Assembly (NCBI GenBank): GCA_007132345.1
Contig: SLOV01000138.1
Coordinates: forward strand, 1-43,427
Origin: Kiritimatiellia bacterium
Lineage (GTDB): Bacteria > Verrucomicrobiota > Kiritimatiellia > SLOV01
DNA length: 43,427 nucleotides
Direction of reading: 5' to 3'
Shown here: one piece after another, positions 1 through 43,427 of the stretch
How positions within the stretch are numbered: the stretch's first letter is position 1
How the letters are laid out: each line of letters opens with the position of its first letter
Program-made: the position numbers and the translations under genes
Notes under the pieces: generated by a model
Database searches by the model: none
What the model was told of the DNA's origin: nothing
The model's input: only the letters and a program-made list of their open reading frames with translations

Positions 1-2
1 CC

Positions 3-359
3 GGCGATGTATCGCTGGAAAACAATGGTGGCTTCTCTTCCGTTCGACGCTATATGGACCAGATCGATGTCTCGGCCTACAGCACTGCCGTGCTACGCGT
101 GAAAGGGGACGGAAAACGCTATCAACTTCATGTCAAATCCGACCATCGCGACTGGTACCATTACAGTTACGGGTTCCAGACCGGTCACGACTGGGAAGAA
201 ATAGAAATTCCCCTGCGCGAGATGGTCCCTTACTTCCGCGGAACGCGACTCGATAAACCGAATTATTCCGCGGAAGCCCTCGCGAACATGCGGTTGCTCG
301 TTGGCAATCGCGTTGAAGAGTCGTTCCATCTCGAAGTTGATCGCATCTGGTTGAAATGA
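3..359 (+). CDS. CIA30-like (NDUFAF1-type) domain protein, 3' end only
   Basis: The reading frame is open from the first bases of the window, so the true start lies upstream. The visible residues begin GDVSLENNGGFSSVR, the signature of the CIA30 / NADH:ubiquinone oxidoreductase assembly-factor-like domain, a galactose-binding jelly-roll fold. The pattern continues with 'VKGDGKRYQLHVKSD', 'GHDWEEIEIPLREMVPYFRG' and the terminal 'LLVGNRVEESFHLEVDRIWL', typical of the last two thirds of this domain. In bacteria such proteins are small, soluble or secreted and of uncertain function; a role in complex I assembly is shown only for the eukaryotic relatives. It converges on rny with a 13-bp gap and no obvious terminator between them. 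Confidence 0.8.
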   Translation, partial: GDVSLENNGGFSSVRRYMDQIDVSAYSTAVLRVKGDGKRYQLHVKSDHRDWYHYSYGFQTGHDWEEIEIPLREMVPYFRGTRLDKPNYSAEALANMRLLVGNRVEESFHLEVDRIWLK

Positions 360-372
360 TCGAGCGGGCGGG

Positions 373-1929
373 TTACCGGGCATATTCGATGCAGCGGGTT
401 TCGCGGACGACGGTAACCTTTATCTGCCCTGGGTATTCCATTTCGTCCTCGATCTCTTTGCTGATGTTGCGCGCCATCTGCATGGCCTCTTCGTCGTCCA
501 CCTGCGTGGGCGAAACGATGACGCGCACTTCGCGGCCTGCCTGAATGGCGTAGACCTTTTCCACGCCGCGAAAGCGGCTGGCGATGCGTTCGAGATTCTC
601 GAGCCGCTTCAGGTAAATCTCGGTGGTTTCCGAGCGGGCGCCGGGACGCGAGGCAGTGATGGCGTCGGCGGCGCGGGTGAGGGCGGCGTATATGGAAGTC
701 CCCTCGATATCGTTGTGGTGCGCGGCCACGGCATTGACGACCGTCGCCGACTCCCCATGCTTGCGGAGCAGGTCGGCGCCACGCAGGGCATGGCCGCCCT
801 CGCCGGTCTGGTCAAGGCCCTTGCCAATGTCGTGAAAGAGGCCAATGCGGCGGGCGACCGCGGCGTCGAGCCCCAGCTCGGCGGCCATCGCGCCGAGGAT
901 ATGACCCATTTCCATGGAGTGGGTGAGTACGTTCTGCCCATAGCTGTGGCGGAACCTGAGCCGGCCAACCGCGCGCACGATCTCGGGCGCAACGCCTTGC
1001 AGACCGAGAGAGTAAACCGCTTCTTCACCGGCAAGGCGCATGTTCTCTTCGAGTTCCGATTCGACCTTGGCATGTACCTCCTCGATGCGGGCCGGATGGA
1101 TGCGGCCATCGTTAATTAACGTTTCGAGGGTGATGCGGGCGACTTCGCGGCGAACGGGGTCGAACCCGGAGATCACGACAATCTCGGGGGTTTCGTCGAT
1201 GAGGATGTTGACGCCGGTGATGGCTTCCAGGGCGCGGATGTTGCGCCCTTCGCGGCCAATGATGCGCCCTTTCATCTCGTCGCTCGGCAGTGGCACGACA
1301 CAACTGGTGACCTGGTTGGTCTGGTCGGCGGCATAACGCTCGATGGCGGCGGTGATGATTTTCCGAGCCTCGCGCTCGGCCTTGTGGCGGGTTTCTTCCT
1401 GCACGCGACGGATCAGTGTGCCGGCCTCGTGCTGGAGCTCCTGCTCGAGTTGTTCCATCAAATGGCGGTGCGCCTCTTCCTGGGTCAGGCCGGAGAGTCG
1501 TTCGAGCGCCTGGCGCTGTTCACCAAGAATGGTGTTCAGGGCCGACTCCTTCTGCATCAGGATCTCTTTCTGTCGGTCAACGTCCTCCTGTTTGGTTTCC
1601 AGGATCTGTTCGCGCCGTTCGATCTGACTGAGCTTCCGGTCGAGCGTTGCCTCGCGCTGGGCGAGCCGTTCTTCCAGAGCCAGCAGGTCCTTGCGGCGCG
1701 TCTTGCGCTCTTCTTCGAAGGTGCCGCGCATCGCCAGGATTTCTTCCTTGGCCTTGATACGGGCATCGCGCACGAGCACTTCGGCTTCGCGGCGCGCGTC
1801 CTCCAGTTGGTTGCGGGCTTTCCAGGTGGCGGAGGTTTCCCGCATGCGCGCAATGATGACATGCGCGAGGTATCCCGAGAGGACGCCGGTCGTGGCGACC
1901 ATCAACGAGAGCCAGAGGGATGTTTGCAT
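373..1929 (-). CDS. rny: Ribonuclease Y (membrane-anchored endoribonuclease)
   Basis: RNase Y starts mRNA decay by single-strand endonucleolytic cuts at the inner face of the membrane. The 518 residues have the full family architecture: one N-terminal membrane segment (about 6-27), a long charged coiled coil (about 30-200), a KH RNA-binding domain (about 212-272, with GRIIGREGRNIR), and a metal-dependent HD domain with His at about 337, the HD pair at 366-367 in LFHDIGKG, and a later AAHHND. The length is normal for the family and the C-terminus is complete. It is the last gene of a minus-strand run after rarA and the folate cyclo-ligase gene, 69 bp behind the latter, so co-transcription is plausible. 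Family assignment is near certain. Confidence 0.97.
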   Translation of the reverse strand: MQTSLWLSLMVATTGVLSGYLAHVIIARMRETSATWKARNQLEDARREAEVLVRDARIKAKEEILAMRGTFEEERKTRRKDLLALEERLAQREATLDRKLSQIERREQILETKQEDVDRQKEILMQKESALNTILGEQRQALERLSGLTQEEAHRHLMEQLEQELQHEAGTLIRRVQEETRHKAEREARKIITAAIERYAADQTNQVTSCVVPLPSDEMKGRIIGREGRNIRALEAITGVNILIDETPEIVVISGFDPVRREVARITLETLINDGRIHPARIEEVHAKVESELEENMRLAGEEAVYSLGLQGVAPEIVRAVGRLRFRHSYGQNVLTHSMEMGHILGAMAAELGLDAAVARRIGLFHDIGKGLDQTGEGGHALRGADLLRKHGESATVVNAVAAHHNDIEGTSIYAALTRAADAITASRPGARSETTEIYLKRLENLERIASRFRGVEKVYAIQAGREVRVIVSPTQVDDEEAMQMARNISKEIEDEMEYPGQIKVTVVRETRCIEYAR

Positions 1930-1998
1930 ACGAATCTCCCACCCCCCGTCGCCTGGCTTGCGGCGGAAGGTTCTGTTTCATGGGTTTCGGTTCAGGGT

Positions 1999-2589
1999 TC
2001 ATGGGTACGACAAATGGGTTGCGCGCTCGGTCCAATAGTCGGCTTCGGGCGTCAAGACGGCGTGCATCGGCTGATCCTGCTCGTTTGCGGGCACGCGGTC
2101 AATGAGTTGAAAGGGAAAGCAGACCCCCAATCGTATTCCGTCGAAGCCAGCCAGGAGCCGGTCGAAGACGCCGCCGCCGTGGCCGAGCCGGTTGCCGTGG
2201 CGGTCGAAGGCGAGGCCGGGAACCAGCATGGCCTGGGCATCGCGGGGGTTCGCCCAGACCGGAGCGGCGGGCTCGCGGATACCGTGCGGGCCGGTGCAGA
2301 GAACGCCCTCGGGCCGCCAGTGTGCCAACCGATAGGCGTCCTGGGCGGGGTCGAGGACCGGGACGAGGATCTGTTTACCCGCTCCGGCCCATTCCGCCAG
2401 CAGGGCGTCGAGGTTGGGCTCGCGGGGCATCGCCAGGAAAGCAGCGATGCAGGGCGCGTCGCGTAAAGCGGGCAGATCGCGTAGCCGACCCGCGAGCGAG
2501 CGGCTGAAAGCGTGCAGCACGGCCGGCGCGGCGTTGGCGCGGCGTCGGCGCATCTCCTGGCGAAGAGTTTCTTTTGCAGTAGCGCTCAT
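1999..2589 (-). CDS. ygfA: 5-formyltetrahydrofolate cyclo-ligase
   Basis: This enzyme converts 5-formyl-THF to 5,10-methenyl-THF with ATP, returning a dead-end folate to one-carbon metabolism. The 196-residue length fits the family. The N-terminal basic stretch (KETLRQEMRRRR) contributes to ATP binding, and the core signature is at about 122-146: LVPGLAFDRHGNRLGHGGG followed by VFDRLL. The ATG at 2589 lies 85 bp after the rarA stop. In many bacteria this gene is the partner of the 6S RNA gene; here rarA sits between the two, so the 6S-ygfA neighbourhood is kept with one insertion. A 23-nt stretch just upstream of the start resembles one arm of a hairpin repeat at 17375-17397. Confidence 0.93.
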   Translation of the reverse strand: MSATAKETLRQEMRRRRANAAPAVLHAFSRSLAGRLRDLPALRDAPCIAAFLAMPREPNLDALLAEWAGAGKQILVPVLDPAQDAYRLAHWRPEGVLCTGPHGIREPAAPVWANPRDAQAMLVPGLAFDRHGNRLGHGGGVFDRLLAGFDGIRLGVCFPFQLIDRVPANEQDQPMHAVLTPEADYWTERATHLSYP

Positions 2590-2591
2590 CT

Positions 2592-2614
2592 CGAAGCGTC
2601 CCGCTGAGCCGCAA
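2592..2614. repeat. Dispersed 23-nt repeat, second copy of the 17375-17397 arm
   Basis: CGAAGCGTCCCGCTGAGCCG followed by CAA matches 17375-17397 at 21 of 23 positions. It lies just upstream of the folate cyclo-ligase start, between it and rarA. The short length makes common origin likely but not certain. Confidence 0.4.
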
Positions 2615-2674
2615 CAGCGAAGCAGCCCTCTATCTGGAGGAACGCTGGCTGTTTCATGGCTGCGTTAGACACTC

Positions 2675-4036
2675 TCACGACGGCTGCTCCCCGGAAGGTG
2701 GCGGCGGGGAATCGGCGGCGGCCTTCCCTTTCCGTAACGAGGCCCAGTGCTCCAGGCGCTGGCGAATGGTCGTCTCGTAACCGCGGGGAACGGGGCGATA
2801 GTAGACACGGCTGGTGGGCGCGTATTCCTGTTCCACATAGCCGCTCTCGGTGTCGTGCGGATAGACGTAGCCCTCGTGCCCGAGCCGCGCCGCTCCGGCA
2901 TAACCCGTGCCGCGCAGGGGCGGTGGCACGGGCAGGGTCCTACCCTCTTCCACATCCTTGAGGGCCTCGTCGACGGCCAGGTAAGCGGCGTTGCTCTTGG
3001 GGGCGCAGGCGAGATAGGTGGTGACCTGCGAGAGAATAATGCGCGCTTCGGGCATGCCGACAAACTCCACGGCTTGCAGCGCGGAGGCCGCAAGCGTAAG
3101 GCCGCGTGGGTCGGCGTTGCCGATATCCTCGGAGGCGAGAATGAGGAGGCGCCGCACAATGAAGCGCGGGTCTTCACCTGCGTAGAGCATCTTTGCGAGC
3201 CAGTAGACGGCGGCGTTCGGGTCGCTGCCGCGCACGCTCTTGATAAAGGCGGAGATGGTGTCGTGGTGCCCGTCTTCGTCGCGGTCGTAGACGACCGGCT
3301 TGGTCTGCACCGATTCGCTGGCCGCTTCCAGGGTCACGTGAACCTGCCCGCTTTCGCTGGGCGGCGTGGTCAGCACGGCGATCTCCAGTGCATTCAGGGC
3401 GCGGCGCGCGTCGCCTTCGCAGACGCGTGCGAGGTGACGCAAGGCCTCTTCCTCGGCGGTGGGCGCAAGCGAAGAAATCGTTGGGTCACGCTCCTGTGCC
3501 CGCCGGAGCAGCACGACGATTTCATCCTCGCCGATCGGTTCGAGTTGAAAGACCTGCGAGCGGGAAGTGAGCGGGCTGTTGATGAAGAAGAAAGGGTTAT
3601 GGGTCGTGGCGCCGATCAGGGTGATGGTTCCGTCCTCGACGTACGGCAGAAGCACATCCTGCTGCGCTTTGTTGAAACGATGAATCTCGTCGATGAAGAG
3701 GATGGTTTCGCGTCCGTGTAGCCGGCGCCGCTGGTTGGCGGCTTCCAGGAGGGAGCGCAGGGTGGCGACGTTGGCCAGCACACCACTGGTCTGCTCGAAG
3801 TGGCGCTCCGTGGCGCGGGCGATGACATGGGCCAGGCTGGTCTTTCCGCAGCCGGGCGGGCCGTAAAGCACCAGGCTGCCGAGGCGGTCTGCTTCAATCG
3901 CTCTGCGGAGCAGTTTGCCCGGCCCCAGCAAGTGGTCCTGCCCCACCACCTCTTCCAGGCTGGCCGGGCGCATGCGCGCGGCCAGCGGTTGGCTTCCCGC
4001 CAGATTCACGGCGGCGTTATGTTCGAACAGATCCAT
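2675..4036 (-). CDS. rarA: Replication-associated recombination protein A (RarA/MgsA AAA+ ATPase)
   Basis: RarA is a clamp-loader-like AAA+ ATPase that acts at stalled replication forks. It shows GPPGCGKTS (Walker A, about residue 60-68), [16 protein letters not shown] (Walker B, about 113-128), the sensor segment [20 protein letters not shown], and the C-terminal MgsA tetramerisation region with [15 protein letters not shown] chose the ATG at 4036, giving [11 protein letters not shown] four codons further up (4048) would put the start inside the T-run that ends the 6S RNA. No good Shine-Dalgarno is visible; only a GAG lies about 10 nt upstream. The coding sequence begins about ten bases after the 6S RNA, so it may be expressed by read-through of that RNA's terminator. 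Confidence 0.95.
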
Positions 4037-4046
4037 TCGTTGACTC

Positions 4047-4063
4047 AAAAAAATACCCCGCCT
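4047..4063 (-). terminator. Intrinsic terminator formed by the 6S RNA 3' end
   Basis: The 3' strand of the 6S closing stem (4063-4052) is followed directly by a T7 run on the minus strand (4053-4047). Stem plus T-run make a Rho-independent terminator only about ten bases before the rarA ATG. Pairing is visible in the sequence; its activity is inferred. Confidence 0.6.
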
Positions 4064-4246
4064 TGGCCGTTAACAGGGCTGTAGCACTGGACTCCCTGTA
4101 CATGACAGGTGGGAACTCTGCCGGAGAGGAACGAAGCGTCCCACCGAAAAGGAGGGCCTGTTCGTTCGGCCCGGACTCCGAACTCCCATTTTTGATATAA
4201 CGGGTCAGGTGCTTGTTCGCCCCAAAGACGAACCAGGCAGGGTATT
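4047..4246 (-). ncRNA. ssrS: 6S RNA (RNA polymerase-regulating RNA)
   Basis: 6S RNA mimics an open promoter and sequesters housekeeping RNA polymerase. On the minus strand the ends form a closing stem of 12 pairs with one wobble (AATACCCTGCCT at 4246-4235 with AGGCGGGGTATT at 4063-4052), followed by seven Ts. Inside it GGGC pairs GCCC and AGCAC pairs GTGCT. The large central bubble follows: its 5' strand carries CCTGACCCGTTATATCA, very close to E. coli 6S CCTGAGCCGATATTTCA, and its 3' strand holds a small hairpin CCTGT-CATGT-ACAGG followed by GTGCTACAGCC (E. coli GGGTTACAGCC). Beyond the bubble TGGGA/TCCCA and CGGAG/CTCCG build the terminal arm. The length of about 195-200 nt and the nearby ygfA both fit. 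Exact ends are inferred. Confidence 0.88.
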
Positions 4247-4382
4247 GAAAAGGATGGCGCCAACGCGAGCAGCTTTCGCGGCGCTTTACGAATCCCGGTT
4301 GGAAAAGAACGGTTGAGACAATGCCTTTATGACAAAACGAAGTCTAACTGCTCGCAAGCCGTTTGCCAAGCATCATTCATCA

Positions 4383-6797
4383 TCAGTGATCCCGAATCCT
4401 CGCATTCAGCCCGCCAACCAGCGCCGCGCTGACCTTCTCATGGAACCGGTTGGCGTCTTCATCCGTCAGCGTCCGGTCCATGGAGCGGTAGGTGAAGGAG
4501 TAGGCCATGCTCTTCTTGCCGGACTCGATGCCTTTGCCTTCAAAGATGTCGAAGAGTTCTACATGCTCCAACTCCTTTGGCGCGGCCTTCCGGGCGATGG
4601 CCAGAATCTCCTCATGCTTCACGGCGCGGTCGACAATCAAGGCAATGTCGCGGCTGACCGAAGGATAAGCAGGCACAGGCCGCAAGGAAACCGTGCGACG
4701 CTGCTCGGCCTCCAGCAGCAGTTGAAGATCCACCTCCAGCAGACCCACCGGTTCAGTGAAGCGCCATTCCTGGCGTGCTTTGCGAGGAAGCAGACCCAGG
4801 CGACCGATCAGCGCCTTGCCGCGCCGTAGCAGGAATGAAAAGCCGGGCTCGAAACTCTGCGAAGGCTCGGCTGCAAGCGTCCAGCCTTCGAAGCCGTGGG
4901 CCCGGGCCAGGGTTGTCCACACCCCTTTGAGCCCCAAGAGCATCTCCTCTTCATCGACGGGGCTGCGCAGATCGAGACCCGTTCGCCCGGTGGGCCCCAT
5001 GAGGCCGATACAGAGGGTGACCGTTTCTTCATGCGCCACTTCTGCTCCTCCGCGGCGGTAAGTTCGGCCCACTTCAAAGAAGGCCGCCGACCGGATCTGG
5101 CGGGCATGGTTACGCGCCAGCGTTTCGCCCATCTGCGGCAGGAGCGAACTGCGCAGTACGGACTGTTCCTGGCTCAGTGGATGTGGCATCACCACCCGCT
5201 TTTCCGGGTCATCTCCCGCCAGCAAGTCGAGCAGGGCGGGCGATGTGAGGCTGTAGTTCATGATCTCGCGCAGTCCCAGGCCAACGAGCGTGCGGCGGCA
5301 GGCGGAAAGGGCCTGATCGTCCGAATCGTCCGCGCCCGGGATCAGGCGTGCCATCGGAGCCGGAGCGGGTACCCGGTCGAGGCCATGGATGCGCGCCACT
5401 TCTTCGGCGAGGTCCACTTCCCGTTCCAGGTCGCCGCGGAAGATGGGAATTTCCAGTTCGCAACCTTCCGCGTCGCGCTGCACGACGCGAAGCTGGAGGG
5501 ACTCGAAGATCGCGGCGATCCGGTCGGCATCCAGATCGAGCCCGATGAGATCGCGGATGCCGGCGAAACGGCAAGTGACCCGGCGCGGCGTGACCGGCTG
5601 CGGATAGTGATCGATCACGCCAGGGCAGATGGTGGCGCTTGCCAACTCCTGCATGAGTCGCGCGGCACGGCGACTGGCCCACTCGACCGTATCGATGTTC
5701 ACGCCGCGTTCGAAACGGTAGGAGGAGTCGGTGCGTAGGCCCAACTCCCGCGAAGTGGCGCGCACGCTGGCCGGATCGAAGCAGGCGCTTTCGAGGAGAA
5801 CGGTGTGCGTGTCGTCATGAATCTCGCTGCCCGCCCCGCCCATGACACCCGCCACCGCCACGGCCTGGGCGGCATCCGCGATAATGAGCATGTCGGGCGA
5901 CAATCGCCGCTCCACCTCGTCGAGGGTCCGCATGATTTCGCCAGGCTGCGCGCGGCGCACCACAACCTGTTTCTGTGAAAGCCGCTCCAGGTCGAAGGCG
6001 TGCAGTGGATGCCCGGTTTCCAGCAGCACGTAGTTGGTGATATCGACCACATTGTTGATGGGCCGAATGCCCGCGAGTGTGAGGCGGTGCTGCATCCAGG
6101 GCGGGGAGGGGGCCAGTGCGACATTCTCCAGAACACGCGCGGTGTAACGAGGGCAGAGGTCTTCTTCTTCCACCACCACGCTGGCGCGTTCGCCGACTGG
6201 CGAGCCTGCTTCCTGAAGATCGACCGGCGGGAGAACCAGAGCCGCCCCATAGAGCGCGGCTACCTCGCGCGCAATGCCGATCAGGCTGAGGCAGTCGGGC
6301 CGATTCGGCGTCACCTCAACCTCGATCACCGTTTCCGGGGGGGCCAGAACATCGCGCATCGGCGTCCCCGGCGTGAGGTCGGAGTCGAGCGTCAGCAGGC
6401 CGGTGTGATCGTCCGAAAGCCCCAACTCGTCTTCCGCGCAGAGCATCCCCAGCGACTCGACGCCGCGAATCTTCGCCTTCTTTAGTTTCATGCCGTTGGG
6501 CAGCGTGACCCCGACCGATGCGAAAGGGTACTTGCCGCCCACAACGACGTTCGGTGCACCACAGACTACGGTCGCACTCTCGGTGTCAGTACTGACGGTG
6601 CAGAGGGTCAGCGCGTCCGCGTTCGGATGCCGCTCCACGGCGGTGACCTCGCCGACAACAACGCGTTCGTCGAGGACGGCGCCAACGGTTTCCACCGCCT
6701 CGACCTCCAGCCCCGAAAAGGTCAGTTTCTCGACCAGTCCCTCGATCGAGTCCTCGAACGCCACGTATTCTTTCAGCCACGAAACAGGTATTTTCAT
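4383..6797 (-). CDS. pheT: Phenylalanyl-tRNA synthetase beta subunit
   Basis: PheT with PheS charges tRNA-Phe, and PheT carries the editing site for mischarged tyrosine. From MKIPVSWLKEYV the protein has 804 residues, a normal size. It holds the EMAP-like tRNA-binding domain (about 40-150, GEVTAVERHPNADALTLCTV), the B3/B4 editing region (VEVTPNRPDCLS, then NVVDITNYVLLETGHPLHAFD), B5, the catalytic-like core, and a C-terminal FDX-ACB domain (YPSVSRDIALIVD). The frame stays open upstream to 6962, but the sequence there is not family-like, and MKIPVSWLKEYV is the conserved N-terminus. A weak GGGA lies about 9 nt before the ATG. Unusually, pheS is not next to it; the upstream neighbour is a methyltransferase gene. 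Confidence 0.96.
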   Translation of the reverse strand: MKIPVSWLKEYVAFEDSIEGLVEKLTFSGLEVEAVETVGAVLDERVVVGEVTAVERHPNADALTLCTVSTDTESATVVCGAPNVVVGGKYPFASVGVTLPNGMKLKKAKIRGVESLGMLCAEDELGLSDDHTGLLTLDSDLTPGTPMRDVLAPPETVIEVEVTPNRPDCLSLIGIAREVAALYGAALVLPPVDLQEAGSPVGERASVVVEEEDLCPRYTARVLENVALAPSPPWMQHRLTLAGIRPINNVVDITNYVLLETGHPLHAFDLERLSQKQVVVRRAQPGEIMRTLDEVERRLSPDMLIIADAAQAVAVAGVMGGAGSEIHDDTHTVLLESACFDPASVRATSRELGLRTDSSYRFERGVNIDTVEWASRRAARLMQELASATICPGVIDHYPQPVTPRRVTCRFAGIRDLIGLDLDADRIAAIFESLQLRVVQRDAEGCELEIPIFRGDLEREVDLAEEVARIHGLDRVPAPAPMARLIPGADDSDDQALSACRRTLVGLGLREIMNYSLTSPALLDLLAGDDPEKRVVMPHPLSQEQSVLRSSLLPQMGETLARNHARQIRSAAFFEVGRTYRRGGAEVAHEETVTLCIGLMGPTGRTGLDLRSPVDEEEMLLGLKGVWTTLARAHGFEGWTLAAEPSQSFEPGFSFLLRRGKALIGRLGLLPRKARQEWRFTEPVGLLEVDLQLLLEAEQRRTVSLRPVPAYPSVSRDIALIVDRAVKHEEILAIARKAAPKELEHVELFDIFEGKGIESGKKSMAYSFTYRSMDRTLTDEDANRFHEKVSAALVGGLNARIRDH

Positions 6798-7075
6798 CGT
6801 ATTTTTCCCAAATTGCCGCCCTTGGATAGCCGGAAACGGTCCCTCCGAACAAGACGCATCTTGCCCCGGTCCCGCATCGTTCCCCGCCGTTGGTGGCCCG
6901 CTCAGCGGACAATGGCACGACAAGGAGGACCTTCCGGACGGTTCAGAGGGGGGAGTCGCCAAGGGTTCATCCAGGCGCAGTCAACGGCGCCGTTCATTCC
7001 CTTATGGGGGTTGGTTCGGGCGTCGACATTCGCCCATATCTCCTCTTCCTCCGGTGCGATATTATGATGGGCATA
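6798..7075. other. Intergenic region upstream of pheT, no gene seen
   Basis: These 278 bp separate the methyltransferase stop from the pheT start, and any pheT promoter should be here. The minus strand contains TTGACT near 6982 but no convincing -10 at the right spacing, and a CATAAT near 7065 without a matching -35. No hairpin with a T-run or known leader was recognised. Confidence 0.4.
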
Positions 7076-7771
7076 CTACATCGCGAGCACGTAGTACTGC
7101 GCGCCTAGCGGGAGCCACCTCAGCCATGATTCGGCCACACGCAGCGCGCGTAAGGCATGGGGAAAGAAGACGCGATATTTCACAGCCGTCGAGGCAAACC
7201 CAGCTTGTGCCAGGCGGTTGCACATGTCGGCCGATCGAATCAGTTGTGCGTTTTCGTCGAACGGGCATGTATGGACGGCCCGGCGCGTAAGCGGATGATA
7301 GGGGTTATGCTCGTACACCATGGCGAGGCCACCGGATAGGAGCACGCGGCGGAATTCGCGGAACAAATGGGTGTGCTCGTCAGGATCAATGTGGTGAAAG
7401 ACGCAGGCTGCGAATACGAGGTCAAAACTCGCGTCCGCAAATGGGATTTCCACGCCATCGAAGAGTTGGAATTTCGCTTCTCCAGGGAAACGGCTTTGGC
7501 CCAGTTCCAAGCTCTTGCGCGACACGTCCAGACAGGTGAGTTCGGCCGCAGGCAGATGCTTTCCAACAAACGGCACCGAGGCACCCACTCCAGCGCCGAA
7601 GTCCAGGATGCGTGGGGCTTTCACGGAGGGCTGCAGCCGGTTCCATTCCGCTGCCAGATCGCGAATCTTGTATTCGGCGAAATAGTCGGGATCTTCGCCG
7701 GTGATGGCGATGTTCGCCCGGTGCATGGACCGATACTCCGCGGCGAACCGGTCAAACTCTGCTTCGTCCAT
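7076..7771 (-). CDS. Class I SAM-dependent methyltransferase
   Basis: A 231-residue Rossmann methyltransferase. Motif I is ILDFGAGVGASVPF, an acidic motif II region follows at LTCLDVSRKSLELG, and motif IV is FDLVFAACVFHHIDPDEH. These match the Methyltransf_11/25 group acting on small molecules or lipid-linked sugars. I took the ATG at 7771 (MDEAEFDRFAAEYRSMH), a typical start for this group; the open frame further upstream lies inside the preceding glycosyltransferase gene in another frame and is not protein-like. It follows that gene by 14 bp, so the two are probably co-transcribed and may act on the same glycolipid. The substrate cannot be read from the sequence. Confidence 0.88.
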   Translation of the reverse strand: MDEAEFDRFAAEYRSMHRANIAITGEDPDYFAEYKIRDLAAEWNRLQPSVKAPRILDFGAGVGASVPFVGKHLPAAELTCLDVSRKSLELGQSRFPGEAKFQLFDGVEIPFADASFDLVFAACVFHHIDPDEHTHLFREFRRVLLSGGLAMVYEHNPYHPLTRRAVHTCPFDENAQLIRSADMCNRLAQAGFASTAVKYRVFFPHALRALRVAESWLRWLPLGAQYYVLAM

Positions 7772-7785
7772 GAGCGGGGCACCCT

Positions 7786-8862
7786 CTACGCGGATGAATC
7801 GGGATCGCGTGCTGGCGGCGAATGGTGGGCGGACCACTGGCGCGGTGCGTCGAGAGCGCCGGCGGTCTCTTCTACAAAATAGCGGGGTCGCGATTTGACT
7901 TCGGCATAAATCTTCCCCAGGTACTCGCCCAGCATGCCGATGCAGAAAAGCTGGATGCCGCCGAGAAAGTACATGGGCAGCACAATCGACGCCCAGCCCG
8001 GTAAGACCCGATGGGTAATGAAGCGCGCCCAGAGCACCCACGCGGTCAGGCCCATGCTTACGAGGAAAACGACGAAACCGATCAGCGTGATGATGCGTAG
8101 CGGGATGACGGAAAACGATGTAATGCCGTCGAGGGCGAGAGCAACCATCTTCCTCAACGGATACTTGGATTCACCGGCAAGACGGGGGCTGCGGTTGTAG
8201 GTGACGATTTCGGATTTGAAGCCGATGAGGGGCACGATGCCGCGCAGAAAGAGATTTGTCTCATTATATTGTTTCAGGCACTCGATGGCACGCCTGCTCA
8301 TCAGCCGATAATCGGCATGGTTGTCGATCGACTCGGCCCCGAGAGCCGCCATGAGTTTGTAGAAGAGCGAGGCGGTCAGCCGCTTGAAGCGCTTGTCCGT
8401 CTCACGATGCTTCCGCACGCCATAGACAACATCGGCGCCGGCAAGAAAGCGATCGACCATGGCCTCGATAGCGGCGAGGTCGTCCTGCAGGTCGGCATCG
8501 ACCGTGACGAGCGCATCGCCTTCAGCGGTGAACAGGCCGGCGATCAGCGCATTCTGATGGCCGCGGTTGCGTGACAGTTTGATGCCGGTAATGCGCGGAT
8601 GGCTCGCGGCGTATTCCTTGATCAGCGCCCAGGTCCGGTCGCGGCTGCCATCATCCACAAAAAGCATCTGGCTGCTGTCCGCGATCTTGCCGGCGGCCAC
8701 CAGGTGGTCGAGCAGCGCGATGACGCGCTTGCAGGTCTCGGGAAGCACGTCTTGCTCGTTATAGCAGGGAATGATGACGCCAAGTTTCACCGGTTCGTCC
8801 GTGGGTGGCTGGCCGTGAATGGTCGCTGCGGATAGGGGAACTGTAACCGACGGCTTGTGCAT
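7786..8862 (-). CDS. GtrB/DPM1-like family 2 glycosyltransferase
   Basis: Enzymes of this type transfer a sugar from a nucleotide donor to undecaprenyl phosphate at the cytoplasmic face. The GT-A domain spans about residues 25-240: LGVIIPCYNEQDVLPE, FVDDGSRDRTW, the metal-binding LVTVDADLQDD, and the acceptor-side NHADYRLMSRRA. Two membrane helices follow (about 255-280 and 295-320, FLGGIQLFCIGMLGEYLGKIY), the usual GtrB/YkcC C-terminus. It lies between a polytopic membrane protein gene (37 bp upstream) and a methyltransferase gene (14 bp downstream). The set resembles a lipid-linked sugar modification system in which the polytopic protein could use the lipid-linked sugar; that pairing is inference. 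Confidence 0.92.
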   Translation of the reverse strand: MHKPSVTVPLSAATIHGQPPTDEPVKLGVIIPCYNEQDVLPETCKRVIALLDHLVAAGKIADSSQMLFVDDGSRDRTWALIKEYAASHPRITGIKLSRNRGHQNALIAGLFTAEGDALVTVDADLQDDLAAIEAMVDRFLAGADVVYGVRKHRETDKRFKRLTASLFYKLMAALGAESIDNHADYRLMSRRAIECLKQYNETNLFLRGIVPLIGFKSEIVTYNRSPRLAGESKYPLRKMVALALDGITSFSVIPLRIITLIGFVVFLVSMGLTAWVLWARFITHRVLPGWASIVLPMYFLGGIQLFCIGMLGEYLGKIYAEVKSRPRYFVEETAGALDAPRQWSAHHSPPARDPDSSA

Positions 8863-8899
8863 GGGTCAATCGATGGGCGGTATCTTGTCGAGTCGTGCA

Positions 8900-10465
8900 T
8901 CATGGAGCGGCTGGATGACCGGGCGGTACGAGGAGGTCGCCGATGCCGTCCGGATCGTGAAAGAGGGTCTGCCAGCCGAGAGAGGCAAGGTTGACGGCGA
9001 TCGGGTGGTGTCGCGGAAAGAGCGCATAGCCGAATCCGTACTTGTCCACTACACGCGCGGTCTCTGCCGGGTCACGTAAGGCCAGGTAGTCGGGAAACAA
9101 TTCCTTGTCGTATTCGGGCGGCATGACGCCGCTGATGAAGACGCGCCGCTCTGGCAACAGATGCCAGGCCAGGTATCCGCCCCACTCGAAGCGATTCAAC
9201 ATGGGGCCTTGCAGATCGAGCCGCTGTATTTCTTCTACCGCCCGGAAGGGGTAGATGGGGGCGAGACTGCGTTGCAGCAACCCGTTCTCGCTGGCGTGTG
9301 TGAAGTGGACCCCCATGACGAAGACGCATACGAGAACCTGCAGGACCGCGGCGAGGGGCGCCAGCCAGCGCCGTCGCGGCAGGGCACCGATACAGCAGAA
9401 GCAGGCGAGATAGAAGTAGCCCACCATGCGATAGTATCGGAGCGCCTGGGAGAGGAAGAGAAAGGGAAGAAGGAGCAGCGGCCATCGTCGGTCGCGGCGG
9501 CCCCCGGCCAGGACACCGGCGAGCATCACGGGCAAAGAGAGGAAGAAAAGCGTGTCCGCCGAGAACGGTAGAAAGCGCGGCCTGTTCCATTCGCCAATGG
9601 TGGCAAAAACGACGGGGTCACGCTTTGTGTAGACCAGCGTTTTCAGCAGGGTGTCGCTTCCATGCACGGTCATGCAACTGACCACGATAGCCAAAACCCC
9701 CAGTCCACCCCAGACGAGCGCATGATGCCGGGCGGCGGCCGGTGCATCGCGCCGGTTGCTCCACGCCCGGATCCAGGCGGCAAGCACGTATGTGCCGAGC
9801 AGGCAGATGCCAAGGATGGACTCCGCATGCATGTTGGCCCATAGGAATTGGATCAGGAGGAGGCCGACCGCCGACCGCCACGTGAGGCCGCGCCGCCATG
9901 TGCCGTCAAGCATCCACAGCATCAAGGCGAAACAGAGATAGGAGAAAAGATATGGACGTACCCCAGACCGAAGAAACAGCGAAAGGAAGAGGATCATGGT
10001 CGCGCTCGTGGCCAATGGAACATCCCGGGCGCGCAGCACCAGCCAGAGAAAGAAGAGCGCGAGCGTTACGCAGACGGCGCGCAGGAGAATGAGTCCGGCC
10101 GGCCCTGCCCCTGCGTGCACCAGATAGAGGATGATCTGGCTTAGTTCCTGGTGATTGACCCATGGGGTTCCCTCCGTTACGTAGCTAAAGGGGTCGGTTC
10201 TTGGGATCGTGCCCTCTTGCACGATCATCCGCCCCGTCGCCATATGCCACCAGGTGTCCCAGCCCCCTACTGGGTAAAGGGAGAAGACGAACAGCGTTCC
10301 CAGGACCAGCGCCATGGCGAGCCACGTGCCCGGGGGCGCCGGGGGAGACTGCTCGGGCGGCAAAGGCATGGCAAGACATGGTGAGGCATCGATGGTGCCG
10401 TCTCGTTGGCTTCTGTGGCGGGTCGCATCGCCGACACCGGCATCTGGTGGAGATTTACGTTTCAT
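8900..10465 (-). CDS. Polytopic membrane protein, possible GT-C type glycosyltransferase
   Basis: A 521-residue integral membrane protein with about ten predicted helices and a soluble C-terminal tail of about 110 residues. After the first helix it carries GWDTWWHMATGRMIVQEGTI, then PRTDPFSYVTEGTPWVNHQE. This D-WWH--TG / DPFSY / PWVNHQ pattern recurs in uncharacterised bacterial membrane proteins and resembles the first periplasmic loop of lipid-dependent GT-C enzymes, where an acidic residue is catalytic. The downstream GtrB-like gene fits a lipid-linked sugar route. The start is uncertain: an ATG at 10369 (MPLPPEQS) would remove a charged, low-complexity leader. Function is not established. 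Confidence 0.8.
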   Translation of the reverse strand: MKRKSPPDAGVGDATRHRSQRDGTIDASPCLAMPLPPEQSPPAPPGTWLAMALVLGTLFVFSLYPVGGWDTWWHMATGRMIVQEGTIPRTDPFSYVTEGTPWVNHQELSQIILYLVHAGAGPAGLILLRAVCVTLALFFLWLVLRARDVPLATSATMILFLSLFLRSGVRPYLFSYLCFALMLWMLDGTWRRGLTWRSAVGLLLIQFLWANMHAESILGICLLGTYVLAAWIRAWSNRRDAPAAARHHALVWGGLGVLAIVVSCMTVHGSDTLLKTLVYTKRDPVVFATIGEWNRPRFLPFSADTLFFLSLPVMLAGVLAGGRRDRRWPLLLLPFLFLSQALRYYRMVGYFYLACFCCIGALPRRRWLAPLAAVLQVLVCVFVMGVHFTHASENGLLQRSLAPIYPFRAVEEIQRLDLQGPMLNRFEWGGYLAWHLLPERRVFISGVMPPEYDKELFPDYLALRDPAETARVVDKYGFGYALFPRHHPIAVNLASLGWQTLFHDPDGIGDLLVPPGHPAAP

Positions 10466-10878
10466 GCGATGATCGCGGGTGTCCGCAAAGAGCAGCCTGA
10501 TGGCGTTCTATGGTCGTGGAGACGCTAGCGGAGGCGTGCCGTAAGGAGCAAGCAGAACGAAAGTGTGCTGCACCCCAGCCCGAATATGGCTTCGGAACAG
10601 ACTTGCCAGGTTTCTTCTTTGTGCGGGTGTTTGAAAAAGGCCCCGCCGCTCTGTCCGGGAGTGTAGCATATTACTATTACGAATTTGGGCCGGTCGCCGC
10701 TCAAGACACTTTTTCGATGGCTCCTCAACTGATCGAAATCAATCGTGATCTCGCCTTTGAGGGGCATGGGGATTTGCTGAGTGTGGCTCTTCTCGGCGGA
10801 GAGCCCTGATCGCATGCGGCGTACTATCGGAATGGAGTTCGTCATGTCGTCACGGAAGACCTGGAGCATGGGCTCAAT
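10466..10878. other. Gap between divergent genes with a possible decayed 5' end
   Basis: This stretch lies between the minus-strand membrane protein and the plus-strand gene starting at 10879. Plus frame 1 is open from ATG 10510 except for a single TGA at 10807-10809. The codons between that TGA and 10879 read SHAAYYRNGVRHVVTEDLEH, which looks like real protein. The region may therefore hold the broken front half of the downstream gene. No clear promoter was found. Confidence 0.4.
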
Positions 10879-11748
10879 ATGGTCGGTTTTCTGCGGTTCG
10901 AAATCGATGAGGGGATGGTGCTCAAGTTGGGCTATCCGTTTCTGCCACCGGACCCGGCCCAGTCCCCCAACTTTGAGCATATCTTTGGCGATCAGCTTCC
11001 CGTGGGCAGCGTGGTTCAGGTGTGGGATCAGACCGACAGATGGGTGGGCGTGGTCAAAGCATCGCGTTCGGGTTGGTGGCCGAGGGATGTCTATTTGAAT
11101 CCAGGTGATGGCGCTCGCCTGTATGCGGCAGCAGGGCGGGGGTCGCCATCTGCCTCGGTGCTGTTGATGGGCGAAGTGCCGGTGACGGAGTACCAGCCGG
11201 GAGATCCCTGCTTGGGCCCCATGATGACGATGCCCTTTGTGTCACATCCCTATCCGGAGCCGCTGCCGTTGCCGGAGTTGGATCGCGTCTTCGGTTTGCC
11301 CGGTGGCGCCATGGTGTTTGCGTGGGATTATCCGTTTCAGGGGTATTCTGTTTTCGCGAAGTCCCAGCGGGCCGGTTGGTCCCTGGATGCAGTCAGCTTT
11401 GTCATTGAGCCTGCAACGGCAGTCTGGGTCTCGGGCGGCGCGTGGCAGCAGTCCTGTTTGCCGTATGACCGCCCTTATGACTGGCCCACAACGGTGCTGC
11501 CCGGCTCGTCGGAGGGAGTGGAGATCTTGGGCATGGGCCTGACGGAGGAAGGTATCGAAATTCAGTGGACGGCCCCCGTGGATTCCAGCGTCTTCGGCAT
11601 TGAGGGCAGCAATCAGTGGCCTCTCCCTGACTGGATGCCCATGACAACGACCCATCGGCTGGTGCCTGGGACGAATGTGTGGATCGACACCGACACGGGC
11701 AGTACGACGATGCGCATCTATCGGGCATCGGGGTTTGTACTGCCCTGA
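10879..11748 (+). CDS. Hypothetical envelope or secreted protein with two internal repeats, 5' end probably lost
   Basis: I do not recognise a named family. From ATG 10879 there are 289 residues with two repeats of about 70: one runs from YPFLPPDP through VFG-like HIFGDQLPVGSVVQVWDQ to NPGDGARLYAAAG, the other from HPYPEPLPLPELDRVFG through GGAMVFAWDYPFQGYSVF to EPATAVWVSGGA. The pattern '..W....Y..W...PG.G.W' is common in secreted Verrucomicrobia-type proteins. The last 60 residues (GIEIQWTAP ... MRIYRASG) loosely resemble the C-terminal module of the two secreted proteins at 17.5-22.6 kb. There is no signal peptide, and coding-like sequence continues upstream to an in-frame TGA at 10807, so this may be a pseudogene remnant or need another start. 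Confidence 0.55.
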   Translation: MVGFLRFEIDEGMVLKLGYPFLPPDPAQSPNFEHIFGDQLPVGSVVQVWDQTDRWVGVVKASRSGWWPRDVYLNPGDGARLYAAAGRGSPSASVLLMGEVPVTEYQPGDPCLGPMMTMPFVSHPYPEPLPLPELDRVFGLPGGAMVFAWDYPFQGYSVFAKSQRAGWSLDAVSFVIEPATAVWVSGGAWQQSCLPYDRPYDWPTTVLPGSSEGVEILGMGLTEEGIEIQWTAPVDSSVFGIEGSNQWPLPDWMPMTTTHRLVPGTNVWIDTDTGSTTMRIYRASGFVLP

Positions 11749-11827
11749 GGAGGGCCGGCGTGAATCAGCCCTGAATGCCAGAAAATTGAGTTGTCACGGC
11801 GCTTGATTCAGGCTTTCATCTTTTTCA

Positions 11828-13207
11828 ATGTCTTCGCTTCTGACCTCTCCCCTGCTCGGCGCAACGCTGGCCGCACTCGCCGCCTTCGCTCCTGTCGCTC
11901 CCGACGCCCGCGCCGAGATTGCGCCTGCATTGCTCGATTTCCGGGAGGTTGTCCGCGACGCGAAAGACAAAGTCTTTCCCGCCGTCCTCTACGTTAAATG
12001 CCGCCGCGAGGCCTTGGAGCGGGGCCGCCAGGCTACCGCGGAGGTCGCCGGCAGTGGCGTCATCATTTCGCCCGACGGACTGGCCCTTTCGAATTGGCAT
12101 GTCGTCGAGAAGGCGCTCGAGGTGCGCTGCCTGCTCTCCGACGGGCGCGCCATGGATGCCACCATTCTGGGAACGGACAAATCCACGGACCTGGCACTGC
12201 TTCAACTCCATCTGCCCGAAGATGGGGCGGCCCTGCCCTATGCGGAATTAGGCGATTCGCGCCTGCTGACGGAAGGCGATTTTGTCATGGCCATGGGTGC
12301 GCCCTGGGGCCTCAACCGTTCTGTTTCACTGGGGGTGGTTTCCTGCGTCGACCGCTATCTGCCCGCCGCAAGTGAGTACAGCCTCTGGCTCCAGACCGAT
12401 GCCTCGATCAGTCCCGGTAACTCGGGTGGCCCGCTGGTGAACACCGACGGCGAGGTGATCGGCATCAACACGCGCGGCGCCATCATCGGCGGCGACCTCG
12501 GCTTCGCGGTGCCCAGCGAAACGATTCTCGAACTCCTTCCCCACTTTCGGCAACGGGGCGAAGTCGAGTGGGCCTGGACCGGGCTGCAGCTTCAGCCTCT
12601 GCGCGATTTCGAGCGCAACACCTACTTTGACGCGGAGGAGGGCGTGGTGGTTGCGGGTACCGATCCAGACAGCCCGGCCAGGCGCGCGGGGGTTCTAACC
12701 GGCGACCGCATCGTCGCACTGAATGGAACCCGCATCACGGCCTTGACCGCGGAAGGGCTGCCGGGGATCCGGCGCAAGTTCGGATTACTCCCCCCCGGCG
12801 AGCTGCTCCAGATCGAATTGCTCCGTGGCGAGCAGCCCATGGAGATTTCGTTCGCGCCGCGTGTGAAAGGCACCGTAGAGGGCGACCAGCTCGCCCTGCC
12901 GCGCTGGGACATGACCGTTCGCACCATCAATCAGTTTGCCAATCCCGGCCTCTACTTCCATCGCCAGGATGGCATCTTCCTTTACGGAATCCGACGCCCC
13001 GGCAATGCACAAAACGCTGGCTTTTCCTCCCGCGATATCCTGCTGGAAATCGAGGGACAGCCGGTGCAAACCCTCGAAGATGTTCAGCGGATTCATCAGA
13101 ATGCCATTGAGCAGATCGACGAGCGCCACCGCCTTCGCTTCACGGTGCTGCGAAACGGATTGCGCCGCGAGATCGTCCTCGACTTCTCCCGGGATTTCGA
13201 ACGCTGA
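11828..13207 (+). CDS. HtrA/Deg-type serine protease with two PDZ domains
   Basis: An exported protease of the DegP/DegQ class, expected to degrade or refold damaged envelope proteins. Residues 1-29 form a signal peptide (TLAALAAFAPVAPDARA, cleavage likely before EIAP). The trypsin-like domain carries a complete triad: His91 in SNWHVV, Asp121 in KSTDLALLQL, Ser199 in SPGNSGGPLVN. Two PDZ domains follow (about 256-345, with GVVVAGTDPDSPARRAGVLTGD, and about 365-450, with NAGFSSRDILLEIEGQPVQT). At 459 residues it is normal for the family. It is followed after 47 bp by a larger protein of the same layout whose active site is lost, suggesting a functional pair. The ATG lacks a strong ribosome site but the signal peptide supports it. 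Confidence 0.93.
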   Translation: MSSLLTSPLLGATLAALAAFAPVAPDARAEIAPALLDFREVVRDAKDKVFPAVLYVKCRREALERGRQATAEVAGSGVIISPDGLALSNWHVVEKALEVRCLLSDGRAMDATILGTDKSTDLALLQLHLPEDGAALPYAELGDSRLLTEGDFVMAMGAPWGLNRSVSLGVVSCVDRYLPAASEYSLWLQTDASISPGNSGGPLVNTDGEVIGINTRGAIIGGDLGFAVPSETILELLPHFRQRGEVEWAWTGLQLQPLRDFERNTYFDAEEGVVVAGTDPDSPARRAGVLTGDRIVALNGTRITALTAEGLPGIRRKFGLLPPGELLQIELLRGEQPMEISFAPRVKGTVEGDQLALPRWDMTVRTINQFANPGLYFHRQDGIFLYGIRRPGNAQNAGFSSRDILLEIEGQPVQTLEDVQRIHQNAIEQIDERHRLRFTVLRNGLRREIVLDFSRDFER

Positions 13208-13254
13208 GTGATTTTGTTCCGCTTCCGGTCGACAACCCATCGAAAGGCCACACC

Positions 13255-15492
13255 ATGAACGAAAACTGCCACGCTACTTCCGTTCCGTCCCGTTGCGCCG
13301 CACCCGTTCGCGGGTTCGCAAGTTGCCTGCAAGCGATTTGCCTGGCATCGGTCCTGCTGCTCGCCGCGGGGGGCGCCGTGCGGGCGGAGGAAACGGCTGC
13401 GACATCAGGCGCCACGCAGCTCAAGATCGCGGAGGCATTGTCCCCTTCTGTCGTGCGGGTCGAATACACGCTCCGCTACGATGAAGGCGATGCCCCGCTC
13501 AGTCGCGGCTGGAACCAGCGCTGCCCCCGCTGCGGCAATTTCCACGGCGACCGGGTCGACCCCATCGTTCGGGACGAGCGACCCCTGGAGCGGGCCGGGT
13601 TCCTGCTCACTCCGACGAGCGTGGTCTCTCCCCACATCCTGGTGCACCCCCGCTTCATCGAAAGCATTGCCGTCACCTGGCGCGGCCATTCGATTCCGGC
13701 GCGGCCGGCCGGCTATGCCACGGAACATCGTGCCTTGCTGCTGGAACTTGATGAACCGATTCCGGGTGCCGAGCCGCTCGTCTTCGGCGCCGACCCCGAA
13801 GCGCCCCTCTTTGCGGCGTCGTTGGCTGAATCGGGCGGACAGTGGAATATCGGCGTGCAGCCCTTTGCGGAAACAGTTCTGCTCCGCGAGGATGGCGGCG
13901 CGCGGATCGGTCTGCCCGACGGTAGCGCCATCGTCGATGCCGAAGGGCGGGTGCTCGGCATCGCCATGGCCGAAGAACAAGCAATGAACGACCAGTGGCA
14001 TGGGTCGCCCGCCGATTGGGAGCAGGTTGCGGCCGCGGACATGGAGCGGCGCATCGAAGCGCACGCGGCCACCGTCGAGAAGCTTTTGCCGCGTGTCTCC
14101 CTGCATTTTCGCAGCCCGCGCGAATCCAGCGAAGACCCTTTTCAGAGCATGTATCGTGGTTTCGGAACCGACGATAGCAGCCCTACGGAACGCGAAGCCC
14201 ACGGCCTTCTGCTCCCTGATGGTCAGATCCTGATCCTCGCCAACCTGAGCGCCAGGGACACGGCCCGGCTGGAGCGTATTCGCGTGCACCTGCCCGGTCA
14301 GCCTCCCGCGTCGGCCTCTTTCGTGGCGAGCCTCTCCGATTATGGCGCACTGCTCGCACGCCTCGAAACACCTGGGCCCGCGCTCTCCTTTGCGGAAACA
14401 CCTGCTGAGGACCCGCAGGGGCGCCTGCTCCTCGCTTCTCATCTCGAAGTGCGCGGTGAACAGTTGCGTGCCTTTCACGAACCCGCGCGCGTGATCGAAA
14501 TGCGGAAAGGCCGCCGCGGCGCGCTTTTCCCGGAGCTTGCCGGCAACACCGCTGACATTTTTCTGTTCGACCTCGACAGCAATCTGCTCGCACTGCCCAT
14601 CGAAATACGCGAGCGCGCCGTGGGCCAGGAACGCAGATGGCGCTCCAGCGAGCGCGTGCTGACGCCTGCGCCCCTGCTGGCGGCCGTGCTGGCCGATCTC
14701 GATGCGCACATCGATACGGCCAATGTGCCCGTCGATCCGGAGGAAGAACTGCGTCTGGCGTGGATTGGCGTAGAATTGCAACCCCTCGACGCCGGTCTGG
14801 CCCGTGCCTACCAGGTGGCTGGTCGCACCGAGAGCGGCCGCACCGGGGCGCTGGTCACGCATGTCTATCCTGGATCGCCCGCCGAAGCAGCCGACATCCG
14901 TTCGGGGGATGTGCTGCTGCTGGTCAACGTCGAGGGGCTGCCAAGGCCATTCCCCGTGCAGATCGAGGAGGCGATGCATCGGGAAGCCTTCCCCTGGGAC
15001 GAAATCGATCAGGTCCCCGACGAGTACTTTCATTTTCTGCCTCAACCGTGGAGTTCCGCCGAAAACTCCTTTACGCGTTTCCTGACCGACCTCGGATTCG
15101 GACGGGAAGTGGAGATTGAAGGCATGCGCGATGGCGAACTCCTCCTGTACACCCTGCAGATCGTGGAAGGGCCACGCCATTACCAGGCCGCGCCGGAGTT
15201 CCGGTCCGAAGGCTTCGGGCTCACCGTCCGCGAGCTGACCTATGAAACGCGGCGCTTCTACCAGGCGGCCGATGACGGCCCTGGCGTGATCGTGGCCCGC
15301 ATCGAGCCAGGGTCGCCCGCCTCGACCGCGGGATTGAAGCCCTTCGAGTTGATCACGCACATCGACGACGAGCCCATTTTCACCGTCGACCGACTGCAGG
15401 CGCTGGAAGAGCAGGGCGGCGACCTGCGCCTCTCCGTTCAGCGCATGCATCAACTGCGCATCGTCGTCATGCGCCGCGTTGCGGGTTCATAG
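13255..15492 (+). CDS. PDZ-containing protein with degenerate trypsin-like domain (pseudoprotease)
   Basis: A 745-residue exported protein with a signal peptide (about 20-45, LASVLLLAAGGAVRAEE). The N-terminal part follows HtrA order but lacks the triad. Where DLALLKL is expected it has RALLLEL, so the Asp is gone. Where GNSGGPLVN-x-DGEVIGI is expected it has PDGSAIVDAEGRVLGIA, so the catalytic Ser position holds Asp. No NxHVV motif is present; SPHILVHP lies near that place. A single CPRC motif (about 93-96) is unusual. Two PDZ domains lie at about 505-600 (VTHVYPGSPAEAADIRSGD) and 650-735 (IVARIEPGSPASTAGLKP). An AAGG lies before the ATG. With the active protease just upstream, a regulatory or substrate-presenting role is plausible; this is inference. 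Confidence 0.85.
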   Translation: MNENCHATSVPSRCAAPVRGFASCLQAICLASVLLLAAGGAVRAEETAATSGATQLKIAEALSPSVVRVEYTLRYDEGDAPLSRGWNQRCPRCGNFHGDRVDPIVRDERPLERAGFLLTPTSVVSPHILVHPRFIESIAVTWRGHSIPARPAGYATEHRALLLELDEPIPGAEPLVFGADPEAPLFAASLAESGGQWNIGVQPFAETVLLREDGGARIGLPDGSAIVDAEGRVLGIAMAEEQAMNDQWHGSPADWEQVAAADMERRIEAHAATVEKLLPRVSLHFRSPRESSEDPFQSMYRGFGTDDSSPTEREAHGLLLPDGQILILANLSARDTARLERIRVHLPGQPPASASFVASLSDYGALLARLETPGPALSFAETPAEDPQGRLLLASHLEVRGEQLRAFHEPARVIEMRKGRRGALFPELAGNTADIFLFDLDSNLLALPIEIRERAVGQERRWRSSERVLTPAPLLAAVLADLDAHIDTANVPVDPEEELRLAWIGVELQPLDAGLARAYQVAGRTESGRTGALVTHVYPGSPAEAADIRSGDVLLLVNVEGLPRPFPVQIEEAMHREAFPWDEIDQVPDEYFHFLPQPWSSAENSFTRFLTDLGFGREVEIEGMRDGELLLYTLQIVEGPRHYQAAPEFRSEGFGLTVRELTYETRRFYQAADDGPGVIVARIEPGSPASTAGLKPFELITHIDDEPIFTVDRLQALEEQGGDLRLSVQRMHQLRIVVMRRVAGS

Positions 15493-15500
15493 CCTTATAT

Positions 15501-15677
15501 GTGGAGTTCACCTCCCCGCTTTCTTCCGATTCGTGGCAGCGGGATGACGCACGCTTTTCGATTCTGGTAGAGCCCGACAGTCCGGACTTCGATCAGGTGT
15601 GGGTCGACGATGCCGAACCCCTTTCGCCCACCGGCGCCTATCGCCTGAAGGGCTACTTGCCCGAGTGGACAAAGTAA
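15501..15677 (+). pseudogene. Short coding remnant or 58-aa small protein
   Basis: Immediately after the pseudoprotease stop, another reading frame encodes a protein-like string: VEFTSPLSSDSWQRDD, then ARFSILVEPDSPDFDQVWVD, ending GAYRLKGYLPEWTK. No ATG is present; GTG 15501 is the only candidate start and has no clear ribosome site. The segment reads like the C-terminus of a secreted beta-rich protein, so I favour a gene remnant over a true small gene. The opposite-strand open frame covering this region has no family-like features. Confidence 0.4.
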
Positions 15678-15706
15678 CGGACAGAACCCGAGATCCCTCG
15701 TGTTTT

Positions 15707-16066
15707 TCAGCCGGCGCCCCTGATTCGAATCCCCTTCTCTTCCACGATCCACAGATGCTTTTTCAGCGTTTCAGTGGGAAGCAGGGAAACAAATCGGTGC
15801 GCGAGGGCCAGCACCGCCGGCTTTGACTGATCTTTCGACCTTATTACCACGATTCCGCCGAACTCTTCTGGAGGATAAGCGATGATGTTGGCAAAATCTG
15901 TATCAAGCGTGACGAATGCGCGAGATTCCGCCTGACACACAGAGGCTATGTCGGAATCGGGCTGGCCTCCCAAATCTTGATCAAGAACAGACATTGCGTT
16001 GTGGCCGACCGCGCGAAGAATCGCGCAGATTTCGAATGGAAGATTCTCGTCGACCTTGAAGTCCAA
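15707..16066 (-). CDS. DUF5615 PIN-like protein (putative toxin)
   Basis: A 119-residue protein of the DUF5615 family, small PIN-like domains usually encoded just behind a DUF433 gene. Visible hallmarks are the N-terminal KVDENLP (conserved acidic residue), then ILRAVGHNAMSVLDQDLGG, SDIASVCQAESRAFVTLDTD with the acidic LDTDF core, and GGIVVIRSKDQ. The PIN-like fold and context suggest an RNase-like toxin, but I cannot show activity. The start is TTG at 16066: no ATG is available, and a GAGG six bases upstream overlaps the TGA of the DUF433 gene, which points to translational coupling. Confidence 0.88.
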   Translation of the reverse strand: MDFKVDENLPFEICAILRAVGHNAMSVLDQDLGGQPDSDIASVCQAESRAFVTLDTDFANIIAYPPEEFGGIVVIRSKDQSKPAVLALAHRFVSLLPTETLKKHLWIVEEKGIRIRGAG

Positions 16067-16074
16067 GGCCTACC

Positions 16075-16305
<231 letters not shown>

Positions 16306-16472
16306 TCAAACCTACCATGATTGGGGTGTCAGGGAAATCTCTTTGCATCCCCCGCGGTTCCTGCCTCCCTGTCCGCAACACACCTTCGCGTATCGACGGG
16401 CGCATGCCCGTCATGGAGGGGCGAGTTACACGAGCCCGCGAGCGGGTGGTCGTGGCTTTGAACCCATGCGAT

Positions 16473-16481
16473 GGCGTTGAC
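16473..16481. repeat. Left 9-bp target-site duplication (GGCGTTGAC)
   Basis: Identical to 16615-16623 on the other side of the MITE-like element. A perfect 9-bp copy flanking terminal inverted repeats is direct evidence of insertion. Confidence 0.78.
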
Positions 16482-16614
16482 CAGCAATTCTCAGTATGGC
16501 CCGGAACCAGGCCTTCGGGCCTGCTGAAGCAGGTACTACGAACCGTTTTTCGCCTAGTCTTCGCCCGTTTGTAGTCCCGCCTTCAGGCGGCAAGGGCCAT
16601 AATGAGAATTGCTG
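16482..16614. mobile_element. MITE-like element with terminal inverted repeats
   Basis: A 133-bp non-coding insertion bounded by 21-bp terminal inverted repeats with one mismatch (CAGCAATTCTCAGTATGGCC at the left; the right end reverse-complemented reads CAGCAATTCTCATTATGGCC; the next base, C, also matches). It is flanked by perfect 9-bp direct repeats, GGCGTTGAC at 16473-16481 and 16615-16623, as expected from transposition. Both arms carry a small GC hairpin with a TGAA loop and then an ACTAC(G/A)AAC motif, so the symmetry runs deeper than the ends. No transposase is encoded, so it would need one elsewhere. A 9-bp duplication fits several DDE families; the parent is not identifiable here. 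Confidence 0.8.
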
Positions 16615-16623
16615 GGCGTTGAC
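16615..16623. repeat. Right 9-bp target-site duplication (GGCGTTGAC)
   Basis: Identical to 16473-16481. Removing the element and one copy rejoins the reading frame described on the minus strand. Confidence 0.78.
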
Positions 16624-16992
16624 GGCGGCATCGTGCAAATCCGTCTCGTTGGCCTTACATTTCCTTTCGAGGCCCAGATAGTGTCCCCATGGATGCGATT
16701 CGCGTTGCCGGGCCGTCACGGCAACTCGCTGGCTATCCAGAGGAGAGAAGCCGTAGCGCGTCCAGCCCAAAACCGTCGTACGGTCTTGGCGGTCGCTCTG
16801 CTTTTTCGTTCGCCGCGGCTTGGCGGTCTTGGGTGCATGAGTGGGCATCGATCTCTCCAGTGCCATATTGCCCCTCCAAACGCGCCACATGGCTTCTCTT
16901 GTCAAGGCGGATGTGGAGCCGAAATCGCGGCCCAATGCCAATGGCAAGGTGTCCTGCCTGCAACGGAGCGGCTCCGCTTCCGGAGCCGGTGG

Positions 16993-17097
16993 TTAGGTGT
17001 AAGAGACCGAGCGTGAAATCTCAATGGCATGCAGGCGAAGCGCCTTGTGCAGGACAGGGTCGACATAAACAGTGGCTCGCTTTGTCAGTGTGCTCAT
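16993..17097 (-). pseudogene. Truncated ribbon-helix-helix (CopG-type) antitoxin
   Basis: Minus strand from ATG 17097: MSTLTKRATVYVDPVLHKAL, RLHAIEISRSVSYT, stop; 34 residues. The start matches the RHH antitoxin pattern: a beta strand (KRATVYVDP), then helix one (VLHKALRLHAIEISRS), then the turn (VS) where intact members continue with D-L-V-N-x-A-V and a second helix. Here the sequence breaks into YT-stop and runs into a GC-rich palindrome (16970-16992), so the second helix and toxin-binding tail are missing. No partner toxin is visible downstream. It could not bind DNA as a normal RHH dimer. The N-terminal match is strong; the truncation is seen directly. Confidence 0.65.
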
Positions 17098-17101
17098 GTA
17101 A

Positions 17102-17263
17102 AAGAACGTCTTTGACGAGGGTGACCTGGCTCCCGATTCAGTTATTCAGGATTTCTTAATAACTGCCGCCGATGGGAAGGAATACCGGGGAAGACACAAC
17201 AACCTGGACCTCATCATTTCGGTGAGGCAGCTATCTATAGAAGACGCAAAAGGTTGTGCTTAA
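17102..17263 (+). pseudogene. RhuM-family virulence protein fragment
   Basis: Plus frame 2 encodes KNVFDEGDLAPDSVIQDFLI, then TAADGKEYRGRHNNLDLIIS, then VRQLSIEDAKGCA and a stop. The RhuM family has the sequence NVxDEGEL.....IKDFLI...DGK.Y...HYNLDxIISVGYRV. The fragment keeps this internal segment up to ISV and then diverges where GYRVNS is expected. A TAA at 17099 and the absence of a start show that both ends are lost. RhuM genes are accessory genes often found in mobile regions, and their molecular role is unclear. The fragment abuts the truncated antitoxin, which runs the opposite way. Confidence 0.65.
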
Positions 17264-17318
17264 TCAGGATCTCATCAGAATGGCACTAAAATAAGGACGA
17301 TTTCGGATGGGACCTTTG
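17264..17318. other. Spacer after the RhuM fragment, nothing recognised
   Basis: A short AT-richer stretch between the RhuM fragment and the long hairpin repeat. No gene, promoter or repeat could be supported. Confidence 0.3.
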
Positions 17319-17394
17319 CGGCTCACCGGGGACGGTTCGCCCTACCCACCAGGCACTTGCGCGGGAAGGTAGGGCGAAGCGTCTCGCTGAGCCG
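17319..17394. repeat. Long hairpin repeat (28-nt arms)
   Basis: The left arm 17319-17346 and right arm 17368-17394 pair with one bulge and a few mismatches. The innermost 11 bp are perfect (TTCGCCCTACC with GGTAGGGCGAA) and the outer CGGCTCA with TGAGCCG is also perfect. The loop is 21 nt. Most of the right arm, with three further bases (17375-17397), recurs at 2592-2614 with two differences. No gene is encoded. It may be a REP-like or MITE-like element. Confidence 0.6.
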
Positions 17395-17416
17395 TAATCT
17401 TGTTGGCGTTGACGGC

Positions 17417-17457
17417 GTCCCCCGTGAGGAGGGACGTTGTCCCACCAACGGGGGGAC
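17417..17457. repeat. GC-rich hairpin downstream of the FN3 protein gene
   Basis: GTCCCCCGT (17417-17425) can pair with ACGGGGGGAC (17448-17457) with one bulged G. It lies about 40 bp past the stop of the minus-strand FN3 gene, where a terminator would sit, but there is no T-run. A transcription-ending or RNA-stabilising role is possible. Confidence 0.35.
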
Positions 17458-17494
17458 TCACGTCCGTATAACTCCGCCCTCCAGCTCAGAGGCC

Positions 17495-20356
17495 TTACTC
17501 CATGGAGAGAATGCGGTAGACGTGGTGAGGCGGTCCGACGGCATCGAACATGGTGTTGGTGGTGCCATCGCCGACGATCGATCCGCCAAGATTATTCCAA
17601 TCCGTGTCTTCACCCAGATCTTCAACAGCCCACTGCACCTGGTAGGTGACGCCATTGCTGGCAAACCAGGTGATGCCCACGCCCCGCTCCAGGTCCAAGA
17701 CCAGGGGCATCGGCCCAAAGGGCATGCCGGTCAGAAGCGAAGATTCTTCGCTGGCCCCGCCCGCGCCAATCGCGACGATCACATAGTAGTAGGTCTGACC
17801 ATTCAGGACGTCGGTATCGATGAACGTCAGATCGGACGTGGTGCCGATGGACTCAAAAGGCCCGGCCATGCTGGAGGCTCTCTTCACCTCGTAGGAGGTT
17901 GCAAAGGTGCTGGCCGACCAGCCCAACGAAACCTGAGAATCGCCAGCCAGTACCGATAGCCCGCCAGGACTCGCCGGGGCTGCGAGAATGGGGGTCGCGG
18001 AAACGGGGTCACTGTCGGGGCTCTCGCCAATCGCATTGAATGCGGACACAACATAGTAGTACGTCGTTCCGCCGAGAACGGTGTCGGTATAGCTCACGTT
18101 TGCCACGCTTGTGGTGGCGATAGGGTCGTACGGTCCGCCCATGTCGATGGCGCGCTTCACGTTGTAGCCGGTTGGCAAGCCGCCGGTGGCGGCGTTCCAG
18201 CTCAGCGAGACCGAGTTGGAGGCGGCTGTGGCGCTGAGCCCCGTAGGCGCATCGGGCGGAACAACGACCGCATCCACAACATCGACATACGTGTCGGCAA
18301 TACGAATCTCGTCGACCGTGATCTCGCCGCCACCCTGAACCTGCATCCCCACGCCGGAAATGGTTCCGACATCGAAGTTGGTAATCGTGGCGGCGGCAGG
18401 CACGCCGGGCGCCGGCTGATTCGCCGTCGGATTCACATAAACCGTTACGGTGTCGTTGTTGCCGGACGTATCGAAATCGATTCTCAAGACGATCAAGTAG
18501 GTGTCGCCGTAGGTGCCGAGTCCCGCGGTGGCAAGTAAACTTGCGCCCTGTGGCGCCGTGCCTACGGTGTTCATGGAACCCAGGCCGAGCTGTCCCTGCG
18601 TGCCGGAGACGGGACCCAGGCCAAAGCCGAAGAAGAGGCCCGTGCCGCCGTTCAAGAAGTAGACCCCGTTCATGTTACCACCGGGATTTGAGGGACTCGT
18701 CTGGTAGAGGAAACTGATCCACTTGGTTCCGCTGGAAAGCGGGGTGTCCAGGCTGACGGATTGCCGGCCGGCAGGGGTGCGCATCGCATTGTGGGACGTT
18801 GGGAGGCCGGGGTAGGTGAGACCGGTCGTAATCCAGCCTGCGACCCCGTTGTTCCAGACGCCAAATCCATCGGCCGTCGAAGGCGTGCCGTCAACCAGGT
18901 TGTCTTCGATGGGGTAGTTGAATGGTTCGTAAATGCCTGTGAAAACGGCCGGCGTGGCACTCACCTCGGCGGACTCATCGCTTTCTCCGGCCGCATTCAC
19001 GGCCGTCACGACATAGTAATAGGTTATGTCGTTCACGGCGGTGGCGTCATTGAAGCTGGTGGTAGGAGCGGCCGGGGTGCCAACGATGTCGAGGTACGGT
19101 CCTCCAGAGACGGTGGCGCGCCGCACATTGTAGCTGCTTGGGTTGCCTACAGCCGGGGCGGTCCAGTTCAATGCGACCTGGTTGTCACCCGCGGTGGCCG
19201 ACAATCCGGTCGGGGCAGTGGGCACACCCAGGGGCGGCGTGGCCGAGACAGGGGAGCTGTTGGCGCTCTCCCCGCCGCCACTGACCGCCGATACCACGTA
19301 GTAGTAGGTCACGTCACCAGTGACGTGATCCGTAAAGGTGACCGTCGGGACCGATGTGGCGCCAATGGTCGTATAGGGTCCGCCGCTGGAGGTGGCGCGC
19401 TTCACATTGTAGCTGACTGGGTTGCCGGTAGAGGCGGTCCAGCTCAGATTGACGGTGTTCGGCCCGGTCGAATCCACCTGCAAATCCGCCGGCGTCGCGG
19501 GAGCGGTCGCACCGACCTCGGGCGTCACGCTGGCCCACGTGGTGCCGAAGCGAATCTCGTCAGTCTGCACTGTAGCTCCGCCCAATGCGGTAAGGAAGGT
19601 CTGGATTCTATCCATGACGGTGTATGTGCCGCTCCATGTCCCGCTTGCGGCAGGCTGCGGAGCACCCGGGGTCGGATTGATCCAGATACTCCCGCTCTGA
19701 TAGTAGGTTCCACCAGCATTCGCATCGAACCGCACGACAATGAAGTAGGTGCTGTTAAAGCTGATGGTCTCGGACGCCGTGCCCAGAACGGTTCCGCTTC
19801 CGTTGACCACCGTGGCCACACCAAAGACTCCCGAGGCGGTCATTCCCATATAATAACCTTGATTGCTCCCCGCACCGTTATCCACGGCGAAACCCGCTCT
19901 GTTGGGCGAATAGGAGGGGGCGTTGTAGAGAAAGCTCACATAAACCGTGGGGGTCGTGGAGGGAAAGATTGCGGAGGCGAGATTGAGGCCGTGGTAAGGA
20001 ACGGCCGGGCTCCACTGCAAGCCGTTGCCCGAGGTCTGCAGGCCAGGGTATGTCAGACCTTCGACAATCATGGTTCCGGATCCACCCGAAAACCAGGTGC
20101 CCGCGAAGCCCCCGCCGGTGGTCGCGGTGGGGGTGCCTGTTGCCGTCGTGGGGTCCCCTGGGTTGAGTGGACCTAGCGGATAGTCAAAGGGCTCGTACGC
20201 GAGAATCGCGGCGCTTGCCACGCCTGCCACCACCAGCAGCGCCAGACCGGCGATCAGCGACGGCAGCGCACTGGCACGACGCACTCGAGCGACGGTCCCC
20301 TCAGGACGGAAAGGCATGGCGGCACCCGGTATCATTTGCTCTTCATTCTTCATCAT
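17495..20356 (-). CDS. Secreted multi-domain protein with four fibronectin type III domains
   Basis: A 953-residue exported protein with a signal peptide ending near VVAGVASAAILA. Layout: a first YEPFDYP-type beta-sandwich module (about 53-285); two FN3 domains (about 285-465, each with GLS/DLQ...W.A....Y.V.RA...GGPY..I.....YYYVV.A....GES...); a second YEPFNYP module (about 474-695); two more FN3 domains (about 700-880); and a 70-residue C-terminal module (GITWFASNGVTYQVQWAVED ... FDAVGPPHHVYRI) shared with the GH16 protein just upstream. The YEPF modules resemble concanavalin-like lectin folds of Verrucomicrobia-type proteins. A TTG further up is possible; I took ATG 20356. It follows the GH16 gene by 27 bp, so both are probably exported together. 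Binding or adhesion is inferred. Confidence 0.85.
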   Translation of the reverse strand: MMKNEEQMIPGAAMPFRPEGTVARVRRASALPSLIAGLALLVVAGVASAAILAYEPFDYPLGPLNPGDPTTATGTPTATTGGGFAGTWFSGGSGTMIVEGLTYPGLQTSGNGLQWSPAVPYHGLNLASAIFPSTTPTVYVSFLYNAPSYSPNRAGFAVDNGAGSNQGYYMGMTASGVFGVATVVNGSGTVLGTASETISFNSTYFIVVRFDANAGGTYYQSGSIWINPTPGAPQPAASGTWSGTYTVMDRIQTFLTALGGATVQTDEIRFGTTWASVTPEVGATAPATPADLQVDSTGPNTVNLSWTASTGNPVSYNVKRATSSGGPYTTIGATSVPTVTFTDHVTGDVTYYYVVSAVSGGGESANSSPVSATPPLGVPTAPTGLSATAGDNQVALNWTAPAVGNPSSYNVRRATVSGGPYLDIVGTPAAPTTSFNDATAVNDITYYYVVTAVNAAGESDESAEVSATPAVFTGIYEPFNYPIEDNLVDGTPSTADGFGVWNNGVAGWITTGLTYPGLPTSHNAMRTPAGRQSVSLDTPLSSGTKWISFLYQTSPSNPGGNMNGVYFLNGGTGLFFGFGLGPVSGTQGQLGLGSMNTVGTAPQGASLLATAGLGTYGDTYLIVLRIDFDTSGNNDTVTVYVNPTANQPAPGVPAAATITNFDVGTISGVGMQVQGGGEITVDEIRIADTYVDVVDAVVVPPDAPTGLSATAASNSVSLSWNAATGGLPTGYNVKRAIDMGGPYDPIATTSVANVSYTDTVLGGTTYYYVVSAFNAIGESPDSDPVSATPILAAPASPGGLSVLAGDSQVSLGWSASTFATSYEVKRASSMAGPFESIGTTSDLTFIDTDVLNGQTYYYVIVAIGAGGASEESSLLTGMPFGPMPLVLDLERGVGITWFASNGVTYQVQWAVEDLGEDTDWNNLGGSIVGDGTTNTMFDAVGPPHHVYRILSME

Positions 20357-20383
20357 GTTCACAACTCGCAATCTGGATCACAT

Positions 20384-22564
20384 TCACGGCAACTCGATGA
20401 CGCGGTAGATTCTGTCTGTGTACGGACCAAGGGGATCGAACACGGTCTTGATGCTCCAATCGCCAATGACAACAGGCCCCACAGGCGTCCACTCGGTGTG
20501 TGAGCTCTCGGAATCTGTCCATTCCACCTGATAGGACGTACCGGCGGTGCTGGGCCAACTGATGCCAAACCCGTCTTCAGCAATACCTGCGACAAGGTTG
20601 GTTTCGAACGCCCGGCCACCGGAGTAGTAGATGTCATCCAGCTCAATTCCGGAAATCGGGCCATCCACACCCAGAATCTGGAACAGTTGGCTGACCTGGG
20701 TGAGGTCGATGTCGCTGGCAATGTCCGAAATCGGAATCTCGACGGCATGCCAATTGCCATCGCGCACAAACCCGTACGGATCATCACCCGGCGTGAATGG
20801 GATCCAGACCTGCCCGACGCCGGACGGTCCTGTATTGGGGCCCCACGGTGTGTCCGGCCCGATCACATTCCCACTCTTCAACCCCACATAGAACTTCACC
20901 TGAGAACTGGTTCTCATCGCAAAATTCAGTTTGCCGTTTGGATTGTCGAAGGCCTCGAGGTTGTATTTGACTGCGGGGGTGAAGGCGGCGCCGAACCAGC
21001 CCATCCCCGGCGCCGAGGCGAGGCTCAGGCTCTCATCGCCTTCGAATGGGGTCTGTGCAACAGGAAGAAGCGTATCCCCCCAGACAAAGAACTCACCGTC
21101 GACACCCAGTTCGTATTCGCCCGCAGTCATATGGGCTGCCGTTTCGGTAAAGACGCCCAGATTGCCGCCCGACGGTCTCGGCCGTTCAACGCTCGGCTCC
21201 CAGTACACATTATCGATGGATAGAGTCGTGGAAGCGGAAGCCGGATCGGCCGCGATCATAAAAATCTGGTGAATGGTGTGAAAGTCGATATTCATGTATC
21301 CGTTCAGCGGAACACTCACCGTTTGCCACTGACCATCGCGGGCAAAGCCAAGTCCGTCCGTCTCGTCGCCCACTATTTGCCAATATTCGCCGCCGCGTGA
21401 ACTCTTGATGCCGATTCTTATATCGTCGGTCAACGTGGTCTTGATATCGAAATGGAGGAACCCATCCGAATAGTTCCTCATATTGCGGAAGTTGGGGAGA
21501 AAGACGCCCATGCCAAACCAGTCGCCCGCGGCGATATCAAACGACCACACCTCGGTGCCTTCGGAGGGCGTCGCAGGAACCGCCGCCTCGACCATGTTGT
21601 TCCACGTGAAGAGCGCTGCCTCGTATCCATAATCGAAGGCCGGGTCTTCAGGATCCCCATAAACAAGGGCATTGTCGACCGGGGTGGTTTCCGTAAACAC
21701 GCCAAACAGCCCGTCTTCCTCCGCGTCCTCCCCAAGAAACACTTCCGTGAAGCCATTATCTTCAACACGGATCCAATCCACCTTCAGTTGAGCGGGAAAC
21801 GTAGCGGTCACGGCTTCCGGCGTGGTGATATCTGTATAACCATCGGGTCCGCCCCAGTCGCCCACGGCGAGGTTCAAGACGATGAAGTGGGGCTGGTGAA
21901 ACTCCGTCATGTAGTCCGCCGTGATGTCCCAGCTTACGATCTCCTGACCGTCAAAATAGAAGGTCATCTCCGTGGGGGTCCATGAGAGTCTGTAGAGGTG
22001 ATAGTCCAGGGTCAGATCTACAGGCGCATCGCCCCAGAATACATTGCTCTGCTTTTCGCCGGCGGCATTCGAGAAATGCATCGCGGTGTTGAATCTGCGC
22101 TGTTGCATCCCCTCTGCAATTCCACTCTTGGAGCCGATCTCGATAATGTCGACTTCCCCAGCATCCGGCCAGGGAACGCCAGGAAAGTTGTTCCCCAGCA
22201 TCCAGAAGGCCGTCCACAAACCATCTGCCGTATTCGGCATTTTGATTCGGGCTTCGATGTCGCCATACCTGAATGCGAAACGCCCCTGCGTAAGCATGCG
22301 GGCCGAGGTGAATGCACTTCCGAAGTAGTCTTCACGCAGCGCCTGGATGACCAGACTCCCATCTTCGATAAACGAGTTGGCCGATCGGGCCGTGTTGTAT
22401 TCCATCTGGCCGTTGCCGAAGCCCCAGTTCCCCACATCCCAGATCCATGTCTCGGTATCGATTTCGGGCCCGTCGAATTCTTCTGACCAGACGATGGTGG
22501 CGCGTGCCGGCAAACTCGTGAGAAGCAGCACGGCAAAACAGAGGATGCGAACTTTGATATCCAT
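20384..22564 (-). CDS. Secreted GH16 family beta-glucanase (laminarinase-like)
   Basis: A 726-residue exported glycoside hydrolase. After a signal peptide (about 1-22, LLLTSLPARA) the GH16 domain (about 23-270) shows WSEEFDG, NGQMEYNTARSAN, GRFAFRYGDIEARIKMP and the catalytic motif GEVDIIEIG. Its nucleophile is Glu137, with Asp139 and acid/base Glu142. This retaining E-x-D-x-x-E form, with the extra residue, belongs to laminarinase-type members that cut beta-1,3-glucans. Two homologous non-catalytic modules follow (about 285-460 and 465-640), each ending in a ligand-type beta pattern (FHTIHQIFMI..DNVYW and LTQVSQLFQIL..DDIYY). A C-terminal module is shared with the FN3 protein. An AAGGT seven bases before the ATG supports the start. 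Confidence 0.93.
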   Translation of the reverse strand: MDIKVRILCFAVLLLTSLPARATIVWSEEFDGPEIDTETWIWDVGNWGFGNGQMEYNTARSANSFIEDGSLVIQALREDYFGSAFTSARMLTQGRFAFRYGDIEARIKMPNTADGLWTAFWMLGNNFPGVPWPDAGEVDIIEIGSKSGIAEGMQQRRFNTAMHFSNAAGEKQSNVFWGDAPVDLTLDYHLYRLSWTPTEMTFYFDGQEIVSWDITADYMTEFHQPHFIVLNLAVGDWGGPDGYTDITTPEAVTATFPAQLKVDWIRVEDNGFTEVFLGEDAEEDGLFGVFTETTPVDNALVYGDPEDPAFDYGYEAALFTWNNMVEAAVPATPSEGTEVWSFDIAAGDWFGMGVFLPNFRNMRNYSDGFLHFDIKTTLTDDIRIGIKSSRGGEYWQIVGDETDGLGFARDGQWQTVSVPLNGYMNIDFHTIHQIFMIAADPASASTTLSIDNVYWEPSVERPRPSGGNLGVFTETAAHMTAGEYELGVDGEFFVWGDTLLPVAQTPFEGDESLSLASAPGMGWFGAAFTPAVKYNLEAFDNPNGKLNFAMRTSSQVKFYVGLKSGNVIGPDTPWGPNTGPSGVGQVWIPFTPGDDPYGFVRDGNWHAVEIPISDIASDIDLTQVSQLFQILGVDGPISGIELDDIYYSGGRAFETNLVAGIAEDGFGISWPSTAGTSYQVEWTDSESSHTEWTPVGPVVIGDWSIKTVFDPLGPYTDRIYRVIELP

Positions 22565-22602
22565 AGAGAGTACCTTACAGGGGGCTGCGGCTGCGAAGAT
22601 GG

Positions 22603-22617
22603 CGTGAATCCTTCACG
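22603..22617. promoter_or_regulatory. Small perfect palindrome upstream of the GH16 gene
   Basis: CGTGAA-TCC-TTCACG lies about 40-55 bp ahead of the GH16 ATG, a position suitable for an operator or a leader hairpin. No regulator gene is nearby. This is a weak claim based on symmetry and position only. Confidence 0.25.
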
Positions 22618-22965
22618 AATTTTGAGAAGGTATCCCATCCGATCGGGGCGCGCAACCAAAAATCGCAATTATTTTCGCAAGGAACGTAGGTGGATGTGTG
22701 GAGGCCATGGAAACAGTGGTTTTCACTTCATTAATTATTCGGACAAATATAGAGGCCCCTCTCGTTCATTGGTCTTTCCAGGATTTGCGGTCATCAGAAC
22801 CGGTGGCTTTTCTTAAGAAGACCTGATGGGCGCCACGATGTGCACTTCTGGGGACAGGCCGCATGGCGGCGACTTTCGCGTGATGCTTGATGCCGACTTT
22901 CCGAGGTGATTCTGCGCGGCGCGGCCCGTGCTGCGAGCCCAGCGGCAGCTCGACGGGCGCGGTCA

Positions 22966-23001
22966 GCCTTCAGGCGGTAAGAGCCATACTGAGAATTGCT
23001 G
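22966..23001. repeat. Solo right end of the MITE-like element
   Basis: The 36 nt here differ from 16579-16614 at only three positions. They include the CCTTCAGG part of the arm hairpin and the complete terminal repeat ending GAGAATTGCTG. No left end and no flanking direct repeat were found nearby, so this is a decayed or solo copy. Confidence 0.65.
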
Positions 23002-23032
23002 CGGCCTGGTGGGTGGGTTCCGCAACGGGCTT

Positions 23033-23905
23033 TCAGGTGATATTCGGGCGATGATCCAGCGTTTCGAGGATTTCTTCCATTAACAAATGCTGGGAGATCG
23101 ACTCCTCAAGAGAGGGCAAGCAGCAGCTTCCTGTATCCAGGATCTCGCCCACGATACCGCCAATGAGTTCCGACATGTAAGGGAACTTGCTCAAGACCGT
23201 GTCGCCCTGTTTGATACTGGCGTAGTCAAACAGGTAAACCGTTCCATCTACTCGGATCTCCTGGACACCCACGACGCTGTCATCGCCCCGATCGATAAGC
23301 CTGAAACGTTTAGTGCCATCTTTGTCTTCAAAGACCAGTTCCCCATAGATCTCCTCATAGCCGGCTCTCTTGCTGGGAAAAACCTTAAGAACCTTCGTGT
23401 CGCGTCCCACTTGGAGGTGGCTGATCTGCATCTGTCTCTTAAAGACATCAATCCAATGGACTGCATTGCACGCCAGCCCCCAATCTGACCCGATCAATTC
23501 CACCGATTGGGCCTCTTGCTGGAACATGCAATCGAACGTTCCGCTGCCATACAGCCATTGGTTCACAAATGTGGGAACCCGCTTCAGGGAAAGACATGCT
23601 TCAAACTCCGCCCTGGACCTGAACAGATACTTCTCCAGAATGACATAGCTGGGTTCGAGTTCCAGGCAACGTTTGTAGAGCGCAAGACGGGGCTCGCAGG
23701 AGGTCGCGACGACGCAGAGGTCCATCGGCTCGCGAATGTCGTCCAGGGAGGAACAGCGCGTGACCTCACCGAGGTCCTGCCGTTCCAACTCCTGGAGGCG
23801 AGCCGGAGCGTCAACAAGAAAGAGGTGCGCATCGGGAAACGTCCTGGCGATGCCCTGCGCGTACCTCAGGCCGATATTGCCCACTCCAACGATACAGATC
23901 TTCAT
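23033..23905 (-). CDS. Gfo/Idh/MocA-type oxidoreductase (divergent, small)
   Basis: A 290-residue NAD(P)-dependent oxidoreductase-like protein. The Rossmann motif is intact (CIVGVGNIGLRYAQGI), and LDDIREPMDLCVVATSCEPR is the usual second half of the nucleotide fold. The family's catalytic EKP is altered to EKY (VILEKYLF), and the protein is shorter than the usual 330-380 residues. Activity on a standard sugar substrate is therefore uncertain. Its ATG overlaps the stop of the preceding Gfo/Idh gene by four bases, so the two are translated together and may form a heteromeric pair. It is the last gene of the long nonulosonate operon. Confidence 0.85.
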   Translation of the reverse strand: MKICIVGVGNIGLRYAQGIARTFPDAHLFLVDAPARLQELERQDLGEVTRCSSLDDIREPMDLCVVATSCEPRLALYKRCLELEPSYVILEKYLFRSRAEFEACLSLKRVPTFVNQWLYGSGTFDCMFQQEAQSVELIGSDWGLACNAVHWIDVFKRQMQISHLQVGRDTKVLKVFPSKRAGYEEIYGELVFEDKDGTKRFRLIDRGDDSVVGVQEIRVDGTVYLFDYASIKQGDTVLSKFPYMSELIGGIVGEILDTGSCCLPSLEESISQHLLMEEILETLDHRPNIT

Positions 23906-24762
23906 GTCATGTTTTCCTGCATCCAGACATGGATGCGGCGATGCTCCGATAGCGATGGCAGCCTCCCCGGGCCGCCCTGGATGAGGTCATCGATCAGCTC
24001 GCCCAATCCGGGTTTGTATGGGGTGTGTTCATATTCCAGGGGACGGATGATGGGCCGATACGACCTGACAGGAATCTCGTCATCCGCTTCCCGCACTTCC
24101 ATGCCTTCGGCAATGGAGAACATCTCGAGCGGCTTGGCTTCATGGACGCGCCCGTCATCAGCGTAGAAGCGTATGGAAAAATTCTCGTGAGATCCATAGT
24201 TCATGTTGATGACGAGGGGCACCCCGCTGTCGTTCGACAAGAAGAAGCTGGGCGAAGAACTCCCAATTCGTGTCGCCGGCCCAAAGGGTCCAGCAAGGTA
24301 CCACAGCAGGTCAATGACGTGAATGCTCTGGGTAATCAGGGCATCGACGCTTCTTTCCGGAATGGTCGCAATGATTTTAACGATCTTTTCCGTCTCCATG
24401 ACCCCCTTCATGAAAGGAACCCAGTAATAGTAGCGCCGGTTCATGAGCAGGTAGATATCCCTGGCTGTGTCATACGTCGGACTGTGGGCGTAAGGCTTCT
24501 CGCAATAGATGTTACCCTCCAGCCTGCTGCACACGTCCTCATGGGACTCGATATTCGTGCAGACGAGCCAATCGGTGACATCGCTGGAAATCTCCGCCAG
24601 CGTCTCAACCTCCAGCTCTGGAAACATTGCCCGAAAAGACGCCACATTTGCTGAGGTCAGGTCTCTGCTGAAAATTCGCGGCCGGTTCCCCTTTGAGAGC
24701 AATACCTTGCAGTATTCTTTCGCCATGTATGCGCAGCCCACAATTCCCCATCTATTTTTCAC
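23902..24762 (-). CDS. Gfo/Idh/MocA-type oxidoreductase
   Basis: A 286-residue member with a GTG start (GGA about 12 nt upstream). The dinucleotide loop is degenerate: WGIVGCAYMAKEYCKVL has G-C-A-Y-M-A where G-x-G-x-x-G/A is usual. The EKP motif is present (NIYCEKPYAHS), followed by the C-terminal beta-sheet domain (SIHVIDLLWYLAGPFGPATR, then LVINMNYGSHENFSIRFYAD). The substrate is expected to be a sugar or sugar-nucleotide intermediate. It comes 12 bp after the CBS-aminotransferase gene and overlaps the next Gfo/Idh gene by four bases. Oxidoreductase-aminotransferase pairs often convert a hydroxyl to an amino group through a keto sugar; that role here is inference. Confidence 0.87.
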   Translation of the reverse strand: MKNRWGIVGCAYMAKEYCKVLLSKGNRPRIFSRDLTSANVASFRAMFPELEVETLAEISSDVTDWLVCTNIESHEDVCSRLEGNIYCEKPYAHSPTYDTARDIYLLMNRRYYYWVPFMKGVMETEKIVKIIATIPERSVDALITQSIHVIDLLWYLAGPFGPATRIGSSSPSFFLSNDSGVPLVINMNYGSHENFSIRFYADDGRVHEAKPLEMFSIAEGMEVREADDEIPVRSYRPIIRPLEYEHTPYKPGLGELIDDLIQGGPGRLPSLSEHRRIHVWMQENMT

Positions 24763-24774
24763 TATACTTTCTTC

Positions 24775-26253
24775 CTATGCAGTGGTTGGAGCAATCTCCG
24801 CGAGCTCCTCGATGAATATTTCGACGATGTGAGAGATTTCTTCGTCGGTCAAACTGAACGAAGAGGGAAGACAGATTGCGTTTGCCGAGAGATAGGTGGA
24901 AACCGGATACGTGCCATGCGCAAATTCGCGGTACGGGTCCATCAGGTGCAAGGGATAAAAGCCGGGGCGCGAATCAACACCACGATGCCCCAAGTGCGCG
25001 AGGAGAAGGTCGCGCCCACTCTCTCCATATCCATCGAGGATGATCGTGTATAGCCAATAGGAGTTTTCTGACCAGCTATTCTTCGGCAGCAGGGAAATGC
25101 CCTGGCAACCCGAGAGGAGCTGGTCGTAGGTCTGAAAGATGACCTTCCTGCGGTGAAGCAACTCTTCGATACGTTCCATCTGGGCAACGCCGACGGCTGC
25201 CTGCATGTTCGTCATCCTGAAGTTGAAGCCCGCAACGTCGTGCCAATATTTCTTTGTCTTGCTCATCCCATGATCCCGCAGGATCCGGGCGCGGTCCGTC
25301 ATTTCATCATCTTTGAAGACCACCATCCCGCCTTCACCGGTGGTGACACCCTTGTTGGCAAAGAAACTGAAGCAGGTGGCGTCACCGTCCAGTCCGACAC
25401 GCCGGTTCTTGTAGCAGGCCCCCAGTGCTTCGGCGCAGTCCTCGATAACAAAAATGCCTGCCTGCGCAGCGATTTCCATGATCTCGTCGATTCGTGCGGG
25501 CTGCCCGTAGATGTGTACCGGCATCACGGCCTTCGTCCGCGGCGTGATGAGTCTTCGTAACTCCTCCAGATCGATGGTCCAGGTATCCCGCTCGACGTCG
25601 GCCAGCACGGGGGTGGCCCCTGCGTGTATGATGGCATTGATGCTGGCGGCAAACGTGAAGTTGGGCACGATGACTTCATCGCCACGACCAATGCCTAACG
25701 TATTCAGCGCCAGGTGCAGGGCCACCGTCCCATTGGACACGGCAATGGCGTGCCCCCCGCCCAGGTAATCATTGAAGGCCTTCTCGAAGAGCCCGATGAA
25801 CCTTCCTTGAGAAGAGATCCAGCCGCTCGTGACGCATTCAAGGACGTTGCTGATCTCCTGCTCGCCAATATTGGGTTCAAGCACCATGAAGTGCTTGATC
25901 CGTTCGCGCGTCGAGTAATCCACAACGCGCTGGTTGGCATCCAGCAGAGGGATACAACGCAGGGTCTGCTCGAAGAGATCCCAGATCTCCGAAATCTCAC
26001 AATCATACGGCAACGAATGAGGGGCGTGATTGTAATAGGGCGAGTCCACCGTCATCGTGTCGTCCAGCTCGACGCCCGTCAGAAGTGCACGCCGCGCATC
26101 GCCGTCGGTAAAGACACCGATCAGTCTGCGGTCTGCGTCCACAAGAAATACGATGCCCAGTGTGTTGGCTTGAATCACTTCCAGCACATCCCGAAAGGTT
26201 GCAGGGAGCGTGACCAGGAGGCTTTCCAGGGGGATATGTGTTCGGGTAGGCAT
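24775..26253 (-). CDS. CBS-pair fused to DegT/DnrJ/EryC1-type sugar aminotransferase
   Basis: A 492-residue fusion. Residues 1-122 are two CBS repeats (GIVFLVDADRRLIGVFTDGD, ARRALLTGV; then CEISEIWDLFEQ, RCIPLLDANQRVVDY), a form typical of the CBS modules attached to sugar nucleotidyltransferases such as PtmE. Residues from about 125 form a complete PLP aminotransferase of the DegT family: GGHAIAVSNGTVALHLAL, PNFTFAASINAI, FVIEDCAEALGA, and the Schiff-base Lys301 in SFFANKGVTTGEGGM. Such enzymes aminate a keto sugar on a nucleotide or free sugar. CBS pairs bind adenine nucleotides or related ligands, so the enzyme may be allosterically controlled; this is inference. It follows the TIM-barrel gene by 10 bp. 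Confidence 0.92.
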   Translation of the reverse strand: MPTRTHIPLESLLVTLPATFRDVLEVIQANTLGIVFLVDADRRLIGVFTDGDARRALLTGVELDDTMTVDSPYYNHAPHSLPYDCEISEIWDLFEQTLRCIPLLDANQRVVDYSTRERIKHFMVLEPNIGEQEISNVLECVTSGWISSQGRFIGLFEKAFNDYLGGGHAIAVSNGTVALHLALNTLGIGRGDEVIVPNFTFAASINAIIHAGATPVLADVERDTWTIDLEELRRLITPRTKAVMPVHIYGQPARIDEIMEIAAQAGIFVIEDCAEALGACYKNRRVGLDGDATCFSFFANKGVTTGEGGMVVFKDDEMTDRARILRDHGMSKTKKYWHDVAGFNFRMTNMQAAVGVAQMERIEELLHRRKVIFQTYDQLLSGCQGISLLPKNSWSENSYWLYTIILDGYGESGRDLLLAHLGHRGVDSRPGFYPLHLMDPYREFAHGTYPVSTYLSANAICLPSSFSLTDEEISHIVEIFIEELAEIAPTTA

Positions 26254-26263
26254 TGTACTCGAC

Positions 26264-27127
26264 TCATTGATGGCAAGGTTGGGGCTGCCGTTTTGACTCG
26301 CTAAGTTCTTGTTGCTGTTTCAGTTGATGCATCCCGCAGCCGTAGACCTCAATCGAGACATAATCGACGTCTGATTTCAGGTGCGGCCAGAACCACGCGT
26401 CTTCGTCGAACGGTTGGTTCGAATCCTCTCGTCCATCATTGTCGCTGAGATGATAGCCGGTGATTCGTTCGTGGCATTCGTCGAACATCCCAACGGGGTC
26501 GAAGTGTAAGGAGTTTGCCGATACCTTCAGGTGCGCCACATCGATCAATTGACCAACCCGCTGTGGGAGCAGCCCCAGGATCTGCTGACACTCCAGCGGA
26601 TCGCACATCAACAATGGGTTGTCCGGGAACTCAAGAGCATTGCGTGCGGAAAGCACGTTATTCTCAATCATGAGAGTGATTCCGAGCGATTCGGCAGTCT
26701 CGTTCAGACGACATACGCGGCTGACGAATACCTCAATACATCGATCGCGATCGAAAAGGCTCCGATTCGGGATACGATTGCCCAACTCATCGAGCTTCGG
26801 ATCAAGCAGGAAGCCGGCGTGAAAACTATATCGATCCGCGCCAAGCGCGACGCACCAGCGGAGCGCCTGCTCGACATGCGATATGCTCCTTTCGCCGATG
26901 ACGGTATCTAACGATGCCAGGTTAAAGACAAAGGGGTCCGGCGGTGGGGGGAAGTAATTATGAATCTGAAAATGAGCAGCCGGCGTCAACGCCTGTAGAT
27001 CGCGCAGCAGTGTTTCCGAATAGGCACCTCCCGAGAGTTCAATGAACGGCATGCCGGCACTGAGCAGTTCTGTGGAGACGGCATCCCCGGCTCGATCATG
27101 AAAACCGCCTGTGGAAACATAAGTCAT
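26264..27127 (-). CDS. Xylose isomerase-like TIM-barrel protein
   Basis: A 287-residue protein of the sugar phosphate isomerase/epimerase (AP endonuclease family 2-like) fold. Visible segments are MPFIELSGGAYSETLLRDLQ, AAHFQIHNYFPPP, RYSFHAGFLLDPK (metal-side His), TLMIENNVLSA (metal-binding Glu), GQLIDVAHLKVSANSLHFDP, RITGYHLSDNDG and a terminal VSIEVYGCGM. The H, E, D, H, E order of the metal site is kept, suggesting an active isomerase or epimerase. It sits between neuB and the CBS-aminotransferase. Similar proteins occur in other nonulosonate-like clusters. Its substrate is unknown; it might supply or reshape the six-carbon precursor that a NeuC-type enzyme would otherwise provide. Confidence 0.85.
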   Translation of the reverse strand: MTYVSTGGFHDRAGDAVSTELLSAGMPFIELSGGAYSETLLRDLQALTPAAHFQIHNYFPPPPDPFVFNLASLDTVIGERSISHVEQALRWCVALGADRYSFHAGFLLDPKLDELGNRIPNRSLFDRDRCIEVFVSRVCRLNETAESLGITLMIENNVLSARNALEFPDNPLLMCDPLECQQILGLLPQRVGQLIDVAHLKVSANSLHFDPVGMFDECHERITGYHLSDNDGREDSNQPFDEDAWFWPHLKSDVDYVSIEVYGCGMHQLKQQQELSESKRQPQPCHQ

Positions 27128-27212
27128 AGGAGTCTTGGTGTGTAAGCACTCTCATGCGCGAAGAGCGGCAGCGCGTGGCTCTACCCTGCGGCCCCGGCGA
27201 TGATGGTGTGGG

Positions 27213-28220
27213 CTACAGATCAATGAGTTCATCTTGTGCAAAATCGCGAGGAGCCTTCCGGCCCACGACTTCATCCCACCGCATGGGTGAGATTCCGGTG
27301 CCGGGCCGCTTCGCGGTCATGTTCTCTGTGCTGAAGGTCTCGCCCGCCGCGATCACCTGGCGCGCAACCAGCGATTTCCGCATGACGGGTCGGTTCCGGG
27401 CCTCGCTGGGAGCCAAACGTTTGATGCCATCGCCCAGTGCCGTTTCGATGTTGCGGATGGCGGTGACCAACGCGGCAAGCTCTTCGGGTTCGAGGCTGGC
27501 TTTGTGGTCGGGCCCCGGCAGGGTGCGGTCCAGCGTAAAGTGTTTTTCGATAATCGAAGCCCCCATCGCGACAGCGGCAATCGACACCTCAATTCCGGGC
27601 GTATGGTCGGAATAGCCGACAGCGAGGCCGAAGGCACGATGCATGCTCTGCATGGCGCGCAGGTTGACCTCCTCCATCGGCGTCGGGTATTGCGTCGTGC
27701 AGTGCATCACCGAGATGTCGTTGCGTGGCGTTCCCGCCTGTTCGAGCGCATCGATTGCCGATTCAACCTCCCCCAACGTCGCCATGCCGGTAGAGAGGAA
27801 GACCGGTTTTCCGGTCCGGCCAATCCGGCGCAGATACGGCAGGTTGGTGAGCTCGCCGGATGGGATCTTGAAGCAGTCCTGGCCCAGCCGGTCGAGCAGA
27901 TCGACGCTCTCGATATCGAAAGCGGTAGAGAAAAAGCCTATGTTTCGCGCCGCACAATGCGCCATGAGCTCCTTGTGTGCATCCTCGCTCAGTTCCAGGC
28001 GGCGCAGCATTTCGTGCTGAGATTCCTGTTTGTCTGTGGTCTGGGCCTGGTAATCCGCCTTTTCGGCCGTACGGGTCACGATCCGGTCCGCGCTGAACGT
28101 TTGGAATTTGACGAGGTCGGCGCCGACCCTGGCCGCCGCGTCGATCAACTGCCTGGCCAGCGCGATGTCGCCGTTATGGTTGACGCCGGCTTCGGCGATG
28201 ACAAGAGTTCGATGTTTCAT
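27213..28220 (-). CDS. neuB: N-acetylneuraminate/nonulosonate synthase
   Basis: NeuB-type enzymes condense phosphoenolpyruvate with an N-acylated hexose to make a nine-carbon keto acid (sialic, legionaminic or pseudaminic acid). The 335 residues contain the TIM barrel with IAEAGVNHNGDIALARQLID, DLVKFQTFSADRIVT, FKIPSGELTNLPYLRRI, VFLSTGMATLGEVESA, MHCTTQYPTPMEEVNLRAM, VGYSDHTPGIEVSIAAVAMG and IIEKHFTLDRTLPGPDHKAS. A C-terminal antifreeze-like SAF domain follows (about 275-335, RKSLVARQVIAAGETFS). It overlaps neuD by four bases. The motifs do not by themselves separate sialic from legionaminic acid synthases; nearby PtmA- and CBS-type genes lean towards a legionaminic-like sugar. Confidence 0.94.
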   Translation of the reverse strand: MKHRTLVIAEAGVNHNGDIALARQLIDAAARVGADLVKFQTFSADRIVTRTAEKADYQAQTTDKQESQHEMLRRLELSEDAHKELMAHCAARNIGFFSTAFDIESVDLLDRLGQDCFKIPSGELTNLPYLRRIGRTGKPVFLSTGMATLGEVESAIDALEQAGTPRNDISVMHCTTQYPTPMEEVNLRAMQSMHRAFGLAVGYSDHTPGIEVSIAAVAMGASIIEKHFTLDRTLPGPDHKASLEPEELAALVTAIRNIETALGDGIKRLAPSEARNRPVMRKSLVARQVIAAGETFSTENMTAKRPGTGISPMRWDEVVGRKAPRDFAQDELIDL

Positions 28221-28831
28221 TTTCTACCGTGTCCAATAAATCGTGCATGATCGGCCTGGTTATGCCGCACACTCAGGCCCATGCCGACCAGACAGCATTT
28301 TCCGAGCCGAAGTCCATCCTTGACCACACTTCCGCTGCCGACAAAGCTGCCCGCGCCAATGGTTACACTGCCATTGAGGATGGCGCCGGTGGAGATATGA
28401 CAGTGGTCTTCGACCGTCGCGTCATGTTCAATCAGGGCGCGGGAATTGACGATGCAATTGCTGCCGACCCTGGCGCCAGCATTTACAATTGCGCCATGCA
28501 TCACGATCGTGCCCGCGCCAATCGTCGCGTGTCTGGAGACGTGGGCCGTTGGCGCGATGATGTGGGGCAAAAGAAAACCGGCCTGGGCGGCTTGCCGGTA
28601 AAGGTGGATGCGCTTATCTGCCGGGCCGACCATGCCCACGGTGATGAGGGCGCATCGATACTCTTTGGCCAGTTCCGGCAGGGCATCGTCCGTGGCAATG
28701 ACGGTGTATCCGAGGTGTTGGCTACGCATTTCCTCTGGCATTCCAACCAGCCCCGCGATCTGGTATTTGCCTTCTTGTTCGATGACCTCCATGCAGGCAC
28801 GGGCGTGGCCGCCGGCACCGATCAGGATCAT
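28217..28831 (-). CDS. neuD: NeuD/PglD-type sugar O/N-acyltransferase
   Basis: A 204-residue left-handed beta-helix acyltransferase of the NeuD/PglD family. It has the N-terminal PglD domain (MILIGAGGHARACMEVIEQE) and hexapeptide repeats (HATIGAGTIVMHGAIVNAGA, then GSNCIVNSRALIEHDATVED, HCHISTGAILNGSVTIGAGS). The catalytic base is the His in IEHDATVEDHCHI. Such proteins acetylate an amino sugar precursor or the nonulosonate itself using acetyl-CoA. I chose the ATG at 28831 (MILIGAGG); an upstream in-frame ATG at 28882 adds a charged leader not seen in the family. The gene ends in an ATGA overlap with neuB, which supports joint action. Confidence 0.9.
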   Translation of the reverse strand: MILIGAGGHARACMEVIEQEGKYQIAGLVGMPEEMRSQHLGYTVIATDDALPELAKEYRCALITVGMVGPADKRIHLYRQAAQAGFLLPHIIAPTAHVSRHATIGAGTIVMHGAIVNAGARVGSNCIVNSRALIEHDATVEDHCHISTGAILNGSVTIGAGSFVGSGSVVKDGLRLGKCCLVGMGLSVRHNQADHARFIGHGRK

Positions 28832-28906
28832 GCTAGATTCGCTCCGTGATCTCATACGTTCGCCATCCGCGAGTATAGCCATGGTCCTAGACCCTGTAAA
28901 CCCATC

Positions 28907-30361
28907 CTAAAGAAGCTTTCGGCGCAGCCACCCGGTCATATCTGTCAGGTGGTTCAGCCTGCGCCAGCTATACAGACTGACGACCAGCGTGACCAGTGCC
29001 CCCATCACATAGCCCGCAGGCTCGGACCAGGCTCCCGAAACGATCGTACCCCCCCCGGCAAGCAGGAGGCACAGGGCGACATACCGGTTCCGCCGGGTTG
29101 GCTTGAATCCAATCATTCTTTTCGTAACGATCGCAACCGCGGCGTAGAGAAAGAGATAGGCAATCCCGAAACTCACTCCGGCCATGACCAGGCCAACCTC
29201 CGGGACCCCCAGCACAAACGACCCCAGGTACACGGCACTCCATGTGAGCTGGATTCCAATGTACGCGCCCCCACGGCCTGCGGCCAGAAACGTGAACACA
29301 ATGGGGGTGGTGGCGACCTTGAGAATGTCGCCCAGCATTTGCCATCTCAGCATCTCCGCCGCGGGCTCAAAGCCTTCGGCATAGAGTAGGTGAATGACCC
29401 ATGGCGCCAGGGTGATCATGGCCATCAGCAAAGGCCCGGCCATCAGCAGGGCCATCTCGGACTGCTCGTTGATCAGCCTGCTTGCCTGCTCCCGATCGTG
29501 AATGGCCGCGGACAGCCGCGGGTAGTAGTCCATGACCATGGCATTCAGAACAAACACGAGATAGGTCATCGAGATCGCCCAGGCCGCCTGGAAATGGCCG
29601 CTGGCGTCCAGCCCCAGATCGCGCAGGACGAGAGAACGCATGGCAAGCTGCGTGATCGACATCAGCAAGCCGGAAGCCATAAAGGGGATGCCCAGTTTCA
29701 GCATGGCCAGCCACTGGCTTCGAATTCCTGCGAGTTCTGAGGGGCCACGGGGACGCGGCAGACGAGCGGCATAGGTGCTCACCACCAGGAAATTGACGGC
29801 CGGCGCGGCCAACACGAACCAGAGGACGCCATCGTTCTCCAGCAGGTAGATCGCAGTAATCCCCACCATCGCACCCACCAGTGCACTCAGGATACTGACT
29901 CTTGCCAGGTCCTCAATTCGCCGCAAGCCCTGCAGCAGAGCGGTCTGCGATCCGGCGAGCAGGGTCAGCAGGAGCCCGAGCCCCAGCCAGCCCACGTCGC
30001 TCGCGTGTGCGGTGTCGCCAAATACCCACTGGGCGACCGGCGCGCGCAGGAGCCAGAGGATCGCCGTGCCTGCGATGCCCAGCACCACACTGCCAAACCA
30101 CAGGGCACGACGAACCGTCGCCAGGACCTCTGCTTCGTCCGCGGAGGCCGCGACCTGCTTGACGCCGCTGGTGGGCATGCCGCAGCCGGCCAGGGTGGAC
30201 GCCACGACCACGACATTCTGGTAGAGCCCCATGAGGCCAACACCCGCAGGCCCCAGCAGCATCGCCAACACTTTGACTTTGACGATGCTGATGCAGATGT
30301 TCATCGCGGAAGCGCCGCCGATAATGGCGCTGGAGCGGAAGATCTGACGGTAGGAAGTCAT
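28907..30361 (-). CDS. wzx: Wzx-type polysaccharide flippase (MOP superfamily)
   Basis: A polytopic protein of about 484 residues with 12-14 predicted helices, resembling O-antigen translocases of the WzxE type. The start is SYRQIFRSSAIIGGASAMNI, followed by KVKVLAMLLGPAGVGLMGLY (the common 'K..A.llGp.GvGl.gly' motif), then ARLPRPRGPSELAGIRSQWL and LVLRDLGLDASGHFQAAWAI (the 'lg.e.aG.yqa.w.i' motif). It would move undecaprenyl-linked repeat units across the inner membrane. An alternative start at 30397 adds 12 residues. It lies inside the operon between a methyltransferase and neuD. A second, ABC-type exporter is encoded at 40.8-42.8 kb, so the locus may serve two polymers or one exporter may be auxiliary. 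Confidence 0.88.
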   Translation of the reverse strand: MTSYRQIFRSSAIIGGASAMNICISIVKVKVLAMLLGPAGVGLMGLYQNVVVVASTLAGCGMPTSGVKQVAASADEAEVLATVRRALWFGSVVLGIAGTAILWLLRAPVAQWVFGDTAHASDVGWLGLGLLLTLLAGSQTALLQGLRRIEDLARVSILSALVGAMVGITAIYLLENDGVLWFVLAAPAVNFLVVSTYAARLPRPRGPSELAGIRSQWLAMLKLGIPFMASGLLMSITQLAMRSLVLRDLGLDASGHFQAAWAISMTYLVFVLNAMVMDYYPRLSAAIHDREQASRLINEQSEMALLMAGPLLMAMITLAPWVIHLLYAEGFEPAAEMLRWQMLGDILKVATTPIVFTFLAAGRGGAYIGIQLTWSAVYLGSFVLGVPEVGLVMAGVSFGIAYLFLYAAVAIVTKRMIGFKPTRRNRYVALCLLLAGGGTIVSGAWSEPAGYVMGALVTLVVSLYSWRRLNHLTDMTGWLRRKLL

Positions 30362-30481
30362 CAATGAAGATCCGGCAGGGCGCCGCAGTCCGGCCACGGA
30401 TGTCGTTCAAAGCCGGGTTTCGATCCAGCGGGATGATGCGCACGCTTCTGCACCGGGGCTCCGGGATCTGATGCCGCGCCT

Positions 30482-31363
30482 CTATTTCTCCGCAATCGCG
30501 ATCAAGGTATCCGTCCTGTCGATCCCTGCCAGCATATTCGAATAGGCGCTATTCAACGGATCCGTAGCCAACAGGCTCCACTTCAAGTGCCCACCCGGCT
30601 TCTTCTCCTTCAGCCAATGAAGATGGTTCGCCAGATTATACCGCTGAAAACCGGTGATGACGGGATTCCTGAAGTTTGCCTTTTCCAGGAAGGCCGTTAA
30701 GGACCATCGGTTATGCAACACCAGATGCTCGCTCCAGAACGTGAAGCTCTTGAATTCTTCACACTCCAGAAACGAAAAGAGAAAGTCATTGGCGTGCGGC
30801 ACTTCGATGACAATTCTTCCGCCGGCCGTCAGCTTGTCGTACGCGACCTTCAGGAAGCCAAATGGATCGGTCAGATGCTCAAACACATGGAAAAGCGTGA
30901 TGACATCGAAGTCTGTATGGGGAACGTCCGCCACATCGCTGTAGGCCTCGTAGCCTTCCTTTTCCAAGGCGTCTTTCGCCCGCTGCTGCGGTTCCACGGC
31001 AACAACGGTTTCGGCAAAAGGCCCGAGCAGATCCAGAACACCACCCGCTCCAGACCCTACATCCATCCATTTTCTATTGCTGATGAGCGGCAGGAACTGA
31101 TCTTTTCGTCGGCTATCGTCTGCATACGCATCGACCAAGACCCTCTGTCGGTTGTTCTCTTTCCGGAGACTTGGAAACTCATGTTTTTCAACATAGTGCG
31201 ACCTGTCCATGTGCTCGGAGGTTGATGTAAAGATGACGCCGGATTTCCGGCACCGCAGAATGGAGATCCCTTCCCGATCCCGTATCGTGGGATAAAACTC
31301 TTCGATGGCATTCTCGTCGCAAATGCCCCAGTCACACAACAGTTCCGCGATCTTGTTTTTCAT
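30482..31363 (-). CDS. SAM-dependent methyltransferase (Methyltransf_23 type)
   Basis: A 293-residue protein. The N-terminal 90 residues (WGICDENAIEEFYPTIRDRE, ILRCRKSGVIFT) look like the C/H-poor leader of methyltransferases that act on sugars in surface polysaccharide loci. The Rossmann core has WMDVGSGAGGVLDLLG (motif I), TVVAVEPQQRAKDALEKEGY (motif II) and FDVITLFHVFEHLTDPFGFL, typical of the Methyltransf_23 family. The ATG is preceded by a strong GGGGAGG about eight bases upstream, better than its neighbours. It follows the ptmA-like gene by 38 bp. C-, N- or O-methylation of a sugar is likely; C. jejuni legionaminic loci also carry methyltransferase-like genes near ptmA, but the target here is unknown. 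Confidence 0.85.
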   Translation of the reverse strand: MKNKIAELLCDWGICDENAIEEFYPTIRDREGISILRCRKSGVIFTSTSEHMDRSHYVEKHEFPSLRKENNRQRVLVDAYADDSRRKDQFLPLISNRKWMDVGSGAGGVLDLLGPFAETVVAVEPQQRAKDALEKEGYEAYSDVADVPHTDFDVITLFHVFEHLTDPFGFLKVAYDKLTAGGRIVIEVPHANDFLFSFLECEEFKSFTFWSEHLVLHNRWSLTAFLEKANFRNPVITGFQRYNLANHLHWLKEKKPGGHLKWSLLATDPLNSAYSNMLAGIDRTDTLIAIAEK

Positions 31364-31401
31364 ACAACGTCCTCCCCTTGTTTTAGATATGTAAAGCGGC
31401 C

Positions 31402-32190
31402 CTAAATGCTCCAGCCCCCGTCGACTACCAGATTCTGGCCCGTCATATATTTCGATGCGTCACTCAGCAAAAAGACGAGGGCGCCAGCCAGGTCATCTGC
31501 GCCTGCCATTCTGTTGCCGAGAACGACTCGTTTGCAATATTGCGTCACAAAGGACTCTTCCTGGCGATTATAGACGCCGCCCGGTGAGATGGCGTTGACC
31601 CGTATGCCATGCTGGCCCAGGTAGGAGGCCAAGTATTTCGTCAGGCTCAATAGAGCGCCCTTGATCGCAGAGTATTCCACCGGACTGGTAAAATCCGCGC
31701 CTTCATACACTTCAAATCGCGGCGCCATGAAGCCGTAGATGGAGGAAACGAAGACAATCGTGCCGTGCCCCTGTTTGACCATGACCCGGGACAGCTCCTG
31801 AGACATCAGGAAATATCCGCCCAGGTGGAGATTCACGTTCTCGCAAAAATCCTCGTACGTGACGTCCTCGAACTTGCGACCGTAGTGTTGATTTCGCGGG
31901 TAGGCGTTGTTGACCAGAGCGTCTACCCCGCCGTGTTTCGCGAGAACGGAATCCATCATCCGCTGGATCGACTCTCTGGATGTAACATCCACCCGGCAGA
32001 ACTCGATCTTGTCTGTCCGCAACTCGGCCGACAACGATTCCTTCACCCGTTGTCCCGAAGCCTCGTCGATATCGGCAAGGATGGCTCTTCCGCCGTTCTC
32101 CACCACGGCCCGGACGAAGCCTTGTCCGATCAGGCCCGCCCCGCCGGTAATCACAACGCGACGATCGTGTAGATCAGATTGAAATGTCAT
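31402..32190 (-). CDS. ptmA: PtmA-like short-chain dehydrogenase
   Basis: A 262-residue SDR with an intact cofactor motif (VVITGGAGLIGQGFVRAVVE), then DALVNNAYPRNQHYGRKFED, VTYEDFCENVNLHLGGYFLM, VFVSSIYGFMAPRFEVYEGA and active-site YSAIK, ending in YMTGQNLVVDGGWSI. The NNAYPRN-x-x-YGR and YEDFCENVNLHLGGYF strings match what I recall of Campylobacter PtmA, a flagellin glycan gene linked to legionaminic acid. It overlaps the upstream Gfo/Idh gene by 17 bases. PtmA and its oxidoreductase partner have been proposed to act early in precursor synthesis, but the exact reaction is not settled. A second, more divergent SDR of the same kind is encoded two genes upstream. Confidence 0.88.
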   Translation of the reverse strand: MTFQSDLHDRRVVITGGAGLIGQGFVRAVVENGGRAILADIDEASGQRVKESLSAELRTDKIEFCRVDVTSRESIQRMMDSVLAKHGGVDALVNNAYPRNQHYGRKFEDVTYEDFCENVNLHLGGYFLMSQELSRVMVKQGHGTIVFVSSIYGFMAPRFEVYEGADFTSPVEYSAIKGALLSLTKYLASYLGQHGIRVNAISPGGVYNRQEESFVTQYCKRVVLGNRMAGADDLAGALVFLLSDASKYMTGQNLVVDGGWSI

Positions 32191-33112
32191 CGATGTCGAC
32201 TTCTCTCTCTTCGGTTAGAGAACGTTGGGCTGCGATGAGAACCTTCATGGAATTCAGCACGAGGTCCGGGTCAATCGGAGGCTCCCTTGATCGAATCATC
32301 CCAACGAAGTCCCCAAGCAGTCTTCTGAACATGGAGAAATTGTCGTTCAATTCCGCGTGAAAGCGTTTTGTATCGCTCCAGAAATCCAGTGCCAGTGTCT
32401 TAGCCGAATTACCAAGGGCGTCGATGAAGAGCAACGAGTCGTCGTTGTTGCGGATGCGCACCGAGGTGTGTTTCCCCTGGACGCAAGAGACGCTCCTGGC
32501 ATGGAATCCCGTCACGCCGAGGACGCCGTCGAGCATGTGGATGCCATATTTCTCCATGCCGTTGATGACCGTTCCTCGGATCAGCTTGATATCGCCAAAG
32601 GCATCCAGGTGGCCCCTGATCTCATCCAGTTCCCGAGCATATCTTGCGCCGGCGCACGACATCAACTTGCCCTCTTCCAGGTAGGGCCTGAAGAATTGCA
32701 GTTCCGATACTTCAAGGCTCAGGGGCTTATCGATGAAGACGAACTTGCCTTGTTCGAGGAAGTCCTTTGCCAATGGATAATGCGTCTCGTAATCGTCTCT
32801 TGCGATGATGACGCCATCGACGGCGTCGATCATGTCGGCCAGATCCACGACGAGGTTCGGAATCTTCGAGGCCTTCACGAGTTTTTCGGTCAGGGCGGCA
32901 TCTTGCGTCCAGGCGTGGGAGACGTGGACAGAGTCGAACCCGAATTCAGAGGCATGCCGGGTCTTGAGGTAGTTGTAGATGACGTCCCATCCGGAAGCCT
33001 TCATGCCTTCAGGGTCAAACCCATTGATGATGGCGGAAAAGGAGAAGGGGTGACCGTTGCCCTCGTTGAACCCAACGATGCCCAGTTGGATGGGGGCTAC
33101 CATGTTGTCCAT
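32174..33112 (-). CDS. Gfo/Idh/MocA-type oxidoreductase between the two SDR genes
   Basis: A 312-residue protein starting [20 protein letters not shown]. The nucleotide loop GFNEGNGH is atypical for the family's GxGxxG. It keeps [20 protein letters not shown], the expected second half of the Rossmann fold, and FVFIDKPLS, in which the usual EKP is DKP. The [18 protein letters not shown] segment has the His of the H-x-x-D active-site pattern. An ATG at 33103 is an alternative start. It overlaps the flanking SDR genes on both sides (16 and 17 bases), so the SDR-Gfo-SDR trio is translated as a unit. Such oxidoreductases sit beside PtmA in legionaminic loci (PtmF-like), which supports joint action on a sugar precursor. 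Confidence 0.85.
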
Positions 33113-33900
33113 CCCCCATCGATGCAGATATTTTGACCGGTGATGTAGCTCGATGCATCGGAACAGAGCAGGGCGATGACGCCCTTCAGGTCTTCCGGCT
33201 GCCCGATCCGGGTCAGCATCGTCTTCGCCTTCAAGGCTTCGATGAAGGGTTCATTCTTGAGGATCTCGCCGAAGGGGAACGGCCCGGGGCTTATGGCGTT
33301 GACCCGGATGCCATGAGGGGCCAGAAAGCTGGCCAGATACTTGGTGAGTTGGATGACACCCGCCTTGGCCGCGCCATAACTGGGTGGGTTCGCGTGTTCG
33401 GTTCCCACATACATTCTGTAGTCGGGCGCTACATGGCCATACATCGAAGCGACATTCACAATGACGCCGCGGGTCTCTTTAAGGAACGGAAAAGCCAGCT
33501 TTGTTGTATAGAACACCCCGTTCAAGCAGACATCGATATCGTAGTTCCAATCGTCCAGGCTGATGGATTCGAAGGTGTTCTTCTTTCCTGACCAGGCATT
33601 ATTGATCAGGATATCTAATGCGCCGTATTCTGTTTGAATGACTTGCAGTGCCTTCTCTATGCTTTTGGGGTCGGTGATGTCCACATGCACGCCACTGGCC
33701 CGGACGCCGTACTTCTGATGCAATGCCTCGGCAACGGCATGGCTCTTCTGCTCGTTTCTCGCCCCGATGACGATGTTGGCTCCAAGCTCGGCAAGCGCCT
33801 CGCACATCGCGGTTCCCAGGTAACCGGCGCCCCCGGTGATCAAGACCGTCTTCTTTTCCAGGCCGAGGAGTTCTTGTAGCGGTTTCATGCCGTGCTTCAT
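33097..33900 (-). CDS. Short-chain dehydrogenase, paralogue of the PtmA-like gene
   Basis: A 267-residue [23 protein letters not shown] (cofactor loop), [40 protein letters not shown], active-site YGAAK, then [20 protein letters not shown] and [16 protein letters not shown]. It shares with the PtmA-like protein the ASMYG/SSIYG, APxxRxY/APRFExY, TKYLAS and GQN(I/L)xxDGGW strings, so the two probably arose by duplication, but it lacks NNAYPRN. A GGAAAGG about five bases before the ATG is a good ribosome site. It follows neuA by 16 bp. One may be an oxidase and the other a reductase in a keto-sugar step; that is inference. Confidence 0.9.
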
Positions 33901-33916
33901 TCGCGCCTTTCCGCGG

Positions 33917-34630
33917 CTAGGCAGTCTTTTCCCGATAGTGCTGCATGATTTGCTCCGCGATTGTGAAATCGAGCTCTGTATCGATATCCAGTGCCGTTTC
34001 CCCGGGCGTGATGACCGCGGCGGTTCGACCGAGCAGGAGCGAAATCGAGTCCTCCTTTTCGAAGAGGATCTCTTTGGTCAGCGCATAGATCTGGCCCGTC
34101 AGTTCGTAGGCGACGGGTTGTTTCTGTCTCGGCAGCCAGGGGATGGCGCCTTCAAGATATGGCTCCACAACATCCTGTGAGACTCTCCAGAGCCTGTTAG
34201 GGGAAACGTGTGATTCCGTGAAAGTGGCGACACTATCGGCTCTTCCTTCCAGCAGAATCTCGAGGCATGCTTCAATGTCCTCCATTCTTCTGAAGGGGGA
34301 AGTCGGCTCCAGAAGGATCACGATGTCGACCGGCTCGCCGGCCTTCTCAACTTGCTGCACGGTGTACTTGATCGCATCGATGACCAACGAGGCGTCTGCC
34401 GCCAATTCAGCAGGTCTCTTGATGACCTCAGCGCCATGTGCATTTGAGATCCCGGCAATGGCGTCATCATCGGTGGAGACGACGGTCTTATGAATGAGCG
34501 GGCATTGCAACGCGGCTTCAATGGAGTGAACCAGCAACGGCTTCCCGGCAAACGTCCGTATATTCTTGCCGGGGATCCCTTTCGAACCGCCTCGAGCGGG
34601 AATGATCGCCAGTATCTGCTTCTTTGCCAT
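33917..34630 (-). CDS. neuA: CMP-nonulosonate (acylneuraminate) cytidylyltransferase
   Basis: NeuA-type enzymes activate nine-carbon keto acids with CTP. From [20 protein letters not shown] the protein has 237 residues with the CTP-binding signature ([20 protein letters not shown]), then [57 protein letters not shown], and the C-terminal [14 protein letters not shown] (the D-I-D-x-x-x-D metal site). Three starts are possible: GTG 34654 overlapping the wzc stop, ATG 34648 and ATG 34630; I prefer 34630 because it gives the family's usual N-terminus. Together with neuB it shows that the operon makes a CMP-linked nonulosonate. CMP-Kdo synthetases (KdsB) are ruled out by motif. Confidence 0.92.
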
Positions 34631-34650
34631 CTTCGCTTTCGGCTGCATTC

Positions 34651-36864
34651 TCACATGGCGGTTGAGCGGTTTGGGAGATGGAGGGCTTGTTGAAGCGGGA
34701 GAAAATGGTCGGCGAAGTTGCCCTGCTGGAACTCTCCGTTGACAATGAGGCCAGCGACGTTGGCGCCCACATTACCGAATTGCTGCAACGCGTGGCGCAT
34801 GGCACGAAGACGAATGCGATTGGGTTGGCAGACGATCACCACACAATCGGCGATCCCGGATAACGTGAATGCATCATCGGACACGCCCAGCGACGCGACG
34901 TCGAGGATAATGCGATCATAGTGGTTCCGTGCCCAGTCAATAAAATCGCGGACCGAGCGGCCCCCGATGATGACCGCCGGGCTATGGGTCTCGGAGGCCT
35001 GGCTGGTGATAATATCCAGGTTCTCGCAGGGGCCGGGTACGGGCAGGTCGGCAAAGCGCCCGGGATCGCCGTCGGCCAGAATGTGCAATAGGCTGTGGTT
35101 GGTTCCCTTCTCCTTGTACTTGGCCACCGCGTCGGCATAGATCTGGGTTTTCTGGCGAGGACGAAGGTCGAAGTCAACGAGCAGGGTCTTCTCTTTGCTC
35201 CGGGCACAGATGATGGCGAAGTTGCTGGAGCAGGTGGTCTTGCCTTCTTCAGGGGCGGCGCTTGCCATCAAGATGACCTTGCTGGTCTGCGCCATTTGCG
35301 GGGAATTCAGCCGGCTGCGGATTGTGGCGAACACATCGAGGATCTGGCCGAGGGCGGAGGCGTTGAGACTGGCGAGGGCCAGGTCCTTGCGCTCGGCATC
35401 GGGCACACGGGGCACCACCCCCAGTACATGGAGCCTGAGGCCGGCCTCAATATCCGCCACCGACATGACGCGGTCATCGAACCGGTCGGTGACGAGCCCG
35501 ACCGCGAACCCGGCCATCATGCTGAGCAGGAGGCCCAGCGCGAAAACCTTGCGGGCGGACGGCCGGATCGGCCGCTCGGGGGTGGTCGCCCTCTCCAGCA
35601 CCCTGACGGAAAAGGTCTTCTCGTCGGCGGCGAGCCGGGCCTCCTCGATGCGGCGGAGGATCCCGGTGTAGGCCCGTTCGCGGGCGTCCCGCTCGCGGGC
35701 CAGGGCGTTGTACTCGGAGTTGCGCTTGACGATCTCCATCTCCAGATCGGCCGCCCGGGTGCGCTGGATCTCCAGTTTCTGGCGGAGGCTTTCGATCTGA
35801 TTGACCTTCAGGTCAATGCTGGCCGCGACCGCCCGCTGGGTGCGCTCGACGGACTGGAGAAACCGTTCGGTTTCCCGCTCGACCGCGGCGGAGTTCAGAA
35901 GAACCTCGGGGTGCTGCTGCGTGTATTTCTCGAGAAGGCCGTCGCGGTGGGCGGTGACTTCATCGAGCCGGAGGAGGGCATCGCTGATGGCCCGTCTGCC
36001 GGGGATATCCTCGGGCAGGCTGGTGAACTGCTGGGGATCCTCTTTGGCTGCCTCCAGCATGGCGGCCACGTCTCGAAGCATCACCATCTGGCTCTCCAGA
36101 TCAACGCTGAGCTGGTTGAGCGAGAGGATGGAAGCCTCTGCCGACTTCCGCTCTGCCTCGAGGCTGTCGATCTGGTTTTCGGCGCGGTACGCCACAAGTC
36201 GGGCGTCGGCCTCGGCCACCAGCTCGCGCTGCACCTCGGCCTGCTCCTGGAGCCAGGCGACCGCGTCATTGGACAGATCCCTGTTTTCGCTGACGGACTG
36301 GAACTCGGCCCCCATGGCATAGGCGTTCGCCACCCGCGCCGCCAGCTCGGGTTCGGGATGCTCTGCTGATAGAACGATGATGTTGGTGTTGCGCATGTGC
36401 CTGACCTCGGCACGGCTTGCAAACAGGTCCTCGAGCAACGCGTCCGTTTCGGTGGCCTCCGGGTACATCTCGCGGTACTGCGCCACGAAATGCTGCCTCA
36501 TGGAGGAGCCTCGCAGTTTCTGGAGCCGGGTATTGAACTCCTCCCACGGCTGGATCAGCCCAATATCCTCATGCACGGACTGGGCCATGATTCGAGGGGT
36601 GCGCAGTCTGATCTCGATCATGCTCGTGGCCTGGTAGATACGGGTGGTGAGCATGAAATAGAAGAGGGTACCAACCGCACCGAGGGCAACGACAAGCAGA
36701 ATGGGCTGCCATTTGCGTTGGAGGATCTTGAGTACACGCCGGGGGGTCAGGCCCCCGCCGCGCATGCCCCCCCGGTACCCGCCGCCCGCTTCGGGGACGG
36801 GGTATCCCTGGTGGTGGCCGCCGAGGGGATCACCGTAGCTGGGCGGTCGGGATGAATCGGGCAT
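34651..36864 (-). CDS. wzc: Wzc/GumC-like polysaccharide co-polymerase with BY-kinase domain
   Basis: A 737-residue inner-membrane protein. A glycine-rich N-terminus (1-45) is followed by a Wzz-type domain with two membrane segments (about 52-72 and 440-462), a long periplasmic coiled coil between them, and the proline-containing PERPIRPSARKVFALG before the second helix. The cytoplasmic kinase has ASAAPEEGKTTCSS (Walker A, about 533-543), LLVDFDLRPRQKTQ (Walker A') and YDRIILDVASLG (Walker B, with ASL in place of the usual TPP). No tyrosine follows Walker B, so the usual C-terminal tyrosine cluster is missing. It probably controls polymer length and export. It is the first gene of the operon and overlaps neuA. 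Confidence 0.9.
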   Translation of the reverse strand: MPDSSRPPSYGDPLGGHHQGYPVPEAGGGYRGGMRGGGLTPRRVLKILQRKWQPILLVVALGAVGTLFYFMLTTRIYQATSMIEIRLRTPRIMAQSVHEDIGLIQPWEEFNTRLQKLRGSSMRQHFVAQYREMYPEATETDALLEDLFASRAEVRHMRNTNIIVLSAEHPEPELAARVANAYAMGAEFQSVSENRDLSNDAVAWLQEQAEVQRELVAEADARLVAYRAENQIDSLEAERKSAEASILSLNQLSVDLESQMVMLRDVAAMLEAAKEDPQQFTSLPEDIPGRRAISDALLRLDEVTAHRDGLLEKYTQQHPEVLLNSAAVERETERFLQSVERTQRAVAASIDLKVNQIESLRQKLEIQRTRAADLEMEIVKRNSEYNALARERDARERAYTGILRRIEEARLAADEKTFSVRVLERATTPERPIRPSARKVFALGLLLSMMAGFAVGLVTDRFDDRVMSVADIEAGLRLHVLGVVPRVPDAERKDLALASLNASALGQILDVFATIRSRLNSPQMAQTSKVILMASAAPEEGKTTCSSNFAIICARSKEKTLLVDFDLRPRQKTQIYADAVAKYKEKGTNHSLLHILADGDPGRFADLPVPGPCENLDIITSQASETHSPAVIIGGRSVRDFIDWARNHYDRIILDVASLGVSDDAFTLSGIADCVVIVCQPNRIRLRAMRHALQQFGNVGANVAGLIVNGEFQQGNFADHFLPLQQALHLPNRSTAM

Positions 36865-37140
36865 AGTACGATCTTTTCGGCGCGAGAGTCAGGTCACAGC
36901 AGGCATTGGGATCGCCTTTTGTTTAAATCTGACTATAAGCAATGGGGTAGCCATGTTCAACCTCAATCTGCCTCTTCATGCTCTTGACGGTCCCATCCCG
37001 CATTCGCTACACAAGATAGACGCGCGGTCGAGTTCCCAATCGATGAAGAGCGGCAAGACCATGCAACAACAGCCCGAGCATCCATGCCGCGGCCTATTGC
37101 ATACATCTTTCGATTTGCAACCGATCCAGCAACCGAAAGC
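36865..37140. other. Divergent promoter region of the polysaccharide locus
   Basis: The 276 bp between the wzc-like gene (minus) and the glycosyltransferase gene (plus) must hold promoters for both. The centre (36916-36945) is AT-rich. TATAAG at 36934-36939 on the plus strand is a possible -10, but no TTGACA-like box stands 16-18 bp upstream. A short plus frame starting at 36953 is not family-like. Confidence 0.4.
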
Positions 37141-38145
37141 ATGACCATGGAAACCTTGCAGGCCCAGGCCAAGGACGACACCCCCTCCTCCAGCCCGAGC
37201 GTAACCGTCATGATGCCCGTCTTTAACGACTGGCCGTCCGCATTCACCCTGATCGTGCGCCTCAACCCGCTTCTCGTTCAGGAGGGGTACCGACCCTCTT
37301 ATTTGCTCATCGACGACGGGTCCACCGAGCTTCCACCGTCTGCCGAAGAGGTTGAAGCCATTCCAGACGTATCCGTCCTGCACCTGCGCCGCAACCTCGG
37401 CCACCAGCGCGCCCTTTGCATCGGCATATCCTGGTTGGCCAAAAACCTGCATGGAGCGCAACCGATCGTCGTCATGGATTCCGACGGCGAGGACTGCCCC
37501 GAGGAGGTGAAGCGACTCCTGGATCGCTACGATCGCGAGCATGGACAAACGTTCGTCTTTGCCGAGCGGACCCGACGCTCGGAAGGATTCTTGTTCAAGT
37601 TTTTCTACAATCTATATTGTTTCCTTCATATATTTCTGGTGGGCCATCGTGTTCGATTTGGAAACTTCAGTGTCGTTCCCAGCCGGCGGCTTCCCAGCTT
37701 GAGTGTCGTACCCGAACTCTGGAACCATTATGCGGCGGCGGTCGTGGTCTCCAAGCAGCCCTATACGACAGTCTCTACCGAGCGCGGTGAACGATACTTC
37801 GGCGATTCGAAGATGAACTTCACGGAGTTGGTGATACACGGCTTAAGCGCCCTCTCTGTCTTCAGCGATCGGCTGAGCGTTCGAATCTCGTTCTTTGTGT
37901 TTGGGCTGCTGGTGCTGATTGGAGCGGCCGCGGTCGTGATCATGGGGGCGCAGCTCTTCACCGACTCAGCCGTTCCAGAGTGGGTCACGCTTACCGGTGG
38001 CCTCTTGTTCCTGTGCGCCATTCAACTCATCACGCTTCTGTCCGTTTTCTGCTTTATGGTTCTGGCCAACCGAAAAGGAAATACCTTCCTGCCGATTCGC
38101 GACTACCAATATTTCATCGACCACGTCAAGACGCTGAGCCGCTGA
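37141..38145 (+). CDS. Family 2 glycosyltransferase with C-terminal membrane helices
   Basis: A 334-residue GT-A glycosyltransferase. Features are SVTVMMPVFNDWPSAFTLIV, YLLIDDGSTELPP, LRRNLGHQRALCIGISWLAK, VVMDSDGEDCPEEVKRLL (D-x-D metal site) and GNFSVVPSRRLPSL. Two C-terminal membrane helices (about 245-270 and 285-310) end in NRKGNTFLPIRDYQYF, similar to lipid-phosphate sugar transferases. I chose ATG 37141 (or 37147); the frame further upstream to 37084 is not family-like. The next gene, a methyltransferase, starts one base after its stop codon. Acceptor and donor cannot be deduced. This is the first of three plus-strand genes divergent from the operon. Confidence 0.88.
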   Translation: MTMETLQAQAKDDTPSSSPSVTVMMPVFNDWPSAFTLIVRLNPLLVQEGYRPSYLLIDDGSTELPPSAEEVEAIPDVSVLHLRRNLGHQRALCIGISWLAKNLHGAQPIVVMDSDGEDCPEEVKRLLDRYDREHGQTFVFAERTRRSEGFLFKFFYNLYCFLHIFLVGHRVRFGNFSVVPSRRLPSLSVVPELWNHYAAAVVVSKQPYTTVSTERGERYFGDSKMNFTELVIHGLSALSVFSDRLSVRISFFVFGLLVLIGAAAVVIMGAQLFTDSAVPEWVTLTGGLLFLCAIQLITLLSVFCFMVLANRKGNTFLPIRDYQYFIDHVKTLSR

Positions 38146-38146
38146 C

Positions 38147-38866
38147 ATGAAGGGGCCGTTCACCTACCATGGAAACGAACTCGAGCTATTTGCGGAGGCG
38201 AAGCATTGGAAGCGCTACATCTACAACCAGATGGCAGCCTATCTGGGCGACGAAGTGCTTGAAGTCGGCGCGGGCTATGGTGGATCGACGGTGCATCTTG
38301 CCAGGAAACAGGCCGACCGCTGGGTCTGCCTGGAACCTGACCCGGAGTTGGCCGCGCAACTGCGACTGCGTCTGGACAGGGGTGAGTGCCCGTCCTTTTG
38401 TGAAGTCCGGATCGGTACGCTTGATGGGCTTGCGGCCGATGACCGCTTTGATTCGCTCATCTATCTGGACGTCATGGAACACATCGAAGACGACATAGCG
38501 GAATTCTGCGCGGCGGTTCATCATCTGAAGCCAGGCGGCCATCTGGTCGTGTTGGCCCCGGCTCATCAGTGGCTGTTTACGCCGTTCGATCGGACCCTCG
38601 GGCACTTCCGTCGATACGACCGAAAGACGATGCGTCAATTCACGAATGGCGATGTTGAACTCGTGCGCCTCGATTATCTCGATAGCGTCGGGTTCATGGC
38701 GTCCCTGGCCAACCGACTGGTCCTTAAACAGCCGATGCCAACCCGGCGCCAGGTGCGGATATGGGACCGACTGATGGTGCCCTTCTCCAGAGTCCTTGAC
38801 CGGATCTTGTTTCATCGTGTCGGCAAGAGCGTTCTGGGTGTCTGGAAACGAAACGGAAGGACTTGA
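38147..38866 (+). CDS. Class I SAM-dependent methyltransferase
   Basis: A 239-residue enzyme. Motif I is VLEVGAGYGGSTVHLAR, the acidic residue after beta 2 lies in WVCLEPDPELAAQLRLRLDR, and YLDVMEHIEDDIAEF is motif IV. HHLKPGGHLVVLAPAHQWLF and GHFRRYDRKTMRQF are typical of the Methyltransf_11/12 enzymes encoded beside lipid-linked-sugar glycosyltransferases. It begins one base after the glycosyltransferase stop (TGA-C-ATG), indicating translational coupling, and the large membrane protein follows after three bases. Substrate unknown; a sugar or polyprenyl-linked glycan is likely. Confidence 0.9.
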   Translation: MKGPFTYHGNELELFAEAKHWKRYIYNQMAAYLGDEVLEVGAGYGGSTVHLARKQADRWVCLEPDPELAAQLRLRLDRGECPSFCEVRIGTLDGLAADDRFDSLIYLDVMEHIEDDIAEFCAAVHHLKPGGHLVVLAPAHQWLFTPFDRTLGHFRRYDRKTMRQFTNGDVELVRLDYLDSVGFMASLANRLVLKQPMPTRRQVRIWDRLMVPFSRVLDRILFHRVGKSVLGVWKRNGRT

Positions 38867-38869
38867 CCT

Positions 38870-40765
38870 ATGCAAACGAACCTTTCTCAGCCAACAATTT
38901 CGAAGGCGCTCTTTGCCGTTGCTGCGATTGCGATTGGCGTGGCGGGCCTCCTGCCATGGTTCTTCGCTCAACAGAGGTTTCCCGAAGAGCCGATCACCGT
39001 CACGTCCCTGTACCGCAGTGCGGGGGGCGAGATCGAATATTACCCGATCATTGCCGAATTGGCCGAAGGAACTTCTTATGGAACCACCGTCAAGGAATAC
39101 GAAGGACTCATCACGCGGTCGTTTCCGAATACAACCGTGGCCATTCATGCCCTGGGCCTGGCCTGTTTCGGCGCGTGGGGCCTGGCGGTCGCGGACGTGG
39201 TGATCGGATGGATCTATTTTGCGGTGGTCTTTCTATTCTTCCGCACCCTTCGAATGAGTCCGTATGCGAGCTTTCTGGCGGCGCTGTTTTTATCGCTGCG
39301 GATCCCTGAGGCTTTGCATGGCCTCGGACTTCCCGGACCCTGGGGGGCGTTTGCGGGCATTTGGACTTCGCGCCTTCCCCGCCCCATCATGACCGAACCG
39401 CTCTTCCTGCTGGCGATCATTTCCACCATGAAACTGATGTTTTCAAAAGAGCCCGCGCGGTTTCGCTATTGGTTCTTCCTGGGACTGACGTACGGCATAC
39501 CGGTACATGGCGATATACACGCAGCCATCATTCTGGTGCTCGCCAGCCCGATTCTCCTCTTCCTGTTACGCAGGATGCCTGTGCGGGACCTCGCACGAGG
39601 AGTCGGGGTTTCCATGATTCCCTATGTGGCTCTCTTGATCCCTTTCGTGCTGAAGCGGGTGCAGGAGCATCCCGATATCGCGCTTCGTCTGGGGGTGATT
39701 CCAGTGGATCGCTTGCGCCCTGTCTGGCTTCCGCAAGACGTCACCCAGTTCGTCTTTGCCACGGCGATTTTTGCGATCACCCTTCTGTTCCTGCGATGGA
39801 GCCGCTCGAAGAAATGGAAACCGCTATTGGACGACCACGGGCTCGAATTCGGACGCCTCGCCTTTCTTGCCGGCTTCATTCTCATCGCCTTCTGGAGCGC
39901 ACCGATCTCCAGTCTGTTGCTGGGGCGAACGATTCAGCCCTACCATTTCGGTTGGCGCGCGGGCACCTTGCTTCTCTATTTCTGTTTCCTGCTGGGGATC
40001 AATGTTGCCGATATCGCCCTCGGCGAGTTCAATCGTCGGTCACCAATCGCGTTGCGCGGGCCGGTGGGCGTGCTCGCCGCCGTCAGCGCCATGCTGGCTG
40101 TCGCCGTGCCGCACGGGGCCACCCGCTCCACTCTGGTTGCCCACGAAGGCCACATCAAGAGCCCGTACAGCTACCTTGACGCGCTGGGACCTTCCTATCG
40201 CAAATCCTTATCCGAACTCGCGGTCTTCATGGAGAGCATTCCCGACAACTCGGTCGTCGGGGGCTTTGACCTGTCGGTTTATGCATGGTGGCCGACCTTT
40301 CGCGATGGATACTGGTTTCTTGTAGGCCCGTTCGTATCCTCGATCCCTGACGACGAGCTGGAGGAGAGACTGATCCTGTTCTGCAAGCTTCTGCAGATGA
40401 CGCCAGCCGAGTTTGTGGAATTCATTCAGCGGGTCGATGTGAACTTGTTCTGGCTGGGGTCCGCGAAGTACCAGGCGACTTCGGTCTACACGTTCGGCGC
40501 CTTCGAGGACTACACGCCGGAGCAACAGCGCCTCATTGAAGAATCCACCGCGCGGGATATGTGGAACGTCATGATTCCCCAGAGCGAGCTTGCACGGCTC
40601 AGGCAGAGGTTCGAAACGACCTCACTCGCCGGGATGAGCACGCGGCAGTTGGATGTCATCGTCCTCACCAACAATGACGAAGATCGACCTTTCGCGCCAC
40701 TATCGGGCGAATGGATAAAGGAATTCGAAAACGACGTCTTTCGCGTCTTTATCCGCAACGGGTGA
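38870..40765 (+). CDS. Large polytopic membrane protein, possible GT-C enzyme or polymerase
   Basis: A 631-residue protein with about ten membrane helices (from about residue 12 to 425) and a soluble C-terminal part of about 200 residues (MESIPDNSVVGGFDLSVYAW ... WIKEFENDVFRVFIRNG). The loop after helix 1 contains SLYRSAGGEIEYYPIIAELA and EGLITRSFPN, and the next carries SRLPRPIMTEPLFLLAII. Overall shape resembles lipid-dependent GT-C glycosyltransferases or a Wzy-like polymerase, but no named family was recognised. It is coupled to the upstream glycosyltransferase and methyltransferase genes and converges on the wzt gene with only a 10-bp gap. Confidence 0.75.
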   Translation: MQTNLSQPTISKALFAVAAIAIGVAGLLPWFFAQQRFPEEPITVTSLYRSAGGEIEYYPIIAELAEGTSYGTTVKEYEGLITRSFPNTTVAIHALGLACFGAWGLAVADVVIGWIYFAVVFLFFRTLRMSPYASFLAALFLSLRIPEALHGLGLPGPWGAFAGIWTSRLPRPIMTEPLFLLAIISTMKLMFSKEPARFRYWFFLGLTYGIPVHGDIHAAIILVLASPILLFLLRRMPVRDLARGVGVSMIPYVALLIPFVLKRVQEHPDIALRLGVIPVDRLRPVWLPQDVTQFVFATAIFAITLLFLRWSRSKKWKPLLDDHGLEFGRLAFLAGFILIAFWSAPISSLLLGRTIQPYHFGWRAGTLLLYFCFLLGINVADIALGEFNRRSPIALRGPVGVLAAVSAMLAVAVPHGATRSTLVAHEGHIKSPYSYLDALGPSYRKSLSELAVFMESIPDNSVVGGFDLSVYAWWPTFRDGYWFLVGPFVSSIPDDELEERLILFCKLLQMTPAEFVEFIQRVDVNLFWLGSAKYQATSVYTFGAFEDYTPEQQRLIEESTARDMWNVMIPQSELARLRQRFETTSLAGMSTRQLDVIVLTNNDEDRPFAPLSGEWIKEFENDVFRVFIRNG

Positions 40766-40775
40766 GGGTCGAAGT

Positions 40776-42026
40776 TTATTGTGGCCGCTCGTCGAGTTGC
40801 CAGTGGTGGGGCGGGTGGAGGACACCCTTGTTGTTGCCGGTCGGTAATACGGTCAAGGGGTAGGTGTGCCAGTGATAATCGTAGGCGTAGTCCCAGTTCT
40901 TCGTGTAGGCCCCCACGTCGACGTAATAGAGGCCGCCTTTTAGATCGAGGCGCTCCATGTGAAGCGTGATCCGCCCCTCCCCGTGGAGCACCGGCATGCT
41001 GATGCCTGCGGCGGCCGTGCTCAGGTCGGCGCAGACCTGCTCGTCTTCTGTGCTGATGGTCACGCCAAAGGTCGGTGCCTCGATTCGCTTTGGTGCCGAA
41101 TACGCGATTTCGACACACAGCGGCTCACCACTGCGAATCTCGTTCACCGGACGATTATGCCGATCGAGGATCTGTACGGCAGCGATTTCCAATTCCATGG
41201 AGCCAAAACGATTCTCGCGCACGCGTAGCTCACGCCCTGATGCCGCGATTCGTGCGGGCCAGTCGATCGGTGTGTGGCGCCGGGTTTCCGTTTCCATTTC
41301 GGCGACATACTGGTCAACAATCTCATCCGGATCGCCCTGCCCGACCAGCCGCCCGCGCCTCAGCCATAATGCCTTGTCACACAGTTTCCGGATCTGCCCC
41401 ATGTCGTGAGAAACCATAAGGATGGCACTGTTCTCGCTCTTGAACTGATCGATCCGCTCGAGACATTTCTTCTGAAACGCGAGATCGCCAACTGCCAGGA
41501 CCTCATCGACCAGCAGCACGTCGGGCGCCGTGTGGACACCGATCGCAAACGCCAGTCGTAATTGCATGCCGGTGCTGAAGGTGCGTAGCGGGCTGTCGAT
41601 AAACTTCTCAAGCTCCGCGAATGCCACAATGGAATCCAGGCGTTGTGCCACCTGGCGCCGGGTGAGCCCCCCGATCACGCCGCTGATGAAGATATTCTCG
41701 CGCGCGGTCAACTCGGGGTGGAAGCCCGTACCGAGCTCGAGCAGTGCGGCGATGCGCCCCCGGATCCTCACCTTTCCTTGGTCGGGCCGGCCCACACCGC
41801 CGATGAGCCGGAGCAAGGTCGATTTTCCGGCGCCATTCCCGCCAACGATGCCGGCGATCTCGCCGGGCTCGACGGCGAAGCTCACGTCATGCAGCCCCCA
41901 GAAGCGTTCCACGGCCCGTAGACGATAGGAGCGGCGCACGAAAACCTCTTTGAGTGTGCGTGGCCGGTCCGTGTGATAGCGGCGGAACTGCTTGCCGAGT
42001 CCTTCCACAACGATTGCGGGTGGCAT
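40776..42026 (-). CDS. wzt: ABC exporter ATPase Wzt with C-terminal glycan-binding domain
   Basis: The nucleotide-binding subunit of an ABC-2 polysaccharide exporter, 416 residues. The ATPase domain (about 4-255) has GIVGGNGAGKSTLLRLIGG (Walker A, 62-70), RTFSTGMQLRLAFAIG (ABC signature, S-T-G-M-Q in place of LSGGQ as is usual in Wzt), and VLLVDEVLAVGDLAFQKKCL (Walker B and D-loop), then ILMVSHDMGQIRKLCDKALW. The C-terminal Wzt-type beta-sandwich (about 275-400, GSMELEIAAVQILDRHNRPV ... GGLYYVDVGAY) binds the polymer's terminal sugar in characterised members. Its ATG directly abuts the wzm stop codon, so the two are one unit. Confidence 0.94.
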   Translation of the reverse strand: MPPAIVVEGLGKQFRRYHTDRPRTLKEVFVRRSYRLRAVERFWGLHDVSFAVEPGEIAGIVGGNGAGKSTLLRLIGGVGRPDQGKVRIRGRIAALLELGTGFHPELTARENIFISGVIGGLTRRQVAQRLDSIVAFAELEKFIDSPLRTFSTGMQLRLAFAIGVHTAPDVLLVDEVLAVGDLAFQKKCLERIDQFKSENSAILMVSHDMGQIRKLCDKALWLRRGRLVGQGDPDEIVDQYVAEMETETRRHTPIDWPARIAASGRELRVRENRFGSMELEIAAVQILDRHNRPVNEIRSGEPLCVEIAYSAPKRIEAPTFGVTISTEDEQVCADLSTAAAGISMPVLHGEGRITLHMERLDLKGGLYYVDVGAYTKNWDYAYDYHWHTYPLTVLPTGNNKGVLHPPHHWQLDERPQ

Positions 42027-42803
42027 CTACAGCTCCTCCACAAAGCGGTAACTCAGGTGTACAAACACGGTGTGGCCGACCACCAGCAGTACCACGGCCA
42101 ACACGCTGAGCTGCAGTAAACTCAGAGCCGTGGGGGAGGTGCCGTCCAGCAGGATGACCCGATAGGCCTGTACCAGATGCATCATCGGGTTGAGACGATA
42201 CATCGGCTGGAAACGCTCCGGCACCAGGCTGATGTCATAGAAGATGGGGGTAAGGAAGAAGAGCAACTGCAGGAGCACCCCCATCAGATGCTCGATGTCA
42301 CGGAAGAGCACATTGCCCGCGGCGACGAGATAGCCAAGGCCCAGTGTGAAGACAAACTGGATCGCGATCACGACGGGCAATAGCAGCGTCACGCGGCCCG
42401 GAACGGTGCCTTCAAAGAAAAGAAAAATCATCAGTAGAGGGAGCGCGAAAAGCAGGTGGACCAGGTTGGTGGTCACGGTGACAACAGGCAAGACCGGTGC
42501 GGTGAAGCCGGGCCACCGGATCAACTCGCGGCTGTCCGTGATGGACCCGGACGCCTGCAACACAGAGGATTGAAACCACGTATAGACCAGCATCCCCGTG
42601 AAGGCGAAGGGGCCAAAGCGCGGAATGTCCAGCGCCAGGGCCACCTTGAAAAGAAAATAGAAGACCGTGAGAAACATGAGCGGGTTCACGAGGGCCCACG
42701 CAAACCCGAGAACGGAGCGTTTGTAACGCACTTTCAGGTCGCGAACGACCAACTCCCGCAAGAGGTCGTGCAGATAGACCAGCCGCTGCAGTTCGATCTT
42801 CAT
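42027..42803 (-). CDS. wzm: ABC exporter permease Wzm (ABC-2 type)
   Basis: The membrane subunit of the polysaccharide exporter: 258 residues with six helices. Family features are LRELVVRDLKVRYKRSVLGF (N-terminal gate helix region), AWALVNPLMFLTVFYFLFK, TGMLVYTWFQSSVLQASGSI and FRDIEHLMGVLLQLLFFLTP (the 'RDi..l...l.q..ff.TPI.Y' motif). I chose ATG 42803 (MKIELQRLVYLHDL), with GGAG about nine bases upstream; the open frame beyond it overlaps the neighbouring gene region and is not family-like. With wzt it forms an exporter for O-antigen or capsule chains. It follows a glycosyltransferase gene by 37 bp. Confidence 0.93.
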   Translation of the reverse strand: MKIELQRLVYLHDLLRELVVRDLKVRYKRSVLGFAWALVNPLMFLTVFYFLFKVALALDIPRFGPFAFTGMLVYTWFQSSVLQASGSITDSRELIRWPGFTAPVLPVVTVTTNLVHLLFALPLLMIFLFFEGTVPGRVTLLLPVVIAIQFVFTLGLGYLVAAGNVLFRDIEHLMGVLLQLLFFLTPIFYDISLVPERFQPMYRLNPMMHLVQAYRVILLDGTSPTALSLLQLSVLAVVLLVVGHTVFVHLSYRFVEEL

Positions 42804-42840
42804 GGGCCGCGGCTCCCGATCCTGGAATGGGCATGTTCCG

Positions 42841-43427
42841 TCATCTCTGATCCGCCTTCCCCGCACTATCCGCCACGGCGGTTGCCGATCGCTGCGAGAC
42901 GGGGACGTAGGGGCCGCTGCGCCCCTCCCGCCGGACGCGCCGCCGCGATTTCCAGAGGGCCCAGGGGCCGACGAGCGTTCCCATCATTTCGAGCATGACC
43001 AGGGATACCGGATAGACGGTTCGGCCAAGCAGGCGCTGCTTGATTCGGCCCAACTGCGAGCGCGGCAGGGAATAGAGCAGTCGCGTCAAGGCCCGCGGAT
43101 CATGGTCACGCAGCAAGGTGGTGAGATGATACGCGACATGGCCCTTGCTGTAGTTGTAGATCTGATGGCGCAGCGCCGACATTTCCCGGCGATGGGTGTG
43201 CCAGACATACGCGTCCGGCGCATAGACCAGTCGAAAGCCCGCCCGGATGATCTTGTAAAACAGGTAGGTATCTTCACCGACACCACTCGGCATACCAGGG
43301 CCCAGTGCTTCGTCCATGAGACCCACCTGGGGATGGTGGAAGAGAGACGAACGAAAAGCCGCATTCGCGGTGGAACCGAGCTCCCAAGTCGGCACGGCGT
43401 GACGCCTGAAGTACCGGAACCAGTGGA
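42841..43427 (-). CDS. Family 2 glycosyltransferase, 5' end outside the window
   Basis: The frame is open through the right edge of the window (HWFRYFRRHA VPTWELGS...), so only the C-terminal 195 residues are visible. GSTANAAFRSSLFHHPQVGL, then SGVGEDTYLFYKIIRAGFRL, contains the E-D acceptor motif (GVGEDTYL) of GT2 enzymes, followed by APDAYVWHTHRREMSALRHQ. A hydrophobic segment near LVMLEMMGTLVGPWALW may be a membrane or membrane-associated helix. It lies upstream of wzm-wzt and is probably one of the enzymes building the exported polymer. Confidence 0.9.
   Translation of the reverse strand, partial: HWFRYFRRHAVPTWELGSTANAAFRSSLFHHPQVGLMDEALGPGMPSGVGEDTYLFYKIIRAGFRLVYAPDAYVWHTHRREMSALRHQIYNYSKGHVAYHLTTLLRDHDPRALTRLLYSLPRSQLGRIKQRLLGRTVYPVSLVMLEMMGTLVGPWALWKSRRRVRREGRSGPYVPVSQRSATAVADSAGKADQR

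Follow-up and report, generated by a model that had tools for sequence, protein, structure and literature searches.

Background

Little is known about how bacteria regulate the synthesis of sialic-acid-like surface sugars, the nonulosonates (NulO). A precedent for control by the end product exists in another fold, where CMP-Neu5Ac allosterically inhibits GNE, the first enzyme of sialic acid synthesis (PMC13214540). We find CBS pairs of one type on enzymes of several pathways that end in a CMP-activated ulosonate. Those on KdsD/KpsF, where a CBS pair with a TDGDxRR signature lies C-terminal to a SIS isomerase domain, and on the PtmE-type nucleotidyltransferases (NTP-transferases) of legionaminate loci, where the pair is N-terminal, are known already. 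AMP, ATP and SAM are ligands of other CBS pairs.

The DegT aminotransferases of described NulO pathways, LegC and PseC, carry no CBS pair, and their pathways use NDP-sugars together with a NeuC- or PseG-type hydrolase. To our knowledge every known NulO route depends on NeuC or PseG for the release of the sugar from its nucleotide. The Caulobacter GDP-perosamine synthase (3bn1, 3dr4, 3dr7), which is likewise without CBS and is not a NulO enzyme, acts on GDP-4-keto-6-deoxymannose. In Bacillus subtilis the NtdA/NtdC pair (4k2b and others), also CBS-less and part of an antibiotic (kanosamine) pathway, combines a DegT aminotransferase with a Gfo/Idh dehydrogenase and is an earlier case in which a DegT enzyme works on a sugar phosphate that carries no nucleotide. 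Here we describe a gene in which a CBS pair is joined to a DegT aminotransferase, found on a contig of 43,427 nucleotides from a Kiritimatiellia bacterium (SLOV01000138.1, hereafter the window). Loci of other genomes are designated by L numbers.

A CBS pair joined to a complete DegT aminotransferase

The gene is one uninterrupted frame of 492 codons with an ATG start and no internal stop (Table 1). The first-pass annotation had described a CBS module that runs straight into a complete PLP aminotransferase, and the reading frame, Pfam, the structure model and the homologues all bear this out. Pfam covers the whole DegT domain (PF01041, residues 128-479, 414.6 bits, E 5e-124), while in the CBS part the first repeat alone scores (PF00571, residues 18-58, 29.7 bits, cut-off 24). 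The second repeat, at about residues 62-120, is divergent and has lost its last helix; the structure model gives it strands and a helix, and the alignment shows conserved columns there. Both parts are folded in the AlphaFold2 model (mean pLDDT 91.5, pTM 0.87). The catalytic Lys301 marks the DegT domain as that of an aminotransferase and not of a dehydratase. The protein is not a member of the PtmE type, as it has no NTP_transferase match in Pfam and a PLP aminotransferase takes the place of the nucleotidyltransferase; nor does it belong to KdsD/KpsF, since the SIS domain is absent (Pfam) and the genome has a separate KdsD.

The combination of CBS and DegT, which the annotation had singled out for a domain-architecture search, recurs in about 25 fusions from at least four phyla. 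It is nevertheless not common, and the literature search returned no characterisation of it and no paper on a CBS plus DegT fusion or on CBS with CMP-Kdo.

The CBS pair belongs to a type shared by four enzymes

An alignment of 22 fusions has G46, D50, G51, D52, R54 and R55 near-invariant, giving the signature TDGDxRR, and D50, G51, D52, R54 and R55 are conserved far above the remainder of the CBS part. The motif quoted in the first-pass annotation, GIVFLVDADRRLIGVFTDGD, corresponds to residues 33-52. We take the signature to lie at the place that binds nucleotides in CBS pairs. As a DNA pattern it occurs just twice in the window's genome, in the fusion and in KdsD, and the in-frame CBS matches in readable one-per-genome loci of relatives fall on 21 KdsD and 1 CBS-NTP-transferase. 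The best PDB matches of the CBS part (3k2v, 4o9k and 3fna) are all KdsD CBS pairs, a comparison of sequence only, the structural match list spanning residues 119-489. One of them, 4o9k, was presumably deposited with CMP-Kdo. The match to KdsD does not prove that the fusion would bind a CMP-sugar.

In the CBS tree, which is short and has weak deep support, most fusion CBS pairs group with those of NTP-transferases while KdsD forms a separate clade (100/99), and the CBS of one fusion has that of an NTP-transferase as its sister (99/92). The earlier assignment to the same kind of CBS as in PtmE-type enzymes is thus upheld by the grouping, with the reservation that the deep branches are weak. A simple move of the module from PtmE to DegT does not fit, because this CBS type is also found on KdsD and NeuB and the DegT tree needs more than one fusion, or fusions and losses together. 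We therefore count four enzymes with the same CBS type, KdsD, NTP-transferases, NeuB and DegT, all of pathways that end in a CMP-ulosonate; its presence on NeuB is new here.

The NeuB cases, from the class to which the window's genome belongs, are proteins of about 750 amino acids that combine a TDGD-type CBS with NeuB, SAF and a TIM barrel and are encoded beside NeuA (Table 1). Our search found no description of this architecture. A triple fusion of 557 amino acids (L017:940-2610) joins a part that is NeuD/PglD-like by eye to a CBS pair and an NTP-transferase.

The fusion lies mostly in nonulosonate loci

The gene is part of a minus-strand operon (23033-36864) of overlapping or nearly overlapping genes, comprising NeuA, two short-chain dehydrogenases, Gfo/Idh genes, a methyltransferase, a flippase, NeuD, NeuB, a TIM-barrel isomerase and the fusion. 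The fusion lies in a nonulosonate locus, with NeuB, NeuD and NeuA among its genes.

Table 1. Positions of the fusion gene, its parts, the operon genes and related genes in other loci
Feature	Position	Strand	Basis
CBS-DegT fusion gene, 492 aa	24775..26253	-	ORF, Pfam, full-length homologues
CBS pair, residues 1-122	25888..26253	-	PF00571; PDB sequence matches; structure model
TDGDARR signature, first CBS repeat, residues 49-55	26089..26109	-	alignment of 22 fusions
DegT/DnrJ/EryC1/StrS aminotransferase domain, residues 123-492	24778..25887	-	PF01041; 3bn1 structural match
Catalytic PLP lysine Lys301	25351..25353	-	invariant in 22 fusions; aligns with active-site Lys of GDP-perosamine synthase
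Second downstream gene, Gfo/Idh-like, overlaps the 23902..24762 gene	23033..23905	-	PF01408 weak, below cut-off
Downstream gene, Gfo/Idh-like by eye, no Pfam match; same position in L042	23902..24762	-	
TIM-barrel sugar isomerase/epimerase (AP_endonuc_2)	26264..27127	-	Pfam; constant neighbour of fusion
NeuB nonulosonate synthase + SAF domain	27213..28220	-	TIGR03569 507.9 bits, above cut-off
NeuD-type acetyltransferase	28217..28882	-	TIGR03570 above cut-off
Wzx-type flippase	28907..30397	-	Pfam, NCBIfam
Methyltransferase	30482..31363	-	Pfam
PtmA-like short-chain dehydrogenase	31402..32190	-	NF050062 227 bits, below cut-off 350
Gfo/Idh/MocA oxidoreductase, same operon	32174..33112	-	PF01408
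Second short-chain dehydrogenase of operon	33097..33900	-	Pfam
NeuA-type CMP-nonulosonate cytidylyltransferase	33917..34654	-	PF02348
CBS-NeuB-SAF-TIM	L126:3034-5337	-	
CBS-NeuB-SAF-TIM	L127:4372-6624	+	
CBS-NeuB-SAF-TIM	L011 (CBS at 1501-1815) / L125:3630-5900	-	
Class-III aminotransferase instances	L047:11699-13063, L055:11185-12561, L041:3157-4545, L139:11891-13231, L141:5043-6368		

A module of NeuB, TIM-barrel isomerase (fused to GNAT in some cases), CBS-DegT and NeuA is conserved, and this gene order is common to Pelagibacteraceae, Bacteroidota and others. To compare loci with and without the CBS pair we used the same genome scan: NeuA, NeuB and the TIM barrel are present in 15/18, 13/18 and 15/18 fused loci as against 3/35, 1/35 and 1/35 CBS-less DegT loci (Fisher p 8e-8, 1e-7 and 2e-9, uncorrected for kinship, the association being in part due to shared ancestry of the loci). 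One NeuA and the sole NeuB and TIM barrel of the CBS-less set come from L068, which starts with residues that match the last part of the second CBS repeat in L058. Because L068 looks like a fusion cut by the contig end, these figures probably understate the contrast. L139-L141, three fusions that were found later, are all in NulO-type loci with an adjoining TIM barrel. The recurrence of the fusion almost always in clusters for sialic-acid-like sugars suggests that the finished product may regulate its own synthesis.

In L055:7728-9005, L041:7705-9030, L047:7642-8901 and L048:7664-8935 the TIM-barrel isomerase encoded upstream of CBS-DegT carries a fused GNAT acetyltransferase. Many CBS-DegT loci also have a class-III aminotransferase resembling glutamate-1-semialdehyde aminomutase (Table 1) and a short-chain dehydrogenase that is mostly PtmA-like.

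Proposed end-product control of amination and its alternatives

Ligand-controlled amination is, judging from the conserved residues and the gene context, the most likely reading of the fusion. In its specific form, to which we would give an even chance, the protein would be a PLP sugar aminotransferase of a CMP-nonulosonate pathway whose own CBS pair senses the CMP-activated product and controls the activity. The DegT domain, with catalytic residues intact in 22/22 aligned fusions, would move an amino group, probably from glutamate, onto a keto-sugar, and this group would end up on the nonulosonate. The CBS pair would bind a nucleotide, most likely the CMP-activated product made by the operon's own NeuA, or else CMP or CTP, and in the bound state would slow amination once the product suffices. 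We infer the sugar that is aminated, the ligand and the inhibition by its binding. The earlier proposal of ligand-controlled amination would then be right in kind and too narrow, the fusion apparently being one example of a CBS module that is portable within CMP-ulosonate pathways.

It is a real possibility that the aminotransferase is a plain nucleotide-sugar 4-aminotransferase of the LegC or GDP-perosamine synthase type, with the operon making an ordinary legionaminic-type sugar with the help of distant genes. The closest solved structure of the DegT part is indeed the Caulobacter GDP-perosamine synthase (3bn1, Z 50.9, rmsd 1.5 over 362 residues, 43 % identity), which shares the fold and the catalytic lysine; the sequence match to NtdA/NtdC is much weaker at 125 bits. 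LegC is the top NCBIfam model (TIGR04181, 350.6 bits), and such an enzyme would be compatible with regulation by CBS. However, the LegC cut-off of 420 is missed, as is that of PseC (TIGR03588, 272.3 bits, cut-off 423.5), and a pathway of this type needs a member of the NeuC family or PseG to free the sugar, neither of which was detected in the window's own genome.

The search for PF02350, the family of NeuC/LegG-type hydrolysing 2-epimerases, found no member in the window's genome, which is 91.5 % complete. NeuB is present in 17/17 genomes that have the module, and 8/17 (among them the window's own, Litorirhabdus, Pedobacter segetis and Algimonas) have no PF02350 member over the cut-off, for most module genomes other than the window's no completeness figure being given. 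PseG is absent from five of these eight, weak and below the cut-off in two (SAR11) and present in one. The genomes without both are the window's and those of L042, L045, L046 and L059, all with NeuB and NeuA; in L042 NeuA was not seen beside the fusion. Since NeuC and PseG are missing from several module genomes, these data suggest a NulO route that may run on sugars not linked to a nucleotide and in which the TIM barrel would be an isomerase or epimerase. We tentatively consider it possible that the module marks an undescribed pathway that dispenses with NeuC, PseG and a nucleotide-linked hexose, together with a portable CBS that reads CMP-ulosonates on the flux-controlling enzyme. The substrate of the TIM barrel and the aminotransferase would then be a sugar, free or phosphorylated, or else the ulosonate itself, and the flux-controlling enzyme that carries the CBS would be KdsD, the NTP-transferase, NeuB or DegT. 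The module is also a marker of NulO synthesis in lineages, some SAR11 and Sphingobacteriaceae among them, that a search based on NeuC would overlook.

Should CMP-ulosonates be read by one CBS type, then one binding assay could assign a function to CBS on four kinds of enzyme, and a genetically encoded sensor of the CMP-sialic-acid type would be on offer. Alternatively, the CBS pair may sense AMP/ATP or SAM and link amination to the energy state or the supply of methyl donor. These are the common class of CBS ligands and the operon holds a methyltransferase, but we regard adenine sensing as unlikely: it leaves unexplained why, in our sample, this CBS type is confined to enzymes of CMP-ulosonate pathways.

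It is more doubtful still that the CBS pair is a ligand-free module for dimerisation or for docking DegT to NeuB, the TIM barrel or NeuA. These partners are fused to one another elsewhere, as CBS-NeuB-SAF-TIM and GNAT-TIM, and the fusion of Sinorhizobium fredii has lost the CBS signature with DegT still conserved. Against this, DegT enzymes dimerise without CBS, and conservation within the CBS part is highest at the nucleotide site and not on a surface; this near-invariant signature makes a pure scaffold role appear less likely. The S. fredii gene (L036:7875-9362) lies among sugar kinase and NTP-transferase genes with no NulO genes nearby, and its decayed signature outside a NulO locus would also fit end-product control. 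Finally, although the source genome is a draft of 410 contigs, it is exceedingly improbable that two genes were joined through an error of assembly or frame or that the fusion is recent and non-functional, as the frame is intact and both are ruled out by the same architecture in full-length homologues of other genomes, two of which conserve the junction at 72-74 % identity, with about 20 more across other phyla.

Distribution and origin of the fusion

Full-length matches are found in Candidatus Litorirhabdus singularis (L042, 72 %), a Pseudomonadota MAG (L043, 74 %), Azospirillum (L035, 47 %) and about 20 others, with SAR11, several Bacteroidota, Ignavibacteriota and Lentisphaerota among the further hosts. 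The fusion is present in 2/387 genomes sampled from the window's own phylum (the window's genome counted) and in 3/297 from the SAR11 family, and in full length in 2/301 from the family of Pedobacter segetis, while many relatives of the same families have DegT without CBS. This patchy distribution is as expected from horizontal transfer. We found no CBS-DegT fusion in phages. Matches in two pieces came from S. mexicanum and E. adhaerens plasmids; in S. mexicanum the DegT has no CBS and a CBS-NTP-transferase is encoded next to it, so that there is no fusion.

Most fusions fall in one clade of the DegT tree, where 20/22 rows are fused; the other two are the contig-cut L068 and L092, which has a divergent N-terminal extension. 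L056 and the Rhodobacter-type fusions L038/L039 lie outside this clade, both lines also with NeuB. A single origin is rejected by the tree, which needs 5 changes, of which starred branches force at least 4, a count that L068 and L092 make too high. The tree thus asks for a fusion that arose more than once, or for fusions together with losses.

The operon is shared with the gammaproteobacterium Ca. Litorirhabdus singularis: between 23033-33900 of the window and L042:135-12216 the order is conserved and the proteins are 68-81 % identical, which across phyla makes recent horizontal transfer likely. An ABC-2 permease and a Wzt-type ATPase with the Wzt C-terminal domain adjoin the NulO operon in the window (40776-42866, minus strand), so that two kinds of polysaccharide export genes lie side by side, these and the Wzx-type flippase within the operon.
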